Positions 1-64,000 of a DNA stretch of 64,000 nucleotides are shown one piece after another (position 1 is the first letter of the stretch; each line of letters opens with the position of its first letter). A model generated the notes under the pieces. The model saw only the letters and a program-made list of their open reading frames with translations. It was not told the DNA's origin and ran no database searches. Location: the NCBI GenBank assembly GCA_024226335.1, contig JAAELY010000249.1:1-64000 (forward strand), read 5' to 3'. Source of the DNA: a bacterium (lineage in GTDB: Bacteria; Myxococcota_A; UBA9160; SZUA-336). A program made the position numbers and the translations under genes.

Positions 1-153
1 ACGCAGGCCTTGGAGCAGGACATTCGTACCTATCTCGACAGGCACAACGCAGCGCCAAAGCCGTTCATCTGGACCAAGAGCGCCGAGCAGATCCTCGACA
101 GCATCCGTCGCTTCTGTTCCCGAGTCCTCCAGGTCCACGCCCGGAAGCATTAG
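1..153 (+). CDS. IS630-family transposase, C-terminal fragment (cut by window start)
   Basis: The frame is open from the first base and ends at TAG 151-153, giving 50 residues. It reads DIRTYLDRHN, then PKPFIWTKSAEQIL and a closing RRFCSR motif. This is the typical end of IS630-family DDE transposases, after the catalytic core: a Y-I/L-D-x-H-N segment followed by P-K-P-F-x-W-T-K and a helix with A-x-x-I-L. The catalytic aspartates and glutamate would lie upstream. Whether the full gene is intact cannot be judged from this window. Confidence 0.85.
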   Translation, partial: TQALEQDIRTYLDRHNAAPKPFIWTKSAEQILDSIRRFCSRVLQVHARKH

Positions 154-180
154 AGATGGAACTTCTGAAACAGGACACTA
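1..180 (+). mobile_element. Right end of an IS630-family insertion sequence
   Basis: The first 153 bases encode the carboxyl end of an IS630-type transposase. The stop is followed by AACTTCTGAAACAGGACAC and then TA at 179-180. That stretch looks like the terminal inverted repeat of an IS630/Tc1-type element, which duplicates a TA on insertion, so the element probably ends at 180. The left end lies outside the window, so the repeat cannot be confirmed here. The element stops about 15 bases before the likely start of the next gene. Confidence 0.6.
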
Positions 181-194
181 GAGTTCGCGTGATC

Positions 195-2057
195 ATGGAA
201 GCACGAGCCCGTTCCATTCGAACTCACGGTAGCTTCGAAGCAGCCCTGGCGGCCTCGGCGCTGCCCGACCGCGCGGATGTGTCCGTCGTCGAAGCGCTGT
301 TCCTGGGTCTGTTGCGCCAGGGGGTCACGAAATACCTCGGGATCCTCGGCCACGGCAATACCGCCTTTGCAGAGGTGCTGCGCGTATACCAGGAGCAGGG
401 CGTCGTGCGCCTGTTCCAGTTCCGCAACGAGGTCGCGATGGCTCACGCCGCCACGGCGCTGCGCTGGCATTACGGCGAGACGCCGGCGCTGCTCACCTCC
501 ATCGGGCCCGGCGCGTTGCAAGCGCTGGCCGGTTCGCTCACCGCCGCCTCCAACGGCGTCGGCGTCTGGCACATCTACGGTGACGAGACGACGCACGGGG
601 AGGGCTACAACATGCAGCAGATCCCCAAGCGCGAACAGCATCTGTTTGGCCGTCTCACGGGAGTGATGGGGGAGTCCTTCAGCCTCTACGATGGCGGGTC
701 GATTCGCGAGTGCCTGCGGCGCGGTGCTGCGCGCGTCGGCCACCCCTTCCGTCCCGGTCCCTTCTACGTGCAGCTTCCCTTGAACGTGCAGCCCCAGCGA
801 ATTCCCGATTTCAATCTGGCGGCATTGCCCGTATGCCCCGAGCCCGATCGCATCGCTCCCAGTGATCGCGAAACCTACGGGGCCGCGCTGGAACTGATCC
901 GCCGACACCGGCGTATCGTGGTGAAACTGGGCGGCGGCGCGCGGGCATTTCCCCGGGCGATCGACTCGCTACTGGAGGCGACCGGTGCGGTCGCCGCCCT
1001 GTCCCCGGGTGCGCTCGGGGTCTTGCCAGATGCCCATCCGCGCAATATGCACGTCGGGGGTAGCAAGGGATCGCTCAGCGGAAATCATGCGATGGCCGGT
1101 GCCGATCTCGTGATCGTCGTCGGCTCCCGCGCGGTGTGCCAGGCAGATTGTTCCGGGACCGGCTTCGAAAACGCTCAGGCCGTGATCAACATCAATGGCG
1201 ATCGCGACGATGCCAACCACTACAACCAGACCGTGGCTCTGGTGGGATCCATCGACGCCGTCATCGAAGGGCTATTGCGGGCCTTGGCCGAGGCCGGGGG
1301 GCGCGAGGCACCGGATGTGACACCCTGGCTCGAGGAGTGTTTCGAACAGAAGACACGCTGGCTCGAACTCCGCAAACAACGCTGCACCGCGCCTCCGATT
1401 CACGACGAAGTCTGGGGCAGAGCGGTTCTGACGCAGCCCGCGGCCATTGCACAAGTGGACGCTTTCGCGCGTCGGGTTTCGGCGGTCAAGTACTTCGACG
1501 CCGGTGACGTTCAGGCAAACGGCTTCCAGATTGTTGCGGACGATCGACCCGACGAAACGTTCACCGACACGGGTGCTTCGTACATGGGCTTCGCAGCCAG
1601 CGCATTGCTCGCCTCGGCGATGGCCGATCGCGCCCGTTACAGCATTGCGATCGTGGGAGACGGTTCCTTCATGATGAATCCCCAGATTCTGATCGACGCG
1701 GTCGAGCACGGTCTTCGGGCGGCCATCGTCCTACTGGACAATCGGCGCATGGCAGCCATTTCCGGCCTGCAGATCGATCAATACGGCCGCGACTTCGCTA
1801 CCTGCGACAGCGTGGAGGTCGACTATGCAGCGATGGCCGCATCCGTGACCGGGGTAAAAGGGTTATTCGCAGGCTACGACGCACAAGGACTTGGCGCCGC
1901 GCTCGAAACGGCCCACGATCATATGGGTCTCTCGCTGATTCACGTTCCCGTCTACTGGGGCGACGATCCGCGTGGCGGTATGGGAGTGTACGGGCGCTGG
2001 AACGTGGGAGACTGGTGCGAAGACGTGCAACGGCGCTATCACTCACAGACGCTGTAG
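195..2057 (+). CDS. ThDP-dependent enzyme, IolD-like (trihydroxycyclohexanedione hydrolase family)
   Basis: A 620-residue thiamine-diphosphate enzyme of the acetolactate-synthase fold, closest in feel to IolD, which hydrolyses the ring of the diketo-inositol intermediate. Seen in the sequence: GILGHGNTA near the N-terminus, RNEVAMAHAA carrying the conserved ThDP glutamate (about residue 79), SIGPGALQ, and the ThDP/Mg motif GDGSF (about 488) closed by LLDN 27 residues later. The start is placed at ATG 195 because ATG 156 falls inside the putative IS630 terminal repeat; GTG 189 is also possible. An aldehyde dehydrogenase follows after 27 bases and a sugar-acid dehydratase after that, so this is probably one catabolic operon. 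The exact substrate is unknown. The IS may have removed the original promoter. Confidence 0.75.
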   Translation: MEARARSIRTHGSFEAALAASALPDRADVSVVEALFLGLLRQGVTKYLGILGHGNTAFAEVLRVYQEQGVVRLFQFRNEVAMAHAATALRWHYGETPALLTSIGPGALQALAGSLTAASNGVGVWHIYGDETTHGEGYNMQQIPKREQHLFGRLTGVMGESFSLYDGGSIRECLRRGAARVGHPFRPGPFYVQLPLNVQPQRIPDFNLAALPVCPEPDRIAPSDRETYGAALELIRRHRRIVVKLGGGARAFPRAIDSLLEATGAVAALSPGALGVLPDAHPRNMHVGGSKGSLSGNHAMAGADLVIVVGSRAVCQADCSGTGFENAQAVININGDRDDANHYNQTVALVGSIDAVIEGLLRALAEAGGREAPDVTPWLEECFEQKTRWLELRKQRCTAPPIHDEVWGRAVLTQPAAIAQVDAFARRVSAVKYFDAGDVQANGFQIVADDRPDETFTDTGASYMGFAASALLASAMADRARYSIAIVGDGSFMMNPQILIDAVEHGLRAAIVLLDNRRMAAISGLQIDQYGRDFATCDSVEVDYAAMAASVTGVKGLFAGYDAQGLGAALETAHDHMGLSLIHVPVYWGDDPRGGMGVYGRWNVGDWCEDVQRRYHSQTL

Positions 2058-2084
2058 CGCCGCGGGAGAGAGCGAGGCAACGAG

Positions 2085-3521
2085 ATGGATCGAGAACAGG
2101 GACTCTTCATCGCAGGCAAGTTCTGCGCTGCAGCCGAAGGCGCCAGCCTGCCAGTGCTGGATCCCGCCACGGAAGAGGAGATTGGATCGGTCGCGGTTGC
2201 GACCCCTGCCGATCTCGACGCGGCCCTGGCCGCTGCCGAGCAGGGTTTTGATATCTGGTGCCGGGTGCCTGCGCTCGAGCGCAGCGCCTGTCTGCGCCGT
2301 ATTGCCGCGGGTATTCGCGACGATGTCGATCAGATCGCCCGCCAGATCACGCTCGAAGTGGGCAAACCCCTGGCGGAGGCGCGAGCCGAGGTCAACGCGG
2401 CAGCTGACCAGTTTGACTGGAACGCGGAAGAGGCGCGGCGCATCTACGGACAGGTGATTGGCGGTCGGGATGCCTCCGCTCGCTACGAGGTGCGCTGGGC
2501 ACCGCTGGGCGTAGTGGCGGCTTTCACTGCCTGGAACTTCCCAATACTGTTGGCGGCCCGAAAACTCTCCGCAGCCCTGGCCGCCGGATGTAGTGTGGTC
2601 CTCAAGCCATCGGAAGAGGCGCCGGGAGGCGGCTACGCGATTGCGCGCATTGCGCACGCCGCCGGTCTACCGGCGGGCGTACTCAATGTGGTGACGGGGC
2701 AGCCCGCAGATATCTCGTCGCATCTTCTCTCGTCGTCGCAGGTGCGCAAGCTCACCTTCACGGGTTCGGTTCCGGTCGGCAAGCTGTTGATGCAACAGGC
2801 CGCCCAGGATCTCGCGAAAGTTTCCCTCGAGCTAGGCGGGCACGGACCGGTGTTGGTTCTGGAGGACGCCGATCCCGAAGCGGCCGCGCAGGCCTGCGCG
2901 CGAGCCAAGTACCGAAACGCCGGCCAGGTCTGTGTGAGTCCCAGCCGCATATTCGTGCATCGCTCCATCGCGGTTCCTTTCCGAAACGCCTTTGTGACCG
3001 TGGCCGATTCTCTGCGCGTGGGAAGCGGACTCGATCCCGAAGTGGAGATGGGACCGTTGGCCAATCCGCGACGCCTGGAGATGGCGCGCGTTCTGGTGGA
3101 AGACGCGCTCGCCAAGGGAGCGAAGCTTCTGGCCGGCGGAGGGCGACCCGCCAATCAGCCGCGGGGCTACTTCTTCTCCCCCACGGTACTCGCGGAAGTT
3201 CCGTCACAGGCGCGAATTCTGCACGAAGAGCCCTTCATTCCGGTGGCGCCGATCCTCGAGTTCGAGGATTTCGACGACGTACTGGAGCGCGCCAACTCGC
3301 TGCCCTTCGGCCTGGCGGCCTATGTCTTTACGAACGATCTGCGCGCCGCCGAGAGGGCTGCGGACGGACTCGAAGTCGGCATGGTGGGAATCAACGATTT
3401 CGCGCTGGCGGCCGCCGAAGCTCCCTTCGGTGGCATCAAGCAGAGCGGGATGGGTCGCGAGAGTGGTGCTCTGGGCATCCGCGAATTCCTCGAATCGAAA
3501 ACCATCAAGACGGTCTTCTGA
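2085..3521 (+). CDS. NAD(P)-dependent aldehyde dehydrogenase
   Basis: A 478-residue member of the aldehyde dehydrogenase superfamily, the normal length for the family. It oxidises an aldehyde or semialdehyde to the acid in the cytoplasm. Visible motifs are AFTAWNFPI, the cofactor-loop FTGSVPVGK, the general base Glu249 in LELGGHGP, the nucleophile Cys283 in GQVCVSPSR, and the C-terminal APFGGIKQSGMGRESG typical of the succinate-semialdehyde/ketoglutarate-semialdehyde group. It lies 27 bases after the IolD-like gene, and the next gene starts one base after its stop, so the three are almost certainly cotranscribed. A role in oxidising a semialdehyde made by the dehydratase pathway is inferred from the neighbours. 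Confidence 0.92.
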   Translation: MDREQGLFIAGKFCAAAEGASLPVLDPATEEEIGSVAVATPADLDAALAAAEQGFDIWCRVPALERSACLRRIAAGIRDDVDQIARQITLEVGKPLAEARAEVNAAADQFDWNAEEARRIYGQVIGGRDASARYEVRWAPLGVVAAFTAWNFPILLAARKLSAALAAGCSVVLKPSEEAPGGGYAIARIAHAAGLPAGVLNVVTGQPADISSHLLSSSQVRKLTFTGSVPVGKLLMQQAAQDLAKVSLELGGHGPVLVLEDADPEAAAQACARAKYRNAGQVCVSPSRIFVHRSIAVPFRNAFVTVADSLRVGSGLDPEVEMGPLANPRRLEMARVLVEDALAKGAKLLAGGGRPANQPRGYFFSPTVLAEVPSQARILHEEPFIPVAPILEFEDFDDVLERANSLPFGLAAYVFTNDLRAAERAADGLEVGMVGINDFALAAAEAPFGGIKQSGMGRESGALGIREFLESKTIKTVF

Positions 3522-3522
3522 G

Positions 3523-5244
3523 GTGGGGAAGAAGATCGGGCTGGCGCAGAGCCTTACCAGCTACGGCGATGCCGACTTCGCACTCTACCTGCGTCGTTCG
3601 TTTGCGCGTTCGATGGGCTACTCGAGCCAGATGCTCGAGCGTCCGGTGATCGGCATTGCGGATACGGCGAGTGACCTCAACAGCTGCCACCGTCACTTTC
3701 CCGAACTCATCGAAGCGACTCGACGCGGCGTGCTGGCCGCCGGTGGTCTGCCGCTGAGGTTCCCGACGATCTCTCTGGGAGAGATCTTCCTGAGTCCCAC
3801 GAGCATGTTGTTCCGCAATCAGATGGCGATGGACTGCGAGGAGATGATTCGCGCACAACCGATGGATGCCGTGGTGCTACTCGGGGGCTGTGACAAGACT
3901 GTTCCCGCGCAGTTGATGGGCGCGCTTTCCGCAGACCGTCCGGCAGTTCAGGTAGTGGCGGGTCCGATGCTCAGTTCGCTGTATCGCGGTGAACGCATCG
4001 GTGCGTGCACCGATTGCCGGCGTTTCTGGAGCCGCTATCGCGCCGGTGAGATCGATCAGAAGGAGATCGAACGCGTCGAGGAAGGACTGGTGACGACGGC
4101 CGGAACCTGTGCGGTGATGGGTACCGCGAGCAGCATGGCCATCATCGCCGAGACGCTGGGCATGATGCTGCCCGGTACGGCTGCGATTCCCGCCGTGCAC
4201 GCGGACCGATTGCGTGCCGCCGAGGCTTCGGGCGCTCTCGCGGTTGAACTGACCCGAGTCGGACGTACACCCCGGCAGATCATCACGGCCGAGGCCATCG
4301 AGAACGCGTTACGCGTATTGCTGGCCATCGGAGGTTCCACCAACGCCGTATTGCACCTGACTGCGATCGCGGGCCGGGCGGGAATCGATCTGGATCTGCG
4401 GGATCTGAATGCACTTTCGGACACGACGCCCGTTCTCGTCGATCTGAAACCCAGTGGCCAGCACTACATGGAAGGCTTCTTCGCGGCCGGTGGCGTCGGT
4501 GCGCTCTTGCGCGAACTTCGCCCGCTGCTCAACCTGGACTGCCTGACCCTTACCGGTGAGACCCTGGGCGAGCGCCTGCCCGATCGCGAGGCCTATGTCG
4601 ACCACAAGATCATCCGCCCGCTTTCGGATCCCGTTCAGGAGCGCGGCGGCCTGGTCGCACTCTTCGGTTCGCTGGCACCGCGTGGTGCGCTGATGAAGCG
4701 CTCTGCTGCCGACCCGAAACTCCTCGAACACGAAGGCCGGGCCGTTGTCTTCAACTCGCTCGAAGATCTTTCCGAGCGCATCGATCTTCCCGACCTCGAT
4801 GTCGAAGCGAATGACATCCTGGTGCTACAAAACGCCGGTCCCACCAGTCCCGATGCCATGCCCGAGGCCGGTTATCTGCCGATTCCCGCCAAACTCGCGC
4901 GTGCAGGGGTGCGCGATATGCTGCGCATCTCGGACGCGCGTATGAGCGGGACTGCGTACGGAAGTGTCGTGCTGCATGTGACGCCCGATGCGGCCAGCGG
5001 CGGTCCGCTGGGTGCCGTGCGAACTGGAGACCGCATCCGCGTGAGCGTGGCGGAGCGAAAGCTCGAGCTACTGGTTCCCGTGGAAGAACTGGCCCGCCGA
5101 CCGCGAGCGAGTTTCGAGACGCCATCCCGAGGCTACGCCCGTCTGCATCGCGAACAGGTGCTACAGGCGGATCGAGGCTGCGACCTCGATTTCCTGCGTC
5201 ACACTCCGGTGCACGGACCGAAGCTCAGGGAAGATGCGGACTGA
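3523..5244 (+). CDS. IlvD/Edd-family sugar-acid dehydratase (L-arabinonate/D-xylonate dehydratase-like)
   Basis: A 573-residue Fe-S dehydratase that would convert a sugar acid to a 2-keto-3-deoxy acid. The GTG start at 3523 is one base after the aldehyde dehydrogenase stop; the frame is open further upstream but inside that gene. Three cysteines match the cluster ligands: Cys55 (NSCH), Cys123 (GGCDKT) and Cys196 (AGTCAVMG). Their spacing (68 and 73) equals what I recall for the [2Fe-2S] sugar-acid dehydratases. The catalytic serine is Ser475 in ARMSGTAYG. The stretch LRRSFARSMGY near the start is also typical of pentonate dehydratases rather than of dihydroxy-acid dehydratase IlvD. With the aldehyde dehydrogenase and IolD-like enzyme it suggests an oxidative sugar or cyclitol route. 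Confidence 0.88.
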   Translation: MGKKIGLAQSLTSYGDADFALYLRRSFARSMGYSSQMLERPVIGIADTASDLNSCHRHFPELIEATRRGVLAAGGLPLRFPTISLGEIFLSPTSMLFRNQMAMDCEEMIRAQPMDAVVLLGGCDKTVPAQLMGALSADRPAVQVVAGPMLSSLYRGERIGACTDCRRFWSRYRAGEIDQKEIERVEEGLVTTAGTCAVMGTASSMAIIAETLGMMLPGTAAIPAVHADRLRAAEASGALAVELTRVGRTPRQIITAEAIENALRVLLAIGGSTNAVLHLTAIAGRAGIDLDLRDLNALSDTTPVLVDLKPSGQHYMEGFFAAGGVGALLRELRPLLNLDCLTLTGETLGERLPDREAYVDHKIIRPLSDPVQERGGLVALFGSLAPRGALMKRSAADPKLLEHEGRAVVFNSLEDLSERIDLPDLDVEANDILVLQNAGPTSPDAMPEAGYLPIPAKLARAGVRDMLRISDARMSGTAYGSVVLHVTPDAASGGPLGAVRTGDRIRVSVAERKLELLVPVEELARRPRASFETPSRGYARLHREQVLQADRGCDLDFLRHTPVHGPKLREDAD

Positions 5245-5271
5245 ACGGTCTGGGGAATTCCTCAGCCGGTC

Positions 5272-5315
5272 CACCGCACGCGGTGCCCCGAGCACGGGGC
5301 GCACCGCGTGCGGTG
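5272..5315. terminator. Strong hairpin between convergent genes
   Basis: An arm of 19 bases (CACCGCACGCGGTGCCCCG), a 4-base loop AGCA, and a matching arm with a two-base bulge form a very stable GC hairpin 27 bases after the dehydratase stop. There is no U-run on either side. The gene on the other strand ends at 5331, so it can serve both convergent units. Confidence 0.55.
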
Positions 5316-5330
5316 TAGTCCGGTCCGCGT

Positions 5331-5642
5331 TCAGGATCCGCGGACGATCGTGCAGAACTTGCCGATAACACCGAGGAGGTTCTCGGTGCGGTGATCGACG
5401 GATGCGATCTTGGTGATTCCGCCGTTCTTGGCCGCGGCCTGGATGCTGGCATCCCCGCGCGCGACCAACCCCAGAATCGACTCGGCGCAGGCCGTGCCTT
5501 CCTTCTTGCCCACGCTGGAGCCCGCATCGATCGGGCCCTTGACGTCTGTGAACAAGACACCGACGGCCGGGCTAGCGACCGCCATACAACCGGTCAGAAA
5601 CATCAGTGCTGCGAATACTGTGAACGTGGCTCGTAGTTTCAT
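5331..5642 (-). CDS. TRL-like family lipoprotein
   Basis: A 103-residue small exported protein of the TRL family, whose function is unknown. It has a short signal peptide ending in a lipobox, FLTGC, so it should be a lipoprotein. The family pattern is clear: a VGVLFTDVKGP segment, then GTACAESILGLVARGDASIQ, a K-N-G-G-I-T-K-I segment and a final LGVIGKFCTIV. The ATG at 5642 is preceded by AGGGGGAGAG as ribosome binding site. It stands alone, convergent with the sugar-acid operon. Confidence 0.8.
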   Translation of the reverse strand: MKLRATFTVFAALMFLTGCMAVASPAVGVLFTDVKGPIDAGSSVGKKEGTACAESILGLVARGDASIQAAAKNGGITKIASVDHRTENLLGVIGKFCTIVRGS

Positions 5643-5746
5643 CTCTCCCCCTGGAATTGGCTTTGTGCATGCGCGATAGCACGCGGGGATACAAGCAACG
5701 ATAGTTGCTCGGCTTTTGCAACCCCCTCCCCACTCCAGGTGCGCAG

Positions 5747-7390
5747 CTACACTTCAGGGAGCCGAGCGGAAAATTCCGATCTCCCTGAATTTCGGACCGC
5801 CATATTGGCGCGAGCGCGGAGTGCGGCCGATTCCGCGGGCTTGAAGATCTTTCCGAAGGCGCGCGCGGCCCCGCACAGACTCGCGGGGTCGTCCGCTCCT
5901 CTGCGCAACGCCTCGGCGAACCACTCGGAGGCCAGCGGCCAGGAGCCCGACTCGGAGTAGGCGAAACCCAGACGAAGTGGAACTCCGAAACCGTCTCCTT
6001 CTCGCCAGGCGCGCACCCACCAGTCGGATCCGTTGAAGGGCATGAAACCGGCCTCGAAGCGGGAGGCATTGGGTTCGATGGCACCGAATCCTAGAGCGTG
6101 CAGCCAGTCGCCCATCGCGAGCCACAGTTCTGGCCCCGTGCCTCTCGCAAGCGCACGCTCAACGCGCGCTGCTTCATCGTGGGCTTCATCGCCTCGCTCC
6201 AGCGCGACTCGCAAGGTTCGACGGGCTAGTTCATCCTGCCCCACTCCCCAGAGAATATCGGCCAGCTGGCACAGGACCCGCGGCTCGGAAGGCAACTGCC
6301 CGGCCGCTTCACTGAGTTGCTGGAGCGCCGGTGCTGCTTCTCCGCAAAGTGCGGAAACGAGGCCGCGCAACCAGCGCGTTTCGTTAGTTCCGGCGCCCGC
6401 CGCTAGCGCGGTGTCGAGCCAGCTTGCCGCAAGAGCCAGGTGATTCCGCTCAGCCTGGGGCCAGCGTTGCGCAAAGTGAAACGCGGCCGCACCCGCGTGC
6501 GCGCAACGCCGCGGTACGTCGCGCGTCAGCTTTCGACCGATCAACGGGGCTGCGAGTTCGAGCAGCTTCTCGGCTCGTATTGCTCTCGTATGGGCCCGCA
6601 ATATCTCCTGCCGCCCGTTCAAGGCGATGCGCTCACAGGCTTCGGGGTGGTCGAGTGCGTGGCGGACAGTGGGGAGTAGCGTTTCAGGAGTAAACGTGAT
6701 CAGGTGTTCGCCGTCTTGAAACAACTGAGGCAAGCCATTCGCGGTGGCTTCGGTCAACAGTGGACGCCCAGAAGCCATCGCTTCGAAGACGCGGAAGTTC
6801 AATCCGTCAAAGAAGTACTCGTTTACCACGAGCTGGCAGCGTGCGTAGTGCTGCGCCGTTTCCGGCAGGGAGAGCCGATGTTCGATCTGCCCGGGTTCGG
6901 TGCCATCGCCAGCGATCGAGATATTCCAATGGCGATCGAGCAACTCCAGCATCGCCTGACGCCGCGGACGCTGGTCTATGACGCCGACGAAGCCCAGATC
7001 GAAATCATGCGGTCGCTTGAGTTCCGGAAACTCACTCTCGCGCACGCCGTAAGGCAGCCAGTGAGCGTGGATGCCCTCTTCGTTCAGGCGCCCGACGGAA
7101 TTGAAGAAGTCGACGCATACCAGATCGAAGAGTTTGAGCCAGTGGCGCAACCAGAAGTGATTGAAGGCCGAGTCGTAGACGACTGCGACCAGTGGCCACG
7201 GGCACGCTGAAAGACCGTCGGGAAGCGGTCGCGGTCCAAACAGTTCGACGATCACCAGATCGGGTTCGAAACCCGCGGCGGCGACCGCTTCATTCAAGTG
7301 CCCCACACCGGGCGCAGCTTCGTACGTCTGGACTCCCAGCGCCCGGATCTCGGGGCCGACCATCGGGGAGTTCACGAGCAATGCCTTCAC
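5747..7390 (-). CDS. CgeB-like glycosyltransferase with C-terminal TPR-like region
   Basis: A 547-residue protein starting with GTG 7390 after AGGTGAAG. The N-terminal 300 residues look like the CgeB/DUF3880 type of GT-B glycosyltransferase: an opening MKALLVNSPM strand, a central VGVIDQRPRR, then YARCQLVVNEYFFDGLNFRV-type and MASGRPLLTE segments and DGEHLITF, which are the donor-site motifs of GT4-like enzymes. The remaining 240 residues are helical with alanine-rich pairs resembling tetratricopeptide repeats. The likely role is transfer of a sugar to a protein or surface polymer. No other surface-glycan genes are adjacent, so the acceptor is unknown. Confidence 0.75.
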   Translation of the reverse strand: MKALLVNSPMVGPEIRALGVQTYEAAPGVGHLNEAVAAAGFEPDLVIVELFGPRPLPDGLSACPWPLVAVVYDSAFNHFWLRHWLKLFDLVCVDFFNSVGRLNEEGIHAHWLPYGVRESEFPELKRPHDFDLGFVGVIDQRPRRQAMLELLDRHWNISIAGDGTEPGQIEHRLSLPETAQHYARCQLVVNEYFFDGLNFRVFEAMASGRPLLTEATANGLPQLFQDGEHLITFTPETLLPTVRHALDHPEACERIALNGRQEILRAHTRAIRAEKLLELAAPLIGRKLTRDVPRRCAHAGAAAFHFAQRWPQAERNHLALAASWLDTALAAGAGTNETRWLRGLVSALCGEAAPALQQLSEAAGQLPSEPRVLCQLADILWGVGQDELARRTLRVALERGDEAHDEAARVERALARGTGPELWLAMGDWLHALGFGAIEPNASRFEAGFMPFNGSDWWVRAWREGDGFGVPLRLGFAYSESGSWPLASEWFAEALRRGADDPASLCGAARAFGKIFKPAESAALRARANMAVRNSGRSEFSARLPEV

Positions 7391-7622
7391 GGATCTTCAC
7401 CTGATGGATTCGTCTGGATGCTAGGTTCTGGCCGGCGCAGGCTCCAGAAGAACCGGTCCGTCCGGTTCCGGATGTGCCGACCTCTGCCCTGCCAGTGACA
7501 TCACCGCCACGCGTCGGGCAGTCCCCAAACGGTCGCGGATGCTCGCGCGTCCGGGCTGGAGGTGCCATCATAGGGGTGTTCATTCCGTCACCTGCCACAG
7601 GCAAACCGAGATCGACACCAGT
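7391..7622. promoter_or_regulatory. Divergent intergenic region with an inverted repeat
   Basis: The gap between the divergent glycosyltransferase and ligase genes must hold both promoters. It contains GAACCGG-TCCGT-CCGGTTC at 7450-7468, a perfect 7-base inverted repeat that could be an operator. I see no convincing -10/-35 pair. Confidence 0.35.
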
Positions 7623-9110
7623 ATGGGTCTGCCGATTCAGCGCGAGAACTTCGAAGACGCAGACTACGCTGCTTTTTCCCAGCGGCTGTCCGAGAGCCTG
7701 GCTGTGCTCGAAGAACTTCTCGGACAGACCGGCTTTGGAGAAGGTGCGCATTCGCTCGGGGCGGAATTGGAGGTGTCGATCATCGACGCCGCGGCGCGCG
7801 CATTGCCATTGGAACGGCGCGAGTTTCCGTCGAGCCTCGACGAGCACATCAGTCTCGAATTGGATCGCTTCAATCTGGAGTACAACCTGGCACCGGTCGG
7901 TCTGACGGGTGCGCCTTTTTCTGCTCTGGGGAACCAGTTGGCGCTGGCCAGTCAGATCCTGGATCAGACCGCGGGGGAGCGGGGCGGGCGTGTGGCCGCC
8001 ATCGGTATCCTTCCCACGCTTCAGCTAGCGGATCTGAAAGCGCACGCGATGACCGATCTGCCGCGCTATCGGGCCCTGGCCGCGGCATTGCGGCGCCTGC
8101 GCGCCGGACCGTTTCGAATCGATATCGATGGTCCCGAGCCGCTGACACACGAATGTGAATCCGTCGTACTCGAAGGGGCGGGAACATCGTTTCAGATTCA
8201 TCTCCGCGTTCCCCCCGACAAGTTCGCCGACTTCTACAACGCAGCTCAGCTCAGCACGCCCATCGCGCTGGCAGTCTCGGCGAACTCGCCCATTTTTCTG
8301 GAACGGCGGCTCTGGCATGAGACGCGGATCGCGCTGTTCAAGCAGTCGATCGACAGTCGGCCCCGGGGCAACTCGGAGTGGACCTCCCCCGCTCGGGTTT
8401 CGTTCGGCCACGGCTGGTTGCGACGCGGTGCACAGGAACTCTTCGAAGAGGCGGTTGCGTTGTTTCCGCCGCTCTTGCCAGTCATGAGTGACGAGGATCC
8501 CCGAGAGGCATTGAAGCGCGGACAGCTGCCCGAACTCGAGGAACTCCGCCTCCACCAGGGAACTGTCTGGCGCTGGAATCGCGCGATTTTCGATCCCGGC
8601 AGCGGGGGTCATCTGCGCATCGAGTTGCGCGCGCTTCCCTCCGGGCCCACACCGCTCGACATGGCGGCCAATGCCGCATTCCTGGTCGGACTCATCTTCG
8701 GGTTGGCATCCGAGATCGATCACCTGACCACCCGGCTACCCTTTGCGCTGGCGGAGTACAGCTTCTATCGCGCAGCGCAGGATGGCCTCGATGCCGCGTT
8801 GCTCTGGCCATCGGAGGAGCCACCGGGACCGCGTGAAGTTCCGGCCGTGCAACTCGCGCAAGAGCTGCTCCCCGTCGCCGAAGCGGGCCTGGCGAAGGCG
8901 GGGATCGACAGCAGCGAAGCTTCCAAGATGCTGTCGATCATCGAAGCCCGGTTGCGCGCAAGACTCACTCCCGCCAGCTGGCAGCTCGATATTCTTTCGC
9001 AACTCGAAAAGCGCGTACCTCGGACCCAGGCCCTTGCACAGCTTCTCGAGATCTACCTGGCCAACGCACAGACGGGTTCGCCGATTCACGAGTGGGATTC
9101 AACGCCTTGA
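7623..9110 (+). CDS. GCS2-family carboxylate-amine ligase (glutamate-cysteine ligase-like)
   Basis: A 495-residue member of the glutamate-cysteine ligase 2 superfamily, which forms amide bonds between a carboxylate and an amine using ATP. Features are LGAELEVSI (metal-binding E-x-E strand) near residue 45, FNLEYNLAP, a His-containing TSFQIHLRVP strand, and HLRIELRALPSGPTPLD near residue 340, all typical of GCS2 proteins. The family usually has about 370-450 residues, so this copy is slightly long. ATG 7623 gives the family-like N-terminus; the frame is open further upstream. The stop overlaps the next gene by 19 bases, implying translational coupling. The actual substrates are unknown; glutathione synthesis should not be assumed without GshB nearby. 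Confidence 0.72.
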   Translation: MGLPIQRENFEDADYAAFSQRLSESLAVLEELLGQTGFGEGAHSLGAELEVSIIDAAARALPLERREFPSSLDEHISLELDRFNLEYNLAPVGLTGAPFSALGNQLALASQILDQTAGERGGRVAAIGILPTLQLADLKAHAMTDLPRYRALAAALRRLRAGPFRIDIDGPEPLTHECESVVLEGAGTSFQIHLRVPPDKFADFYNAAQLSTPIALAVSANSPIFLERRLWHETRIALFKQSIDSRPRGNSEWTSPARVSFGHGWLRRGAQELFEEAVALFPPLLPVMSDEDPREALKRGQLPELEELRLHQGTVWRWNRAIFDPGSGGHLRIELRALPSGPTPLDMAANAAFLVGLIFGLASEIDHLTTRLPFALAEYSFYRAAQDGLDAALLWPSEEPPGPREVPAVQLAQELLPVAEAGLAKAGIDSSEASKMLSIIEARLRARLTPASWQLDILSQLEKRVPRTQALAQLLEIYLANAQTGSPIHEWDSTP

Positions 9111-10111
9111 TCCACCTGGAACTCGACGAGAAACGGCGTCGTGAGCTACCGGCTTCGCCCACCGCCTGGCTCGACACTTTGCCCGGCTCCGTTCACCTGT
9201 CGATTCCCGGTCGGGATCGAACACGCTCGCGCGCCTGGGTCACCCTTTTGCACGGCAACGAACCTTCGGGAACCCGTGGACTTCACGCCTGGCTCCTCTC
9301 TGGCTCGACCCCCGCCGTGGATTTGCACGCGTTTGTCGTTTCGATCGAAGCCGCGCGGCGCGACGGTCCATTCGGTCATCGCATGCTCCCGGGAGAACCC
9401 GATCTCAATCGTTGTTTTGGCAACCCGACAAAGAACGTGCTCGCGCTTGCGCTGCTTCGGGAGCTTCGCAGCCTCCGTCCCGAAGCCGTGGTGGATATCC
9501 ACAATACCTCCGGACCCAGCCCCGCGTACGGGATCACGACCCGGACCGAGTCGCAGAACTTCGCACTGACGGCGCGATTCTCCGAACGTTTGATTCTCAC
9601 CGATATTCGCCTGGACTCTTTGATGGAGGCCATCGAAGACGAATTTCCAATCGTGACCATCGAATGCGGCGGCGCAAACGATCCCGCTGCTCACCAGGTT
9701 GCGCTTGCGGGCCTGGAAGCCTTTGCGAGCGAACCGCATATCCTCGAGATCGGAAGTCGCACTTCCCCACAACTCCTGAAACACCCCGTCCGCGTGGAAA
9801 TCCAGGAAGACGCGAGTCTGGCTTTTGGCGAGCACGCGCGGCCCGATACCGATCTCACTCTCAAGAGCGACATGGCTCGACACAATTTCGACCCGGTCGC
9901 TCCCGGCGAAGTACTGGGTTGGCTCGGGAATCGCGGACTCGCTGTTCTACGCGCCCAATCGACCGACGAGCGCGATCTGGTGCACGATCTGTTCAAGGCG
10001 CACTCCGACTGTCTGACAGTTGCCGTGCCGCTCGATCTCCTGATGGTCACCACCGATGAAGATGCGGCGAAGAGCGATTGCCTCTTCTACGCCGTTCCGC
10101 CCGGCGACTGA
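9092..10111 (+). CDS. Succinylglutamate desuccinylase/aspartoacylase-family zinc deacylase
   Basis: A 339-residue zinc carboxypeptidase-fold deacylase starting at GTG 9092 inside the end of the ligase gene. The zinc site is readable: LLHGNEPSG gives the H-x-x-E pair, and VDIHNTSGP gives the third histidine. PDLNRCFG is the substrate arginine motif, and VTIECGG holds the catalytic glutamate of the AstE/ASPA family. The C-terminal 120 residues form a beta-rich domain as in aspartoacylase. The overlap with the GCS2-type ligase suggests that one enzyme makes and the other trims or recycles the same N-acyl or gamma-glutamyl compound; that link is inference. Confidence 0.8.
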   Translation: MGFNALIHLELDEKRRRELPASPTAWLDTLPGSVHLSIPGRDRTRSRAWVTLLHGNEPSGTRGLHAWLLSGSTPAVDLHAFVVSIEAARRDGPFGHRMLPGEPDLNRCFGNPTKNVLALALLRELRSLRPEAVVDIHNTSGPSPAYGITTRTESQNFALTARFSERLILTDIRLDSLMEAIEDEFPIVTIECGGANDPAAHQVALAGLEAFASEPHILEIGSRTSPQLLKHPVRVEIQEDASLAFGEHARPDTDLTLKSDMARHNFDPVAPGEVLGWLGNRGLAVLRAQSTDERDLVHDLFKAHSDCLTVAVPLDLLMVTTDEDAAKSDCLFYAVPPGD

Positions 10112-10112
10112 G

Positions 10113-11804
10113 CTAGTCCCAACTGTCGGGGGCGAGTTGCTCCAGCGGAATCGAGTGCGGAAGATCGTTGAAGCGAATCAGGCCCTGACTGACCAGTTCG
10201 AGAGCGTGGTCTCGCATGGGCTGTAGACCGGCTTTCGTCGCAGCTGTGCGGATCTCGTCCAGCGGAAGATGGTGAGAGATGGCGACGCGTAGATCGCGCG
10301 AAGTGGGCAGGTACTCGGCGACCGCGATGCGCCCCATGGAGCCGCGTTGGCGGCAGTGCTGGCAACCCGTGCCGTGCTCCAGGCGAAGATCGGCGGGCGC
10401 AGTCGTCGGAAATACCGTCGACAAGAGATCGGGATCCGCGGATTCTTGCTCCCTGCAGTTTGGGCAGATGCGCTTTACCAGGCGCTGGGAGAAGACGGCT
10501 AGGAGTTCGGCGGCGATCGAATTCGGATGCATTCCGAGATCGTACAGTCGCTGAACCGCATCCACGCTGTCACTCGCGTGAAGCGTCGAGAGAACGAGGT
10601 GTCCGGTCTGCGACGCCCGCAGGGCTTCCAGAGCGGTTTCTGTATCGCGAATCTCACCGACGAAGATCACATCGGGATCATGGCGAACGAAAGAGCGAAC
10701 GGAGTCGGCAAAGCCGTAGCCGATTCCGGCGTTCACCTGGGTTTGGTGAACGTTTTCGATTCTGTATTCGATCGGATCCTCTACGGTCAGCACCTTGCGG
10801 CTGATCTGGTGTGCCAGGTGCTGGAGGCCGGCGTAGAGAGTCGTACTCTTGCCACAACCCGTCGGGCCCACGACGAGCACCAGGCCCGAGGGGTTCTGCA
10901 GGGTTCGTCGATAGATCGCTTCCAGCTCGGTCGACCAGCCCAGAGATCGGATCGAGAATAGCTCCCGATCCTGAGGCAGCAGACGGATGGCAACTCCTTC
11001 GCCGTCGAGCGAGGGCAGGATCTGCACACGCAAGTCGAAGCTCTGTCCTCCGATCTGCGTCGCCGTGCGTCCACCCTGCGGTAGGCGGCGTTCGGTGATG
11101 TCGAGCCGGGCCCGCACTTTCAAGACGTTGACGATGGCGAGAGCGTCGCTGGGGGTCAGTGCGTAGTGGTCCACGTCGTGAAGATCGCCGTCGATCCGGA
11201 GACGCAATCGCACGCGGTCTCCGTGGCGTTCCAGGTGGATGTCACTCGCCCGGCTGCCAGCGGCGTCGAGTAAAAGGGCGTCCAGGATCGCCGCATGTCG
11301 TGCCTCGAGCAGTACATCCTCGCCCAGGAGGTCGACGTCTTGATCGCGGGTGTCGGGACACGGAAGCCCTGAGAGCTGTCCGAGTTCGACCGCCCAGCGC
11401 AGGCGCCGGAAGTCCACTGGCGTAACCAGACAGAGTTCGACCCGTTCGACATCGAAGGAATCGATCAGGTCGAGAACTCGCGGTTCCGGATCCGGACTTG
11501 CGACCAGGAGTACGTCCGCAACGCGCGCAATGGGCAGGACCCGTTTCCGTTCTTGAAAGCGCGAAGGGACGGATCGTGCGACCGCGGCGTCGAGTTTTTC
11601 AAAGAGTTCGTCCGCATCGTAGAGGTGCAGACCGTAAACCTGTGCAACCAGGCGGTAGAGTTCGGGCGGATCGAGTTGACCATCACTGGCCAACACCTCG
11701 CCGATGCTGCATTTCCGCCTTGTCGCTTCGTCCTCTGCAGCAGCGAGTTCGCTTTCCTTCCACGCGTGTTCCGCGAGAAGTCGTTCACGCAATTGGTCGA
11801 TCAT
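10113..11804 (-). CDS. GspE/PilB-type secretion or pilus assembly ATPase
   Basis: A 563-residue cytoplasmic hexameric ATPase of the type II secretion/type IV pilus family. It has an N-terminal MshEN-like domain (residues 1-140), then the ATPase: Walker A GPTGCGKS at 313-320, an Asp box around LTVEDPIEY, Walker B DPDVIFVGEIRD near 377-388, His box TLHASD, and the tetracysteine zinc motif CPNC (447/450) and CQHC (481/484). No secretin, pseudopilin, inner-membrane platform or PilT gene lies nearby, so it is either an orphan partner of a distant system or part of a scattered pilus set. The next gene on the other strand starts beyond its 5' end. Confidence 0.9.
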   Translation of the reverse strand: MIDQLRERLLAEHAWKESELAAAEDEATRRKCSIGEVLASDGQLDPPELYRLVAQVYGLHLYDADELFEKLDAAVARSVPSRFQERKRVLPIARVADVLLVASPDPEPRVLDLIDSFDVERVELCLVTPVDFRRLRWAVELGQLSGLPCPDTRDQDVDLLGEDVLLEARHAAILDALLLDAAGSRASDIHLERHGDRVRLRLRIDGDLHDVDHYALTPSDALAIVNVLKVRARLDITERRLPQGGRTATQIGGQSFDLRVQILPSLDGEGVAIRLLPQDRELFSIRSLGWSTELEAIYRRTLQNPSGLVLVVGPTGCGKSTTLYAGLQHLAHQISRKVLTVEDPIEYRIENVHQTQVNAGIGYGFADSVRSFVRHDPDVIFVGEIRDTETALEALRASQTGHLVLSTLHASDSVDAVQRLYDLGMHPNSIAAELLAVFSQRLVKRICPNCREQESADPDLLSTVFPTTAPADLRLEHGTGCQHCRQRGSMGRIAVAEYLPTSRDLRVAISHHLPLDEIRTAATKAGLQPMRDHALELVSQGLIRFNDLPHSIPLEQLAPDSWD

Positions 11805-11976
11805 CGTGCTCCCTCTACTCTTCCCCTTCCTCTCCTATCGGTTGAATCGCGTCTGCGCAGTAGGCCAATCCTGTCTCGAATCGTCCAAACTCGCTCGACC
11901 TGACGGCCGCAAGCTCCGTCCCCAGTTTTGCTTTGAACTGTCTTATCCTGGCAGCGAACCCCGAGAAGGAGCCCCC

Positions 11977-12936
11977 ATGACCGGAATTCGCACACCTCTG
12001 ACCGAACTTCTGGGTATCGAACACCCCGTCTGCCTGGGGCCGATGGGATTGATCTCCACGCCGCCGATGGTGGCAGCTGTTTCTGAAGCGGGTGGCATCG
12101 GCATCATGGGTACGGCCATGCTCGATTCCGAGAAATTGCGCGAAGCGATCCGCCAGACTCGCGCGCTCACCGACAAGCCCTTCGGCATCAGCCTCATGGC
12201 GGCCATGCCCACCTCGGCAGATCTTGCGAAGGTGGCGATCGAGGAGCGATTGCCTTTCGTGACGACGAGTGCGGGCTCGCCCAAGCGCCTGGCACCGGTT
12301 CTTCGCGACGCCGGAATCGAGAACTACCACGTGGTTCCGAACGTGGCGATGGCTCTCAAGGCCAAGGCCGCTGGTTGTTCGGGGATCATCGCCGAAGGTA
12401 GTGAGGGCGCTTCTTTCAAGAGTCCCGACGAGATCTCCACGCTGGTCCTGATTCCGCAGGTCGCTGACGCGACGGGTCTGCCGGTGATCGGCGCAGGAGG
12501 GATCGGGGATGGTCGTGGTCTGGCCGCTGCGCTCTGCCTCGGAGCGATTGGAGTCCAGATGGGCACGCGTTTCATCGCCACCGAGGAATCGCCCATCCAC
12601 GAAAACTACAAACAGACACTCCTGCAACTGGCCGAGACCGATACTCTGATGGTCGGACGCAAGAGCGGTCCCTTGCGCGTGGCCCGCAACGCGTGCTCAA
12701 ACGAGATGGCGGAGTTCGAGAAGACCACCGACGACGTCGCGCAGTTGAGGTCGACGATCGGCTACCACCGATTCCCCGAAGCCGCTCTCAAGGGAGAAGT
12801 GGACAAGGGACTGGTCGTGGCCGGTCAGGTCGTGGGCATGATCAAGGACATTCCCCCGGTGAAGCAGCTGATTTCGCGCATCGTCGCAGAAGCTGCCGAA
12901 TCACTCGGGCGCAGCAGCGGGTTCGTCCGCGACTGA
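11977..12936 (+). CDS. Nitronate monooxygenase / FabK-like flavoenzyme
   Basis: A 319-residue FMN-dependent TIM-barrel protein of the 2-nitropropane dioxygenase family. The start at ATG 11977 is fixed by GAGAAGGAG five bases upstream; the frame is open further upstream but overlaps the divergent ATPase gene. Motifs are EHPVCLGPMG at the N-terminus, SEAGGIGIMG, the flavin phosphate site PVIGAGGIGDGRG, and GAIGVQMGTRF. Members either oxidise alkyl nitronates or reduce enoyl-ACP; residues that separate the two are not clear to me. Neighbours (enoyl-CoA hydratase, fatty-acid hydroxylase) point mildly towards lipid or xenobiotic metabolism. Confidence 0.85.
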   Translation: MTGIRTPLTELLGIEHPVCLGPMGLISTPPMVAAVSEAGGIGIMGTAMLDSEKLREAIRQTRALTDKPFGISLMAAMPTSADLAKVAIEERLPFVTTSAGSPKRLAPVLRDAGIENYHVVPNVAMALKAKAAGCSGIIAEGSEGASFKSPDEISTLVLIPQVADATGLPVIGAGGIGDGRGLAAALCLGAIGVQMGTRFIATEESPIHENYKQTLLQLAETDTLMVGRKSGPLRVARNACSNEMAEFEKTTDDVAQLRSTIGYHRFPEAALKGEVDKGLVVAGQVVGMIKDIPPVKQLISRIVAEAAESLGRSSGFVRD

Positions 12937-12959
12937 CCGACGGCCGGGCCTGTGCAGCG

Positions 12960-13601
12960 TCAGTTTTCGTCGCGGAGTTCGCGGTTCAGCAGGCGTTTGA
13001 GAATATCGACGTCCCGCGCCAGTGAATCTGCGCTGTCGCCCGATAGGAGCAGAAGACTCGCCAGTCCGGAGAGCGTTGCCAGCGCGTAGCGCGCCATGAG
13101 TACGTGGTGCCTTCGCGAAACCGCTGCGTCGTGAAAGATCTCGAGCCAGGTTTCGTTCCACTCCTTTGCCAGGATGGCGGACCAGGTCGGCGTTTCCTTG
13201 TCTTCTTCCCGGGCGCGAAAGTGCAACAGGATCTCGTGGGTGGTCCGGTAGTCGGCACTGCAAAAGTGCTCCCACGCACGGTCGACGAAGAGCGACACTC
13301 GCTTGTCCAGGGAACCCTTTCGCGGGACGCTTTCGACCCGGCTCACGAAGCGATTGAAAGAGTCTTCGAGAACGGCGGTGAGCATGCCGTCTTTGCCCCC
13401 GAAGTGGTGCTGGACCGCGCCCCAGGTGACCCCGGCCCGACGGGCGATCTCGGCCGCGGTCGTACGTGTGAACCCGACCTCGACCACACTCTGGCTCACC
13501 GCTCCGAGGATCGCCGCGCGGGTCTCTGCGCTGCGCTCGGCGTGCGAGCGGGGCCTGGATTCCGGCATGGGAAGCTTGATTCGGCGCGTTGAGCCGGTCA
13601 T
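12960..13601 (-). CDS. TetR-family transcriptional regulator
   Basis: A 213-residue one-component repressor. The N-terminal helix-turn-helix runs through about residues 22-66: ETRAAILGAV, then TRTTAAEIARRAGVTWGAVQ and HHFGGKDGM, the classic TetR signature. The ligand-binding half has no recognisable specificity. ATG 13568 (MPESRPR) is an alternative start 11 codons in. It is divergent from a membrane fatty-acid hydroxylase gene, and a perfect 12-base palindrome lies in the shared promoter region, so self-control and control of that hydroxylase are likely. Confidence 0.9.
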   Translation of the reverse strand: MTGSTRRIKLPMPESRPRSHAERSAETRAAILGAVSQSVVEVGFTRTTAAEIARRAGVTWGAVQHHFGGKDGMLTAVLEDSFNRFVSRVESVPRKGSLDKRVSLFVDRAWEHFCSADYRTTHEILLHFRAREEDKETPTWSAILAKEWNETWLEIFHDAAVSRRHHVLMARYALATLSGLASLLLLSGDSADSLARDVDILKRLLNRELRDEN

Positions 13602-13625
13602 CCGGCGAAATTACGCGATATTTGC

Positions 13626-13637
13626 ATTGTGCACAAT
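13626..13637. promoter_or_regulatory. Palindromic operator candidate ATTGTGCACAAT
   Basis: A perfect 12-base palindrome sits 25 bases upstream of the TetR start. It overlaps a possible -35 (TTGTGC, 13628-13633) with a -10 TATGCT at 13651-13656, spacing 17, reading towards the hydroxylase. This is the usual place for a TetR operator. Assignment to the adjacent regulator is inference. Confidence 0.5.
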
Positions 13638-13803
13638 AGGTAAAATGGATTATGCTGGGCTTCGTCGAGGCGGTCGCGGGAAGGAGAGGCGGAAGCCAGA
13701 TCCTCCAAGAGAGGCTTTCTCCCGTGTATTCGCTGCCTCGATGAGCGGACTCGCCGTAGCGCCGTCGCCTCTCCCGGCGCGCGAGCGGCCGTAGGAGATC
13801 GAC

Positions 13804-14478
13804 ATGGAACTCTTCATCATCCTGGTCGTCGGTTACACCGCTTCCTATGTCACGTTCGGCACGCTCAAACGCGTGTTCAAGACCGAGGCGATGAAGAGCT
13901 ATGTCATCAGCGCCGATCCCGAACGAGGCGTCGACTCGGCCACTCTGCACCGCTCGGTAAAACTGAACTCGATGGTTTCGTCGGGCTTCATGATCGGGTG
14001 CTGTCTCGTCTTCTCCAGCTTCCTCATCTACACCTCCGAGGTAGCGCTCTGGCGCATACCGTTGGAGATCGCCGTCGTGATCGTCATCTACGACTTCATC
14101 TACTACGCAGTACACCGCTATCCGTTTCACGAGTGGAAGATGCTGCGCGAGGTTCACGCGGTTCACCACCAGACCCGACATCCGCGCGGAGTCGATAGCC
14201 TGCTCCTGCATCCGGCCGAGACTTGCATCGGCCTGGGCGCATTCCTGATCTCCGTTGCTCTCATCGGAGGGGTTCACTACCTCAGTTTTGCGGTGCTCTT
14301 CATCGGCTACACCACGCTCAACGTGATCAACCACGCCGGTTTGAATTTCCAGCGCTTTCCCCTTCGGATCATGGGATGGCTGGCCGTCAAGCACGACAAG
14401 CACCACCGCCGGGATTTCGCCGGGAACTACGCTTTCCTCACCACTATTCCCGACACACTCTTCGGCACGGCAGAGTAG
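13804..14478 (+). CDS. Membrane fatty-acid hydroxylase / sterol desaturase family protein
   Basis: A 224-residue integral membrane di-iron enzyme. It opens with a hydrophobic segment and has two or three further membrane spans (around residues 60-80, 85-100 and 140-170). The histidine clusters of the family are visible: HRYPFHEWKM, HAVHHQTRHP, INHAG and KHDKHHRRDF. Such enzymes hydroxylate or desaturate acyl chains, sterols or carotenoids. The ATG at 13804 follows GTAGGAGATCGAC. The divergent TetR gene and the operator-like palindrome between them suggest induction by a lipid or hydrophobic compound. Confidence 0.85.
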   Translation: MELFIILVVGYTASYVTFGTLKRVFKTEAMKSYVISADPERGVDSATLHRSVKLNSMVSSGFMIGCCLVFSSFLIYTSEVALWRIPLEIAVVIVIYDFIYYAVHRYPFHEWKMLREVHAVHHQTRHPRGVDSLLLHPAETCIGLGAFLISVALIGGVHYLSFAVLFIGYTTLNVINHAGLNFQRFPLRIMGWLAVKHDKHHRRDFAGNYAFLTTIPDTLFGTAE

Positions 14479-14511
14479 GCGCGCAAGCCGCGTACAGACC
14501 GGTGGGTTGGA

Positions 14512-15270
14512 CTAGCGGGGCGCCTTAAGCAGAGAGTCCGAGGCGTCGACGGACTTATCGCTCACCCATGAATCGAGCATGGGATCCGATTGCTCGGCAT
14601 TGAGTATCTCGATCTCGGCCAGCGCTTTCGCCCGGAACTGCTGCTTGATGCGCGCGTAACCGTCGGCGGGCATGCTCGCCAGGTCTCGGGCGATCTCGAT
14701 TCCGCGATCGAGTACTGCCTCGGGCGCCTGTAGTTCGTCCAGAAAACCGCGTGCCACGGCTTCATCCGGGCCGTAGTTCTTGGCGTAGAGCGTCGTGTAG
14801 CGCACGTCTGGCGGCGAGAGTTCGGCTTGAACGACCACTGCCGGCACCGCCGGAAACGGGATGCCAACCCGCGCTTCGGTAAGACCGAACTGATGGTTGC
14901 CCGTCGGTCCGATCCGATAGTCGGCAGTCAGGGCCAGGACAAAGGCGCCCGCGATCGCGTGGCCGTTCACGGCTGCGACGACGGGGAGCGGGCAGCCGTA
15001 GAGCGAACCGATCAAGCGGTTCAGGATCTCCAGGAATTCCCTCTGCTCTTCGGGCGAGTAGTTGGGGACGAGTCGAAGGTCGAGGCCGCCGGAGAAGAAG
15101 TTCCCGGTTCCCGTGATCACCAGAGCCTTCGGGTTCTTCTTCAGGACCTGGTCATAGGCCTTCGCGAAATTCCGCGCGAACCCGAGTGAGAATGCGTTGG
15201 CCGGCGGACGGTTCATGCGGACGATGTCGATGCCGTCTCGCTGCTCGAGAGAGAGATCCTCGAGTTTCAC
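14512..15270 (-). CDS. Enoyl-CoA hydratase/isomerase family protein
   Basis: A 252-residue crotonase-fold protein. GTG 15270 is chosen because CAGGGGAA lies just upstream and the family N-terminus follows directly; the frame is open further but runs into the neighbouring gene. The oxyanion-hole segments are TGTGNFFSGGLDL and AVNGHAIAGAFVLALTADYR, and TEARVGIPFP follows. The usual second catalytic glutamate of hydratases (in a G-x-x-E context) is not obvious, so isomerase or another crotonase activity is possible. It is convergent with the fatty-acid hydroxylase gene and follows the small membrane protein gene by 14 bases. Confidence 0.85.
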   Translation of the reverse strand: MKLEDLSLEQRDGIDIVRMNRPPANAFSLGFARNFAKAYDQVLKKNPKALVITGTGNFFSGGLDLRLVPNYSPEEQREFLEILNRLIGSLYGCPLPVVAAVNGHAIAGAFVLALTADYRIGPTGNHQFGLTEARVGIPFPAVPAVVVQAELSPPDVRYTTLYAKNYGPDEAVARGFLDELQAPEAVLDRGIEIARDLASMPADGYARIKQQFRAKALAEIEILNAEQSDPMLDSWVSDKSVDASDSLLKAPR

Positions 15271-15284
15271 TTCTGATTCCCCTG

Positions 15285-15617
15285 CTAGATGGTCTGATAA
15301 ATGTAGAAGAGCCGGGCGCTGGCCAGCACGAGCAGAACGAGTTTGATGAGGGCGCTGGCTCGGTCGGCCCGCTGAATCCCGTCCGCATCCGAACTTCCCA
15401 GCAATTTCCGTACGAAGAACGGGGTGAGGACCCATGCGATCGGATAGGCCACGATCACCTGATAGCCCATCTGTCGCACCGGATCGTACGCATCCTCATT
15501 CCCGGGATTGTTGATGATCCAGATGAGGATGGCGGGAATGCAGAGAGCGGCTGCAATCGCCGTTGTGATGGACACTAGTTTGAGGACCAACTCGACCTCC
15601 AGTTCAGATCCGGTCAC
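15285..15617 (-). CDS. Small membrane protein of unknown function
   Basis: A 110-residue protein with three predicted membrane spans (about residues 8-34, 52-70 and 88-106), separated by short polar loops. I do not recognise a family. The interval sits between norR and the crotonase gene, all on the minus strand. Stop 15285 is 14 bases before the start of the crotonase gene, suggesting a short operon. Confidence 0.6.
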   Translation of the reverse strand: MTGSELEVELVLKLVSITTAIAAALCIPAILIWIINNPGNEDAYDPVRQMGYQVIVAYPIAWVLTPFFVRKLLGSSDADGIQRADRASALIKLVLLVLASARLFYIYQTI

Positions 15618-15629
15618 CCCAATCCTACC

Positions 15630-17264
15630 TCAAGTCGGCTTCGAACTACTCCCTGTGCCGGTTTCTCGGTGCAAGCCCAGGCGTTTGGCCAATTGATGCA
15701 AATTGCTCCGTTGCATGCCCAGCGTTCGTGCGGCCGCAGCCCAGTTCCCCTCGCAGTGCTCGACGGCCGACCGGATCACCTCGCGCTGGAAGTCTTCCAC
15801 GGCTTTGCGCAGCGACCGCTCTCCGAGCTGGGAGAACTCGAAAGGCCGTTCCGGGGGCGCACTGCTTCCGGCGCTACGCTCGCTGGCCCCGGTCTCTTGA
15901 AAACCCGGCGCGAGTAGAGCTCCCGGCTCGATGTTCCCGGCCTGGATGATGACGGAATCGCCGCGCGGGATGTGCGCGGAAGCGTGGAGTACCGCGCGCG
16001 TGATGGAGTTCTGGAGTTCGCGAACATTGCCCGGCCAGCCCAAGGAGGTCAGGCGATCGACTGCCGCGGGTTCCAGACGCACCGGCCCCAGTCCGAGTCT
16101 TCGACGGTCTTCGTCGCAGAAGGCACCGGCCAGCGCGGGGATGTCTTCGCGTCGTTGACGCAAGGGAGGCACTTCGATGCGATACACGTTCAAGCGGTGG
16201 AAGAGATCGGCCCGAAAACGACCGGCTTCGACTTCGACGGCCAGATCGCGATTGGTGGCGGCGACGATTCTCACGTCTACGTGCAAGCTGCGATCACTGC
16301 CCACACGCTGGATCTCGCCTTCCTGCAGCGCGCGCAAGAGCTTGGGCTGTAGGCCGAGGGGAAGCTCTCCGATCTCGTCCAGGAACAGCGTTCCTCCGTC
16401 GGCGACTTCGAATTTTCCGGCGCGCGTGCCTTCGGCACCTGTAAAGGCGCCGCGTACGTGACCGAAGAGTTCGCTCTCGGCCACCGTCTCCGGCAAGGCT
16501 GCGCAGTTCACGTAGATAAGCGGTTCTTCCGCACGAGTCGATCCAGCGTGTAGCGAACGCGCGACCAGTTCCTTGCCCACACCGGTTTCGCCTGCGATCA
16601 AGACCGTGAAGTCGGAGCGCGCCACCAGGGCGATCTCCTCGCGCAGGTGGGTCATCACCGGGCTGCTTCCGATCAGCAAACCGCCGCGCCTCTGGTGTGC
16701 TTCGCGCAGGAGATCGTGGGCCACCAGGCCGTGTCGGGCGGCCGTGTGTTCCAGGGTTTCGATCAGGTTGCTGGTGCGCATGGCGGCACCGGCCAACGCT
16801 CCCAACGCCGCGAGAAAACTCGGGTCGAAACGATCGAAGGCGTTGGCCTCCAGCGCGTCGATGCTGAGCACGCCGATGAGTTCGCCCTCGGCCCAGAGCG
16901 GACAGCCCAGGCAGGCGTGGATTTCGTTGAGTGCGTGCGGGTCACTCTCCAGCAGTCCGTCGAACGGATCGGGCAGGGGGCTGTCTGGCGGAAAGAGTCG
17001 CGGCGCCAACTCCTTGCAGATGATGTCGAGGCGCGGGTGATCCCGGCGCCGGAAACGTCGGCCCATAGCATCGGGAACCAGGCCGTGGGCCTCCAGCGGG
17101 ATCAGTTCCTCACCGTCGAGGCGCATCAGCACGGCGGCATCGCAGGGCAGGACGCGGCGGATCGAAGCGACCAGGCGCCGGTAGCGGTCCTCGGCAGTCA
17201 GAGACGCATTCAAATCGAGGGCAATCGAGAGGAGTAGATCGAAAGGAGCTGTTGTCTGATTCAT
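15630..17264 (-). CDS. norR: NorR-type sigma-54-dependent activator (nitric oxide sensor)
   Basis: A 544-residue enhancer-binding protein with the NorR layout: an N-terminal GAF domain (about 15-170) that would hold the NO-sensing non-haem iron, a central AAA+ domain (about 195-430) with Walker A GETGVGKE at 225-232 and the sigma-54 contact loop GAFTGA at 272-277, and a C-terminal Fis-type helix-turn-helix ending in [20 protein letters not shown]. It is divergent from a quinol NO reductase gene whose promoter has a perfect -24/-12 element. In enterobacteria and Ralstonia, NorR activates NO detoxification genes in just this arrangement. Confidence 0.9.
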
Positions 17265-17275
17265 AACAAGTTATG
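17262..17275. promoter_or_regulatory. Dyad CATAACAAGTTATG at the norR start
   Basis: CATAAC and GTTATG form a 6-base inverted repeat around AA, overlapping the norR start codon. It lies in an AT-rich stretch unlike the surrounding DNA. A GT-N7-AC match (17296-17306), the loose NorR core reported in E. coli, is 20 bases on. Either could be a NorR site; GT-N7-AC alone is weak evidence because it is common by chance. Confidence 0.4.
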
Positions 17276-17349
17276 AATATAGCAACGTTTCAGAAGTTAT
17301 CAAAACAACAACGATTTCTGTAAGTAGTTGAAATATAAAGGTTTTGATC

Positions 17350-17366
17350 TTGGCCCGAGGATTGCT
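17350..17366 (+). promoter_or_regulatory. Sigma-54 (-24/-12) promoter of norZ
   Basis: TTGGCCCGAGGATTGCT matches the sigma-54 consensus, with GG at 17352-17353 and GC at 17364-17365 exactly 10 bases apart. Transcription would start near 17377, about 48 bases before the norZ ATG. Together with the divergent NorR gene this predicts NO-inducible expression. Confidence 0.8.
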
Positions 17367-17424
17367 CTACGTCGGGGAGTCACTCCGTCAGCGAGGGACG
17401 CAAATCGAACTTGGAGCTTTTGAC

Positions 17425-19776
17425 ATGAAGACGGATCGACGACTCTGGATCGCCCTGGTCCTGGTGCTGATCGGCACCTTTTCAATCCTGGGTTTCTACG
17501 GGCGCGAGATCTACCGCCAGGCGCCCCCCATTCCCGATCGGGTCGTGACCGAATGGGGACGCGTGCTCATGACTCGCGACGACATCCTGACCGGTCAACA
17601 GGTCTGGCAGAGCATCGGCGGTCAGCAGGTCGGTTCCATCTGGGGACACGGCGCCTACCAGGCTCCCGACTGGTCGGCGGATTGGCTTCACCGCGAAGCG
17701 ACGAAGCTGCTGCAGATCTGGAGCGCGCGCGATCACTTCATTGCGTTGTCCGAATTGTCTGCGCAGGATCGCGCCGCACTCGAGGCTCGCCTGCGCAGCG
17801 AGATGCGCAGCAATACCTACGACACTGAAACCGGAAGCGTCGTCGTGAGTGAGGATCGCGCGGCTGCGATGGCCGACACCGGTCTTCACTACAGCTCGTT
17901 GTTCGGTGGCGACCCGGCGCTGCGCGATCTGCGAGACGACTACGCGATGCTCGAGACCAGCGTGGTCGACTCGGAAAAGCTGCGCCAGCTCAACGCGTTC
18001 TTCTTCTGGACCTCGTGGGCCTGTACGACTGAACGACCCGGCCTCGAAACCACCTATACCAATAACTGGCCTCACGAACCGCTGGTGGGGAATCGACCTT
18101 CCAGTGCCAACATCTTGTGGTCGTTGCTCAGCATCGCCGCCTTGCTGGCAGGCGCAGGCGGACTGGTCGCCTACCATGCGGCGCGTAGACACGACGAGAG
18201 CAGTGAAGAACGCGCACCACTCGAAGACCCCCTGGAGGGCCTCGAGCTCACACCGTCCATGCGCGCCACGGCCAAGTACTGCGGTCTGGTGATCCTGCTC
18301 TTCGTCGTGCAGGTTCTCCTGGGTGCGCTGACGGCTCACTACACGGTCGAAGGTCGAGAGTTCTTCGGTCTGCCTCTGGGCGAAATTCTGCCGTACTCCG
18401 TTACGCGGACCTGGCACCTACAGACGGCTCTGTTCTGGATTGCTACTGCGTTTCTGACGGCCGGGCTGTTTCTGGCGCCAGCGATCGGGGGACGGGAGCC
18501 GCGCCATCAACGCCTGGGCGTGAACGTGCTCTTCGGTGCGTTGTTAGTGGTCGTCGGTGGTTCGATGGCGGGGGAATGGCTCGCGGTACAGCAGTGGCTC
18601 GACCTCGATCTGAGCTTCTGGTTCGGGCATCAAGGCTATGAGTACGTCGAACTGGGTCGCGTATGGCAGATCGGCCTTTTCGTCGGACTGATGCTCTGGC
18701 TGGTATTGATGTTGCGTGCACTCTGGCCAGCGCTCGTCCGCCAGACGGAGCACCGACAGATCACTCTTCTGTTCGCGGGTTCGGCCGCCGCCATCGGACT
18801 CTTCTACGGTGCGGGTTTCTTCTACGGTGCGCGCACACATCTGACCGTGATGGAGTACTGGCGTTGGTGGGTAGTCCATCTCTGGGTCGAAGGTTTCATG
18901 GAAGTCTTTGCCACGGCAGCCATAGCCATCCTGTTTTCCAGGCTGGGTTTGATCGGAGCTCGCAGTGCCGCACGCGCCGTGTTGTTTTCGACTAGCATCT
19001 TCCTCGTGGGTGGTATCCCCGGAACTTTCCATCACCTGTACTTCAGCGGCACGCCCATCACCATCATGGCCATCGGCGCCTGTTTCAGCGCTCTCGAGGT
19101 GGTTCCCCTGGTGATGGTGGGTTTTGAGGCATTGGAAACCCTGCGCTCGCAAGAGCGCGCGAGTTGGATGGAGCGCTATCGCTGGCCCATCCGTTTCTTC
19201 GTGGGCGTCAGTTTCTGGAATCTGATCGGTGCCGGGGTGTTCGGCTTCCTGATCAATCCGCCGATCGCGCTCTACTACATGCAGGGACTCAACACCACAC
19301 CAGTTCACGCACATACCGCCCTTTTCGGCGTCTATGGCCTGCTCGCCCTGGGGCTGGTACTGGTCGTGCTGCGCCGCCTGATGCCCGTAGGTGAGTGGCG
19401 CGAGGGACCTCTGGCCTTCGCCTTCTGGAGCATGAACATCGGACTCGGGCTGATGGTGTGCCTGAGTCTGCTGCCGATCGGATTGATTCAGACATACGCT
19501 TCGATCGAAACCGGTCTGTGGTTCGCGCGCAGCGCGGAATTCATGCAGCAACCATTCATCCAGAACCTGCGCTGGATGCGCATGCTGGGCGACACGGTCT
19601 TCCTGGCCGGTGTAGGTAGTCTGGCGTGGTTCGTTCTGGGGTTGCGCACGGGCTGGTCCTATCAGCCGGGCTCCCGCCAGGTGCAGACGAAACCCGAGAA
19701 CCGGGCCGGCATCTCAGCTGAACCGATCTGGGTATACTCGGGCGTACAACCGGCCCGCGTTCAACCCTCTAAATGA
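17425..19776 (+). CDS. norZ: Quinol-dependent nitric oxide reductase (qNOR)
   Basis: A 783-residue integral membrane enzyme that reduces two NO to N2O with electrons from quinol. ATG 17425 is preceded by TTGGAG. An N-terminal span leads into a periplasmic, NorC-like domain with GQQVWQSIGGQQ, GSIWGHGAYQAPDWSADWLH and other qNOR signatures, followed by about a dozen spans. Catalytic-core motifs include TRTWHLQTALFWIA, HLWVEGFMEVFA, GTFHHLYFSG and HAHTALFGVYG, which carry the haem and non-haem iron histidines and conserved glutamates. The length is slightly above the usual 750-760 because of a polar C-terminal tail. The next gene starts 22 bases downstream. Confidence 0.93.
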   Translation: MKTDRRLWIALVLVLIGTFSILGFYGREIYRQAPPIPDRVVTEWGRVLMTRDDILTGQQVWQSIGGQQVGSIWGHGAYQAPDWSADWLHREATKLLQIWSARDHFIALSELSAQDRAALEARLRSEMRSNTYDTETGSVVVSEDRAAAMADTGLHYSSLFGGDPALRDLRDDYAMLETSVVDSEKLRQLNAFFFWTSWACTTERPGLETTYTNNWPHEPLVGNRPSSANILWSLLSIAALLAGAGGLVAYHAARRHDESSEERAPLEDPLEGLELTPSMRATAKYCGLVILLFVVQVLLGALTAHYTVEGREFFGLPLGEILPYSVTRTWHLQTALFWIATAFLTAGLFLAPAIGGREPRHQRLGVNVLFGALLVVVGGSMAGEWLAVQQWLDLDLSFWFGHQGYEYVELGRVWQIGLFVGLMLWLVLMLRALWPALVRQTEHRQITLLFAGSAAAIGLFYGAGFFYGARTHLTVMEYWRWWVVHLWVEGFMEVFATAAIAILFSRLGLIGARSAARAVLFSTSIFLVGGIPGTFHHLYFSGTPITIMAIGACFSALEVVPLVMVGFEALETLRSQERASWMERYRWPIRFFVGVSFWNLIGAGVFGFLINPPIALYYMQGLNTTPVHAHTALFGVYGLLALGLVLVVLRRLMPVGEWREGPLAFAFWSMNIGLGLMVCLSLLPIGLIQTYASIETGLWFARSAEFMQQPFIQNLRWMRMLGDTVFLAGVGSLAWFVLGLRTGWSYQPGSRQVQTKPENRAGISAEPIWVYSGVQPARVQPSK

Positions 19777-19798
19777 CCGTGCGGAGAGAGTCGCAGTT

Positions 19799-22700
19799 TT
19801 GCACCAACCCATCGCCAAGAAGACGGCCTCGTCCTCCGCCAGCGAAGGAAGCGGGGCGGCGACCTGGCAGCGCGGAATCTGCGGCATCTGTCCGGCGGGG
19901 TGCTGGGTAGAGTTGGCTCTAGAAAAGGGTCGGATCGTCGATATTCGCCCCGATGAGAGCAGTCCCCTCGGCATGATCTGTCGACGGGGCGAACACGCCT
20001 CCGAGATTGTCTACTCGGAGCACCGACTCCAGTACCCCCAGGTGCGCAGCGGATCCGGACCGGGAGCGCCTTTGGAGAGGACCAGCTGGGATCACGCCTA
20101 CGAGGTGATCGCCGAGAATCTCGAGCGCATCAAACGAGAATCGGGACCGGAAGCCGTCGGAATCTACACGGGGCGCGGCTCCTTCGAACACTCGCTGTGC
20201 GACATGTTTCAGCCCGAAGGGGTCGCCGTCAGTTCCGCTTCCAGTGTGCTTTTTCCGTTCGGATCACCCAATACGATGGGTGTCGGCGCTATCTGTTATG
20301 TCTCGTTTGCGATGATGGCGCCCCATCTGACCATGGGCCGCATGCTGGTCAATACGTTTTCCGACATCGAGAACGCGGAACTGCTCGTGGTCTGGGGGGC
20401 GAATCCGGCCACCGACTCGCCCCCACTCGATATGCGGCGACTCGAAGCGGCCGTCCAGCGCGGAGCCGAAGTCGTCGTCATCGATCCTCGGCGAAGCGAA
20501 ACGGCTCGGCGTTGCGACGCCCAGTGGATCCCCATCCGACCTGGAACCGACGGCGCACTGGCGCTGAGCCTGATCAGCGTGATGATCGACGAAGAACTCC
20601 TCGACGAAGATTTCGCCGAGGACTGGTGTAGCGGCTTCGACGAACTCGAGACTTACGTTCAGCATTTCTCGCCGGAGGTTGCTGCGAGCATCACGAGTGT
20701 GCCCGCCGAGGAGATTCGCAAGCTCGCCCGTCGGATTGCGCAGGCCGGTTCCGCCTGTCCCGTCATGTATTCCGGATTGGAGTATTCCAATAGTGGCTTG
20801 CAGGCGATTCGAGCCGTGCTCACGGTGTTTGCTCTTGCGGGCCATCTAGATGTTCCCGGTGGAATCGGTCTGGCGATGGCGGACACGCATTTCCCCATCA
20901 ATCGCTCGACCAATCTGCCCAATCCCGACTTCGATCGGGCGATCGGTAGCGAGAAGTTCCCGCTCTACAGTCGCTACAGGCAGGAACCGCACGCCAATCA
21001 ACTGATCCGCTCGATACTGGACGAGGAGCCCTACAAGATTCGAGGCTTGATCGTGCACGGGTCGTCGCTGCTGACTTCCTGGCCTCAGACGTCGCTGTGG
21101 CGCGAGGCGTTATCGAAGCTGGATTTCCTGGTCTGCATCGATCGCCAGATGACGGCCGATGCGGCCTACGCGGACGTCGTGCTTCCGGCGGCCACCATGT
21201 TCGAATGCGATTCGTACATGACGTACGGTCCGCTGTTCCGCCTGCGCGAAAAGATCATCGAACCGCTGGGCGAGAGCCGAAGCGACTATCACATCATGGC
21301 CGGACTGGCGGAGAGCCTGGGTTACGGACATCTCTATCCGCAGACCGAGAAGGAGATGATCCGCCATGTCCTGAAAGATTCGGGTTTCACTCTGAAGGAT
21401 GTCCGCGCTGCGGGCGGATCGGTCAAGATCCAGTCTCCGCTCATGGAGTACCGCAAATGGGAGAAGGGCGGTCTGCGGGCGGATGGAAAACCCGGCTTCG
21501 AGACTCCGAGCGGAAAGTTCGAAATCGCCTCCAGCATCCTGGAAGACTACGGTTACGAACCGCTGCCCCGATACACCGAACCCGTGGAAGGGCCACTCGC
21601 TGCGCCCGAACTCGCGAAAGAGTTTCCTCTGGTGTTCAACTCCGGTGCGCGTCCGCAAACCGACTTTCGTTCGCAGCATCACGGGATCAAGGGATTGCTG
21701 GACGACCGTCCCGAACCGACCGTCGATCTTCATCCCGAAGATGCCGGGGATCGCGGCATCGAGGACGGCGATCTCGTCGAGGTGAAGACTCCCCGAGGAG
21801 CGGTTCCGTTTCGCGCCAGGGTGACGGAAGACCTCATCAAGGGCAGCATCGAGGCCAATCAGGGCGGCGGCGGGCCGGTGGGGCCGCGCGCATGGCAGGA
21901 ATGGAACGTCAATGAACTGACGGATCACGCCAATATCGATCCGATCACCGGGTTCCCCGTCTACAAAGCCCTGCTCTGCGACGTGTTGAAGCTCGAGGAT
22001 GGAACGGAGTTGACGCGTCGGCCGGTGACGGCAACGGCTCGGAGCGCGAATGCGGAAACGGTCCGGCGCACCGAGTCGACCCGACGCACCGAGTCGACCC
22101 GCCCGACAGGTCCGACGCGGCGCAGCTATCTCGACAATGCCGCGACGACTCCCGTGGCGGATTTGGTGCGGCAGGCGGTCTTCGAACATCTCGATTGCAC
22201 CGGCGGCAACCCGTCGAGCATTCACGGACTGGGACGCGAAGCGCGCGAAGCCGTGGAGCAAGCTCGTCGGCAGGTGGCCAGACTGCTCAATGCGCGTCCG
22301 CGACGCGTGATCTTCACAGGGGGCGGCTCCGAAGCCAATAACATGGCGATCAAGGGCGTTGCTCTGACCCGACCCCGCGGAAGTCACATCATCACCTCGG
22401 CCGTGGAACATCCCGCCGTTCTTCAGTCCTGCGCGTTTCTGGAAAGATCCGGCTACTCGGTAACCCGGCTCGGCGTCGACGAGTTCGGACGGGTCGATCC
22501 GGCCCAGCTCAGAGATTCGCTTCGCGACGAGACGATTCTGGTATCGATCATGCTCGCGAATAACGAAGTCGGTACTATTCAGCCGATCGCGGAACTCTGC
22601 GCGCTCAGCCGCGCTGCCGGTACGGTGTTTCATTGCGATGCGGTACAGGCCGTAGGCAAGATCGCGGTCGACGTCGAGGATCTCGACGTCGATCTGCTTT

Positions 22701-23272
22701 CGATCAGCGCTCACAAGTTCCACGGTCCGAAGGGAGTCGGCGCGTTGTTCGTTCGCAGGGGAATCGAATTGGAACCCCTGGTTCACGGCGGCAAGCAGGA
22801 GCAACGGCTGCGGGCGGGAACGGAAAACGTTCCGGGAATCGTCGGCATGGGGGAAGCCGCGGCCCTGGCGCACGCCGACTTGAAGCACGCGGAGCGCATG
22901 AGAGGTCTACGCGATCGGCTCGAAGCGGGAATTCGCGATCTGGTTCCCGAAGCCGAACTCAATGGCCATCCCAGCTTCCGCGTTCCCGGCATCCTGAACC
23001 TGACTCTACCGGGCCTTCGCGGTGAATCGGTCGTGGTTGCGATGGACCAGCACGGCATATCCCTCTCTTCCGGTTCGGCCTGCAAGTCCGGCTCTCCGGA
23101 TCCCACACACGTGCTCATCGCCATGGGCAAATCGGAAGCCGATGCCCATTGTTCGGTGAGACTGTCGCTTTCCCACGCCACGACCGATCGAGACATCGAC
23201 GATACGATCGCAGCTCTGGGCCAGGTTCTCGAAGAGATGGCCAATACGGTACGCTTCCTGCCCTGCAAATAG
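19799..23272 (+). CDS. Fusion: molybdopterin oxidoreductase (N) and NifS/IscS-type cysteine desulfurase (C)
   Basis: One uninterrupted 1157-residue frame. Residues 1 to about 740 form a Mo/W-bis-PGD oxidoreductase: a [4Fe-4S] site from Cys28, 31, 35 and 61, a probable metal-ligand Cys166 in GAICYVS, VVWGANPATDSPP, and the C-terminal molydopterin-binding domain with ANQGGGGPVGPRAW. A basic Arg/Thr/Ser linker (about 745-774) containing a tandem RRTEST repeat leads into a complete cysteine desulfurase starting YLDNAATTP at 777, with NNEVGTIQPI, PLP-lysine Lys973 in SAHKFHGPKG, RAGTENV and the persulfide Cys1095 in SGSACKSG. The start is TTG 19799 after GGAGAGAG. It is 22 bases after norZ and probably NorR-controlled. 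Cysteine desulfurase supplies sulfur to sulfurate Mo cofactors in formate dehydrogenase via FdhD, so self-sulfuration of the Mo centre is a possible role. The substrate is unknown. Confidence 0.88.
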   Translation: MHQPIAKKTASSSASEGSGAATWQRGICGICPAGCWVELALEKGRIVDIRPDESSPLGMICRRGEHASEIVYSEHRLQYPQVRSGSGPGAPLERTSWDHAYEVIAENLERIKRESGPEAVGIYTGRGSFEHSLCDMFQPEGVAVSSASSVLFPFGSPNTMGVGAICYVSFAMMAPHLTMGRMLVNTFSDIENAELLVVWGANPATDSPPLDMRRLEAAVQRGAEVVVIDPRRSETARRCDAQWIPIRPGTDGALALSLISVMIDEELLDEDFAEDWCSGFDELETYVQHFSPEVAASITSVPAEEIRKLARRIAQAGSACPVMYSGLEYSNSGLQAIRAVLTVFALAGHLDVPGGIGLAMADTHFPINRSTNLPNPDFDRAIGSEKFPLYSRYRQEPHANQLIRSILDEEPYKIRGLIVHGSSLLTSWPQTSLWREALSKLDFLVCIDRQMTADAAYADVVLPAATMFECDSYMTYGPLFRLREKIIEPLGESRSDYHIMAGLAESLGYGHLYPQTEKEMIRHVLKDSGFTLKDVRAAGGSVKIQSPLMEYRKWEKGGLRADGKPGFETPSGKFEIASSILEDYGYEPLPRYTEPVEGPLAAPELAKEFPLVFNSGARPQTDFRSQHHGIKGLLDDRPEPTVDLHPEDAGDRGIEDGDLVEVKTPRGAVPFRARVTEDLIKGSIEANQGGGGPVGPRAWQEWNVNELTDHANIDPITGFPVYKALLCDVLKLEDGTELTRRPVTATARSANAETVRRTESTRRTESTRPTGPTRRSYLDNAATTPVADLVRQAVFEHLDCTGGNPSSIHGLGREAREAVEQARRQVARLLNARPRRVIFTGGGSEANNMAIKGVALTRPRGSHIITSAVEHPAVLQSCAFLERSGYSVTRLGVDEFGRVDPAQLRDSLRDETILVSIMLANNEVGTIQPIAELCALSRAAGTVFHCDAVQAVGKIAVDVEDLDVDLLSISAHKFHGPKGVGALFVRRGIELEPLVHGGKQEQRLRAGTENVPGIVGMGEAAALAHADLKHAERMRGLRDRLEAGIRDLVPEAELNGHPSFRVPGILNLTLPGLRGESVVVAMDQHGISLSSGSACKSGSPDPTHVLIAMGKSEADAHCSVRLSLSHATTDRDIDDTIAALGQVLEEMANTVRFLPCK
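22064..22099 (+). repeat. Two-copy 18-base tandem repeat in the fusion linker
   Basis: CGGCGCACCGAGTCGACC is followed directly by CGACGCACCGAGTCGACC, one mismatch. It encodes the RRTEST repeat in the interdomain linker and marks slippage-driven growth of the linker. Confidence 0.8.
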
Positions 23273-23281
23273 GGAAGTACT

Positions 23282-24799
23282 GTGAGCAAGCCCGCGCGAA
23301 GACCCTTCCGGACTTCATTCCTCTGTCTGATGATCGCGATTGCGCCCGGCGTTCCGAGCCTTGCGAGCGCATCGTCTGGAAATGAACGGCCTCCCAATGT
23401 ACTGCTGATCGTCGCCGACGATCTCGGCTGGAAGGACGTCGGTTACCACGACAGCGAGATCCGGACGCCGAACATCGATCGCATTGCGAGGCAAGGTCTC
23501 GAACTCGATCGCATGTACGTACAACCCGCTTGCAGTCCGACCCGAGCGGCCCTGATGACAGGCAAGTCGCCTCTGCGCCTCGGCGTGGTGCAACCGATCT
23601 CGAAGCACTCTCCCCACGGTCTTCCAATCGAAGAGACACTACTACCCGAGTACTTCCGCCGCGCGGGTTATCAAACACTCATGTCGGGCAAGTGGCATCT
23701 CGGTCATCACGAGAAGCGCTATCTGCCGCACAATCGCGGTTTCGATCAATACTATGGACACGTAACGGGCGGTATCGGTTACTGGGATCACAATCACGGC
23801 GGGCGTCACGACTGGCAGCGCAACGGCAAGACCGTTCGTGAGCAGGGTTATTCCACGACCCTCATCACCGATGAAGGCGTGCGCTTGCTCGAGCAGCGCG
23901 ACCGGACGAAGCCGATATTCCTGTACGTCGCCTACAACGCACCGCATCTGCCAAACGAAGCTCCGGATGAAACGGTCGCAGAGTACTCCGAGATCGAAGA
24001 TCCACTCCGGCGCATTCACGCCGCAATGGTCGATGAACTCGATACCTCGATCGGTCGCCTGCTATCTGCACTCGATGCCGAAGGCCTGCGCGAGAACACC
24101 ATCATCTGGTTCGTGAGCGACAACGGGGGCCTCAATATCCACGCAAGCCCGGAGCCCATGGTCAATCTGGTCGCAAATCTGGTTTCAATATTCGGCCGGC
24201 CGCTTCCGGGATCGCTCGAGTTCCTGAGGCATAACATCCAGGATGGGGCGAGTGACAACGCGCCATTGCGCGGCGGAAAGATGTCGATTTTCGAGGGCGG
24301 CACCCGGGTTCCCGGCGCCATCTGGTGGCCCGGCCATCTCGAAGGTGGAAGTAGCGCGGCCTTCGTCAGCGCTTCCGACATTCTGCCCACACTGCTCGAT
24401 GCTGCGGGTCTGGCCAATGGGATTCCCGAGGATCTCGACGGTGAGTCGCGCTGGGAAGTCCTTCGGGATCCCACGCAGAGCGAAGAGCATCCCGACTACG
24501 TTGCCACGTCCCCGGCCGGTACGGCTATCTACCGAGGTCCGTGGAAACTCGTCAAACCCAGTAGCCCGATGCCTTTCAGCGATCCGCCCGCCGCGCTCTA
24601 TCGCATCTGGGATGACCCGACAGAAACGAACGACCTCGCAGCCGCTCACCCGGAACAGGTCGAGGAACTCGCCGCTGCACTGGAAGCCTGGCCGCGCGGT
24701 CCGTCGGTGCACGGCTCGATGCTCAAGGTCATCTGGGATCCCGATAGCTTCGGTGGCGAGGAACTGCACGAGCAACCCTGGGCGGAAGCGGCCAAGTAG
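23282..24799 (+). CDS. Exported type I (formylglycine) sulfatase
   Basis: A 505-residue arylsulfatase-family hydrolase. GTG 23282 gives a signal peptide (about residues 1-31) ending ASASSG, so the enzyme is periplasmic or secreted. NVLLIVADDLGW supplies the paired aspartates of the calcium site. Cys84 in ACSPTRAALMTGK is the C-x-P-x-R formylglycine site, and SGKWHLGHH and FVSDNGG complete the active site. Maturation would need a formylglycine-generating enzyme encoded elsewhere. It starts 9 bases after the Mo-desulfurase fusion and could be cotranscribed with it. The natural sulfate ester is unknown. Confidence 0.92.
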   Translation: MSKPARRPFRTSFLCLMIAIAPGVPSLASASSGNERPPNVLLIVADDLGWKDVGYHDSEIRTPNIDRIARQGLELDRMYVQPACSPTRAALMTGKSPLRLGVVQPISKHSPHGLPIEETLLPEYFRRAGYQTLMSGKWHLGHHEKRYLPHNRGFDQYYGHVTGGIGYWDHNHGGRHDWQRNGKTVREQGYSTTLITDEGVRLLEQRDRTKPIFLYVAYNAPHLPNEAPDETVAEYSEIEDPLRRIHAAMVDELDTSIGRLLSALDAEGLRENTIIWFVSDNGGLNIHASPEPMVNLVANLVSIFGRPLPGSLEFLRHNIQDGASDNAPLRGGKMSIFEGGTRVPGAIWWPGHLEGGSSAAFVSASDILPTLLDAAGLANGIPEDLDGESRWEVLRDPTQSEEHPDYVATSPAGTAIYRGPWKLVKPSSPMPFSDPPAALYRIWDDPTETNDLAAAHPEQVEELAAALEAWPRGPSVHGSMLKVIWDPDSFGGEELHEQPWAEAAK

Positions 24800-24826
24800 C
24801 CCGGTGCCCAGCCGGATGACTCCCCA

Positions 24827-25327
24827 TCAGACGGCTCGATAACGGCCCTCGGCAATCAGGCGAGTCAGATCCAGGCTCGTGAGAATGCCGACCAGACGAC
24901 CTTCGTCGACGATCGGTAGGCGATGGAAGCCCGCGGTTGCCATCTGCTTGGCTGCGGCCTCGACGGTGTCGTCCGGCCGAGCGACGCAGACGTCTCGAAT
25001 CATCACGTCCCTCACCTTCATACCTTCCAGACGCTCACCCACGCGGGATCCCACTTCCTTAGCCCAGTTCTTCTCGCTGAGGCTCTGCCCGTGTTCTCCG
25101 GCAACCTCCATGTTCTGGTCGGCGAGTTGTTCAGCGTAGGTGTGCTCATAACCCAGTGCTCGAACGATATCGGAGCGACAGGCTATTCCGATCAACTTTC
25201 CATCTTCGACGACCGGAAAACCTCCGATCCGGTTTTCGATCAAGCCACGCTCGAGCCCGAACACTGTCTCCGACGGAGATACGGTTATGGGTTTGCTCTG
25301 CATTACGTCTCTTACGAGAATGCTCAT
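24827..25327 (-). CDS. CBS-domain pair protein
   Basis: A 166-residue protein made of two CBS domains (about residues 1-58 and 100-160) joined by a helical insert. Each shows the family pattern: VRDVMQSKPITVSP, FPVVEDGKLIGI, VRDVMIRDVCVARPDD and LPIVDEGRLVGILTSLDLTRL. Such stand-alone pairs bind adenine nucleotides and regulate partner enzymes or transporters. No partner is evident; the gene stands between the convergent sulfatase and the electron-transfer locus. Confidence 0.9.
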   Translation of the reverse strand: MSILVRDVMQSKPITVSPSETVFGLERGLIENRIGGFPVVEDGKLIGIACRSDIVRALGYEHTYAEQLADQNMEVAGEHGQSLSEKNWAKEVGSRVGERLEGMKVRDVMIRDVCVARPDDTVEAAAKQMATAGFHRLPIVDEGRLVGILTSLDLTRLIAEGRYRAV

Positions 25328-25393
25328 TGCGAACTCCTTCGGTCGCTGGACTGTGATCTTATCCTGAATCGGGAGGTGGAGTTGGCCGGGTCT

Positions 25394-26407
25394 TCAGTCT
25401 GCGAGTGTAGGCACGAGAATCTCGATGTTGGCCTTGGCGCGAAGGTCTGCAAGCCACGTTTCTAGCAACTCGCGATCTCGCGTTCTTTTCAGGTTGCCGC
25501 GCAGCTTCTCTTTGATTTCCCGGAATTCCATCGGGTGGGAGGGGATGAGGTTCTCCACCTTCAGGAGGTGAACGCCGCGGAAAGTCCGAATGGGTTGCGA
25601 CAACCCGGCCTCCGAGAGCGACCAGATCGCCGCATCGAGTTCTTCTTCCAGTTGATTCGGGTGGACGAGACCGAGTAGTCCCCCCTTATCCTTCTCATCT
25701 TTCGAGGCCTCCGAGATCTCAGCCACCAGCGACTCGAATGATTCACCCGCAATGATGCGTGCCCGGGCGTCAGCGAGGCGATCGATAGTTCCCTGCCAGA
25801 CCTCTGGATTGCGTCCCAGCGGAGGTACGCGAATGAAGATGCGACGTACATTGGCCTGGGCGGGCATGACCAGTACAGCGCGGTTCTCGTCGTAGTAGCG
25901 GCGCATGCTCTCGTCATCCACGGCCGGTGCTGCATCCAGCAGTCGCTCCTCGACTTTCGAAGTAAGCTGTCGGCGTCGCAGAGCGGCGCGCACGTCGTCG
26001 CGTGTGAATCCAGAGGCTGTCAGGCGTGCTTCGAAGGCCTTTTCGTTCGGATAGCGTGCGATCACGCCTCGTAGCGCATGCTGCAGTTCGTCGTCGCTCA
26101 CGGCTATACCACGTTGTTCGGCATCCTGGAATTTCAATTCCACATCGATCAGTGTCTTCAGAGACGCGCGTTCGAGTTCTAGCCGCCTGGCGGCATCAAC
26201 GCTGCCGTGAAAACTGGCTCCAGGCATGCGTCGCGAAAGCTCCGCCTGAAGTTCGCGTCCGCGGATCTCGGCGCCGTTTACGCGACAGATGACGGCGTCG
26301 ATTGCGTTGTGTGGTATGGCGTCCGTAGCATGCACAGGGGTTGCGACCGACACCAGCGCACACAACACCAGGCCAGACAGCCGGAGTAGTGGGGAGGTGT
26401 AGCTCAT
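25394..26407 (-). CDS. Periplasmic peptidyl-prolyl isomerase (SurA/PpiC parvulin family)
   Basis: A 337-residue folding factor. ATG 26407 overlaps the stop of the upstream cytochrome gene by four bases (ATGA), which fixes the start. A signal peptide of about 25 residues ends at VHATDA. The chain has a SurA-like N-terminal helical region (NGAEIRGRELQAELSRR), then a parvulin domain at about 185-290 with VRRIFIRVPPL, KDEKDKGGLLG and VHLLKVENL. As the last gene of the cytochrome operon it probably helps fold the outer-membrane barrel or the multihaem proteins in the periplasm. Confidence 0.88.
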   Translation of the reverse strand: MSYTSPLLRLSGLVLCALVSVATPVHATDAIPHNAIDAVICRVNGAEIRGRELQAELSRRMPGASFHGSVDAARRLELERASLKTLIDVELKFQDAEQRGIAVSDDELQHALRGVIARYPNEKAFEARLTASGFTRDDVRAALRRRQLTSKVEERLLDAAPAVDDESMRRYYDENRAVLVMPAQANVRRIFIRVPPLGRNPEVWQGTIDRLADARARIIAGESFESLVAEISEASKDEKDKGGLLGLVHPNQLEEELDAAIWSLSEAGLSQPIRTFRGVHLLKVENLIPSHPMEFREIKEKLRGNLKRTRDRELLETWLADLRAKANIEILVPTLAD

Positions 26408-28125
26408 GGACCGTAGGACTCCGGGCTGTGGTCCTCGCCGTGGCACTGCAAGTAGCACTGCCCCGCGTTGTCTCCCAGGTCTTCGAATTCAAGGCGGCCC
26501 GTATTCGGATCTGCAGACACAATCGACAGATCGAAGTTGATCAAGTGAGAGTTGTTGGACGGAGTTCCGTCGCTCACACCATGGGGATCGTGGCAGGCAC
26601 TGCACGGCGCGTCCTCTTCTTCAAAGTGCTTCTTGTGTTTATCGAAACTGATGTCTGAGCGTAGACTCGATTCGCTATGGCATTTGAAGCACAGGTCATA
26701 CAAGCTGGGGTCGTAGGGCACCCCGTCAATCGTATTGTACTGTCGCTCTAGGATGTGCTCGAAAACCGATCCATGTGGACCCGCGGGTCCACTGCCTCCG
26801 GCACCGGGTCCGCGATCGCTCGCATGGCAATCACTGCAGTAGATCAGACTCGTCTCGGTATACGGCGACAAGAGACTCGGCACGTTCGGATTCTTGCCCA
26901 TGCCCTCGACCGGGTGATACGAAGCGTTGCTAAGATCGAACTGCAGGCGCTTGTTCACTTCGAGAAGCTGACGATTGATCGGCGGATCACTCATCGGTGA
27001 GTCACCATGGCATTTGAAACAAACCTCGTATTCGTAGGTTGCAGGTGAGACTGCGGAACCGTTGCGGTCTACACCGCTCGCCCGGCCAAGGGTAGGACTT
27101 GCGAGCGGGGCCGCATGGGCCGCATCTTCGCTCGTGCTATGAGGTTCGTGACAATCGCTGCACTCCACGTGCTCTGAAAGACCAAAGGTCGGGTCCTCAT
27201 TGGGTGTGTGCACGTCAGTCGTCAGTTCCACCGGATGATGGAAGGCGGCGGAGATATCGCTCTGGATATCGGTTGCCGCCAGAGTTCCGTCGTGACACAC
27301 TAGACAGTTGTCTTCCTCTTGAGCGTGGTTGAGGATCCAGGCCGTGCTTCCCGCGGAGTGCGGAGAATGGCAGTTCTGACAGGCATTCTCCGCCAAGGTT
27401 GTGAAGTCTGTGTGCGGCCAGGGATCGGTTCCACTGCCATTCCAGGTCGCGAGCGAGGTGGAATGCGACGAAGGAGCCCAGTCCGGTTTTTCGTGGCACT
27501 CGAGACACAGTTTCGAACCGATCATTGGCGCGACCAGGAAATTTCCAAAACCTTCGTTATGTGGATCGTGGCATGAAGTGCACTGGAGCTGTCCCCGAGG
27601 GTCCACCGTCACACTGCCCATCAATTCACTTGGGTCGACCAGATCCGCCCGCTGCGCCGCCAACGCGGAGTCGTAGTCAAATGAGATGGGATGGTCGTCG
27701 CGAAGATCGCTGTCTACAAGACTGCCGCCGGACGGCATGAAACGCACTCCGCCAACGAAACCGATTTCCTCGGGTTGACTGACCAGGTTTCCCAGAGCGA
27801 CCGTGCCGTCGTGGCAGGACAGGCAGAGCTTGCTCGCTCCCGTTGGCTGGTCGACCGTCGCCAGTAGTGTCGCGCTCTGGTAGGGAAGATACGTCTCCGT
27901 GGAATCCTGACGGTTCCACAACATCGAGGATGAGCGTGAACTGTGGTGGGGTGTATGGCAGAAAATGCACAGGCGCCCCTCCGACTCGGCCTGGATCGGA
28001 CCGGGACCGGTGGTCGACAGGTTGTGTTTCGTCGCAGTGATTCCGGCCCGTCCCGAAAGCGAAACGAGTAATGCCAGTGCGAGCACCGACACACCGAGCA
28101 TCCATCTACTGGCCGAGGTATTCAA
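26404..28125 (-). CDS. Dodecahaem c-type cytochrome, three tetrahaem modules
   Basis: A 573-residue exported cytochrome with 11 CXXCH motifs and a last CX3CH (CYLQCH). In order they are CIFCH, CLSCH, CTSCH, CLECH, CQNCH, CLVCH, CSDCH, CFKCH, CSDCH, CFKCH, CSACH and CYLQCH. The pattern CxxCHxPH, CLxCHDG, HPIS or HPVE, CxxCHxPH, then LCxxCH recurs about three times, and its first copy closely resembles the two small tetrahaem genes of this locus. TTG 28125 gives a signal peptide with an arginine before the hydrophobic core (SRWMLGVSVLALALL); ATG 28101 is the alternative. Either start overlaps the stop of the upstream propeller gene. It probably carries electrons through the periplasm or at the cell surface. 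Confidence 0.88.
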   Translation of the reverse strand: MNTSASRWMLGVSVLALALLVSLSGRAGITATKHNLSTTGPGPIQAESEGRLCIFCHTPHHSSRSSSMLWNRQDSTETYLPYQSATLLATVDQPTGASKLCLSCHDGTVALGNLVSQPEEIGFVGGVRFMPSGGSLVDSDLRDDHPISFDYDSALAAQRADLVDPSELMGSVTVDPRGQLQCTSCHDPHNEGFGNFLVAPMIGSKLCLECHEKPDWAPSSHSTSLATWNGSGTDPWPHTDFTTLAENACQNCHSPHSAGSTAWILNHAQEEDNCLVCHDGTLAATDIQSDISAAFHHPVELTTDVHTPNEDPTFGLSEHVECSDCHEPHSTSEDAAHAAPLASPTLGRASGVDRNGSAVSPATYEYEVCFKCHGDSPMSDPPINRQLLEVNKRLQFDLSNASYHPVEGMGKNPNVPSLLSPYTETSLIYCSDCHASDRGPGAGGSGPAGPHGSVFEHILERQYNTIDGVPYDPSLYDLCFKCHSESSLRSDISFDKHKKHFEEEDAPCSACHDPHGVSDGTPSNNSHLINFDLSIVSADPNTGRLEFEDLGDNAGQCYLQCHGEDHSPESYGP

Positions 28126-29155
28126 AGACTTGTACCCGTCGGTTGTACGCGTCGGCGACGTAGATGCGATTACCGTTGGAAACGCAAAGACCGGCCGGAA
28201 GCCAGAATTGCCCTGGGCCAGCGCCCGAAGCACCGAAGCCCAATAGCACAGGGCCGGTTCGGTCGAAGATCTGCACGTTGTCGAACAAGGAATCCACGAC
28301 GTAGACGTGACCGTCCCGATCGACTGCGACACCTTTGGGCTTGGAGAAGCTCCCGGGCGTATCCCCGAGTTCGCCGAGCACAGTGAGTGGCTGTCCTTCT
28401 GGAGAAAGAATCTGCACGCGGAAGTTCAGCGTATCGGTCACGAGCAGACGGCTTTTCGAATCGATTGCCAGGTGCGTGGGGAAATTGAACTCACCAGGCT
28501 GGCTGCCACGGCCACCGAATGATGTGACCACCTTTCCTTCGGTGTCCAGGGCAACGAGCAGGTGCCTCGCCGTATCTACGACCCAAAGTATTTGGTTATG
28601 GACGTCGAACGCAATTCCGGTCGGACGCACGAGCGCGCCGTCGGCGGTCCAGTCCCCCAGAGTTTCTCCGTTGCGGTCGTAGCGACGGATCCGCGCCCGC
28701 GCCGAGTCGGTCACGTAGGCGACGCCGTCGGCATCATGAGTGACGGCGATCGGTGAGATGAGACGATCTGACTCTTCCGTATTCAACGCGCGATAGCGCT
28801 GCCGTGCCGTATCGAAAATGTGCACCAGGCCCGCACCCGGGTCGGCAACCCACAACCGCCCGCGTCCATCTACTGCCACGCCGTGCGGCCGGACCATGCG
28901 AGGTTCGATTGCGCCCGACAACCAGTCCCAGAAGCGGCGCAGTGCACTCGGATGGATGCCCAGGTCGGCGGGCGTGCGGATCTGTGCCGCGAAGCGGATC
29001 CGAGCCGTCTCGGGACCCGAAGGCCAGACAATCTCGGGCACACCGACCGCGGGTTCGCGCTCGGCCGACGGCGTCGCGCAGCCAAACAGAAATCCCGCGC
29101 ACAAAGGCGCGATGACTCTCGACAAAAAGTGCCCGCGAAGCAATGCCCCGGCCAT
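28106..29155 (-). CDS. NHL-repeat beta-propeller lipoprotein (first copy)
   Basis: A 349-residue protein with a lipoprotein signal ending LFGC (Cys26). After a 65-residue lead, NHL-type blades repeat with the pattern P-x-G-(I/V)-A-V-D-x-x-G-x-(L/V)-x-V-x-D: VRPHGVAVDGRGRLWVAD, RPTGIAFDVHNQILWVVD, FPTHLAIDSKSRLLVTD and KPKGVAVDRDGHVYVVD, consistent with a six-bladed propeller. NHL proteins are frequent in multihaem cytochrome clusters of metal-reducing Deltaproteobacteria, where they are thought to be assembly or scaffold parts. The gene starts 2 bases after the barrel gene and overlaps the dodecahaem gene. A paralogue lies at 31966-33063. Confidence 0.9.
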   Translation of the reverse strand: MAGALLRGHFLSRVIAPLCAGFLFGCATPSAEREPAVGVPEIVWPSGPETARIRFAAQIRTPADLGIHPSALRRFWDWLSGAIEPRMVRPHGVAVDGRGRLWVADPGAGLVHIFDTARQRYRALNTEESDRLISPIAVTHDADGVAYVTDSARARIRRYDRNGETLGDWTADGALVRPTGIAFDVHNQILWVVDTARHLLVALDTEGKVVTSFGGRGSQPGEFNFPTHLAIDSKSRLLVTDTLNFRVQILSPEGQPLTVLGELGDTPGSFSKPKGVAVDRDGHVYVVDSLFDNVQIFDRTGPVLLGFGASGAGPGQFWLPAGLCVSNGNRIYVADAYNRRVQVFEYLGQ

Positions 29156-29157
29156 GG

Positions 29158-31152
29158 TCAGAACGGTCTCGAAACCCGGAAAAGCAGGCGGTTGAATCGA
29201 TCCTTGCTGTCTTGCCTGCTGCCCGAGGTTGCTTGAGTATCGACCTGGAAGTAGCGGTGCTCCAGCGACAGGTGCAATCGTCCATAGCGGTAGGTAAACG
29301 ACAGCGTGGAGCCGATCGTCTCGGTGTCTTCCTCTTCTTGTTCCACCAGTCGGCCAAGCAGGCGCAAGCGAGCAAGGATCCGTCCGGGCAAGACTGTTGT
29401 GATTGTCGCTCCTGCGTGAGTCGTGTCGGTATCGCGATTCACCTCTTCGAGGCTCTCGTGACTGAACGTGCCATAGAGTGAAAATGTCGAGCGCCTTCCC
29501 AGGCGAAAGTTCAGGAACTGGCTCAAGCTGTAGCGATCTCGAGGCGTCAGGCCATGCCGTTCTCGGCGATACTTGAAACGCGTTCGGCTGATACCGTACC
29601 GGAACTCTACAGTTCCGTTCTGCACATCAGAATCATTGAACGAGTTCTGCTCTTCCACACCGGAAATCAACCGCTGGCTGGTTCGTGCATCGGACACTTC
29701 GATGTACAGATGATCCAGTAGGTCGAGGCTGATGCTCGATGTGGTCGTCTGGCCGCTGAATTTTCGAGAACTCAGGGTCTGGAAATCGTAGTCGACCTCG
29801 ATAGTGCTGGCTAACGGCGGAACAGCGGGGTCGAGGTTGCTGCCGGGGATCACACGCAAGCCAGTCTGGCTTCCAACGGGCACGACTTCGTAATCGATGC
29901 CCTCGATAAATGAGAACAGAGTCGTAGGATCGGTTACGACGATCGAATCGACTGCGACAAAGGTCTTGTTGAGGATGATCAGCTGACCGATCAACACGTT
30001 CTGCGTCTCGTCCAGGACTGTGAGACTACCTTCTTCCTGGTCCTCGTCCTGATAGCTCATGTCCGGTGAGAATCGAAGACCCAGGCGTCCCCACGGAATC
30101 TTCTTGTTGTAGTCGAAATCGAGTCTCCCGTAGGCTGACCACACTTGGCCCAGGTCGAAGTCCGAGAACGTGCCGCCCGTGCTGACGGTCGTTCTCAAAG
30201 AGTCGAAGAGTTGGTGTGAGAGCCCCGCCGAAGCGGCGTGGGACGTGGCAGATGTCGAGTTGTCCTGGTAGTTCAGCGTGTAGTTGTAGCGGGAGCTCAG
30301 TTTCGCTCCGTGGGACAGGCGGATCTGTTCAGTCAGGTAGAGTGCCCGACTGTCCACGTCGCTGCTGTTTTCGGTCCAGACCAGATTGCTCGAGAACAGA
30401 CCTTTGTCGAGCGTTCGGTCGTGAGAGGCCTGGAGGGTGTGCCTCCGGCGACTCGCAGACGAGATGCCGGACCGCGTCTCTTGCTCTTCTGCATCGAAGT
30501 TGAAGACACTGCGTGTACGGTCTGTCTCGTTTCGCAGGCTCAAGCGAAACAAATCCCGTTCGCGCTTTGTATTACTCGAAATCCCGCTGGAGTCGATCTC
30601 GTTATGGGTCAAGCTGACCTGGGTGGGCAGCTTGAAATCACCGAGCGCGAACTCGCGGAAGTTCACACTGGTCCCGTAACGAAGCGCATCGACGATTTGT
30701 TGTGGTGCGAGCGGGGTGTCGAGTTCCGAGCGCTCCTTGTCTGCAAAGAGAGTAACTGGATAGGGTTTCTCGGGCAGGAAAGTGCCCGAGAGATTGAAGC
30801 CCAGGTCCATCCGGTCGGTGTCTTGCGAGCTTCCGGCGGGTTCGGTGTCCGAACTCGCCTGCTCGAACTCCAGGCGGAAAATTCCGGAGATATCAGAGAA
30901 GGCGGGATGGTAGACCCAGCCGTCGAAGCCCAGCTTCAATTCTTCGATCATGGACAATCGCTTGTTTTCCGAGCCCGTTCCTTCGTCGATCTCGCGCTTG
31001 TCGTTGTCCCAGCGGACTTCACCCGCGAGTTCACCGGACCACTCCTCGAATTCGAACAATGGCCGGCTCTGCCGTTGCGCCTGGGCGCTGGAAGAAAACA
31101 GCGCGCCAAGCGTGAGCAGGAGGACGAGCGGCAGCGAAAGTCGTCGAGTCAC
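29158..31152 (-). CDS. Outer-membrane beta-barrel protein (porin of a porin-cytochrome conduit)
   Basis: A 664-residue protein with signal peptide (1-25, ending AQAQ) and many amphipathic alternating strands rich in Ser, Thr, Asn and Arg, such as VSLTHNEID, LRTTVSTGGTF, TFSLYGTFSHES and LHLSLEHRYF. The chain ends in RVSRPF, a terminal phenylalanine as required for BAM-dependent insertion. Length and strand density suit a barrel of 20 or more strands, like MtrB/PioB/OmbB, although I see no direct MtrB signature such as an N-terminal CXXC. GTG 31152 overlaps the pentahaem stop (GTGA). The place between two cytochrome genes suggests that it holds a cytochrome wire across the outer membrane. Confidence 0.75.
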   Translation of the reverse strand: MTRRLSLPLVLLLTLGALFSSSAQAQRQSRPLFEFEEWSGELAGEVRWDNDKREIDEGTGSENKRLSMIEELKLGFDGWVYHPAFSDISGIFRLEFEQASSDTEPAGSSQDTDRMDLGFNLSGTFLPEKPYPVTLFADKERSELDTPLAPQQIVDALRYGTSVNFREFALGDFKLPTQVSLTHNEIDSSGISSNTKRERDLFRLSLRNETDRTRSVFNFDAEEQETRSGISSASRRRHTLQASHDRTLDKGLFSSNLVWTENSSDVDSRALYLTEQIRLSHGAKLSSRYNYTLNYQDNSTSATSHAASAGLSHQLFDSLRTTVSTGGTFSDFDLGQVWSAYGRLDFDYNKKIPWGRLGLRFSPDMSYQDEDQEEGSLTVLDETQNVLIGQLIILNKTFVAVDSIVVTDPTTLFSFIEGIDYEVVPVGSQTGLRVIPGSNLDPAVPPLASTIEVDYDFQTLSSRKFSGQTTTSSISLDLLDHLYIEVSDARTSQRLISGVEEQNSFNDSDVQNGTVEFRYGISRTRFKYRRERHGLTPRDRYSLSQFLNFRLGRRSTFSLYGTFSHESLEEVNRDTDTTHAGATITTVLPGRILARLRLLGRLVEQEEEDTETIGSTLSFTYRYGRLHLSLEHRYFQVDTQATSGSRQDSKDRFNRLLFRVSRPF

Positions 31153-31961
31153 TGCACCTTACCCCGGTCTCCGCGTACCTCAGCCTGCACCGTATTGGAG
31201 GTAGCGGGTTGTCTTCTGAGAAAGAAGTGATCCGGTCCGCCGTGTGGGTCATGACAGTGGGTGCACTGCGCCGTGACGCGGAGTGTCGGTGCATCCTCTG
31301 TCCGATCGTCCTCCTTTGTTGGCGGCCATGCGTCATTGGGATCCGATGGCCGATGCTCGGCCGTGAACGCAAGCAGGTCTTCTCGCAGATGGCATTGTCC
31401 ACAGAGTTGGGCAGACGGTTCGGCACGGAGGAGTGCCGGATAAGGCGAGGTATGCGATTGGTGGCAGGCCACGCACCAGCCGCCGGCCACTGGACCGTGG
31501 ATCGACATGCCCTGGTTGCGGGAGTGCGCGGGGGAGTACTCGCTGTGACAGTGGGTGCACAGTTCGTCGACGGGCATGCGCAAACGCCCTCCTTCAGCCA
31601 GGGCGGCCTGTGCCTGTGCGCTCGAGGCGCCGCCGCCACGCGGACCTCTCCAGCCGGAGGAAGCGCCCAGATCGTGACAGCGCGCGCATTCTTCGGCGGC
31701 ATAGGGACCGTGACTAAACTCGCGAAAGGTCTTCGTGCGAGTTCTGGCCTGGAGTTCTTCTTCCTTTTGAGCCTCGATCTCGGACGCAGCGTCGGCAATC
31801 TGTTGCGCACGAGCTTCGGGGCTGACGTAAGGCGGCACGCCATCGAAGAGGAACTCGAGCCATTCGTGTCGATGCGGCGCGCTGCAGCTTACCGTCACCG
31901 CGGACAATACCAGGACGGCCGCCAGCGGCACTACTTCTAGCGTTGCCCTGCCGGTCAGCAT
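31149..31961 (-). CDS. Pentahaem c-type cytochrome
   Basis: A 270-residue exported cytochrome. ATG 31961 gives a signal sequence with core VPLAAVLVLSAVTVSC; the cysteine could be lipidated, but the lipobox is poor (Thr at -3). Next come HEWLEFLFDGVPP and a charged helix (residues 50-80), then five CXXCH motifs: CARCH, CTHCH, CVACH, CGQCH and CTHCH. Motif 4 is followed by a 35-residue loop. The gene overlaps the barrel gene by four bases and starts 5 bases past the second propeller gene stop. Its coupling to the barrel makes it the best candidate for the periplasm-facing plug of the conduit. Confidence 0.88.
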   Translation of the reverse strand: MLTGRATLEVVPLAAVLVLSAVTVSCSAPHRHEWLEFLFDGVPPYVSPEARAQQIADAASEIEAQKEEELQARTRTKTFREFSHGPYAAEECARCHDLGASSGWRGPRGGGASSAQAQAALAEGGRLRMPVDELCTHCHSEYSPAHSRNQGMSIHGPVAGGWCVACHQSHTSPYPALLRAEPSAQLCGQCHLREDLLAFTAEHRPSDPNDAWPPTKEDDRTEDAPTLRVTAQCTHCHDPHGGPDHFFLRRQPATSNTVQAEVRGDRGKVQ

Positions 31962-31965
31962 CCGG

Positions 31966-33063
31966 CTACTCCTCGTCTTCGTCCGGCAACGCGAATTCAT
32001 CGTAGCGCGATGGATCCCTTGGTTCGACGAAACCGTAGACCCCGATCTTGTTGGGACCGTAGTTGTTTGCAACCAGGACCACGTATTTGAGTACGAAACC
32101 CGGATCTACAAAGGACTCGAAGTGCGGTACGAGGTCGGCGCTGACAAAGACGTCTGCCGGTAGGTACATGCTTCCCGGTCCCATGCCTGATCCGCCGAAC
32201 GCGAGCAGTACCTGTGTATTCTCCGTATCCCAGATCTGCACGTTTTCGAAAGCCCCATCGGACACATATAGATGGCCCTCGTTATCGACGGCCGTGCCGC
32301 GTGGGCGCGCGAATGTTCCGGGACCATCCCCCAGAAAGCCGAATTCGTGAACGAACTCGCCGTCGACGTCAAACTCCTGGATGCGGAAGTTGATCGCATC
32401 CGTCACGAACAGATGTCCTCGCTCGTCGATGCTGAGGCTAGTAGGGACGTTGAACTCACCTGTGCGTTCGCCAAATTCTCCGATGGTGCGTTCCCTGGCC
32501 TTGGTCCGACGATCCAGAACTTCGACGCGGTGCTTCATACGATTGACCACGTAGACGAAGTCCTCGTCCACCGCCACGCCGGTTGGACGAAGCTTCTCAG
32601 GGTTTCCGTAAGAACGCACGAAGGCGTCTTCGCGGTCGAATTGGACGACCTGCTTGCGCACCGAGTCTGCAATGAACTTATTGCCCTGTGCATCGATGGC
32701 GATGGCCACGGGCGAGCGGAGCTGGCCTTCGGCCTTTGCGCCCGGAAGCGGGTCGAAGACCTTGTTCTTCAGGTCCAGTCGCAGCACCGTACCCCAACCC
32801 GGATCCGCTACGTAGATCACCCCGTCGAATGCGGCGACGGCGGTTGGCTTGCGCATGCGCCGCGAACTCCCCTGCTCGCCGACCAGGAACCTCATGAACA
32901 TGCTTGGAGCGCCTTCAACGTCATCGGCACCGGCAAACTGCGTCAGAAACTGGATGCGAGGTCGTTGAGGTGGAGCCGGATAGAAAAGTGAGTCCTGGTC
33001 GAAATCCGGGGTGGCGCATCCTGCCAACAGGAACCCGACAACCGCGAGCGCCGTGAACCTCAT
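31966..33063 (-). CDS. NHL-repeat beta-propeller lipoprotein (second copy)
   Basis: A 365-residue lipoprotein with signal ending LLAGC (Cys16). The ATG at 33063 overlaps the nonahaem gene stop (ATGA), fixing the start. The blades read KPTAVAAFDGVIYVAD, SPVAIAIDAQGNKFIAD, RPTGVAVDEDFVYVVN, VPTSLSIDERGHLFVTD and RPRGTAVDNEGHLYVSD, then a last YLPADVFVSAD. It resembles the first propeller protein (28106-29155) in layout, including a C-A-T-P start of the mature chain, so the two are paralogues. The C-terminus is acidic (DEDEE). Confidence 0.9.
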   Translation of the reverse strand: MRFTALAVVGFLLAGCATPDFDQDSLFYPAPPQRPRIQFLTQFAGADDVEGAPSMFMRFLVGEQGSSRRMRKPTAVAAFDGVIYVADPGWGTVLRLDLKNKVFDPLPGAKAEGQLRSPVAIAIDAQGNKFIADSVRKQVVQFDREDAFVRSYGNPEKLRPTGVAVDEDFVYVVNRMKHRVEVLDRRTKARERTIGEFGERTGEFNVPTSLSIDERGHLFVTDAINFRIQEFDVDGEFVHEFGFLGDGPGTFARPRGTAVDNEGHLYVSDGAFENVQIWDTENTQVLLAFGGSGMGPGSMYLPADVFVSADLVPHFESFVDPGFVLKYVVLVANNYGPNKIGVYGFVEPRDPSRYDEFALPDEDEE

Positions 33064-34013
33064 TGAGCGATGGCTTCCGAAGGCCGCTTGAGGATCCGCA
33101 TACGCGAGGGGATGGCCCGTTCGCGGTCGTACTCGGCTGGAATATGGCACGAGGTCGTACAGTTTCCACCGCCCGGCGTTGCCGAAAAATGCAATGTCAG
33201 GGTCTCCTGACCAAAGGGCATGTTCTTCCGCATCAGCGCTGGTCCGGAGGAACGATGCGGTTCGTGGCAGAGTCCACAAGAGCGCCCGCGCCCGTCCGAA
33301 GCGACTACGTGCCGGTAGTGAAGGTTGTCCTCTCCATTGCGAAAGCGAGTTGTCTGCGTCGTGGGTTGCGTCTCGACGAGTTCCCGTGAATGGCAGGTGC
33401 CGTAACACGCCGAGAAGGCACTGTGCTCGTACGGTGTTGTGTAGGGGCCTGCTGGCAGGGAACCACGCAAGAGGGCTTTGTCTCCGACCGCGTGCGCCGG
33501 ATGGCAGGGCGTGCAGCGGTCTTCCGTCAGTGGGCCATGTTCGAATGACCGCGTGTCATTCGCCGGCCGCGCAAAGCCTGTATGACAGGTCGCGCAACCG
33601 GTCCGTTCCGGGCCAAGCAATGCCGCCTGTGTGGTTCCGCCGTGAGGGTCGTGACATCTGAGGCAGGGATCCTCGTCTCCCTGGGAGGGATCTACGTGGA
33701 ATGGAGGCAGCGGCTGATGACACGAGGCACAGCTGCGCCCGCCACTCGCTGAAACAAGGGCCCGTACGCCCGTTCCCTCGTGGTACGTGGGTACGGGAAC
33801 GTCGCTCGCATCAAATGCATGACACGCAACGCAGCGTCCCTTCGCTACAGGAGTGTGGCGAACAGGAAGCTGCTGCAATTCGTTGTGACAGCCGCTTCGC
33901 ATACAGTTCACTACTTCCTGGCCCGCTCCGTTCTGCGCATCTGCTACGGTCAATCCAGGTCCGAGGACCAACGTCGCGAAGGCCAGCTTCGCGAGGATCG
34001 GAGACGGAAGCAT
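33060..34013 (-). CDS. Nonahaem c-type cytochrome with CX3CH and CX4CH sites
   Basis: A 317-residue exported cytochrome. ATG 34013 starts a signal peptide (MLPSPILAKLAFATLVL to VADA) and lies after the terminator of the upstream gene; the frame is open further upstream but through that terminator. Haem motifs are CMRSGCH (CX4CH), CVACH, CASCH, CLRCH, CATCH, CTPCH, CYGTCH (CX3CH), CGLCH and CTTSCH (CX3CH). The C-terminal 90 residues align with those of the 15-haem protein at 35606: both have a G-D/E-x-NLH-x-x-HV motif, then CxxCHxxH, then GG-x-C-x3-CH. The atypical sites may need a dedicated haem lyase. Confidence 0.88.
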   Translation of the reverse strand: MLPSPILAKLAFATLVLGPGLTVADAQNGAGQEVVNCMRSGCHNELQQLPVRHTPVAKGRCVACHAFDASDVPVPTYHEGTGVRALVSASGGRSCASCHQPLPPFHVDPSQGDEDPCLRCHDPHGGTTQAALLGPERTGCATCHTGFARPANDTRSFEHGPLTEDRCTPCHPAHAVGDKALLRGSLPAGPYTTPYEHSAFSACYGTCHSRELVETQPTTQTTRFRNGEDNLHYRHVVASDGRGRSCGLCHEPHRSSGPALMRKNMPFGQETLTLHFSATPGGGNCTTSCHIPAEYDRERAIPSRMRILKRPSEAIAQ

Positions 34014-34104
34014 GCGAGCGAACCGGAATACCAGCAGTTCTGCTACTCGAACGATGATGGCTCCTCCGCACCAGTATACACGGGTACCATCGAGAGAAGC
34101 GCCG

Positions 34105-34146
34105 AAAACAAAGGACCCGACCCCGGGTAGTTCCGAGGTCGGGTCC
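34105..34146 (-). terminator. Rho-independent terminator after the tetrahaem gene
   Basis: On the minus strand, GGACCCGACC (from 34146) and GGTCGGGTCC (to 34113) form a perfect 10-base stem, with extra pairing in the 14-base loop, followed by TTTGTTTTC. It lies 57 bases past the tetrahaem stop and before the nonahaem start, so the tetrahaem gene can be a separate, more abundant transcript, with read-through into the long operon. Confidence 0.8.
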
Positions 34147-34202
34147 GGTTTCATGTTTCACGCAGATTGAGTCGCCAGCAAGGTGACTCGGTGTCGCCTC
34201 AG

Positions 34203-35042
34203 CTACTTGTCGTGGCAGGTCAGGCAGAGAGCGCTGGCGCCTGCCCCGACTCCCGCTTTCGTGCTCTCACGAAGCAGGTGCGTACCGGAAACCGCATCCT
34301 TGTCATGGACATCGTGGCAGGTCGAGCACTCGACGCGGCCATTGTCCAGGACGTCGGCGATGGTACCGCCACCTAGTGGCGTGGTGTCTGGCTTCATGCC
34401 CTTGGCCGCACCACCAGCATCCGCGTAGGCGATCGAGATCGGATGGTTGTTTGTCATGCTGGATGCGCCGTAGTCCGCGCAGTTTCCGTTGGTGAGACAA
34501 TCACCCACGTTCGTCGTCGCTCCACCGATTACGAATCCAGCGCTGTATTGATCGCTCAATACTTGCAGGGCTCCGCCGTAGTCGACGTTCGGGAAGTCGG
34601 CTGCGACCTTCCCATCGTACTGGTTGATCCCCGTGACGCCGTCGTGGCAGCCCAGGCAGAGCTTCGACACGCCCAGCGGCTCCGTTGCAGGGGTGGCATC
34701 CATGTAATCGATCATGGATGCATCCGTTCCATACATCTGCCAGGTTGTCTTGGTGGTCACTTCATGGTTCCACAAGATACCCTGATTGCCGTAGCGCACC
34801 TTCCCATGATCATGGGGTACGTGGCACGTACGACAGATTTCCTTGCGCTTGAGATTCCACGGAATAGCTCCGGTAATCTCGGAAACGGTGGCTCCGCCTT
34901 GGTCGACGTCATCGGTGAAGTCGTGAGGACTCCCCTGAATTCCACCTCCCGTTCCGTTGGCAAAGGCAAGATGAGACCCGCCTCCAACCAACAGGATCAT
35001 TGCCAAACCCGCAATGACTAAAGAATTTTTTTGTGTAGTCAT
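34203..35042 (-). CDS. Tetrahaem c-type cytochrome (first copy)
   Basis: A 279-residue periplasmic cytochrome with signal peptide (to about residue 28, LAFANG). The ATG at 35042 follows AAGGAGGGCTAGGAAGCC, a strong ribosome binding site. Four CXXCH motifs occur as CRTCHVPH, SKLCLGCHDGV, ECSTCHDVH and ALCLTCHDK, with a conserved NNHPIS between the second and third, where the histidine may be a distal haem ligand. Two extra cysteines (GDCLTNGNC) in a middle insertion could form a disulfide. It is closely similar in plan to the gene at 37273-37998. Followed by its own terminator. Confidence 0.9.
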   Translation of the reverse strand: MTTQKNSLVIAGLAMILLVGGGSHLAFANGTGGGIQGSPHDFTDDVDQGGATVSEITGAIPWNLKRKEICRTCHVPHDHGKVRYGNQGILWNHEVTTKTTWQMYGTDASMIDYMDATPATEPLGVSKLCLGCHDGVTGINQYDGKVAADFPNVDYGGALQVLSDQYSAGFVIGGATTNVGDCLTNGNCADYGASSMTNNHPISIAYADAGGAAKGMKPDTTPLGGGTIADVLDNGRVECSTCHDVHDKDAVSGTHLLRESTKAGVGAGASALCLTCHDK

Positions 35043-35605
35043 GGCTTCCTAGCCCTCCTTCCGGTCATCCTCGCTCCAGCGCTGCACTACGGAAATTCCG
35101 CCCATTGCAGTTTACGCGTTGACAGGTGCTTGGAGCAAGCGGCGTGCCGCTCCAGAGTTGTCTCTTCCAGAGCTTCCGCACAAACGCGAATGTGAGCTAA
35201 CTCCCCGAAGTAGTTGAAATTGGTTGGATCAACGGGCCTCGAGACCCATCCGGAGTGAGCGAAAGAATGAGAATTTCCGAATCATCCCACCGACAGATGT
35301 GGCGTTTCTGGACACCGAGCATGGAAGCGGGAAACTGGAAACGGGCCAAAAGCTCAGTATGGGCGTATTGCGGGATCACAGCACCATTGCAAGCGGGGCC
35401 GCCTCTTCTGTCGACCTCGACGTGTCGTTTCAGCGCCATCCTGGAGCTGGGCACAGGCCTTGCTCTCGTGCTGCTATAGAGTCAATTCACTCGAATGGGT
35501 CCTTTTTCGGCATTCGGAGCTGGACAGGACGACGCTGTGCGACAAACAAGCTGAAGCATATTGACTCACTTCAAAGACAGCTGTGACTTTTTCCGACACG
35601 AGAAA
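35043..35605. other. Divergent intergenic region of about 560 bases
   Basis: This is the promoter-side gap between the minus-strand cytochrome operon and the plus-strand 15-haem gene. I see no credible gene in it. TGGAGC and GCTCCA at 35131-35136 and 35149-35154 flank a GC-rich inner stem and form a hairpin or operator. A TTGACA hexamer lies at 35119-35124, but no good -10 follows at the right spacing. The length suggests elaborate control. Confidence 0.5.
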
Positions 35606-37096
35606 ATGAGAGAATCGGCCTTCATGCACATCGGAACTCCAGAAGCAGGAGCACAGGGCAGCCGCGTCACAGTTCCAGCGGGCGGCGGTCGGAACAGCCT
35701 CAACCCGCGGATTATTCGTGCGCTATGGACCGGCTCCTTTGCCATCTGGTCATTGCTAGCGGTTCCTCTGAGCGCGGAAGTGCCAGAACAGCTCAATCCC
35801 GATGCCGCATGCGCCAGCGCGGCCTGCCACGGGTTCATCGAGCAGGCGCCACATCGTCACTGGGCGGAGTTCTCTGGCCCTGAGGCCTGCCGGGAATGCC
35901 ATTCGTCGGACGACCCACGCAAACACGTCTTCGAGACAGACGACTCAGAGGAGAGCTGTTTCGGCTGCCATTCGGAATTGGGCGAGAGGATGGGTGCTGC
36001 GAAAACCGTGCATGAAGCAGCGGAGGATGGCGGCTGTCTGGATTGTCACGATCCGCATGCAGGGGAAACTGCGGCGTTATTGAACGACGACGTCAAGGAC
36101 GACAATCTCCAGGATCTGTGTTTCGGCTGCCACGACGAGGATATCGTCGAAGGCGAGTACAAACACGGACCCGTCGACGCAGGTGCATGTACGCAGTGCC
36201 ACGATCCGCATGCCTCGTCCCGAGCCAAGCTGCTTCGCCACAAAGGAATGGCATTGTGCGAGAGCTGTCACGAAGAGATTGCCGATCTGGTCAAGAGTTC
36301 GGAGCACGTTCACGATCCGGCGCGGGATGACTGTATCGATTGTCACAACCCGCATAGCAGTAACCATCCAGTGATGCTGATTGCCGAGAAGCAGAAGATA
36401 TGTGCTGAATGCCACGCAGACATCGTCAACGGTGCAAACAATGCGAGCGTGGATCATGCTCCCGTGAAGACGCGTGATGAATGTCTGAGTTGCCACTCGC
36501 CGCATGCGTCCGACCATGCGGCCGTCTTGACGAAACCCGAGCGGGACCTGTGCCTGGGTTGCCACGACAAGCGTGTGGAGTCTGGTGACGACGTGCTCAC
36601 CAACATTTTGCGTCGGCTCGAGGAGCACTCGGCCTGGCACGAACCGATCCGGAAGGATGGTTGTACAGCCTGCCATGACCCTCATGGGAATGGTGAATTT
36701 CGGCTGTTGAAGAAGCGCTTCCCTGAGCGCTTCTACAGCCCCTTCCGGGTCAGGAACTACGGACTGTGTTTTTCGTGTCATGAATCGAATCTGGTCACGA
36801 GTCGGCGCACCCGAAGTGCCACCGCGTTCCGCGATGGAGACCGCAACCTGCATTTCGTGCACGTCAATAAGAAGCAACGCGGTCGCACCTGCCGTGCATG
36901 TCACGATCTGCATGCCGGCGACGGTGAGGCGATGATCTCGGAGACGATCCAGTTCGGAGGCTGGCAGATGCCGCTGCACTACGAATCGACTTCGAACGGT
37001 GGCTCCTGCCAGCCCGGCTGTCACGAAGCCGAGGCCTACGAACGCAGCAAAGAGAAATCGGTCAATTCCGATGCTCTCCCCGGAACTGTTCGTTAG
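35606..37096 (+). CDS. Large multihaem c-type cytochrome (about 15 haem motifs)
   Basis: A 496-residue exported cytochrome; ATG 35624 is an alternative start. A long n-region leads to a hydrophobic core (RALWTGSFAIWSLLAVPLSA). Haem motifs are CASAACH (CX4CH), CRECH, CFGCH, CLDCH, CFGCH, CTQCH, CESCH, CIDCH, CAECH, CLSCH, CLGCH, CTACH, CFSCH, CRACH and CQPGCH (CX3CH). Residues 115-390 are a tandem array of doubled-CXXCH repeats, each with CxxCHxPHA, a hydrophobic L-L pair, then LCxxCH. Plus-strand orientation, opposite to the conduit operon, with a tetrahaem gene downstream. Probably a periplasmic or surface electron wire. Confidence 0.9.
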   Translation: MRESAFMHIGTPEAGAQGSRVTVPAGGGRNSLNPRIIRALWTGSFAIWSLLAVPLSAEVPEQLNPDAACASAACHGFIEQAPHRHWAEFSGPEACRECHSSDDPRKHVFETDDSEESCFGCHSELGERMGAAKTVHEAAEDGGCLDCHDPHAGETAALLNDDVKDDNLQDLCFGCHDEDIVEGEYKHGPVDAGACTQCHDPHASSRAKLLRHKGMALCESCHEEIADLVKSSEHVHDPARDDCIDCHNPHSSNHPVMLIAEKQKICAECHADIVNGANNASVDHAPVKTRDECLSCHSPHASDHAAVLTKPERDLCLGCHDKRVESGDDVLTNILRRLEEHSAWHEPIRKDGCTACHDPHGNGEFRLLKKRFPERFYSPFRVRNYGLCFSCHESNLVTSRRTRSATAFRDGDRNLHFVHVNKKQRGRTCRACHDLHAGDGEAMISETIQFGGWQMPLHYESTSNGGSCQPGCHEAEAYERSKEKSVNSDALPGTVR

Positions 37097-37272
37097 CTGA
37101 ACTGTTGCACATCTTCTGCACGTAGTATGCGCATGCATCTACGGCGCAGTTCTGCCGCAAACTAATGTCGTTCTCCAGAGCCGCCGATGTCGCACGCAGC
37201 GCCGCGGCAATAGATCGGGATTTTCGTTGATCGAGCCCAGCGCGAAGCAACTCGTGTTGAGAGGCTCGGCGG
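37097..37272 (+). other. Intergenic spacer between two cytochrome genes
   Basis: The 176 bases between the 15-haem and second tetrahaem genes contain no convincing hairpin or promoter. Cotranscription is likely but not proven by the sequence. Confidence 0.4.
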
Positions 37273-37998
37273 ATGCGCAGAATCCATGCTCTGATTTCGT
37301 TCAATGTTGTAGCGAGCCTATGCCTGCCACTTCATCTTGCGTGGGCCACAGGTGCGGAAGGTATCGCGGGCAGCGTGCACGACTTCACCCGCGCGCGATC
37401 CATAGGTAGGGACGAGATATCAAACCCGCATCTTCGCAGTGGTGGGCTCGATCGGGCTTGCGGGGCCTGCCACGGGCCTTCCGACGCGCCGCAAGAGCAG
37501 CGGCCGTCCCTGGCCAAGCCCCCCTGGGGTAGCGGGCTGACTGCTCGAGTACGTTTCGAATCGTATGCCGAGCCCGTCAACCGAGGTAGCTGGCAGCTTC
37601 GTACTGGAAATGATGCGCCGGCTGGTGTTTCGAAGCTCTGCTTGAGCTGTCATGATGGGGTCGTCGCGCGGAATAGCCTTCTCGGCCAATCGAACGAGAA
37701 CGGGGATGCCTCCAATAGCAGGTCTGCACGAGCCAGCGCATCGGGTGATTCGGGGCTCGCGAAGCGCCACCCGATCTCAGTCGAATCCACGGACCGATCC
37801 GCGAATGCCGGGCAGGGACCGTCTTCCAAGCCCCACCCAAGACGGATCGAGTGCTCCACATGTCACGATGTGCACGAGCGGGGCGCCAGGCCCGGTCCGG
37901 TTGCAGCAAGGAAATCCCTACAGGTTCCCGCTTCGATGGACCTGGCAGGCAACGACGCCAACGGTGATGCAGCATGCGTCGCCTGCCATAGCAAGTAG
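37273..37998 (+). CDS. Tetrahaem c-type cytochrome (second copy)
   Basis: A 241-residue exported protein with signal peptide ending near LAWATG. It carries four motifs: CGACHGPSD, SKLCLSCHDGV, ECSTCHDVH and CVACHSK. GSVHDFT after the signal and HPIS before motif three match the gene at 34203 (GSPHDFT, HPIS), so the two are paralogues flanking the 15-haem gene. The region between motifs two and three is serine/arginine rich and poorly conserved. ATG 37288 is a possible alternative start. It likely shuttles electrons in the periplasm. Confidence 0.88.
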   Translation: MRRIHALISFNVVASLCLPLHLAWATGAEGIAGSVHDFTRARSIGRDEISNPHLRSGGLDRACGACHGPSDAPQEQRPSLAKPPWGSGLTARVRFESYAEPVNRGSWQLRTGNDAPAGVSKLCLSCHDGVVARNSLLGQSNENGDASNSRSARASASGDSGLAKRHPISVESTDRSANAGQGPSSKPHPRRIECSTCHDVHERGARPGPVAARKSLQVPASMDLAGNDANGDAACVACHSK

Positions 37999-38055
37999 AC
38001 GAGCCTCGGCTTTTCGGCGGTGAATTTCGACGCAGAGCGTTTCAGCTTCTTCGCA

Positions 38056-41000
38056 TTACTCCGAGTGACGCACCGCGGAAACGGCCAGTTCCGGCACTTC
38101 CGCACTCGGATGCCTGTTCTTGGGTCCGACTGCAGGCAGGTTTGCTCTCGGGCTTTCGATCAGGGAGTAGAGCACAGGGACCACGAAGAGGGTGAGGGCC
38201 GAGGCCAGGAGCAATCCCGAGATGATCGTGACTCCGAGGGGTACCCAGAACTCTCCACCCGAAGTCAGATTCAGTGTGAGCGGGAGCAGGCCGGCGATCG
38301 TAGTAAAGGTCGTGAGCAACACGGGTCGCAGACGTTCCGACGAAGCGAAGCGCAGAGCGTCATTCAGGATCATCCCAGCTCTGCGCTTGCGATTGATGGC
38401 ATCGACCATGACGATTCCGTCGTTTACGACAATGCCTGTAAGCGACACGATGCCAATGAAGACCATGAAGCTGAACGGTGTGCCCGTGATGAGAAGTCCG
38501 AGAGTCACGCCTACTACCGAGAGCGGAACACCGAGCAGTACGATGAAAGGCTGCCGGAGCGAGTTGAACTGTACGGCGATCACGATGTAGATCAGAAGCA
38601 ATCCCCACTTCAGAGCCTGCCACAAGCTCGTGTAGGACCGGTCGCGTTCCTCAGTTTCGCCACCGAACTCGAGAGCGATATCACCGGGTAGCGTCATTGC
38701 TGCCAATGCCTCACGCGCCGTCGTTTCCAACAGGACCGTGGAGAATCCTTCGACAGCGTCGGCCCGCACGGTCACCGTGCGACGGCCATTGTGGCGGAAG
38801 ATCGCGTTCTGGCCGAAGTCGAGCCAGATCCTCGCGATCTCGCCCAGCGGGACGAGCCGTCCATCTGCTGCGCGCAGAGGAAGTTCACCAACCTGATCCA
38901 TAGTGTGCGGTGTGGTGTCAGGTGCACGCAGGCGCAGGTCGACGCGTTCGTCGCCCATCCACATACGACCGACATCTACGCCGTGAAAGGAGGTAAGCAG
39001 GGCATTCGAGACTTGCTCAGGCAAGATACCGAAGCGCGCGGAAGCGCGGGCCCGATCCAGGTCCACACGAATCTCGGGCCGTGTGCGGTCGTAATCCATG
39101 CGCACGTCGGTCGCTCCAGGAAGGCTGCTCAGGCGCCGCTCGATACGCTCTGCGGCATTGGCTACTTGCTCGAGCGATTCACCTTTCACGCGGATTGCGA
39201 GCGCGGCCCCAACCGGCGGGCCTCCCTCGAGTTCCTGGAGGTCGATCTCTACCCCTGCGTAGACTTCCAATTGTCTGCGCAACTTCGCCACTAGCGTACT
39301 CTGGTCAAACTCACGCTCCGATCCCGGTACGAGTTCTACGTCGATCTTGCCGTACTCCGGTCCAACCCTGGCCCCATCTCGTCCTTCAGACGAAAGAGCG
39401 CCCGTGTCGCCCGTGGTCAGGACCCAATGCTTCACTTCGGACATTTCGCGTAGGTGTTCACCGATCAACTGTCCGACGTGATCTGTCTCGGCGAGTGGGG
39501 TACCCAGCGGAAGTGCATAGTTGACGATGAAACGCGCCTGATCGCTGGCCGGCAAGAAGATCGAGTCGATCACATTCGTGATGTACAGGGTACCTGCGCC
39601 CAGAAAGGCGATCGTTGCGGTGGCCAGAATCGATACTCGCATCCGCAGTGCACGCATGAGGGCACGCTCGTAGACAGGGCGGATCCGTTCGAAGTCGGGT
39701 GACCATGTGAACTTGCGCGTGCGGCTCGTGCGTTCGCTAGGACGAAGCTGAGCGGCTACCGCCGGCAGCAGAAGATGGTCGACGAAAACCGAGCCGATCA
39801 GTGCAAAGGCTACGACCTTTGGCATTACAGACATGAACTGGCCCATGACTCCGACCATCAGCAGCATCGGCAGGAATGCGGCCACGGTCGTAAGGTCCGC
39901 TGAGATCACGGGCATGCCGACTTTTCCAATTCCCGTCTTGGCAGCCTCGACCGACGTCGCACCTGCCTCCGCCTCGGCGTAGATCGCTTCTCCCACGATG
40001 ATCGCCCCATCGACTACGAGCCCCAGTACCAGGATCAACGAGAACAGCGCGATATTGCTGATCTCCATGTCAAACAAGTACAAGCCCACGAACGTGACCA
40101 GAACCGAAATTGGCAATACGCTGCCCACTAGCAAGGCGCGACGCACTCCGAAAACCGTGAAGAGCACGAGCACCACGAGCACCAGACCGATCGCTCCACT
40201 CGTGCCAAGCTGACGGATCATCCGAGCGATCTCATCTGATGCGTCAGAGTGCGTTTCAATTTGTATTCCGGGTGGCAGAGAGGAGCGCACTCGTGTGATC
40301 ATGGCCTCGAGCTGTTCGACGGTCTCCATGGTGTTCACGTCGGGCCGTCTGCGCACGATCAGGGTCACACTGGGTTCGCCATCGAGCCATGCTCCCGACG
40401 TCCGCCTTACGTGACCCACCTCTACACGCGCGACGTCCCGCAGATGCAGGCTTCCTGCACCATTGGCCAGGACGACGATAGAGCGGATCTCTTCCAATGA
40501 GTGGAACTCGCCCGTAGTGCGGATCAAATGGCTCGAGCCGCGGCCTCGTAGTTCGCCCGAAGGTCGTCCACTGCTCTGACGGCCGATGGCGGCTACCAGA
40601 TCCTGTAGGGTCAGGCCATGCTGCGTGAGTGAGGGAGGATCAGCGAGGATCCACACCTCGCGCTCGAGCCCGCCGAAAACGTCAACGCGGCTCACTCCCG
40701 CAACGGTTTCCAGGTCGGGCGCCAGGTCCTCGGCAATCTCTCGAAGCCTGTACTGGTCACCACCTCCGTGTAGCGTGAAGAACACGATCGGTAGATCATC
40801 GAAACTGATCTCGCGCACGATCGGTGCGTCAGCATCGTCGGGAAACTCCGACTCCACCAGACTGGTTTCATCGCGGACGGAGCGCAGACTCTCCTTCATG
40901 TCGGCACGATCCTCGAACTCCAGGATGTGCGTCGATACACCATCGCTCGCGATCGAGGTGAGATGGCGTAGGTCAGCGAGTGTTCCGAGCTGTTCGTCTA

Positions 41001-41199
41001 GATCGACGGTGATCTCCGCTTCGACCTCCTCGGGCGAAGCTCCGACATAGGGCACGTAGACCACCGAGAACGGAATCTGCACCTCAGGTGCTCGATTGAC
41101 AGGCAGCTCTGAAAGGCACCAGATTCCCAACAGCGAGACCAGCACGGCTGCAAGGTAGATCGGGAGTGGTCTCCCTATCGTCTTCTGAAAGATCTTCAA
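38056..41199 (-). CDS. RND-family inner-membrane transporter
   Basis: A 1047-residue proton-driven efflux pump of the AcrB/MexB/CusA superfamily with the expected 12 spans and two large periplasmic loops. The ends are clear: MKIFQKTIGRPLPIYLAAVLV at the N-terminus, ELPVNRAPEVQIP after the first span, YVGASPEEVEAEIT, and in the middle a span 4 segment LILVLGLVVDGAIIVGEAI, where an Asp of the proton relay sits. The substrate class (drug, solvent, metal) cannot be read with confidence. The start overlaps the stop of the adaptor gene (ATGA). No TolC-type outer-membrane gene is adjacent. Confidence 0.92.
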   Translation of the reverse strand: MKIFQKTIGRPLPIYLAAVLVSLLGIWCLSELPVNRAPEVQIPFSVVYVPYVGASPEEVEAEITVDLDEQLGTLADLRHLTSIASDGVSTHILEFEDRADMKESLRSVRDETSLVESEFPDDADAPIVREISFDDLPIVFFTLHGGGDQYRLREIAEDLAPDLETVAGVSRVDVFGGLEREVWILADPPSLTQHGLTLQDLVAAIGRQSSGRPSGELRGRGSSHLIRTTGEFHSLEEIRSIVVLANGAGSLHLRDVARVEVGHVRRTSGAWLDGEPSVTLIVRRRPDVNTMETVEQLEAMITRVRSSLPPGIQIETHSDASDEIARMIRQLGTSGAIGLVLVVLVLFTVFGVRRALLVGSVLPISVLVTFVGLYLFDMEISNIALFSLILVLGLVVDGAIIVGEAIYAEAEAGATSVEAAKTGIGKVGMPVISADLTTVAAFLPMLLMVGVMGQFMSVMPKVVAFALIGSVFVDHLLLPAVAAQLRPSERTSRTRKFTWSPDFERIRPVYERALMRALRMRVSILATATIAFLGAGTLYITNVIDSIFLPASDQARFIVNYALPLGTPLAETDHVGQLIGEHLREMSEVKHWVLTTGDTGALSSEGRDGARVGPEYGKIDVELVPGSEREFDQSTLVAKLRRQLEVYAGVEIDLQELEGGPPVGAALAIRVKGESLEQVANAAERIERRLSSLPGATDVRMDYDRTRPEIRVDLDRARASARFGILPEQVSNALLTSFHGVDVGRMWMGDERVDLRLRAPDTTPHTMDQVGELPLRAADGRLVPLGEIARIWLDFGQNAIFRHNGRRTVTVRADAVEGFSTVLLETTAREALAAMTLPGDIALEFGGETEERDRSYTSLWQALKWGLLLIYIVIAVQFNSLRQPFIVLLGVPLSVVGVTLGLLITGTPFSFMVFIGIVSLTGIVVNDGIVMVDAINRKRRAGMILNDALRFASSERLRPVLLTTFTTIAGLLPLTLNLTSGGEFWVPLGVTIISGLLLASALTLFVVPVLYSLIESPRANLPAVGPKNRHPSAEVPELAVSAVRHSE

Positions 41200-42293
41200 G
41201 GGCCCATTACCACGGGCCGTGCGATCCGCGAATCTGGGCCCGTACCCCGTAAAACGGAATCGTCGATGTGAACGGCGACATCATCGTCGAGATCGTGTTG
41301 TCCCCGAACGACGAGTGCATCGCTAGGGGTGGCGCCGGTGAGTACCAGTCGGTCGCCATGCAGCCAGGCCTCCTCGACGGTTTTCTCTCTCGCGCGACCA
41401 TCCTGCACGAAGAACACTACCCGCTGTCCCGAGCGCGCGACTGAAGTTTCGAGCGGAATCGACAACGCATCTTCTACCTCACGAGATACGATGCGTGCAC
41501 GTGCGCTCATGCCGGGTTTGAGATGCCCCTCGGGATTGGGGATCAGGATCTCCACAGCGAAAAGCACGCTGCCTTCGGCTGCTGCGGGTGCGATGGCGTG
41601 CACGAGGCCGCTGAAGCCGGAATCGCGAAGCGACGGGACGCTGATCTCGACACGGGCTCCGGGCATGACGTCGCCGATCTGATGTCCAGGCACACCGACT
41701 TCGATCTTCAGCAGATCGAAGTTCAGGAGTCGGGCAACCACTTTGCCAGGAACCACGACCTCACCTGGATCTACGCGCACATCGGCGATGATGCCCGCGA
41801 AACGCGCTTCGAGGTGCCGACGATCGAGCCTTTCCTGAACCAGGTCGAGTTCCGTCCGGCGAAGCTTTGCCGCAGTGGCCGCGGATTCCAGCGTGCTGGC
41901 GCTAGTCGCCTGAGCTTTGCGCAATCCACGCAGGCGTGCGAAGTCGCGCTGTGCATCGGCAAGCCGGAGCTGTGCACGTTCGACCTCGGCTACCTCGAGT
42001 TCGGTGTCGAGCTGGGCGATCTTGTCGCCCTCATTCACTTGCACGCCCTCGCCCAGGATGCGCGCAACGCGTCCGGCGACTTCGAAGCTGAGCGGGAGGC
42101 TTGCTGCCGCTTCGAGGATCCCGACTTTCACCGGAAGCGTGATCGTCTGCTTCGCGCGGGTGAGTTCCCGAACGGCTACCAGAACCGTGCGATCAGGTTC
42201 AGCTCCGGCTGGAAGTGCAGCGACCACCAGAACGGTCAGAAAACCGAGGCGGGTCCAGATTCCCGAAAGCAGTCCGCAATCCGGCGTCGACAC
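41196..42293 (-). CDS. RND efflux periplasmic adaptor (membrane fusion protein)
   Basis: A 365-residue HlyD/AcrA-type adaptor with a signal peptide ending PAGAEP. GTG 42293 follows AGGAGGGTGCC. It shows the paired lipoyl half-motifs (SFEVAGRVARILGEGVQVNEGDKIAQLD and, after the hairpin, ARFAGIIADVRVDPGEVVVPGK), a helical hairpin between them (residues 95-150), then beta-barrel and membrane-proximal segments with LKPGMSARARIVSRE. It would link the RND pump, whose gene it overlaps, to an outer-membrane channel encoded elsewhere. Confidence 0.92.
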   Translation of the reverse strand: MSTPDCGLLSGIWTRLGFLTVLVVAALPAGAEPDRTVLVAVRELTRAKQTITLPVKVGILEAAASLPLSFEVAGRVARILGEGVQVNEGDKIAQLDTELEVAEVERAQLRLADAQRDFARLRGLRKAQATSASTLESAATAAKLRRTELDLVQERLDRRHLEARFAGIIADVRVDPGEVVVPGKVVARLLNFDLLKIEVGVPGHQIGDVMPGARVEISVPSLRDSGFSGLVHAIAPAAAEGSVLFAVEILIPNPEGHLKPGMSARARIVSREVEDALSIPLETSVARSGQRVVFFVQDGRAREKTVEEAWLHGDRLVLTGATPSDALVVRGQHDLDDDVAVHIDDSVLRGTGPDSRIARPVVMGP

Positions 42294-42447
42294 GGCACCC
42301 TCCTCGCGTATGAGGCGATACCGTGTGATCGAGCAAGGCTTGTGCCGACTCGCGATCGATGAGGCGCCGTTTCGGATCCCGGCCGCCCCGAGTCCGGGAC
42401 ATTAGGTCCCAGACATGGGTCAGCTCGGCACCTGGGTCTGCAGACGA

Positions 42448-43431
42448 CTAGACGTCGAAGCCCAGTTCGCGGTATCCGGGAGCGACCCGATCGGTCACGA
42501 GACCGACTCGCTGGAGCTGCGGGACCACGTGGTCATCGAACATTCGAGGTCCGGTATTGGCGAACTCGGGATCGTTGGCTTTTTCCCCGATCTCCTGCAT
42601 CGCCGCGTCGTAGTCGATGCCTACCTCGGTATACACCGCCTGCCGCGACGACAGGATGCCGCCACCCTTGGAGTCCGCCGCGCCTCCGCCACCAGTGGTG
42701 AGCATGCGAACCGCTCCCAACGCAAAATCTTCCACGCGCTCGCGATCGGGATCCGACATGCGCGGGAGTTCTTCCTTCATGTAGATCAGACCGTAGGAGA
42801 CGTGGCGTGCCTCGTCCTGTGCGGTCAGTTCGACCACGTTGCGCAGCAGATCGTCGCGTGTGTTTTCCTTCATCGACTTGAATGTGCCCATCGCCAGGCT
42901 CTCGGTGATGACCTGCATTCCCACGCACTTCATCTGCCAGAGATCGGCCTCGAGGATCGCGTTGAGGACTGCGTGTAGCGAAGGTTCGATGGTATAGACC
43001 TGGTCGAGTCGCGTGATGTAGCGGTGAAACACCTCGACGTGCCGAGCTTCGTCGACGACCTGGGTGGCGGCGTAGAGTTTTCCGTCGATGTCCGGGACGG
43101 CCTCGACGAGCTGTCCGCAGCAGAGCAGTGCACCCTGCTCACCGTGCAGAAACTGGGAAAGCGTCCAGGCGGAGCGCCGCGCTGCAAACTGCTCGCGCGC
43201 CTCGTTCGAGAGCGCCTTGACGAAGTCGTAGCGGGGGAAGCGTTCCCCGCTCGGGTCCAGGATGTCCCCGACTCCCTCCTTGTTGATCTCGAGATCCCAC
43301 GGGATGTCCACCGCCGCGTTCCACTGTTCCTTCTTCGCCTTCTCGTAGAGGTCGCGAAGAGCATTTACATTGGTTTCGTAGTCGAACTTCCAGTGTGTCT
43401 TGAGAGTTGTGACGATGGATTCGAGTGACAT
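42448..43431 (-). CDS. Ferritin-like di-iron protein (RNR R2-like fold)
   Basis: A 327-residue helical protein with two E-x-x-H sites, VVDEARHVEVF (about residue 128) and TAQDEARHVSYG (about 204), plus glutamates in FLHGEQGAL and ITESLAMG, which complete a carboxylate-bridged di-iron centre. This arrangement resembles ribonucleotide reductase R2-like oxidases and AurF-type N-oxygenases. ATG 43431 is chosen because the family-like chain starts there; upstream codons are arginine and proline rich. It is the last minus-strand gene behind the corrinoid operon, but a perfect inverted repeat 88 bases upstream suggests its own regulated promoter. The substrate is unknown. Confidence 0.75.
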   Translation of the reverse strand: MSLESIVTTLKTHWKFDYETNVNALRDLYEKAKKEQWNAAVDIPWDLEINKEGVGDILDPSGERFPRYDFVKALSNEAREQFAARRSAWTLSQFLHGEQGALLCCGQLVEAVPDIDGKLYAATQVVDEARHVEVFHRYITRLDQVYTIEPSLHAVLNAILEADLWQMKCVGMQVITESLAMGTFKSMKENTRDDLLRNVVELTAQDEARHVSYGLIYMKEELPRMSDPDRERVEDFALGAVRMLTTGGGGAADSKGGGILSSRQAVYTEVGIDYDAAMQEIGEKANDPEFANTGPRMFDDHVVPQLQRVGLVTDRVAPGYRELGFDV

Positions 43432-43518
43432 GGAGGATTCCGTCCGAGTTGGGCCGCGAGGGCTCGTTGGGGTGGACCGCGATCTTGTCCGGCCGGGCTC
43501 CACTCTAGCATCTGCGCC

Positions 43519-43542
43519 GTAGTGGACAAGAATGTCCACTAC
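43519..43542. promoter_or_regulatory. Perfect inverted repeat GTAGTGGACA-N4-TGTCCACTAC
   Basis: Two 10-base arms are separated by AGAA between the activator and di-iron genes. On the minus strand, TTGTCC within it and TAGAGT 16 bases on make a possible -35/-10 pair. It looks like an operator, in the style of TetR sites, for the di-iron gene. The cognate regulator is not in the window. Confidence 0.65.
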
Positions 43543-43577
43543 TCCGGGCCCTCTACGCGCTGGATCGGAGCCTCTGA

Positions 43578-45413
43578 TCAGACCGGTCGGCTGAAGCCGA
43601 TGTGCTCGATGTAGCTGGTTTGGAAGGCGGGATTTCCGGCCAGTTCCAGATAGCGGCAGCGACGGGCGATGGCGGCCGCGGCATCGCGTTGTTGGCGCGA
43701 CAGAAGAGCCAGTCGCGCGCCATCCCCGGCGGCGTTTCCTACCTGGGCGAAGCGCTGGAAGGGCAGGGGTGGCAGCATTCCGATTGCCTGAGCGCTGCTC
43801 AGGTCGATGTAGTTGCCAAAAGCTCCTGCGACCACCACCTGCTCGAGTTCGCGCTCGACGTGACCGGTGTCTTTGAGGAGCAGGTCCGTCGCTGCTCGGA
43901 TCGCCGCCTTCGCCAGTTGTACTGCGCGCACGTCTTCCTGCGTGAAGACGATCTCGGGCCCCGAGTCGCTCTCGCGCACGAGCACGAACTCCCTTCGATG
44001 GCCGCGGTTTCGCACGCGCGGGTGGCCTTCCTGAATTCGCCCCCGTTCATTCATTACGCCGGTCAGGAAGAGTTGTGCGACGGCGTCGAGCACGCCGGAT
44101 CCGCAGATTCCCACCGGTGGCGCGTCCTCGATCGTATCGACGCGCACCTCGTCGCCTAGCAAACGAATCCGCTCGACGGCGCCGACTGCGGCGCGCATTC
44201 CACACGCGATATGGGCACCTTCGAAAGCGGGACCCGATGGACAGGACAGACTCGTGATGGAATCGCCCTCGATCAGCGAAATCTCCGTATTGGTTCCAAT
44301 GTCCATCGCCAGACAAAGCCGTGCTTCGAGCCCGGGAAGCGTGGCCAGAAGTGTGGCCACGTGGTCGCCGCCCACAAAGGCCGCGATATTGGGAAGCAGG
44401 TGGACGCGAGTGCCCGCGGCCAGAACGAGACCGAGGTCGCGCGCCCTGACGTCGATCGCATCGCTGAGAGCCGGTATGAACGGTGCCGTGGCCAGAGGCT
44501 CGACCGGTAGACCGAGTAGCAGGTGGTGCATCATGGTGTTGCCGACCACGACTGCGTCGACGATCTGCTCGCTCGAGGCCGCGCCGAGCGAACAGAGCCT
44601 GGCGAGCAGTTCACCGAGGGCCTCGACCGCGAGTCCCTGAAGTTCCTGCGCTCCCTTCTTGTCGCTGCGCACGAGGGCGGCGTAGCTGATCAGATCGCCC
44701 CCGTGGCGAGTTTGAGGGTTCTCGATTCCAGCAGAGGCCAGGGTTTCTCCGCTCTCGAGGTCCGAGAGGCAAGCCGAGATATTCGTGGTTCCCAGGTCGA
44801 TGGCGAGACCCAGAGCGGGTCGACCCACTGGACCGGTCGCGATCAGCTCACCTCGACGGACGAAGGCGTCCAGACGTCCGCCGTTCTTGCGAAACTCGTC
44901 GGGAAACTCGCGAATCGCATCCAGATCGATTTGCTCGCACCCGCCGGGTCGCGCGATTGCGAGTGCGTCGAGCAGTCGCTGGTCGTCCGCGCGTACGTCG
45001 TCCAGCGAGGCTGGAGGAAGCTCGATTGTGACGCGCTCGATGACCGACTCGGGTTCGACGTGAGTCTCGCGTCCGTCCACGAGCGTACGCATGGGCGCAG
45101 CGGTAGAGCGCGGCGGGAGCCAGACCGTACAGTCCCCGATCGGGTCGACCAGACAGGCGCGGCGCCAGCCTTCGGCGAGGCGGCGCGCCGAGAACGCCTG
45201 CTGATCGGCGGGGGAAGGCTCCGGAACCGGGCCATCGACGAATTGCACCACGCAGGCGGCGCAACGCCCCTGTCCGCCACAACTACTGGCGATGCGCACG
45301 CGGTGGCGGCGTGCGCAATCGAGCAGGTTCTCGTCCGTCTTGCAATGGCCTTCCCGATCGGCCGGTGTGAAGCGGACGCGGAACCCCGAGGTTTCGGATT
45401 CAGGCTCGCTCAC
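43578..45413 (-). CDS. RACE protein: ATP-dependent reductive activator of corrinoid enzymes
   Basis: A 611-residue activator that would use ATP to drive an electron into inactive Co(II) corrinoid, restoring Co(I). The N-terminal plant-type ferredoxin domain binds [2Fe-2S] through Cys45, Cys51, Cys54 (SCGGQGRCAAC) and Cys87. A linker domain leads to the ASKHA ATPase (about residue 200 onward): LAIDLGTTNISA, VVVGNTMMHH, MDIGTNTEIS, GICGSGVLD and VVAGAFGNYID. This is the RamA/AcsV/RACE layout. Its start overlaps the stop of the MetH-activation-like gene (ATGA), and the operon holds two corrinoid proteins that it should activate. Confidence 0.92.
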   Translation of the reverse strand: MSEPESETSGFRVRFTPADREGHCKTDENLLDCARRHRVRIASSCGGQGRCAACVVQFVDGPVPEPSPADQQAFSARRLAEGWRRACLVDPIGDCTVWLPPRSTAAPMRTLVDGRETHVEPESVIERVTIELPPASLDDVRADDQRLLDALAIARPGGCEQIDLDAIREFPDEFRKNGGRLDAFVRRGELIATGPVGRPALGLAIDLGTTNISACLSDLESGETLASAGIENPQTRHGGDLISYAALVRSDKKGAQELQGLAVEALGELLARLCSLGAASSEQIVDAVVVGNTMMHHLLLGLPVEPLATAPFIPALSDAIDVRARDLGLVLAAGTRVHLLPNIAAFVGGDHVATLLATLPGLEARLCLAMDIGTNTEISLIEGDSITSLSCPSGPAFEGAHIACGMRAAVGAVERIRLLGDEVRVDTIEDAPPVGICGSGVLDAVAQLFLTGVMNERGRIQEGHPRVRNRGHRREFVLVRESDSGPEIVFTQEDVRAVQLAKAAIRAATDLLLKDTGHVERELEQVVVAGAFGNYIDLSSAQAIGMLPPLPFQRFAQVGNAAGDGARLALLSRQQRDAAAAIARRCRYLELAGNPAFQTSYIEHIGFSRPV

Positions 45414-46120
45414 GCGACAACGGGTTCAGGGTCGATGGTTCGCAAGCGACAGGTGTCGCGGGAAGAGCACAGCTCGCAAGCCTGGGCATGGGTCCACTTC
45501 GGCAATCCTTGCCCCAGACCGATCAACATGGACAGGGATTTCACCGGAGCCAGCATGCAAGCACTGGTGAGTTCGACGCCAATTCGTTCTGCGCCCGCGA
45601 CTTCTACGACGACCCTCTGTTCGGAAAGATCGACGTCGTTTTGACCCGGGCTCAATACACCGCTGGTGTCGAAACCGCGCTCGCTCGCCCATTCCGCGAT
45701 GCTCTTCGGGAGGTGGTCGGCGAGTTTGCCAATGGCCAGATTGCCGACCTCGCCCAGGATGAAGGCTTCGACTTCGCGCCCGCTCGCAAACCATTCGCGT
45801 GTCGTCGTGTCCAGCGCCGGGCCGATGCTACCGACGGCCATCACGAGTTCTTCGGCCTTGCCCAATAGTCGCACGGCGCCCTCGGCCCGGGTCAGTTCCG
45901 CTCCCCCGTCGAGTCGGATGCGGGCGCCCGACGCCTCGAGCACTTTGCGCGATTCCCAGACGACCGCCGGTTGCAGGAGTTCCCGTTCCACCACTTCGGA
46001 CAGAACCTGCGGAAGCAGTGCGCGAATGCGCGGATGCAGACCGCCCTTCGAGTGCAGTGTGCGCAGGCGGCGCAGTTCGACCAGCGAGATCTCGATCGAA
46101 ACTTCGCTCACGACCGGCAC
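45410..46120 (-). CDS. MetH-activation-domain-like protein
   Basis: A 236-residue protein resembling the reactivation domain of cobalamin-dependent methionine synthase, as a free protein. It begins at GTG 46120 (or GTG 46111), has a long N-terminal helical part, the family strand LVMAVGSIGPALD and LGEVGNLAIGKLADHL, followed by LSPGQNDVDLSEQR and a C-terminal cysteine cluster, ACELCSSRDTC, which could bind a metal or cluster. In corrinoid methyltransferase operons such proteins often accompany RACE. It is translationally coupled with RACE downstream and ends the row of methyltransferase genes. Confidence 0.8.
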   Translation of the reverse strand: MPVVSEVSIEISLVELRRLRTLHSKGGLHPRIRALLPQVLSEVVERELLQPAVVWESRKVLEASGARIRLDGGAELTRAEGAVRLLGKAEELVMAVGSIGPALDTTTREWFASGREVEAFILGEVGNLAIGKLADHLPKSIAEWASERGFDTSGVLSPGQNDVDLSEQRVVVEVAGAERIGVELTSACMLAPVKSLSMLIGLGQGLPKWTHAQACELCSSRDTCRLRTIDPEPVVA

Positions 46121-46185
46121 GGCGGTTCTCTCTCTTCATCGAAATCCAGCGTTCGCCTCGTGGACTGGAAAACCCTCACGATCGA

Positions 46186-47436
46186 CTATCCGGACGCACC
46201 GTAGCTTCTGACGGTGTCGCGCATGGCAAACACGTTCTCGATGCGCGCGTCATCGGGGATGCCGATCGCACCGTCGACGATCAACCCACCGCCCTGCGCG
46301 CAGCCATCGATCAGCCACTTGCAGTAGTCGGCGACTTCGGTCGGTTTGCCGACGGTCAACAGGGAGGCCGGGACGAAGCCACGCAGACACACGGTGTCGC
46401 CGAGCGAGGCCTTTGCCTTGAGCGGATCCGTGCGTTCGAAGTGGTAGATGATCTTTCCCGGCGGGACGTCCCCGATCACTTCGAGGCGGGAGTCGCAGAC
46501 TCCTTCCCAGAGCACCAGCGGGGTCAAATCAGCTTCGATCAAGTCGAGCATGAGGTCGCGCAATCCCGGCCAGTAGAACTTCTCGAACTGTTTGCCCGAC
46601 ATGAATCCGTCGAGTCCCCAGTGCAGCGGAATGAATACGGTCCTGGAGGGAAGCATCGTAGCGCGGCCGATCGTACCCGGCGTTATGATCCGCCTGGCTT
46701 TGTCGATGGCGGCGAGCATCTTCTCTTCGTGGCGGAACATGTCCAGCATCGCACCGCGCGAGCCACGCATATAGTCGGCGATGTAGTCATAGGGCGCCAT
46801 CGTGAACCCGCCGAAAGTCGTGGGGAAGCCGAGATCGGCCATCTCTTTCACGAGCGGGATCGCCGAGCCGAGCATACCCGTCACTTCCCGGCCCGCGCTC
46901 GCCAGTTGCTCGAAGGTCTGTGCCATCTCGGGTGTCGCAAACCCCGAAGTCGCGTGCGCCAGTCCGAAGTAGGGCGAGGCGGGAAAGTCTGGAAAGTTTG
47001 CGAAACCCTCGAACGCGCCGGCGACTCGCGGCAGGTACTTCCTGAGAAAGAAGCCGGTGGGATCGAAGAGGAACTCGTCGTACTCCTCTGCCGCCATGTA
47101 CTCGCGGTCGAGGAACTGGAAGGTGGAGTCCGGACCTACACCGTGACCGGGCCACTGCAGCATGCGGAAGTCCAGCTTTTCAAACGCTGGGCCCATGCTC
47201 ACAGTCGGTTGCATGAACGAGAATGCATCGGGTTCGAGGTCGAGCACGGCCTTGCGAACTGCGGCGTTGTAACGCGAGTGTTCGTACATCGCCTCCTGGC
47301 AGGTCATCTCGGCGTAACGCGCCGGCCAGAAGTGCCAGATGGTCGAAAAGGGAACTTGATCCGGTTCGCGCAACTCGACAGCATCCTGGATGCGCTGCGA
47401 GCGTTCGTCGAATTGCTTCGCGGCGGAATCGCTCAT
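46186..47436 (-). CDS. UroD-family methyltransferase (first; corrinoid system)
   Basis: A 416-residue member of the uroporphyrinogen decarboxylase superfamily, used here most likely as a methyltransferase acting on the adjacent corrinoid protein. ATG 47436 overlaps the stop of the corrinoid gene (ATGA). Features are REPDQVPFSTIWHFW, HWGLDGFMSGKQFEKFYWP, LVLWEGVCDSRLEVIGD and CLRGFVPASLLTVGKP, a pattern typical of UroD-like proteins in corrinoid operons. It lacks the H-x-C zinc motif of MtaA; a cysteine in EGVC and another in TVCLRG may take that place. It may accept the methyl from an unusual donor rather than hand it to coenzyme M or folate. Confidence 0.82.
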   Translation of the reverse strand: MSDSAAKQFDERSQRIQDAVELREPDQVPFSTIWHFWPARYAEMTCQEAMYEHSRYNAAVRKAVLDLEPDAFSFMQPTVSMGPAFEKLDFRMLQWPGHGVGPDSTFQFLDREYMAAEEYDEFLFDPTGFFLRKYLPRVAGAFEGFANFPDFPASPYFGLAHATSGFATPEMAQTFEQLASAGREVTGMLGSAIPLVKEMADLGFPTTFGGFTMAPYDYIADYMRGSRGAMLDMFRHEEKMLAAIDKARRIITPGTIGRATMLPSRTVFIPLHWGLDGFMSGKQFEKFYWPGLRDLMLDLIEADLTPLVLWEGVCDSRLEVIGDVPPGKIIYHFERTDPLKAKASLGDTVCLRGFVPASLLTVGKPTEVADYCKWLIDGCAQGGGLIVDGAIGIPDDARIENVFAMRDTVRSYGASG

Positions 47437-48086
47437 GTGTTCGACTCCGCCGTCCACTGTCGACACAGCGTGACGGCGTTCATCGCATTCGCACCGAAAG
47501 AATCCGCACCCGTGTAGCGCAGGATCGTCTCGTCGACCTGGCCCCCGCCGATCATGATCTTGACGGCGTCGCGCTGCCCCGCCTTTTCGATCTCATCGAT
47601 GGTGTTCTTCATCGAGTCGAATGACAGAGTCAAAAATCCGCTCAGCGCCACGACGTCGGGGGATTCGCTCTGGATGGCCTCGATGAAGCGATCCGGCGGC
47701 ACGTCCACGCCCAGGTCGCAGACTTCGAATTCGTTTACGTCGAGCATGAAGCCGACGATGTTCTTGCCGATGTCGTGGATGTCCCCGTGCACCGTGCCGA
47801 GTACGACCTTTCCCAGTGGTTCACCCGAGATCACTGCATCTCCCGAGATGCGTGGCTTTACCACGGCGGTAATCTGACTCAGGATCTCTCCGGCCATCAC
47901 CAGTTCCGGAATGAAGAATTCGCCTTCTTCGAAATTCCGGCCGACGATGTCCATCGCTTCCTTGCACTTGCGCAAGATGTCGAGTGGTTGGCCACCCGCG
48001 TCGAGTTGAGCGGTCGCCAGTTCGACGGCTTCGACCTCGCGCATTCCGACGATGGCATCGATCAGGCTCCGCTCTTCATTGCTCAA
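47433..48086 (-). CDS. Corrinoid (B12-binding) methyl-carrier protein, first
   Basis: A 217-residue MtaC/MttC-type corrinoid protein. It has an N-terminal helical cap (about 1-85) with FIPELVMAGEILSQI, and a Rossmann-like B12 domain with the D-x-H-x-x-G signature GTVHGDIHDIGKN, where His is the lower cobalt ligand, followed by FEVCDLGVDVPPDRF and a final IGGGQV. TTG 48086, 9 bases after GTGGAG, is the best start; the frame is open to 48131. It would carry the methyl group between the two methyltransferases and needs the RACE protein to stay in the Co(I) cycle. Confidence 0.9.
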   Translation of the reverse strand: MSNEERSLIDAIVGMREVEAVELATAQLDAGGQPLDILRKCKEAMDIVGRNFEEGEFFIPELVMAGEILSQITAVVKPRISGDAVISGEPLGKVVLGTVHGDIHDIGKNIVGFMLDVNEFEVCDLGVDVPPDRFIEAIQSESPDVVALSGFLTLSFDSMKNTIDEIEKAGQRDAVKIMIGGGQVDETILRYTGADSFGANAMNAVTLCRQWTAESNT

Positions 48087-48231
48087 GACAGCTACTCCAC
48101 GAGTTGGTTGATCGCTGCCTCGGCCTACCATAAACGCCGAATCAGCCCATCGGGATTGTACCGCGGTCGGAATTTCTCGGGGTAAAATCTGGAATTTCGG
48201 CCTGTAGAGGATCGGCCAGCCCGACCCAGGC

Positions 48232-49371
48232 TCAGGCGAAATAGCTGCGCAGGGTTTCAGTAACGGCGCGGATCACCGGCATGGGTGTGTTCTTCGGCAG
48301 CGCGTCGCCGCTTCCGAGGATGAACTTGTGGAAGCTTCCGGCCTCTTCCTCGATTCCGCTCAAGAGATCGCGAACGTAGACGCTCATCTCTTGCGGTGAG
48401 AGACCCGTAAAAGCCGTCGCGTCGATGCCGCCCACGAGCACTTTGTCTTTGGCCCAGCCCGCCTTGGCCTTGCCGAAGTCGACATCGCCGGTAGGAGAGG
48501 GTGCGACGTCGATGAAGCCGTCTTGATTGGCGTTGCAGAGCTGCCCGGAAAAACCAGTCAAGCGGCCACACATATGCGTGAGGTACGTCTTGCCTGCACC
48601 TCGACAGATCTCTGCGTAATCATTGCAGTGGCGCTGGTCGAAGCGCTCGTAGTTTTTCGGAGACGTGAGTGTGGTGGAGAGGTTTTCGTAGCTGATCACG
48701 ACCTCGGCCTTGCTCTCGGCGAGGATCTGATAGGCCTTCAGATTGAGTTCGTGCATCATCTCGAAGCATTGCTCGACCGTGTCCGGATCGTCGGCGAGCG
48801 CGTAGGTCATCTTCTCCAGGCCCATTTCATTGTTGATGAAATGTTCCATCGGGCTATTGGGACCCGAAGTCGTCGCGAGTCCGTCATCGCCCAGGCGCTC
48901 GACGGTCTGGTTGAAGTACTCGGGATCGGGGGACAGGATCGCGGTCTCCAGCCCGTACATATAGATCTTGATGTCCTCCAGCGTCTGGAGTTTGCGCTTG
49001 GTAAACCAGGGCACGAACGGAGACTCGGGTGTCCATTTGAACTCTTCGACCAGCGTGCCCAGCTTGGTTTCGTGGGTCGAACGAAACGATCCATCGGCCT
49101 GGCGATCGATCTGTGAATCCACGCGGGGGTTTTTCTGCGAACTGGTCTTGGCTCCGGATACGGGCGGCGTGGCCGCGTGAATCATCACGTGCCGCAGCAT
49201 GGCGTCAGAACCGACTTCCTTGTGGAGTTCCCGCTCATCGAGCTTCCCGTCTTCGGGCAGAGAAGACAAAAAGTAGTTGTCGACACAGGGCGACCAGGGA
49301 ATGCGATCGACTGGATCTCCCCGAAACGTCGCCAGCAGGCGCTCGCGCGAGCTCATGGTTTCCGTGCTCAC
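48232..49371 (-). CDS. UroD-family methyltransferase (second, MtaA-like)
   Basis: A 379-residue UroD-superfamily protein. GTG 49371 lies 4 bases after AGGAGAAG; ATG 49356 is five codons further in. It begins SSRERLLATFRGDPVDRIPW and carries the MtaA-type zinc segment YLTHMCGRLTG with a further Cys in QLCNANQDG, then VLVGGIDATAF and LGSGDALPKNTP. The H-x-C-x(n)-C site activates thiol or other acceptors and donors in MtaA-like methyltransferases. With a corrinoid gene downstream and a homocysteine methyltransferase-like gene upstream, it probably works in a methyl-transfer relay. The methyl donor cannot be read. Confidence 0.85.
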   Translation of the reverse strand: MSTETMSSRERLLATFRGDPVDRIPWSPCVDNYFLSSLPEDGKLDERELHKEVGSDAMLRHVMIHAATPPVSGAKTSSQKNPRVDSQIDRQADGSFRSTHETKLGTLVEEFKWTPESPFVPWFTKRKLQTLEDIKIYMYGLETAILSPDPEYFNQTVERLGDDGLATTSGPNSPMEHFINNEMGLEKMTYALADDPDTVEQCFEMMHELNLKAYQILAESKAEVVISYENLSTTLTSPKNYERFDQRHCNDYAEICRGAGKTYLTHMCGRLTGFSGQLCNANQDGFIDVAPSPTGDVDFGKAKAGWAKDKVLVGGIDATAFTGLSPQEMSVYVRDLLSGIEEEAGSFHKFILGSGDALPKNTPMPVIRAVTETLRSYFA

Positions 49372-49433
49372 GTCACTTCTCCTCTCGCGATCCGGTCCGA
49401 ATCCGTGCACCCCGACAAGCGCAACGCGAGTTT

Positions 49434-50303
49434 TCAGGCATCGATGCGCGCCCGGAGTGTCTCGATGAAAGCGGGACTCGTCCCGCAACAGCCGCCGATG
49501 AAGCTCGCGCCTGCTTCGACGAGATCGCCCAGGTGCGATGCAAACTGCTCGGGAGTGGTGTTGTAGACCACCTGGCCCGCTTCGAGCGTGGGCAAGCCGG
49601 CATTCGCCTTGATCCAGATGGGTCGGTCGGTTGCAGAGGCGAGTCGCGCGCAGATCGGGATATAGCCTTCGATGCCGTTGCCGCAGTTCGCGCCGATCAC
49701 GTCGGCGCCCGCTTTCGTCAGGGACTCGGCGGCCTGCTCGGGCTTGACTCCCATCATGGTGCGATCCTTGTTTTTCCCGGAGTCGTACACCATGCACGCC
49801 ACCACCGGCAGGCCGGTCGCGCGCGCCGCATCGATCGCGAATCCGGCCTCATCGAGGTCGGTCATGGTTTCGATGACGATCGCGTCCGCGCCACCGGCCG
49901 CCAGAGCTTGCGCCTGTTGTTCGAAGGCCGCGCGCAGGGCCGCTTCGGTCACCTGTCCATTGATCAACAGCTTGCCGCTCGGACCGATCGATGCGAACAC
50001 CCGCGCGCGCGTCCCCGCGGCGCGCTTGGAGATCTCGACCCCCGATCGATTCACCTGCTCGAGCTTCGAGACCTCGGAGTGTTCGGCCAGTGCGATGGCA
50101 TTGGCGCGAAACGTATTGGTCAAAATGACGTCACTCCCGGCCTCGACGTAGGCACGGGCGACCTGTTCGACGCGATCTGCGTGCTCCAGGTTCCAGAAAT
50201 CCGGTGATTCGCCCATCGCGAGTCCGCGAGACTGCAATTCGGTGCCCCAGGCACCATCGAGCAACACGGTGCCCTTGGCGAGCAGTTCGTCGATCAGCGT
50301 CAT
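49434..50303 (-). CDS. Homocysteine S-methyltransferase family protein
   Basis: A 289-residue TIM-barrel protein like the N-terminal homocysteine-binding domain of MetH and like betaine-homocysteine methyltransferase. The zinc ligands are a first cysteine in IGANCGNG and the pair in IGGCCGTSP. LLDGAWGTELQ at the N-terminus and LTNTFRANA are family motifs. It stands 62 bases upstream of the second UroD-family gene and 6 bases downstream of a corrinoid gene. Together with that corrinoid protein it could reproduce a split cobalamin methionine synthase, passing a methyl group from the corrinoid to homocysteine, though another thiol is possible. Confidence 0.9.
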   Translation of the reverse strand: MTLIDELLAKGTVLLDGAWGTELQSRGLAMGESPDFWNLEHADRVEQVARAYVEAGSDVILTNTFRANAIALAEHSEVSKLEQVNRSGVEISKRAAGTRARVFASIGPSGKLLINGQVTEAALRAAFEQQAQALAAGGADAIVIETMTDLDEAGFAIDAARATGLPVVACMVYDSGKNKDRTMMGVKPEQAAESLTKAGADVIGANCGNGIEGYIPICARLASATDRPIWIKANAGLPTLEAGQVVYNTTPEQFASHLGDLVEAGASFIGGCCGTSPAFIETLRARIDA

Positions 50304-50309
50304 CTGAAC

Positions 50310-50945
50310 TCAGACCCCTAACAGTTGAAAGGCGGCGCGAACCGCGGCGGTGGCGTTGTCTGCATAGGCGTCAGCCTTGATCTCGTCGGCGTAGCTCGTC
50401 GAGAGTGGGGCGCCGCCCACCAGGACCTTCACCCGATCTCGCAGCCCGGCCGCTTCGAGTCCGTCGACGACCGACTTCATCGACTGCATGGTTACCGTGA
50501 GCAGGGCCGAAAGGCCCACGAGATCCGCGTCCTTTTCCTTTGCGGCCGCCACGAACTGCTCGGCCGGGACGTCACTTCCAAGATCGATGACGTCGAAGCC
50601 CGCGCCTTCGAACATGGCCGATACCAGGTTCTTGCCGATGTCGTGAAGATCCCCCTGAACGGTGCCGATGACGATGCGGCCTTTGCTCGGGGCGCCGGTC
50701 TCTGCGAGTAGAGGGCGGATCAGTTCGAGGGCCGATTTCATGGCACGGGCTGCGAGCAGGAGTTCGGGCACGAAGTACTCTTCTTCCTCGAAGAGTCTCC
50801 CCACCTCGTCCATCGCTGGGATCATCGCATCGTCGATCAATGACTGGGGGTCGACGGACGCATCGAGGGCTGCGCGCGTCAGTTCCACCGCCGAGTTCTT
50901 GTCTCCGCTGAGTACAGCCTCGTAGAGTTCTGTGTTCTGCGCCAC
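50310..50945 (-). CDS. Corrinoid (B12-binding) methyl-carrier protein, second
   Basis: A 211-residue MtaC-type corrinoid protein. GTG 50945 follows GGAGATTTGCTC; upstream the frame is open but of low quality. The helical cap ends with FVPELLLAARAMKSAL, and the B12-binding signature is GTVQGDLHDIGKN, then FDVIDLGSDVPAEQF and VLVGGAPLST. It is the first gene of the corrinoid operon and lies next to the homocysteine methyltransferase-like gene, while the other corrinoid gene lies between the two UroD-family genes. Two carriers suggest two methyl-transfer steps or donors. Confidence 0.9.
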   Translation of the reverse strand: MAQNTELYEAVLSGDKNSAVELTRAALDASVDPQSLIDDAMIPAMDEVGRLFEEEEYFVPELLLAARAMKSALELIRPLLAETGAPSKGRIVIGTVQGDLHDIGKNLVSAMFEGAGFDVIDLGSDVPAEQFVAAAKEKDADLVGLSALLTVTMQSMKSVVDGLEAAGLRDRVKVLVGGAPLSTSYADEIKADAYADNATAAVRAAFQLLGV

Positions 50946-51097
50946 GAGCAAATCTCCGTCGGCCGGCCGGCCGCGAGCATGATAGCGCGAGCCGAAGGGA
51001 AAAGGGGGAATGCAGGCGCCGTGTGGCGCGCGTTGAAGAACACTGGACTCAGCCATTAGACTCGTCGCCAGCAATCGAGAAGGGAACTGAAACCGAC

Positions 51098-52213
51098 GTG
51101 ACTGTAGACAGGGTCGACGCAATCGTTGTCGGAGCCGGGGTCGTCGGGCTCGCGGTAGCCCGGGCTCTCGCACGCATGGGGCGCGATGTGGTGATCCTCG
51201 AAGCGGAACGAGACTACGGGTTGCAGACCTCGTCCCGCAATAGCGAAGTGATTCACGCCGGGATCTACTACCCGCAGGGGAGCCTCAAGGCGCGACTTTG
51301 CGTCGAGGGCAAGCAGGCGCTCTATCGCTACTGCGAGGCGCGGAATGTTCCACATCGCCGGATCGGCAAGCTGATCGTCGCGACCCGCGATGAGGATATC
51401 CCGGTGCTCGAGAGCCTGAAGCTCAGCGCCGCCCGAAACGGGGTCGACGACCTGGAGAGGTTGTCGGGTGAGCAGGCGATGGAACTCGAACCCGCGCTGT
51501 ACTGCAAAGCGGCGTTGCTGTCGCCGTCCACCGGCATCATCGACAGTCACGGCTTCATGACGGCACTCCTCGCCGACGCTCAAGAAGCCGGTGCGCAACT
51601 GTCCGTGAACACGACGTTCGAAGCGGGCCATGCGGACGGTAAAAACCTGCGCGTCCGCAGTGGCGAGATGGAACTCGATTGCGATGTCCTGATCAACGCG
51701 GCTGGACTCGGCGCTCAGGAAGTGGCCGGGGCCATCGAAGGACTCGACGCGAGCACGATACCGCGCCGCTATCTGACCAAGGGCAGCTATTTCGTGACTC
51801 CGGGCAAGCCCGCATTCACACGCCTGATCTACCCGGTTCCCAATACCGCAAGCCTGGGGATTCACGTCACACTCGACGTGGCCGGCCAGATGCGTTTCGG
51901 GCCCGATCAGGAGTGGGTCGAAGAGGTGAGTTATCGGGTCGATGAGGCGAGCGCCGCGAAGTTCGCCGAATCGGTGCTTCGCTACTTCCCCGGGTTGGAT
52001 GAATCCGCCCTGGTCCCTTCCTACGCCGGAGTTCGTCCCAAGGTTCAGGCTCCCGGCGAGCCGATGGCCGATTTCGCCATCTACGGACCCGAGGTACACG
52101 GAATTCCCGGTCTGGTGAATCTCTTCGGTTTCGAGAGCCCGGGTCTTACGGCTGCACTGTCGATTGCACGCGAGGTGCTGAGTAGAATCGGGCTGGATTC
52201 GGAACTCGAGTGA
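51098..52213 (+). CDS. L-2-hydroxyglutarate oxidase (LhgO)-like FAD oxidoreductase
   Basis: A 371-residue DAO-family flavoprotein. It starts with the dinucleotide fold AIVVGAGVVGLAVARALARMG and has the LhgO signature SSRNSEVIHAGIYYP, then LCVEGKQALYRYC, SPSTGIIDSHGFM, DVLINAAGLGAQEVA and PNTASLGIHVTLD. Members oxidise L-2-hydroxyglutarate or similar 2-hydroxyacids and feed electrons to quinone. GTG 51098 is chosen because the Rossmann strand follows directly; the frame is open back to 51023. It is divergent from the corrinoid operon and 58 bases before the HisD-family gene, so it may act in the same 2-hydroxyacid or polyol catabolism. Confidence 0.85.
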   Translation: MTVDRVDAIVVGAGVVGLAVARALARMGRDVVILEAERDYGLQTSSRNSEVIHAGIYYPQGSLKARLCVEGKQALYRYCEARNVPHRRIGKLIVATRDEDIPVLESLKLSAARNGVDDLERLSGEQAMELEPALYCKAALLSPSTGIIDSHGFMTALLADAQEAGAQLSVNTTFEAGHADGKNLRVRSGEMELDCDVLINAAGLGAQEVAGAIEGLDASTIPRRYLTKGSYFVTPGKPAFTRLIYPVPNTASLGIHVTLDVAGQMRFGPDQEWVEEVSYRVDEASAAKFAESVLRYFPGLDESALVPSYAGVRPKVQAPGEPMADFAIYGPEVHGIPGLVNLFGFESPGLTAALSIAREVLSRIGLDSELE

Positions 52214-52271
52214 TTCCATCTGCGCTTCTCGAGCCGCAGCGCTCCCACTCGCACGCAAGAGGAAGATCGCA

Positions 52272-53576
52272 ATGCCCCCTCAGTATCTGAAGAAGGCCCA
52301 ACGTACGCCGGTGAGCACGGAACAGGAAACTCGTCGCATCGTCAGCGAGATCCTGGCGGAAATCGAGGCCGGAGGCGAAGACAGAGCCCGCAGATACGGC
52401 GTCGAACTCGACGGCTGGCGGGGCGACATCCGGATGTCCAGAGAAGCCGTGGAGGCCGCGGCCGAGCAGGTGCCTTCCCAGCTCAAGGACGATCTGCGTT
52501 ACGCGCACGAGCGCGTGCGCAGTTTTGCCGAGAAACAACTGGCCAGCATCTCGGAATTCGAGACCGAGCTATCGCCGGGGCTCTGGGCGGGTCAGAAGCT
52601 GATCCCGATCGAAACGGCTGGATGTTATGTGCCGGGCGGACGCTACGCCCACGTCGCATCGGCAATCATGAGCATCACCACGGCGAAGGTCGCGGGTGTA
52701 CGCAATATCGTCGCCTGTTCGGCTCCCGGGACGGATCGCGGCGGCATCCACCCCGCCATCCTCTACGCAATGGATCTCGCGGGTGCGGACCACGTCCTTG
52801 CACTCGGGGGTGTCCAGGGAGTTGCGGCGCTGGCTTATGGTCTCTTCAGCGGATGTGAAGCCAATATCCTGGTCGGCCCTGGTAACCGCTTCGTCGCCGA
52901 AGCCAAGCGCATGCTCTTTGGCCGGACGGGTATCGATCTCTTTGCCGGTCCCACGGAGATACTCATCATCGCAGACGCGAACGCGGATGCGGAAATCGTG
53001 GCATGCGACCTGGTCGGTCAGGCAGAGCACGGTTTCGACTCACCGGCCTGGCTGGTTGCAACCGATCGCGGACTGGCTGAGCGAGTCATGGAGAAGATGC
53101 AGGTTCTGATTGACGATCTTCCCGAAGCTCAGCAACAGGCGGCCGATGCGGCCTGGCGGGACTTTGGCGAAGTGGTGTTATGCAAAGACGACGAAGAAGC
53201 CGCACAGGTCAGTGATGTGTATGCGCCCGAGCATCTGGAAATCCAGACGGACAATCTCGACTGGTATGTGGATCGGTTGCGCAACTACGGCTCGCTCTTC
53301 GTCGGTGAGGAAACCACCGTCGCTTTTGGTGACAAGTGTTCCGGGACCAATCACATTCTTCCCACCAAGGGCGCCGGGAACTACACGGGTGGATTATCCG
53401 TGCATAAGTTCATCAAGATCGTCACGACACAGCGCATGACCCGCGAAGCCAATCGCGAGGTCGCGGCGGTGACGGCTCGAGTCTCGCGACTGGAGAGGAT
53501 GGAGGGACACGCGCGCACCGGCGACATCCGCCTGGCCAAGTATTTCCCCGATACGCCTTTCGATCTGGTCCCGTGA
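52272..53576 (+). CDS. Histidinol-dehydrogenase-family enzyme (catabolic, HpsN-like)
   Basis: A 434-residue NAD-dependent zinc enzyme of the HisD family, which oxidises an alcohol through the aldehyde to the acid. Visible are TAGCYVPGGRYAHVASA, GPGNRFVAEAKR, DLFAGPTEILI, the zinc ligands in GQAEHG, catalytic Glu-His in APEHLEIQT and a further ligand in GTNHILPT. The N-terminus YLKKAQRT and the GNYTGGLSVHKF tail resemble the non-biosynthetic branch, such as sulfopropanediol dehydrogenase HpsN. No other his genes are nearby, so histidine synthesis is unlikely. A diol or amino-alcohol, perhaps sulfonated, is the probable substrate; this is inference. Confidence 0.85.
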   Translation: MPPQYLKKAQRTPVSTEQETRRIVSEILAEIEAGGEDRARRYGVELDGWRGDIRMSREAVEAAAEQVPSQLKDDLRYAHERVRSFAEKQLASISEFETELSPGLWAGQKLIPIETAGCYVPGGRYAHVASAIMSITTAKVAGVRNIVACSAPGTDRGGIHPAILYAMDLAGADHVLALGGVQGVAALAYGLFSGCEANILVGPGNRFVAEAKRMLFGRTGIDLFAGPTEILIIADANADAEIVACDLVGQAEHGFDSPAWLVATDRGLAERVMEKMQVLIDDLPEAQQQAADAAWRDFGEVVLCKDDEEAAQVSDVYAPEHLEIQTDNLDWYVDRLRNYGSLFVGEETTVAFGDKCSGTNHILPTKGAGNYTGGLSVHKFIKIVTTQRMTREANREVAAVTARVSRLERMEGHARTGDIRLAKYFPDTPFDLVP

Positions 53577-53604
53577 GAATATTGGACGTCGGGGGAAGGA
53601 AGAA

Positions 53605-53934
53605 GTGAGCGCAGAGCTATTCGATCTGTCGGGGCAGGTTGCCCTGTGCACCGGCGGCAGTTCCGGAATCGGTCGGCGTATGGCCGGGGCTCGGTCCCGT
53701 GCTGGAGCCAATGTGGTCCTGATCGGGCGACGTGCCGAGGCGATTTCGGAAGCGCTCACGGAAATCAACGACTCCGATTCGGGCAAAGCCGCTGGGCTGG
53801 TCGCCGATCTGCTCGATCGCGACTGGTTCGAGGAGCGCTCCCTCTGCTCCGGTCCCCGAGCTTTTCAGTACCTGGAGAACGGGAGTGCATCCGCTGCCAA
53901 GATTCTCCTGCGCCCCTCATCGAGTCAGGACTGA
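53605..53934 (+). pseudogene. Short-chain dehydrogenase/reductase remnant
   Basis: A 109-residue frame begins with the first half of an SDR Rossmann fold: FDLSGQVALCTGGSSGIGRRMA, then GANVVLIGRRAEAISEAL and GLVADLLDRDW. After about residue 74 the sequence loses SDR character. The NNAG motif and the Y-x-x-x-K active site are missing. In another frame a short SDR-like piece (APLIESGLTQAM, around 53913-53948) follows. A normal SDR has about 250 residues, so this is an internally deleted relic between two intact genes. Confidence 0.7.
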
Positions 53935-53986
53935 CACAGGCGATGACTGACACGAGCACGAAGCACTCGCCCGCAAGGACCGGAAC

Positions 53987-55219
53987 ATGACACTTTCCAT
54001 CAATCCGCTGATCTCCCGACTGAGATGTTCGCTATCGGGTCGGGAGGTCGACAGCAAAGGCTTTACGTCTCCCGTCGGGCTGTGTTCGTGTTGTCCCGCA
54101 CCGGGGCGGCCGGTCGAGGTCGAGTACGATCTCGAGCGCGCCGTGCGCGAGAAGCGAATCGTCGGGATGTTCGACCGAACCGCGGACACCGCTCCCCAGG
54201 GGATGCTGCGCTACGCCCCATTACTTCCGGTGCACGGGCTCGCGCAAGACTACGCGGCCGACGTCGGAGCCACACCGATCATCCGGCACGACGCACTCAG
54301 CCGAGATCTCGGCGTCGACTACTTCATCAAGTGCGAAGGTGGAAACCCGTCGAACAGCTTCAAAGATCGCGGGTTGGTGATCGGCGTCGCGTTTGGAGCC
54401 GCGTGTGGTGCGCAGCGTTTCTGTCTGCCAACCCAGGGCAACGCGGGTGTGGCCGCCGCGCTCTTCTGTTCGCGACTGGGCCTGCCACCCGCCATCGTCT
54501 ATATGCCCGATGGCTATCAGCAGAGCATCTACCAGCGCGCCTGCACGTTCTTCGGCGGTGATGTGCGCTTCGCGGGTGAGAACATCGCTGCGGCCGGTGC
54601 GAAGATGCGCGAGGAACTCGCTGCTCCGCTTGCCAGCGGTGAGTACGTGGACCTGTCCACGTTCTTCGAACCGGGCCGCCTGGAGGGCAAGAAGACCATG
54701 GGCCTGGAGATTTTTGACCACTTTGGTCCCACCACGCTGCCGGACTGGATCCTCTATCCGACCGGGGGCGGAACTGGACTGGTGGGAATCTGGAAGGCGC
54801 TGGCGGAACTCATCGAACTGGGCCTGCTCGACGAGCGCCAGCCATTACCCAGACTGGTTGCCGTGCAATCGGAAGCCTGCGCGCCCGTGGTCCGCTCCTT
54901 CGAAAAGGGCCTGGAACAGGTGGAGCCGGTCGAGTCCACCGGTACGGTCGCCGACGGACTGGACGTACCCCGAGCCATCATGGGCCATCGCATGCTCGCC
55001 GCTCTGCGCGAGTCGGGTGGCACCGCGATTGCGGTCCTGGAGTCGCACACCGTCGCGGCCTTCGAGGAATACGGACGACGCGGTGTGAGTGCGGGTTTCG
55101 AAAGTGCGGCACTACTGGCGGCCCTGCGCAGCATGCGCGTCAGCGGAACGATCGCTGAAGGCGCGCGGGTTCTCCTGCTCCATACTTCCGGGCCGTTTGC
55201 CGGGCTTGACCGCGCCTGA
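53987..55219 (+). CDS. Threonine synthase/cysteate synthase-like PLP enzyme
   Basis: A 410-residue fold-type II PLP enzyme. A Cys-rich N-terminal lead (RLRCSLSG, then GLCSCC) recalls the zinc-ribbon-like start of threonine and cysteate synthases. The PLP lysine lies in GNPSNSFKDRG, THR-type QGNAGVAAAL follows, and GGGTGLVG binds the phosphate. The chain ends with a conventional HTSGPF. Beta-replacement on O-phosphohomoserine or O-phosphoserine is the family reaction. There are no thr operon neighbours; a place next to a HisD/HpsN-like enzyme makes a sulfonate or amino-acid side route conceivable. Confidence 0.82.
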   Translation: MTLSINPLISRLRCSLSGREVDSKGFTSPVGLCSCCPAPGRPVEVEYDLERAVREKRIVGMFDRTADTAPQGMLRYAPLLPVHGLAQDYAADVGATPIIRHDALSRDLGVDYFIKCEGGNPSNSFKDRGLVIGVAFGAACGAQRFCLPTQGNAGVAAALFCSRLGLPPAIVYMPDGYQQSIYQRACTFFGGDVRFAGENIAAAGAKMREELAAPLASGEYVDLSTFFEPGRLEGKKTMGLEIFDHFGPTTLPDWILYPTGGGTGLVGIWKALAELIELGLLDERQPLPRLVAVQSEACAPVVRSFEKGLEQVEPVESTGTVADGLDVPRAIMGHRMLAALRESGGTAIAVLESHTVAAFEEYGRRGVSAGFESAALLAALRSMRVSGTIAEGARVLLLHTSGPFAGLDRA

Positions 55220-55275
55220 AGATCTGGTCTCGACTTTCTCCAACGCCAAGAAACCGAAACGATGAGGTCTATCTG

Positions 55276-57012
55276 ATGCAGCCCGAGATCCTTGACCCAC
55301 CTGTCGCCCAGGGCTCCAGTAGCGCCGTCGTCGAGGGGCCGAAAGGGGAGATTGCCAACCGTGACCTGATCGAACACTCCAAACGCTTTGTGCCCAGACT
55401 CTGGACTGTTACGGAGCGCGTTCACTGCGCGGTGGGCTATGGCCTCGCCAACTCAACCGCCATTCAAGCTCCGGAAGGTCTGGTCATCGTGGATACCGGT
55501 GAATCCGTGGAAGAGGCCGGTGACCACGTGGCAGCGGTTCGCGCGATCACTGATCTGCCGACACGGGCCGTGATCTACTCGCATAGCCATTACGTTGACG
55601 GCACGACAGCCTGGCTTCGGGAGAACGAGCCCGCGCTTCGCGTGTACGGTCACGAACGCATTCCCGATACTCGCGCCAACATCGCCGGTGAAATCGGACC
55701 GGCCTACAATCGACGGGCGTGTCTTCAGTTCGGACTCTTCCTGCCCCAGCAGGGTCCGGATGCCATGCCGAATCACGGGATCGGTCCCTTCTTCTTCAAT
55801 CCAAATCACTCCAAGCGTACTCCGGGCTTTCTGCCGCTCACCGATCCGATCCGGGGAGAGACCGAGACCGAGATCGCGGGCCTCCGCTTCCATTTCATTC
55901 CAGCCGCCGCAGACAGTGAGGACTCGCTGATCATCTGGCTGCCGGATGAAGGCGTGGTGATCAACAACAATATCTGGCCAGCGCTCTTCAACATCTATCC
56001 GTTGCGGGGCGAGGCGTATCGCGATCCGCTGCTCCTGGTCGAAGCCATCGACAGAATTCGCAGTTTCGATCCGGAACACCTGGTCGGTGTTCACGGGCCT
56101 CCGATTTCGGGTCGAGGTGCGGTGCGCGACGCGCTGCGCGACTACCGCGATGCGATTCAGTTCTTGTGGGATCAGACCGTGCGCGGAATCAACCGCGGTT
56201 TCGGCCCCGACGAACTCGCCTGGTCGGTGCGGCTCCCCGCGCATCTGGAGACTTCACCGCTCTGCCGTCAGTTCTACGGAGCTGTTCCCCATCACGTGCG
56301 CCAGATCCACACCGGGCTCTTCGGCTGGTATGGCACCGATCCCTGTGATCTGTTTCCTCCTCCACCCCAGGTCGAAGCGCAGCGTATGGTCGTCGGTTTT
56401 GGGGGCCGCAATCGGGTTCTGGAACAGGCGCGGAATTCTCTGGAAAATGATGAAGCGTCCTGGGCCGCGCGCCTCGCGAGCTGGCTCGTGCGCATCGACT
56501 CGGGGGATGGCGACGCACGCCAGATCGAGGCGACCGCGCTTCGCTCGCTGGCCCAACAGACCACATCGTCCAATGTGCGTTCCGTGTGTCTGACCCGAGC
56601 ACTCGAACTCGAGGGCACGGTTGATACGAGTTTCCTGAATCAGCGACCGGCTGCCGAGCGTCAGGTTCTGGCCGCGGCCCCGACGCGTTTCGTAAAGGCG
56701 CTGCGCGTCCAGCTCGATCCGGAAAAGAGTTCCGCCGTGTCGCAGACGGGGGCCTGGCACTTCAAGGACTCGGAAGTGAACTGCGGTCTCACGGTGCGCG
56801 GTGGTGTCGCGGAATTTCTGGAGTCCGCGCCGGAAACTGCGGATTTCGAGCTTCATCTGGAATTACCGCTCTGGGCTCGGCTCTGGTCGGGAAAGCTCTC
56901 GCTGGCGGACGCTGTCGCCAGTGGCGAGCTTGTCCTGGTCGGAGAACTCGAGCACGTCGAGGCGTTCTTCGAGCTATTCGATCATGTGAACCTCAGAGGT
57001 CCGACTCAGTAG
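55276..57012 (+). CDS. Alkylsulfatase-like MBL-fold protein with altered metal motif
   Basis: A 578-residue protein with the SdsA1/YjcS plan: an MBL-fold domain (about 45-280), an alkyl-sulfatase dimerisation domain (about 290-410) and a C-terminal SCP2-like lipid-binding domain (about 450-575). Family segments are AIQAPEGLVIVDTGES, PNHGIGPFFFNPN, NNIWPALFNIYPLRG and LVGVHGPPISG. The metal motif normally reads H-x-H-x-D-H, but here it is HSHYVDGT, lacking the D-H pair in register, so the metal site or reaction must differ. No signal peptide is apparent. The first residues start 56 bases after the PLP-enzyme stop. Confidence 0.78.
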   Translation: MQPEILDPPVAQGSSSAVVEGPKGEIANRDLIEHSKRFVPRLWTVTERVHCAVGYGLANSTAIQAPEGLVIVDTGESVEEAGDHVAAVRAITDLPTRAVIYSHSHYVDGTTAWLRENEPALRVYGHERIPDTRANIAGEIGPAYNRRACLQFGLFLPQQGPDAMPNHGIGPFFFNPNHSKRTPGFLPLTDPIRGETETEIAGLRFHFIPAAADSEDSLIIWLPDEGVVINNNIWPALFNIYPLRGEAYRDPLLLVEAIDRIRSFDPEHLVGVHGPPISGRGAVRDALRDYRDAIQFLWDQTVRGINRGFGPDELAWSVRLPAHLETSPLCRQFYGAVPHHVRQIHTGLFGWYGTDPCDLFPPPPQVEAQRMVVGFGGRNRVLEQARNSLENDEASWAARLASWLVRIDSGDGDARQIEATALRSLAQQTTSSNVRSVCLTRALELEGTVDTSFLNQRPAAERQVLAAAPTRFVKALRVQLDPEKSSAVSQTGAWHFKDSEVNCGLTVRGGVAEFLESAPETADFELHLELPLWARLWSGKLSLADAVASGELVLVGELEHVEAFFELFDHVNLRGPTQ

Positions 57013-57115
57013 TCGGCTCGACGCCTGGCCCGATCGAGCAGCGGCGAGCGGGGTATCGTCGCGGTATATTATATGCAGCCGCGCCAGTCGTCCGCTCGCG
57101 TGAGGAGATCGTCCC

Positions 57116-57958
57116 ATGACCATTCAAGCCTCCTTTCCCGCCGCACATTCTTCCCGGCTGCCCGAAGGTGTGAGCATCCAGCCGCGCAGGTACGAGTTTC
57201 AAGACCTGGATCGCGTCCCTCAGTACTGGTTCGCCGGCAACCCGATCATCAGTCATCTGGAGAACGCGTTTTCGATTCTGATCCCGCCGGGTGAGCGTTT
57301 CTTCATCCAGTCCGTTCGGAATTTTCAGGACCGCGCCGAGGACCCCGAAGTCAAGGAACTGATCCGAGCTTTCATCCAGCAGGAGGGACTTCACACACGC
57401 GCGCATAACGAACTCAATCGTTCGTTTGCGAAGTTCGGTGTCGACGTCGATCGCGAAGTCGCATTCGGAGATCGTATCTTCAACTGGATGGCGCGCCGAC
57501 TCCCGAGAAAGGTACAACTCGGTGTTACGGTCTTCCTCGAACACCTCACGGCGACCGGCGCCCACGTCCTGTTCATGGAGCCGAAGATCGCGGAATTCAT
57601 GCACCCGGAAATGCTGCGGTTCTGGCGCTGGCATGCCGCCGAAGAACTCGAACACAAAGCGGTTGCTTTCGATCTCTTCCGCGCAGTCGGGGGCGGTTAT
57701 CTACTCAGAGTCTTCTCTGCGATCGTAGCGATCGTGTTCGGCCTCTTGCCTTTCAACCGGGTCTTCCTTCGCATGATGAAGGATGATCCGACCGAGATCA
57801 CCGCCGAGATGAAGAAGCAGGCGAGGGATGTGAACAAGATCGTGATGGGTCCCCAACTCCGTATGATCGGACGCTTCTTCAAGCCGTCTTTCCACCCCTG
57901 GCAATGCGACGATCAGAAGTACCTGAAGCAGTGGTACGAATCCGCCCAGCTCAGCTGA
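57116..57958 (+). CDS. Predicted metal-dependent hydrolase (PF10118 family, ferritin-like)
   Basis: A 280-residue helical protein of a family annotated as metal-dependent hydrolases but with ferritin-like iron motifs: FIQQEGLHTRAHN, FLEHLTATGAH and WHAAEELEHKAVAFD, which give the paired E-x-x-H sites. FAGNPIISHLENAFSILIPPGERFF near the N-terminus is typical of the family. A hydrophobic stretch at about residues 195-220 may touch the membrane. The ATG at 57116 follows GTGAGGAGATCGTCCC. Function in this family is unproven. It stands alone. Confidence 0.82.
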   Translation: MTIQASFPAAHSSRLPEGVSIQPRRYEFQDLDRVPQYWFAGNPIISHLENAFSILIPPGERFFIQSVRNFQDRAEDPEVKELIRAFIQQEGLHTRAHNELNRSFAKFGVDVDREVAFGDRIFNWMARRLPRKVQLGVTVFLEHLTATGAHVLFMEPKIAEFMHPEMLRFWRWHAAEELEHKAVAFDLFRAVGGGYLLRVFSAIVAIVFGLLPFNRVFLRMMKDDPTEITAEMKKQARDVNKIVMGPQLRMIGRFFKPSFHPWQCDDQKYLKQWYESAQLS

Positions 57959-58156
57959 TCGCCCCGCAAGGTTCGCCTGCACATCCCGATCCGGTGTATT
58001 CGAAAACCCGAGCCGCACGGCCGAGGTTTTTCCCGACGTCGCTCTGAAGGCGCCCGAAGCCACGTGATTCCGGGGACTTGGAGCTGAAGATCCCAGCACC
58101 GAAGTGCCGTTGGAACGCGAGCTGACAAGCTGAGCAATCCCTCACATTATTCCGAC
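57959..58156 (+). other. Intergenic spacer of about 200 bases
   Basis: I see no gene, hairpin of note, or promoter that stands out between the di-iron hydrolase-like gene and the methyltransferase-like gene. Confidence 0.4.
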
Positions 58157-58771
58157 ATGGAAAACACCTTCGATCGCATCCAACTCATCGGCCTGGCCGC
58201 CTTCGTGACGCTCTTCGTGGGCCGCAGCATCTACATGTGGCGCGTGCGCGGCATCAATCCGATCCGGCTGTCTCGGGGCAAACCGCTCGCCGAAGCACTG
58301 ATCGAAGCTTGTCTGGTCATCGTGCTGCCGATCTGGCTCTACGAAATTTTCGCCTTCGCCTGGCCGCTGCCCTGGCACGTCTTTCCCGAGCCTCTGAACG
58401 TACTCGTCATTGACAACACACCGGCCCGCGTCGTGGGTTGCGTCTTGATCGCATCGGGCATCGCGCTGTTTGCAGCGGCACTCCTTTCTTTTGGGGACTC
58501 CTGGCGCGTGGGAATCGATCAGGAAACTCCGGGCGGACTGGTGACGGGCGGAGTCTTCGCTTTCACGCGAAACCCGATCTTCGTGTTCATGGACGTCTAC
58601 GCGCTCGGCAGTTTCCTGGTTAGCGGACGTCTCTTGTTCGGCCTCTTCACTGTCCTGACCGTCGTTATCATCCATCAGCAGATTCGCAGAGAAGAGGCGT
58701 TTCTCGCAAGCTGCCACGGCGAGGCGTACAGCGGTTACCGGGACTGCACTCCGCGCTATCTCTTCTGGTGA
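58157..58771 (+). CDS. Isoprenylcysteine carboxyl methyltransferase-like membrane protein
   Basis: A 204-residue integral membrane protein with five or so spans. The C-terminal half carries the ICMT/PEMT-type signature: GGLVTGGVFAFTRNPIFVF, in which the T-R-N-P motif contacts SAM, then LLFGLFTVLT, a final RREEAFLASCHGEAYSGYRD and a terminal aromatic. Members methylate small hydrophobic molecules, prenylated acids or phospholipid heads. No neighbouring gene gives the substrate. Confidence 0.82.
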   Translation: MENTFDRIQLIGLAAFVTLFVGRSIYMWRVRGINPIRLSRGKPLAEALIEACLVIVLPIWLYEIFAFAWPLPWHVFPEPLNVLVIDNTPARVVGCVLIASGIALFAAALLSFGDSWRVGIDQETPGGLVTGGVFAFTRNPIFVFMDVYALGSFLVSGRLLFGLFTVLTVVIIHQQIRREEAFLASCHGEAYSGYRDCTPRYLFW

Positions 58772-58787
58772 AACTCTCGGCGGAGCG

Positions 58788-59690
58788 TTAGGCGCGGTTT
58801 TCAGCGGCCGTCTTTGAACCCGGTGGCGGAGGAGTCTTTTCGTCGGCGGGCAGCTGACTGACGATTTCCTCGCTCATCCCCACCTCTTCGATCAAGAACG
58901 CCTTGCGCATCTTCTCATCCGCCGGGTCTCGCGTCATCGTTCCGTCGTTCTCGAGCAGGACACGACTTCCGAAGGTGATCGCTTCGGAACGATCCGGTCG
59001 TGCAACTCGCGCGTAAACTTGATAATTGAACGGACTCCAGCCGCGAGTGTCTTCATGTCTCGAGCGGCAATCCGCGGCCGTTGCGTCGAGTCGGTCGAGT
59101 CGGCATCGAAGGGGCTGATCGAGGTGAAGTGGGCTGAAGCTGACCGTCCAGCCGGGACCCATCGGCTGGCATTCCGCCCCCCGCGCGTCGTGTGCGACCG
59201 ACGTCGGTTCCGCGCTCAATCGCAGGGGTTTGTGAAGCTTCATCGTCGGATCGACCAGAAAGTTGCCTTCTTCGAGTTCGACCGTGACGCTGCCGTGATT
59301 GGGCGGAGCATCCGCCGGTCCGACGAGCATCGTGGAGAGCACGCGACTGGCCCGGAAGTCGAGGCTGCGAAGAAGCGCGTGGAATCCTCCCGAAATCGCC
59401 CAGCAGGTTCCCCCCGTGCCATCCCGCACCCAGCCCTCCAGAAATTCCGCCGGGTCATCGCCCGGAAGAGGGCCCGACCCGCCCCGAGCCAGGTAGATGC
59501 GCTTGCGCACATTGTCGAAGGGAACCGCGCAGCTAAATGCCTCGTAGAGTCGCGCCAGGCCGTCCGCATTCGCCACCGGGGGGCGCGGAAGACCGATCTT
59601 CGCGAGTACGCGTTCGCTGAGATCGGGATGGAGTTTCGTGTCGGGCAAATGCGTCCTCCGCCCGCGGGGGCCAGGCTCGGATACTGACAT
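58788..59690 (-). CDS. Arylamine N-acetyltransferase
   Basis: A 300-residue NAT-fold enzyme that transfers an acetyl or other acyl group from CoA to an arylamine or related acceptor. The catalytic triad is Cys96 (GGTCWAIS), His132 (PPNHGSV) and Asp147 (FLVDPTM). LYEAFSCAVPFDN precedes it, as in other NATs. A polar tail of about 25 residues (PADEKTPPPPGS) follows the domain. It overlaps no neighbour and is convergent with the ICMT-like gene. Bacterial NATs serve in xenobiotic detoxification or amide bond formation in natural products; the context does not decide. Confidence 0.88.
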   Translation of the reverse strand: MSVSEPGPRGRRTHLPDTKLHPDLSERVLAKIGLPRPPVANADGLARLYEAFSCAVPFDNVRKRIYLARGGSGPLPGDDPAEFLEGWVRDGTGGTCWAISGGFHALLRSLDFRASRVLSTMLVGPADAPPNHGSVTVELEEGNFLVDPTMKLHKPLRLSAEPTSVAHDARGAECQPMGPGWTVSFSPLHLDQPLRCRLDRLDATAADCRSRHEDTRGWSPFNYQVYARVARPDRSEAITFGSRVLLENDGTMTRDPADEKMRKAFLIEEVGMSEEIVSQLPADEKTPPPPGSKTAAENRA

Positions 59691-59796
59691 AGGATCAGCC
59701 TCAGGTGGCGAGCAGCATCATCCCCCCTGCCACAGCCCGAAGTGCCATACTGCTTTCGTTGCCACGAAATGTCTCTGGCATAGAGGAGAAGAGCTC

Positions 59797-60180
59797 ATGG
59801 GAAAGATCACCGAGGAACACCGGACACTGATCGAGGAAGTAGGCCTGTGTTTTGTCGCATCGGCCTCCGCTGACGGCACGCCAAACGTCAGTCCGAAAGG
59901 CTCGATCGCCGTACTCGACGACGATCACCTGGTATTTGCGGAAATCATGAGCCCGCACACCCGGCAGAATCTCCAGGAGAATTCCAAGATCTCGGTGTGC
60001 GTGTGCAAGCCGGAGACGTTCAAGGCTTTTCAGTTCAAGGGCACCGCAGAGCTGACCTCCGACGGCGCCGTATTCGACATGTTGGTCCAGACGATCAAAG
60101 AGAAGAAGCTGCCCGTCCCCCCGCCCAAGCACGCCGTGACGATCAAAGTCGAAGAAGTTCGCGCACTGGGTGAGAGCTGA
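59797..60180 (+). CDS. Pyridoxamine-phosphate-oxidase-fold FMN protein
   Basis: A 127-residue split-barrel flavoprotein. ATG 59797 is set by TAGAGGAGAAG; the frame is open back to 59638. It reads LIEEVGLCFVASASADGTPNVSPKG, a typical FMN-binding entry, then LDDDHLVFAE, SPHTRQNLQEN and KAFQFKGTAEL. Members of this small family reduce or oxidise flavin-dependent substrates such as F420- or FMN-linked compounds. The next gene starts 55 bases downstream and encodes an Fe-S protein, so they may form a redox pair. Confidence 0.88.
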   Translation: MGKITEEHRTLIEEVGLCFVASASADGTPNVSPKGSIAVLDDDHLVFAEIMSPHTRQNLQENSKISVCVCKPETFKAFQFKGTAELTSDGAVFDMLVQTIKEKKLPVPPPKHAVTIKVEEVRALGES

Positions 60181-60235
60181 GTCGAAAGAGTTCCCGATCG
60201 ACAACAACCCCCGGGAAGTGTGAGGAGTGTCCGAC

Positions 60236-61291
60236 GTGGATAGCCCGAAAGAACTCACGGAATTCGCGCTCGAGTTCGTGAAAACCTATGGCGCCGTCGC
60301 CGCAGGAGTGTCGACGTTGGAGACGCTCGCCGGAGGCCCGCCTTCTGCCGATCTGGAGCACGTGCTCGAAGGGGCCAGGTCCGCAGTCACGTTTGCGTTG
60401 CCGCTCGACCAGGAGAAGATCCTCACCTACCTGGCCAAACAGGATCACGCCTCTCACCAGGCCGACAACCTCAGGACGACCAACCTGGTCACAGGGATTG
60501 CCACCAATCTGGCTTCCTACTGGACTCAACACGGAATTCCGTCCTACGGGGTCGACGCCAATTTCGTCTTTCGTCAAGACACGCCCAGGGGCATGATGGA
60601 CTTCATGCCCGACATCTCCCACCGCTATCTCGCGGCCCGTTCGGGTGTTGGCTGGTTCGGCTTTTCGGGGAATATCATCACCGAGGAGAACGGCGCGGCG
60701 GTCCTGCTGGGCACGACGGTCACGACGGCTGAACTCGAGCCGACCGAACCGCTTGCGGCCGAGGACAAGTACTGCGACGACTGCCAGCTCTGCCTGGCGA
60801 GTTGCAATTCCGGGATGTTCGACAAGACCGAGAAGACGACGGTTACAATGGGGGATCGGGACTTCTGTTATTCCAAGCGGAAGAGTTATCACCGTTGCGA
60901 CCTGGTCTGCGGAGGCTTCACCGGGTTGTCGAAGAACGGAAAATGGTCCACGTGGTCTCCGGGACGTTTCGATATTCCCGAGAGCGACGAGGAGTTCCTG
61001 CCCGCCCTCGCCGGAGCGATCATGGCTTCGTCGCCGCGACCCGAGATCGAGGGCGGTTTCTTCCACCCGGGAATGGGATCCGCGCGCAAGCTCAACCTGA
61101 CCTGTGGAAACTGCCAGCTTCTGTGCCATCCGGATCGCGACGAACGCAAGAGGCGTTACAAGCTGCTGACCAAGAGTGGTGTCGTCGTCCAGAACGAAGA
61201 CGGTTCCCTGGAGGCTGTCTCCCCGGCGAGAGCGAAGAAGCACCTGGCCGAGATGAGCCCCGAGCGGAGAGCGACCTATCAGAAGGACTGA
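60236..61291 (+). CDS. QueG/reductive-dehalogenase-like 4Fe-4S protein
   Basis: A 351-residue cytoplasmic Fe-S protein. GTG 60236, 8 bases after GAGGAG, is preferred over GTG 60227, which would overlap the ribosome binding site. The N-terminal half resembles the cobalamin-binding region of epoxyqueuosine reductase and reductive dehalogenases (YGVDANFVFRQDTP, RSGVGWFGFSGNII). Two ferredoxin-like clusters follow: CDDCQLCLASC and the later CGNCQLLCHPD, with FCYSKRKSYHRC and CDLVCGG between. No TAT signal or membrane anchor gene is present, so a classic respiratory dehalogenase is unlikely. The length is near QueG (about 370). Confidence 0.78.
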   Translation: MDSPKELTEFALEFVKTYGAVAAGVSTLETLAGGPPSADLEHVLEGARSAVTFALPLDQEKILTYLAKQDHASHQADNLRTTNLVTGIATNLASYWTQHGIPSYGVDANFVFRQDTPRGMMDFMPDISHRYLAARSGVGWFGFSGNIITEENGAAVLLGTTVTTAELEPTEPLAAEDKYCDDCQLCLASCNSGMFDKTEKTTVTMGDRDFCYSKRKSYHRCDLVCGGFTGLSKNGKWSTWSPGRFDIPESDEEFLPALAGAIMASSPRPEIEGGFFHPGMGSARKLNLTCGNCQLLCHPDRDERKRRYKLLTKSGVVVQNEDGSLEAVSPARAKKHLAEMSPERRATYQKD

Positions 61292-61369
61292 CGCGTGCGA
61301 TTGCGATCGCCCTGCGGAAGACCTTCGACTGGATCAATGAAATGGGGTAGCTGCGCCCGGGCGCTCGCT

Positions 61370-62755
61370 CTATCTCGGGAGAAGTCGCCGAGTGAGCCCG
61401 AGCACGAGCACCAATCCGAGAGCACCGATCAGAAGCAGGGTTTCCCAGCGGCCCGAGAACAACGGTACGGACACGGCAGCCGAGCGAACCAGCAAGACGT
61501 AGTTGTCGATGCTGATCAGATCGAGCTGCGGACCAAAGAAGTCGCCGGAGGAATGCGTCCCTTCCGCCTTGGGATCGGTTCGCTGGGCACCGGCGCCGTG
61601 AACATCCAGAACACTCCCGAACGGATTGCCCAGCGCCTCGAAGAAGGAGACGTAGACGGCACCGGTACTGCTTGGACTTCCCCCGGTGTCGAGTTCTACA
61701 AAGGTCGTACCGGTCCAGTGGAATCCGTAGTCGCCATTCGGATCGTAGGCGGCGGCCGTCTGGTCCGTCGCGGTGAGCAGGAATAACGAGTCGATCGCGG
61801 GACTCGAGGTCGCGTCGGGCGAACGGGAATAGTCGATCAGGCCTTGAAGTTCCTTGGCGTTGGGCAGGCGCCAGTCGCTGTAGCCGAGGTAGTTCGCGGA
61901 GTTCTTCGTCTGCGCGTAGGCCAGAGCGGCTTCCCAATTCATGCGCACGGAACTATCGGCCTGTGTCCACATCAGGTTCGTAGCACCATCCGTGAGAGTT
62001 CCATCGGCGTTGTCCTGGAGGTCGTTGACGCCGTAGGCAGTACTTCCAGCCACGAACATGGCGTAATACTCTTTATCCGCTCCACCGGGCCCCGGCTCCT
62101 GAAGCGGGTAGCCCTTGATACGGCCGTCGGCGAAGTTGACGCCCATGAAGCTCGAGTCGGCGACCATCGTCGTGCTGGTGTAGTCGGTACTCGTCCAGAC
62201 CTGCATGTCGATGATCCGGTCTCCGGCGCTGATATCTCCCCAGTCGAAGTCGAAGACGGAACCGTCCAGGAAGAACTCTGCCCCGGTTCCAGTGGTTGCA
62301 AGAGGCTGGGGCTGAATTCCGCTGAACTGGATGAGCGAGTACAACTCCTTGACGGTCGGCACGCGCCAATCGCTTCGGCCACCGTAGACGGCGCTATTGA
62401 GCTGCGAAACCTTGGTCGTGAGGTCGGTTCGCAAGAACTTATCGTCCGCGTCGATACCTGAGACGCCATCCCAATCGATGCTCTGTGTCCAGTACAGACC
62501 GGTCACGTCGTCCTGAATCACTTCACCCGCGGATATCACCGTGTAGCTGGGCTGATTGCCGCTGTTCTGCGCATCCTGCCCGTAGAACGCTTCGCTCGAG
62601 GTCGCCGGTGCAGAGATCACATTGCCCAGATCGTCGTAATAGGTCGTCTGCCCGGTATCGACGATCGCAAAAGTCTGTGCCTCGGCAGAGGACGAAACGA
62701 AAATCAACGACAACAGAACGAGCCAGAGTAGTCCAGCGCGTTGCGCAGGTAGCAT
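61370..62755 (-). CDS. DUF1566 repeat surface protein with C-terminal anchor tail
   Basis: A 461-residue exported protein. ATG 62755 starts a signal peptide (MLPAQRAGLLWLVLL to AEAQ). The mature part holds two DUF1566 (Lcl-like) domains: GLYWTQSIDWDGVSG to SDWRVPTVKELYSLI, and NLMWTQADS to SDWRLPNAKELQGLI. Each carries the W-R-(L/V)-P-x-x-K-E-L core. The end is VPLFSGRWETLLLIGALG, a hydrophobic span and RRLLPR, matching the motif-span-basic layout of PEP/IPTL-CTERM sorting tails. Domains of this type bind sugars or mediate adhesion. No exosortase gene is in the window. Confidence 0.85.
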   Translation of the reverse strand: MLPAQRAGLLWLVLLSLIFVSSSAEAQTFAIVDTGQTTYYDDLGNVISAPATSSEAFYGQDAQNSGNQPSYTVISAGEVIQDDVTGLYWTQSIDWDGVSGIDADDKFLRTDLTTKVSQLNSAVYGGRSDWRVPTVKELYSLIQFSGIQPQPLATTGTGAEFFLDGSVFDFDWGDISAGDRIIDMQVWTSTDYTSTTMVADSSFMGVNFADGRIKGYPLQEPGPGGADKEYYAMFVAGSTAYGVNDLQDNADGTLTDGATNLMWTQADSSVRMNWEAALAYAQTKNSANYLGYSDWRLPNAKELQGLIDYSRSPDATSSPAIDSLFLLTATDQTAAAYDPNGDYGFHWTGTTFVELDTGGSPSSTGAVYVSFFEALGNPFGSVLDVHGAGAQRTDPKAEGTHSSGDFFGPQLDLISIDNYVLLVRSAAVSVPLFSGRWETLLLIGALGLVLVLGLTRRLLPR

Positions 62756-62917
62756 GGGTATCTCCAAGAGTTTCAACGCTCTCCCGTCGAAACGGGCCTT
62801 CCAAGAGCAAGCGCTAGTCGCTCGCATTATCTCAGCTGGTCGCGCGCCAATCAATCACCGGTTGGCGTGGCGGATAGAGCGTCTGGAAACGACTGCGACG
62901 GGTTCCGGGCTCCGTTC

Positions 62918-64000
62918 TCAGTCCCGCTGGAGCACGTGCACGACGCAGACGGCGCCGATGCCGACCATGTGTGCCAGGCCAGTGCGCGCTTCGGGCTGTT
63001 GCCGCGGCCCTGCTTCGCCGCGCAACTGGCGCGTCAGTTCGCAGATCTGACCGGCCCCCGTCGGTCCAATCGGGTGGCCCATGCTGAGCAGTCCGCCTGA
63101 TGCACTCACGGCGCAGCGGCCGCCGATTGCGGTATCGCCGTTCGCGAGCATGGCCGCGCCCTCGCCCTCGCCACACAGTCCCATCGCTTCGACGTAAAGC
63201 AGTTCCTCGACGGCGAAGGCGTCGTGGCACTCGATCAGGTCCAGGTCCTGTGGACCGACTCCCGCCTGCTCGTACGCGAGTGAGGTGGTTTCGCTCGTGA
63301 GTTCGGCATCGAAGTTCTTGGCACCGGGATACACGCTCTCGGTGCGTGTGACCGACGCCAACACACGCGGTGCGCGCGACGCCGCGAGGCCCAGGCGGCG
63401 GATCGCGTCGTCTGAGGCCACGATCACCGCCGCTGCTCCTTCTCCGATCGGGCAACACTGCAATCGCGTCAGTGTTCCCGAGATCTGCGGCGGAGCCAGC
63501 ACTTCTTCGAGGCTGCGTACCTTCTGGCGTTGCGCGTAGGGATTGGCCGCACCGTTGCGACTGTTCTTGACGGCCACCTGCGCGACCTGTTCGGGTCGAA
63601 CGCCGTAACGGTGCATGTACTCGTTGCTGAGCAACGCGAAATGCGTGAACGGAGCGACGCGTGCGCCGACCAGATCGCGGATGCCCGCCTTGGCACCCGC
63701 AATGGCCATGGGTCCCGGCTTGTCCACACCCATGGCGAGCGCGACATCGGAGATCCCGCTGGCGACTTCGAGGCAGGCCTGGGCAAAGGCCGTCGAACCA
63801 GATGCCGAGGCATTCTCGACTTGCGCCATGGGAATACCCGTTGCGCCCAGGTGTCGCAGCATGGGGCGCGTAGGAGCCATTCCGAGCATGGCCGTTCCGT
63901 TGTAGACCGACTCGACGTCGCGCCACTGGAGTCCCGCGTCGGCGAGCGCTTCGCGCACTGCGGTCAAGCCGAGCGTCACGTAGGGCGTATCGCCGGCGCG
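62918..64000 (-). CDS. Thiolase-family protein with Ser in the nucleophile position (cut by window end)
   Basis: At least 360 residues of a thiolase/lipid-transfer-protein (SCP-x-like) family member; the frame stays open to the window edge, and the usual N-terminus (G-x-x-x-T-x-F/K) lies beyond. It has VTLGLTAVREALADAGL, the nucleophile region ENASASGSTAF where the normal ENACASG cysteine is a serine (codon TCG), HDAFAVEELLYVEAMGL with the conserved His, and GGLLSMGHPIGPTGAGQ. Loss of the cysteine occurs in lipid-transfer and retro-aldolase relatives such as Ltp2, which act in steroid side-chain cleavage. A partner DUF35 protein would be expected nearby, outside the window. Confidence 0.85.
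   Translation of the reverse strand, partial: RAGDTPYVTLGLTAVREALADAGLQWRDVESVYNGTAMLGMAPTRPMLRHLGATGIPMAQVENASASGSTAFAQACLEVASGISDVALAMGVDKPGPMAIAGAKAGIRDLVGARVAPFTHFALLSNEYMHRYGVRPEQVAQVAVKNSRNGAANPYAQRQKVRSLEEVLAPPQISGTLTRLQCCPIGEGAAAVIVASDDAIRRLGLAASRAPRVLASVTRTESVYPGAKNFDAELTSETTSLAYEQAGVGPQDLDLIECHDAFAVEELLYVEAMGLCGEGEGAAMLANGDTAIGGRCAVSASGGLLSMGHPIGPTGAGQICELTRQLRGEAGPRQQPEARTGLAHMVGIGAVCVVHVLQRD

Follow-up and report, generated by a model that had tools for sequence, protein, structure and literature searches.

Gene structure and domain arrangement

One gene in the window (the whole stretch of 64,000 nucleotides analysed here, from contig JAAELY010000249.1 of a bacterium of the SZUA-336 lineage) appeared to join a molybdenum/tungsten (Mo/W) enzyme to a cysteine desulfurase in a single chain, which raised the questions of whether the fusion is real and what such a protein would make. 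The analysis identified the product, with high confidence, as a metallopterin-dependent ergothioneine synthase (MES), an enzyme which would make the antioxidant ergothioneine without O2.

The reading frame was unbroken over 1157 amino acids, from TTG 19799 to the stop codon (Table 1). A ribosome-binding-like stretch, GGAGAGAG, was located at 19783-19790, 8 bases 5' of the TTG, and no better in-frame start was found ahead of Cys28. Pfam searches with the complete protein produced matches to Molybdop_Fe4S4 at residues 22-73, Molybdopterin at residues 76-505 (E 6.5e-42), Molydop_binding at residues 618-724 and Aminotran_5 at residues 777-1134 (E 3e-77). Together with the single open frame, these matches bore out the two-domain architecture proposed in an earlier note made from the letters of this DNA. 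Cys28, Cys31, Cys35, Cys61, Cys166, Lys973 and Cys1095 were also found at the numbers given there, but its residue list had missed Cys1118 and the penultimate Cys1156 (essential in a homologue).

The structure model of the protein had a pLDDT of 82.8 and a pTM of 0.76. Fold comparison of the modelled protein showed that the first module matched acetylene hydratase and the second matched IscS/Nfs1. The pLDDT was below 50 at the persulfide loop (residues 1095-1098), in the linker (751-770) and in the C-terminal tail with Cys1156 (1151-1157), as would be expected for moving parts, though this is no proof of mobility.

Table 1. Positions in the window of the MES gene, its domains and key residues, and the neighbouring features.
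Feature	Position	Strand	Basis
Probable MES gene: metallopterin module, linker and cysteine desulfurase	19799..23272	+	homologous to MES of PMC9516567
[4Fe-4S] domain, Cys28/31/35/61 (aa 22-73)	19862..20017	+	Pfam PF04879; four Cys invariant in 39 MES
bis-MGD-binding module, Molybdopterin and Molydop_binding (aa 76-724)	20024..21970	+	Pfam PF00384, PF01568; fold match 2e7z
Cys166, predicted Mo/W ligand (CaMES Cys153, acetylene hydratase Cys141)	20294..20296	+	invariant in 39; aligns with Cys of 2e7z
Variable linker, about aa 741-774	22019..22120	+	18-bp, 2.2-copy repeat at 22063-22101; pLDDT < 50 at aa 751-770
NifS/IscS-type cysteine desulfurase domain (aa 777-1148)	22127..23242	+	Pfam PF00266, TIGR03402
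Lys973, PLP Schiff-base lysine (CaMES Lys952)	22715..22717	+	invariant in 39
Cys1095, persulfide-forming cysteine (CaMES Cys1074)	23081..23083	+	invariant in 39; Lys spacing +122 as in CaMES
Cys1156, penultimate residue, second relay cysteine (CaMES Cys1135)	23264..23266	+	invariant in 39; aa 1151-1157 pLDDT < 50
Quinol-type NO reductase NorB (NorB cytochrome c-like and COX1 domains)	17425..19776	+	Pfam; ends 22 bp before MES
NorR, divergent NO-responsive sigma-54 activator	15630..17264	-	NF003451 676.9 bits, cut-off 476
Sigma-54 (-24/-12)-like promoter TTGGCCCGAGGATTGCT	17350..17366	+	upstream of NorB-MES, between divergent norR and norB
Sulfatase-family protein	23282..24799	+	Pfam PF00884; starts 10 bp after MES

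Occurrence and conservation of the fusion

A search of 60 related genomes revealed a second full-length fusion in genome G028 with 58% identity. The earlier note had proposed looking for both domains in one protein elsewhere, and 38 further complete proteins, drawn from many phyla, did carry the same fusion in frame at 55-70% identity to the window protein, so that the homologues are not always separate genes. Because of this recurrence, the fusion of a Mo/W enzyme and a cysteine desulfurase, as read from the sequences, is real and no artefact. When one genome per species was scanned, 41 loci had a Mo half 57-72% identical to that of the window protein, and below these the next relatives of the Mo half fell to 33% identity or less and were unfused. 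Every one of the 41 loci with enough contig and an undisrupted frame ran in frame into the desulfurase; several others run off the contig and three (L040, L064 and L068) have broken frames. The three broken genes come from Calditrichota, Methanomicrobiaceae and Nitrospirae assemblies, and either sequencing error or decay may lie behind the breaks.

The alignment of 39 complete MES proteins, window protein included, showed that Cys28, Cys31, Cys35, Cys61, Cys134, Cys166, Lys973, Cys1095 and Cys1156 were invariant, while Cys1118 was kept in 38. The linkers varied from 31 to 83 residues over the stretch compared and also differed in sequence.

Comparison with the described MES

The earlier note knew of no described example of such a fusion. 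One exists, as MES has been known since 2022, when Beliaeva and Seebeck described CaMES of Caldithrix abyssi together with AbMES, EaMES and hvMES (PMC9516567); the later literature naming MES was sparse and added no further members. Ergothioneine production, the essential residues and intramolecular transfer were shown for the Caldithrix homologue only, a protein of 1136 residues with FeS cysteines Cys14/17/21/48, metal ligand Cys153, Lys952, Cys1074, Cys1097 and Cys1135 (PMC9516567). All nine of these positions (four FeS cysteines, the metal-ligand cysteine, the PLP lysine and three further cysteines) were present in the window protein, as Cys28/31/35/61, Cys166, Lys973, Cys1095, Cys1118 and Cys1156. 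The spacings from the lysine through the three cysteines to the end of the chain (122, 23, 38 and 1) were equal in both proteins. A Calditrichota protein (L130) was taken as CaMES or a close relative and used as its stand-in, because its length of 1136 residues and all nine residue numbers agree with PMC9516567; it was 59% identical to the window protein over the full length.

Overall, the window protein has the two-module order, the catalytic and relay residues, their spacings and the penultimate cysteine of the MES of PMC9516567. It differs from them in its tree clade and in its gene position behind norB and not beside egtD, and its host encodes haem-copper oxidase homologues whereas PMC9516567 describes strict anaerobes. 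In the tree, it fell into a clade of 18 rows (support 100/100) apart from the CaMES-like protein. The window protein is a new MES; it belongs to a second clade, and the NO reductase beside its gene makes for an unusual neighbourhood. From its domains in the order of the family, its key residues, its grouping with MES by sequence and the EgtD encoded by its host, we infer the same activity as that of CaMES.

By analogy with CaMES, the C-terminal PLP domain would strip sulfur from L-cysteine to produce alanine and a persulfide on Cys1095, and Cys1156 in the C-terminal tail would then take over the persulfide sulfur. From Cys1156 the sulfur would move on to the Mo/W bis-MGD centre, which Cys166 holds in the N-terminal module of that chain. 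The resulting metal-sulfido centre, a step proposed by the CaMES authors (PMC9516567), would deliver sulfur to the imidazole C2 of N-alpha-trimethylhistidine to give ergothioneine without O2. The EgtD from another contig of the genome would supply the trimethylhistidine, and the reduced metal would be resulfurated for the next turnover, with sulfur spent in each cycle. For CaMES, production is lost when the equivalent of Lys973, Cys1095, Cys1156 or Cys166 is mutated, and a pair of half-dead variants fails to complement each other, which shows obligatory sulfur transfer within one chain (PMC9516567). The earlier idea that the desulfurase feeds the metal site of its own chain therefore agrees with the intramolecular transfer in CaMES, but this transfer serves the sulfuration of substrate at each turnover and not the maturation or repair of the cofactor (PMC9516567).

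Ergothioneine genes and distribution of MES

MES genes usually lie beside the gene of EgtD, a histidine trimethyltransferase. EgtD adjoined MES or was within a few kb of it in 24 of the 39 aligned loci and, beyond this count, lay directly upstream of MES in genome G128. It was present somewhere in 36 of the 41 MES genomes, absence and incomplete assembly being indistinguishable in the other five, and in all nine MES genomes of a second set. Within the 18-row clade of the window protein, EgtD was often not adjacent to MES; the members L031, L035, L036, L038 and L063 are adjacent to it, and L031, the tree sister of the window protein, has MES-EgtV-EgtU-EgtD in a row.

The window's own genome encodes EgtD on another contig than MES (G000:C545, TIGR03438, 389 bits against a cut-off of 291). 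This EgtD keeps the Glu and Ser that we take to act in the histidine pocket of Mycobacterium smegmatis EgtD. Contig C545 carries an EgtV-EgtU-EgtD-like set without MES, and its transporter appears EgtUV-like from the fused permease-binding-protein architecture and the structural match to EgtUC, with ProX/OpuC-type betaine-binding proteins scoring higher than EgtUC for the binding protein. EgtD was found in 69 of 91 genomes of the class with or without MES; since it is so common, its presence in the window genome is weak and non-discriminating evidence. EgtB was not detected in the own genome, nor was it found beside EgtD in genomes of the same family (L139-L143). A MobA-like protein was found in the own genome below its cut-off.

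Copies of MES were found in Myxococcota, Gemmatimonadota, Actinomycetota, Acidobacteriota, Chloroflexota, Planctomycetota and others. The distribution in the class was patchy (4 of 91 genomes) and MES was missing from all ten further genomes of the family, which suggests that the window lineage acquired it horizontally. In genome G110 (L135:9544-15071), a TonB-dependent receptor gene begins about 30 bp after MES, with PqqU as its best NCBIfam match, well below the cut-off.

Related enzymes and alternative readings

The nearest solved relative of the Mo half was acetylene hydratase (2E7Z), by sequence as well as by fold. The two have in common the fold of the N-terminal module, the FeS site and the cysteine metal ligand, but acetylene hydratase has no fused desulfurase. 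In addition, its Asp13, which we take to be the catalytic Asp beside the FeS cluster, is replaced by Pro32 in the window protein and by Pro, Ser or Ala in all 39 MES, a loss which rules out acetylene hydratase as the identity of the protein. The desulfurase half has the Aminotran_5 fold, PLP lysine and persulfide cysteine of NifS/IscS desulfurases. It differs from these in the tail with the penultimate cysteine, in being dedicated to a fused partner and in its score against NifS TIGR03402 (478 bits, under the equivalog cut-off of 531). EgtB and EanB have the same end product as MES but unrelated folds, EgtB using O2 and iron and EanB rhodanese and polysulfide, unlike MES. Moco sulfurase (ABA3/MOCOS) follows the same general logic, in which a NifS-like domain serves a Mo site (PMC9516567), but it works via a MOSC domain on a cofactor that belongs to a different enzyme and has no catalytic Mo-enzyme module in its chain.

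Counting against the reading as MES are the location of MES and EgtD on different contigs in the own genome, the frequency of EgtD in genomes of the class without MES, the clade separate from that of the CaMES-like protein, and the sulfatase and NO reductase as untypical neighbours of a MES gene. The fused protein could instead sulfurate another heterocycle or imidazole, such as histidine or another betaine, by the same chemistry but to a different product. Its separation from the clade of the CaMES-like protein and the missing linkage to EgtD in its genome would fit such a role, and the sulfuration of heterocycles by other Mo enzymes is a possibility raised in PMC9516567 itself. However, the five same-clade loci named above adjoin EgtD, including the MES-EgtV-EgtU-EgtD row of the sister, and the catalytic residues are identical, which leaves only a slim chance for another substrate.

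The earlier note had drawn an analogy with formate dehydrogenase (Fdh) and the supply of sulfur through FdhD, which leads to a formate-dehydrogenase-like enzyme able to mature or repair its cofactor by means of a built-in sulfurase. The fusion would be logical for the insertion of a sulfido ligand, and TIGR01591 (Fdh-alpha) was the top NCBIfam match of the Mo half, but its 296 bits were far under the Fdh cut-off of 666. The best solved relative was acetylene hydratase and the genomic link goes to EgtD. The residue following the metal-ligand cysteine is His in Fdh, whereas it was Tyr after Cys166 in all 39 MES. Finally, the desulfurase of CaMES is needed for turnover and not for activation only (PMC9516567). 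Score, fold and gene context all speak against a self-sulfurating formate dehydrogenase, which was rejected and is considered highly improbable; the FdhD analogy is not needed. The least probable reading, in which two neighbouring genes were joined by chance or during assembly, could draw on the short tandem repeat at the junction (18 bp, 2.2 copies, 22063-22101), but this repeat is a local feature of the linker, no frameshift of the kind against which the earlier note had warned was found at the domain junction of the window gene, and the 38 other complete proteins with the same fusion and invariant catalytic residues rule it out.

Genomic neighbourhood of MES

The MES gene lies behind an NO reductase gene, a setting beyond those given in PMC9516567. 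For NorB, a start at ATG 17425 was preferred over TTG at 17344. NorB and MES are likely on the same transcript, with the sulfatase gene as a possible third member; nothing emerged when the RNA of the norB-MES gap was folded. The sigma-54-like element was the sole match in the window (0.49 expected) and lies 59 bp upstream of where NorB probably starts; the pattern was picked after reading the stretch, and it is the location that makes the match notable. The norR-norB gap also contains a GT-N7-AC stretch, GTTATCAAAAC, presumably the form expected of NorR sites. No qNorB was found in the flanks of the 41 other MES loci, so a linkage to qNorB as a general trait of MES was rejected and the linkage is specific to the genome or lineage of the window.

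One tentative explanation, plausible enough to state but doubtful, is that MES was drawn into an NO-responsive operon in which NorR and sigma-54 would drive norB-MES and perhaps the sulfatase gene. Ergothioneine would then be produced under nitrosative or low-O2 stress in a facultative respirer, and MES would complement or replace EgtB when O2 is short.

Other features were also identified in the window. Multihaem cytochromes with doubled CXXCH and NHL-repeat proteins at 26404-37096 resemble an extracellular electron transfer set, with a probable outer-membrane barrel at 29158-31152 within the cluster. A corrinoid methyl-transfer set at 43578-51173 comprises a RACo-type reductive activator, two URO-D-like methyltransferases, a B12-binding protein and, by eye, a homocysteine methyltransferase-like protein (49434-50303). 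Beside this set and a threonine synthase-like gene is a histidinol dehydrogenase-family gene (52272-53576), whose product may belong to catabolism, as a HisD-like enzyme, rather than to histidine synthesis.

MES and oxygen

The discoverers described MES as the first Mo/W enzyme forming a C-S bond and as exclusive to anaerobes (PMC9516567). In genome G028 (L028:7731-16235), EgtD, MES, an EgtVU-like ABC transporter and EgtB were found on one contig. The EgtB scored 578 bits against a cut-off of 360, which places O2-dependent and O2-independent synthases side by side. Two further MES genomes had EgtB beside EgtD. Genomes with both MES and EgtB would have been left out by the design of PMC9516567, because that work sought EgtD genomes lacking any known sulfurase. 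In addition, 24 of 42 MES genomes had matches to the haem-copper oxidase superfamily, and the own genome is one of the 24 (G000:C353, E 7e-142); NO reductases probably account for some of the weaker matches, and the genomes are drafts with possible contamination. MES may thus not be confined to strict anaerobes, the aerobic growth of its hosts being a suggestion only.

If the MES of the window does belong to an NO-responsive operon, the EgtD-MES-transporter-EgtB cluster of G028 would represent the same idea, a two-enzyme set for aerobic and anaerobic conditions. The oxidase homologues in more than half of the MES genomes make the exclusivity of MES to anaerobes directly testable, and the norB linkage together with the EgtB-MES cluster offers a route to when cells use O2-independent ergothioneine synthesis.
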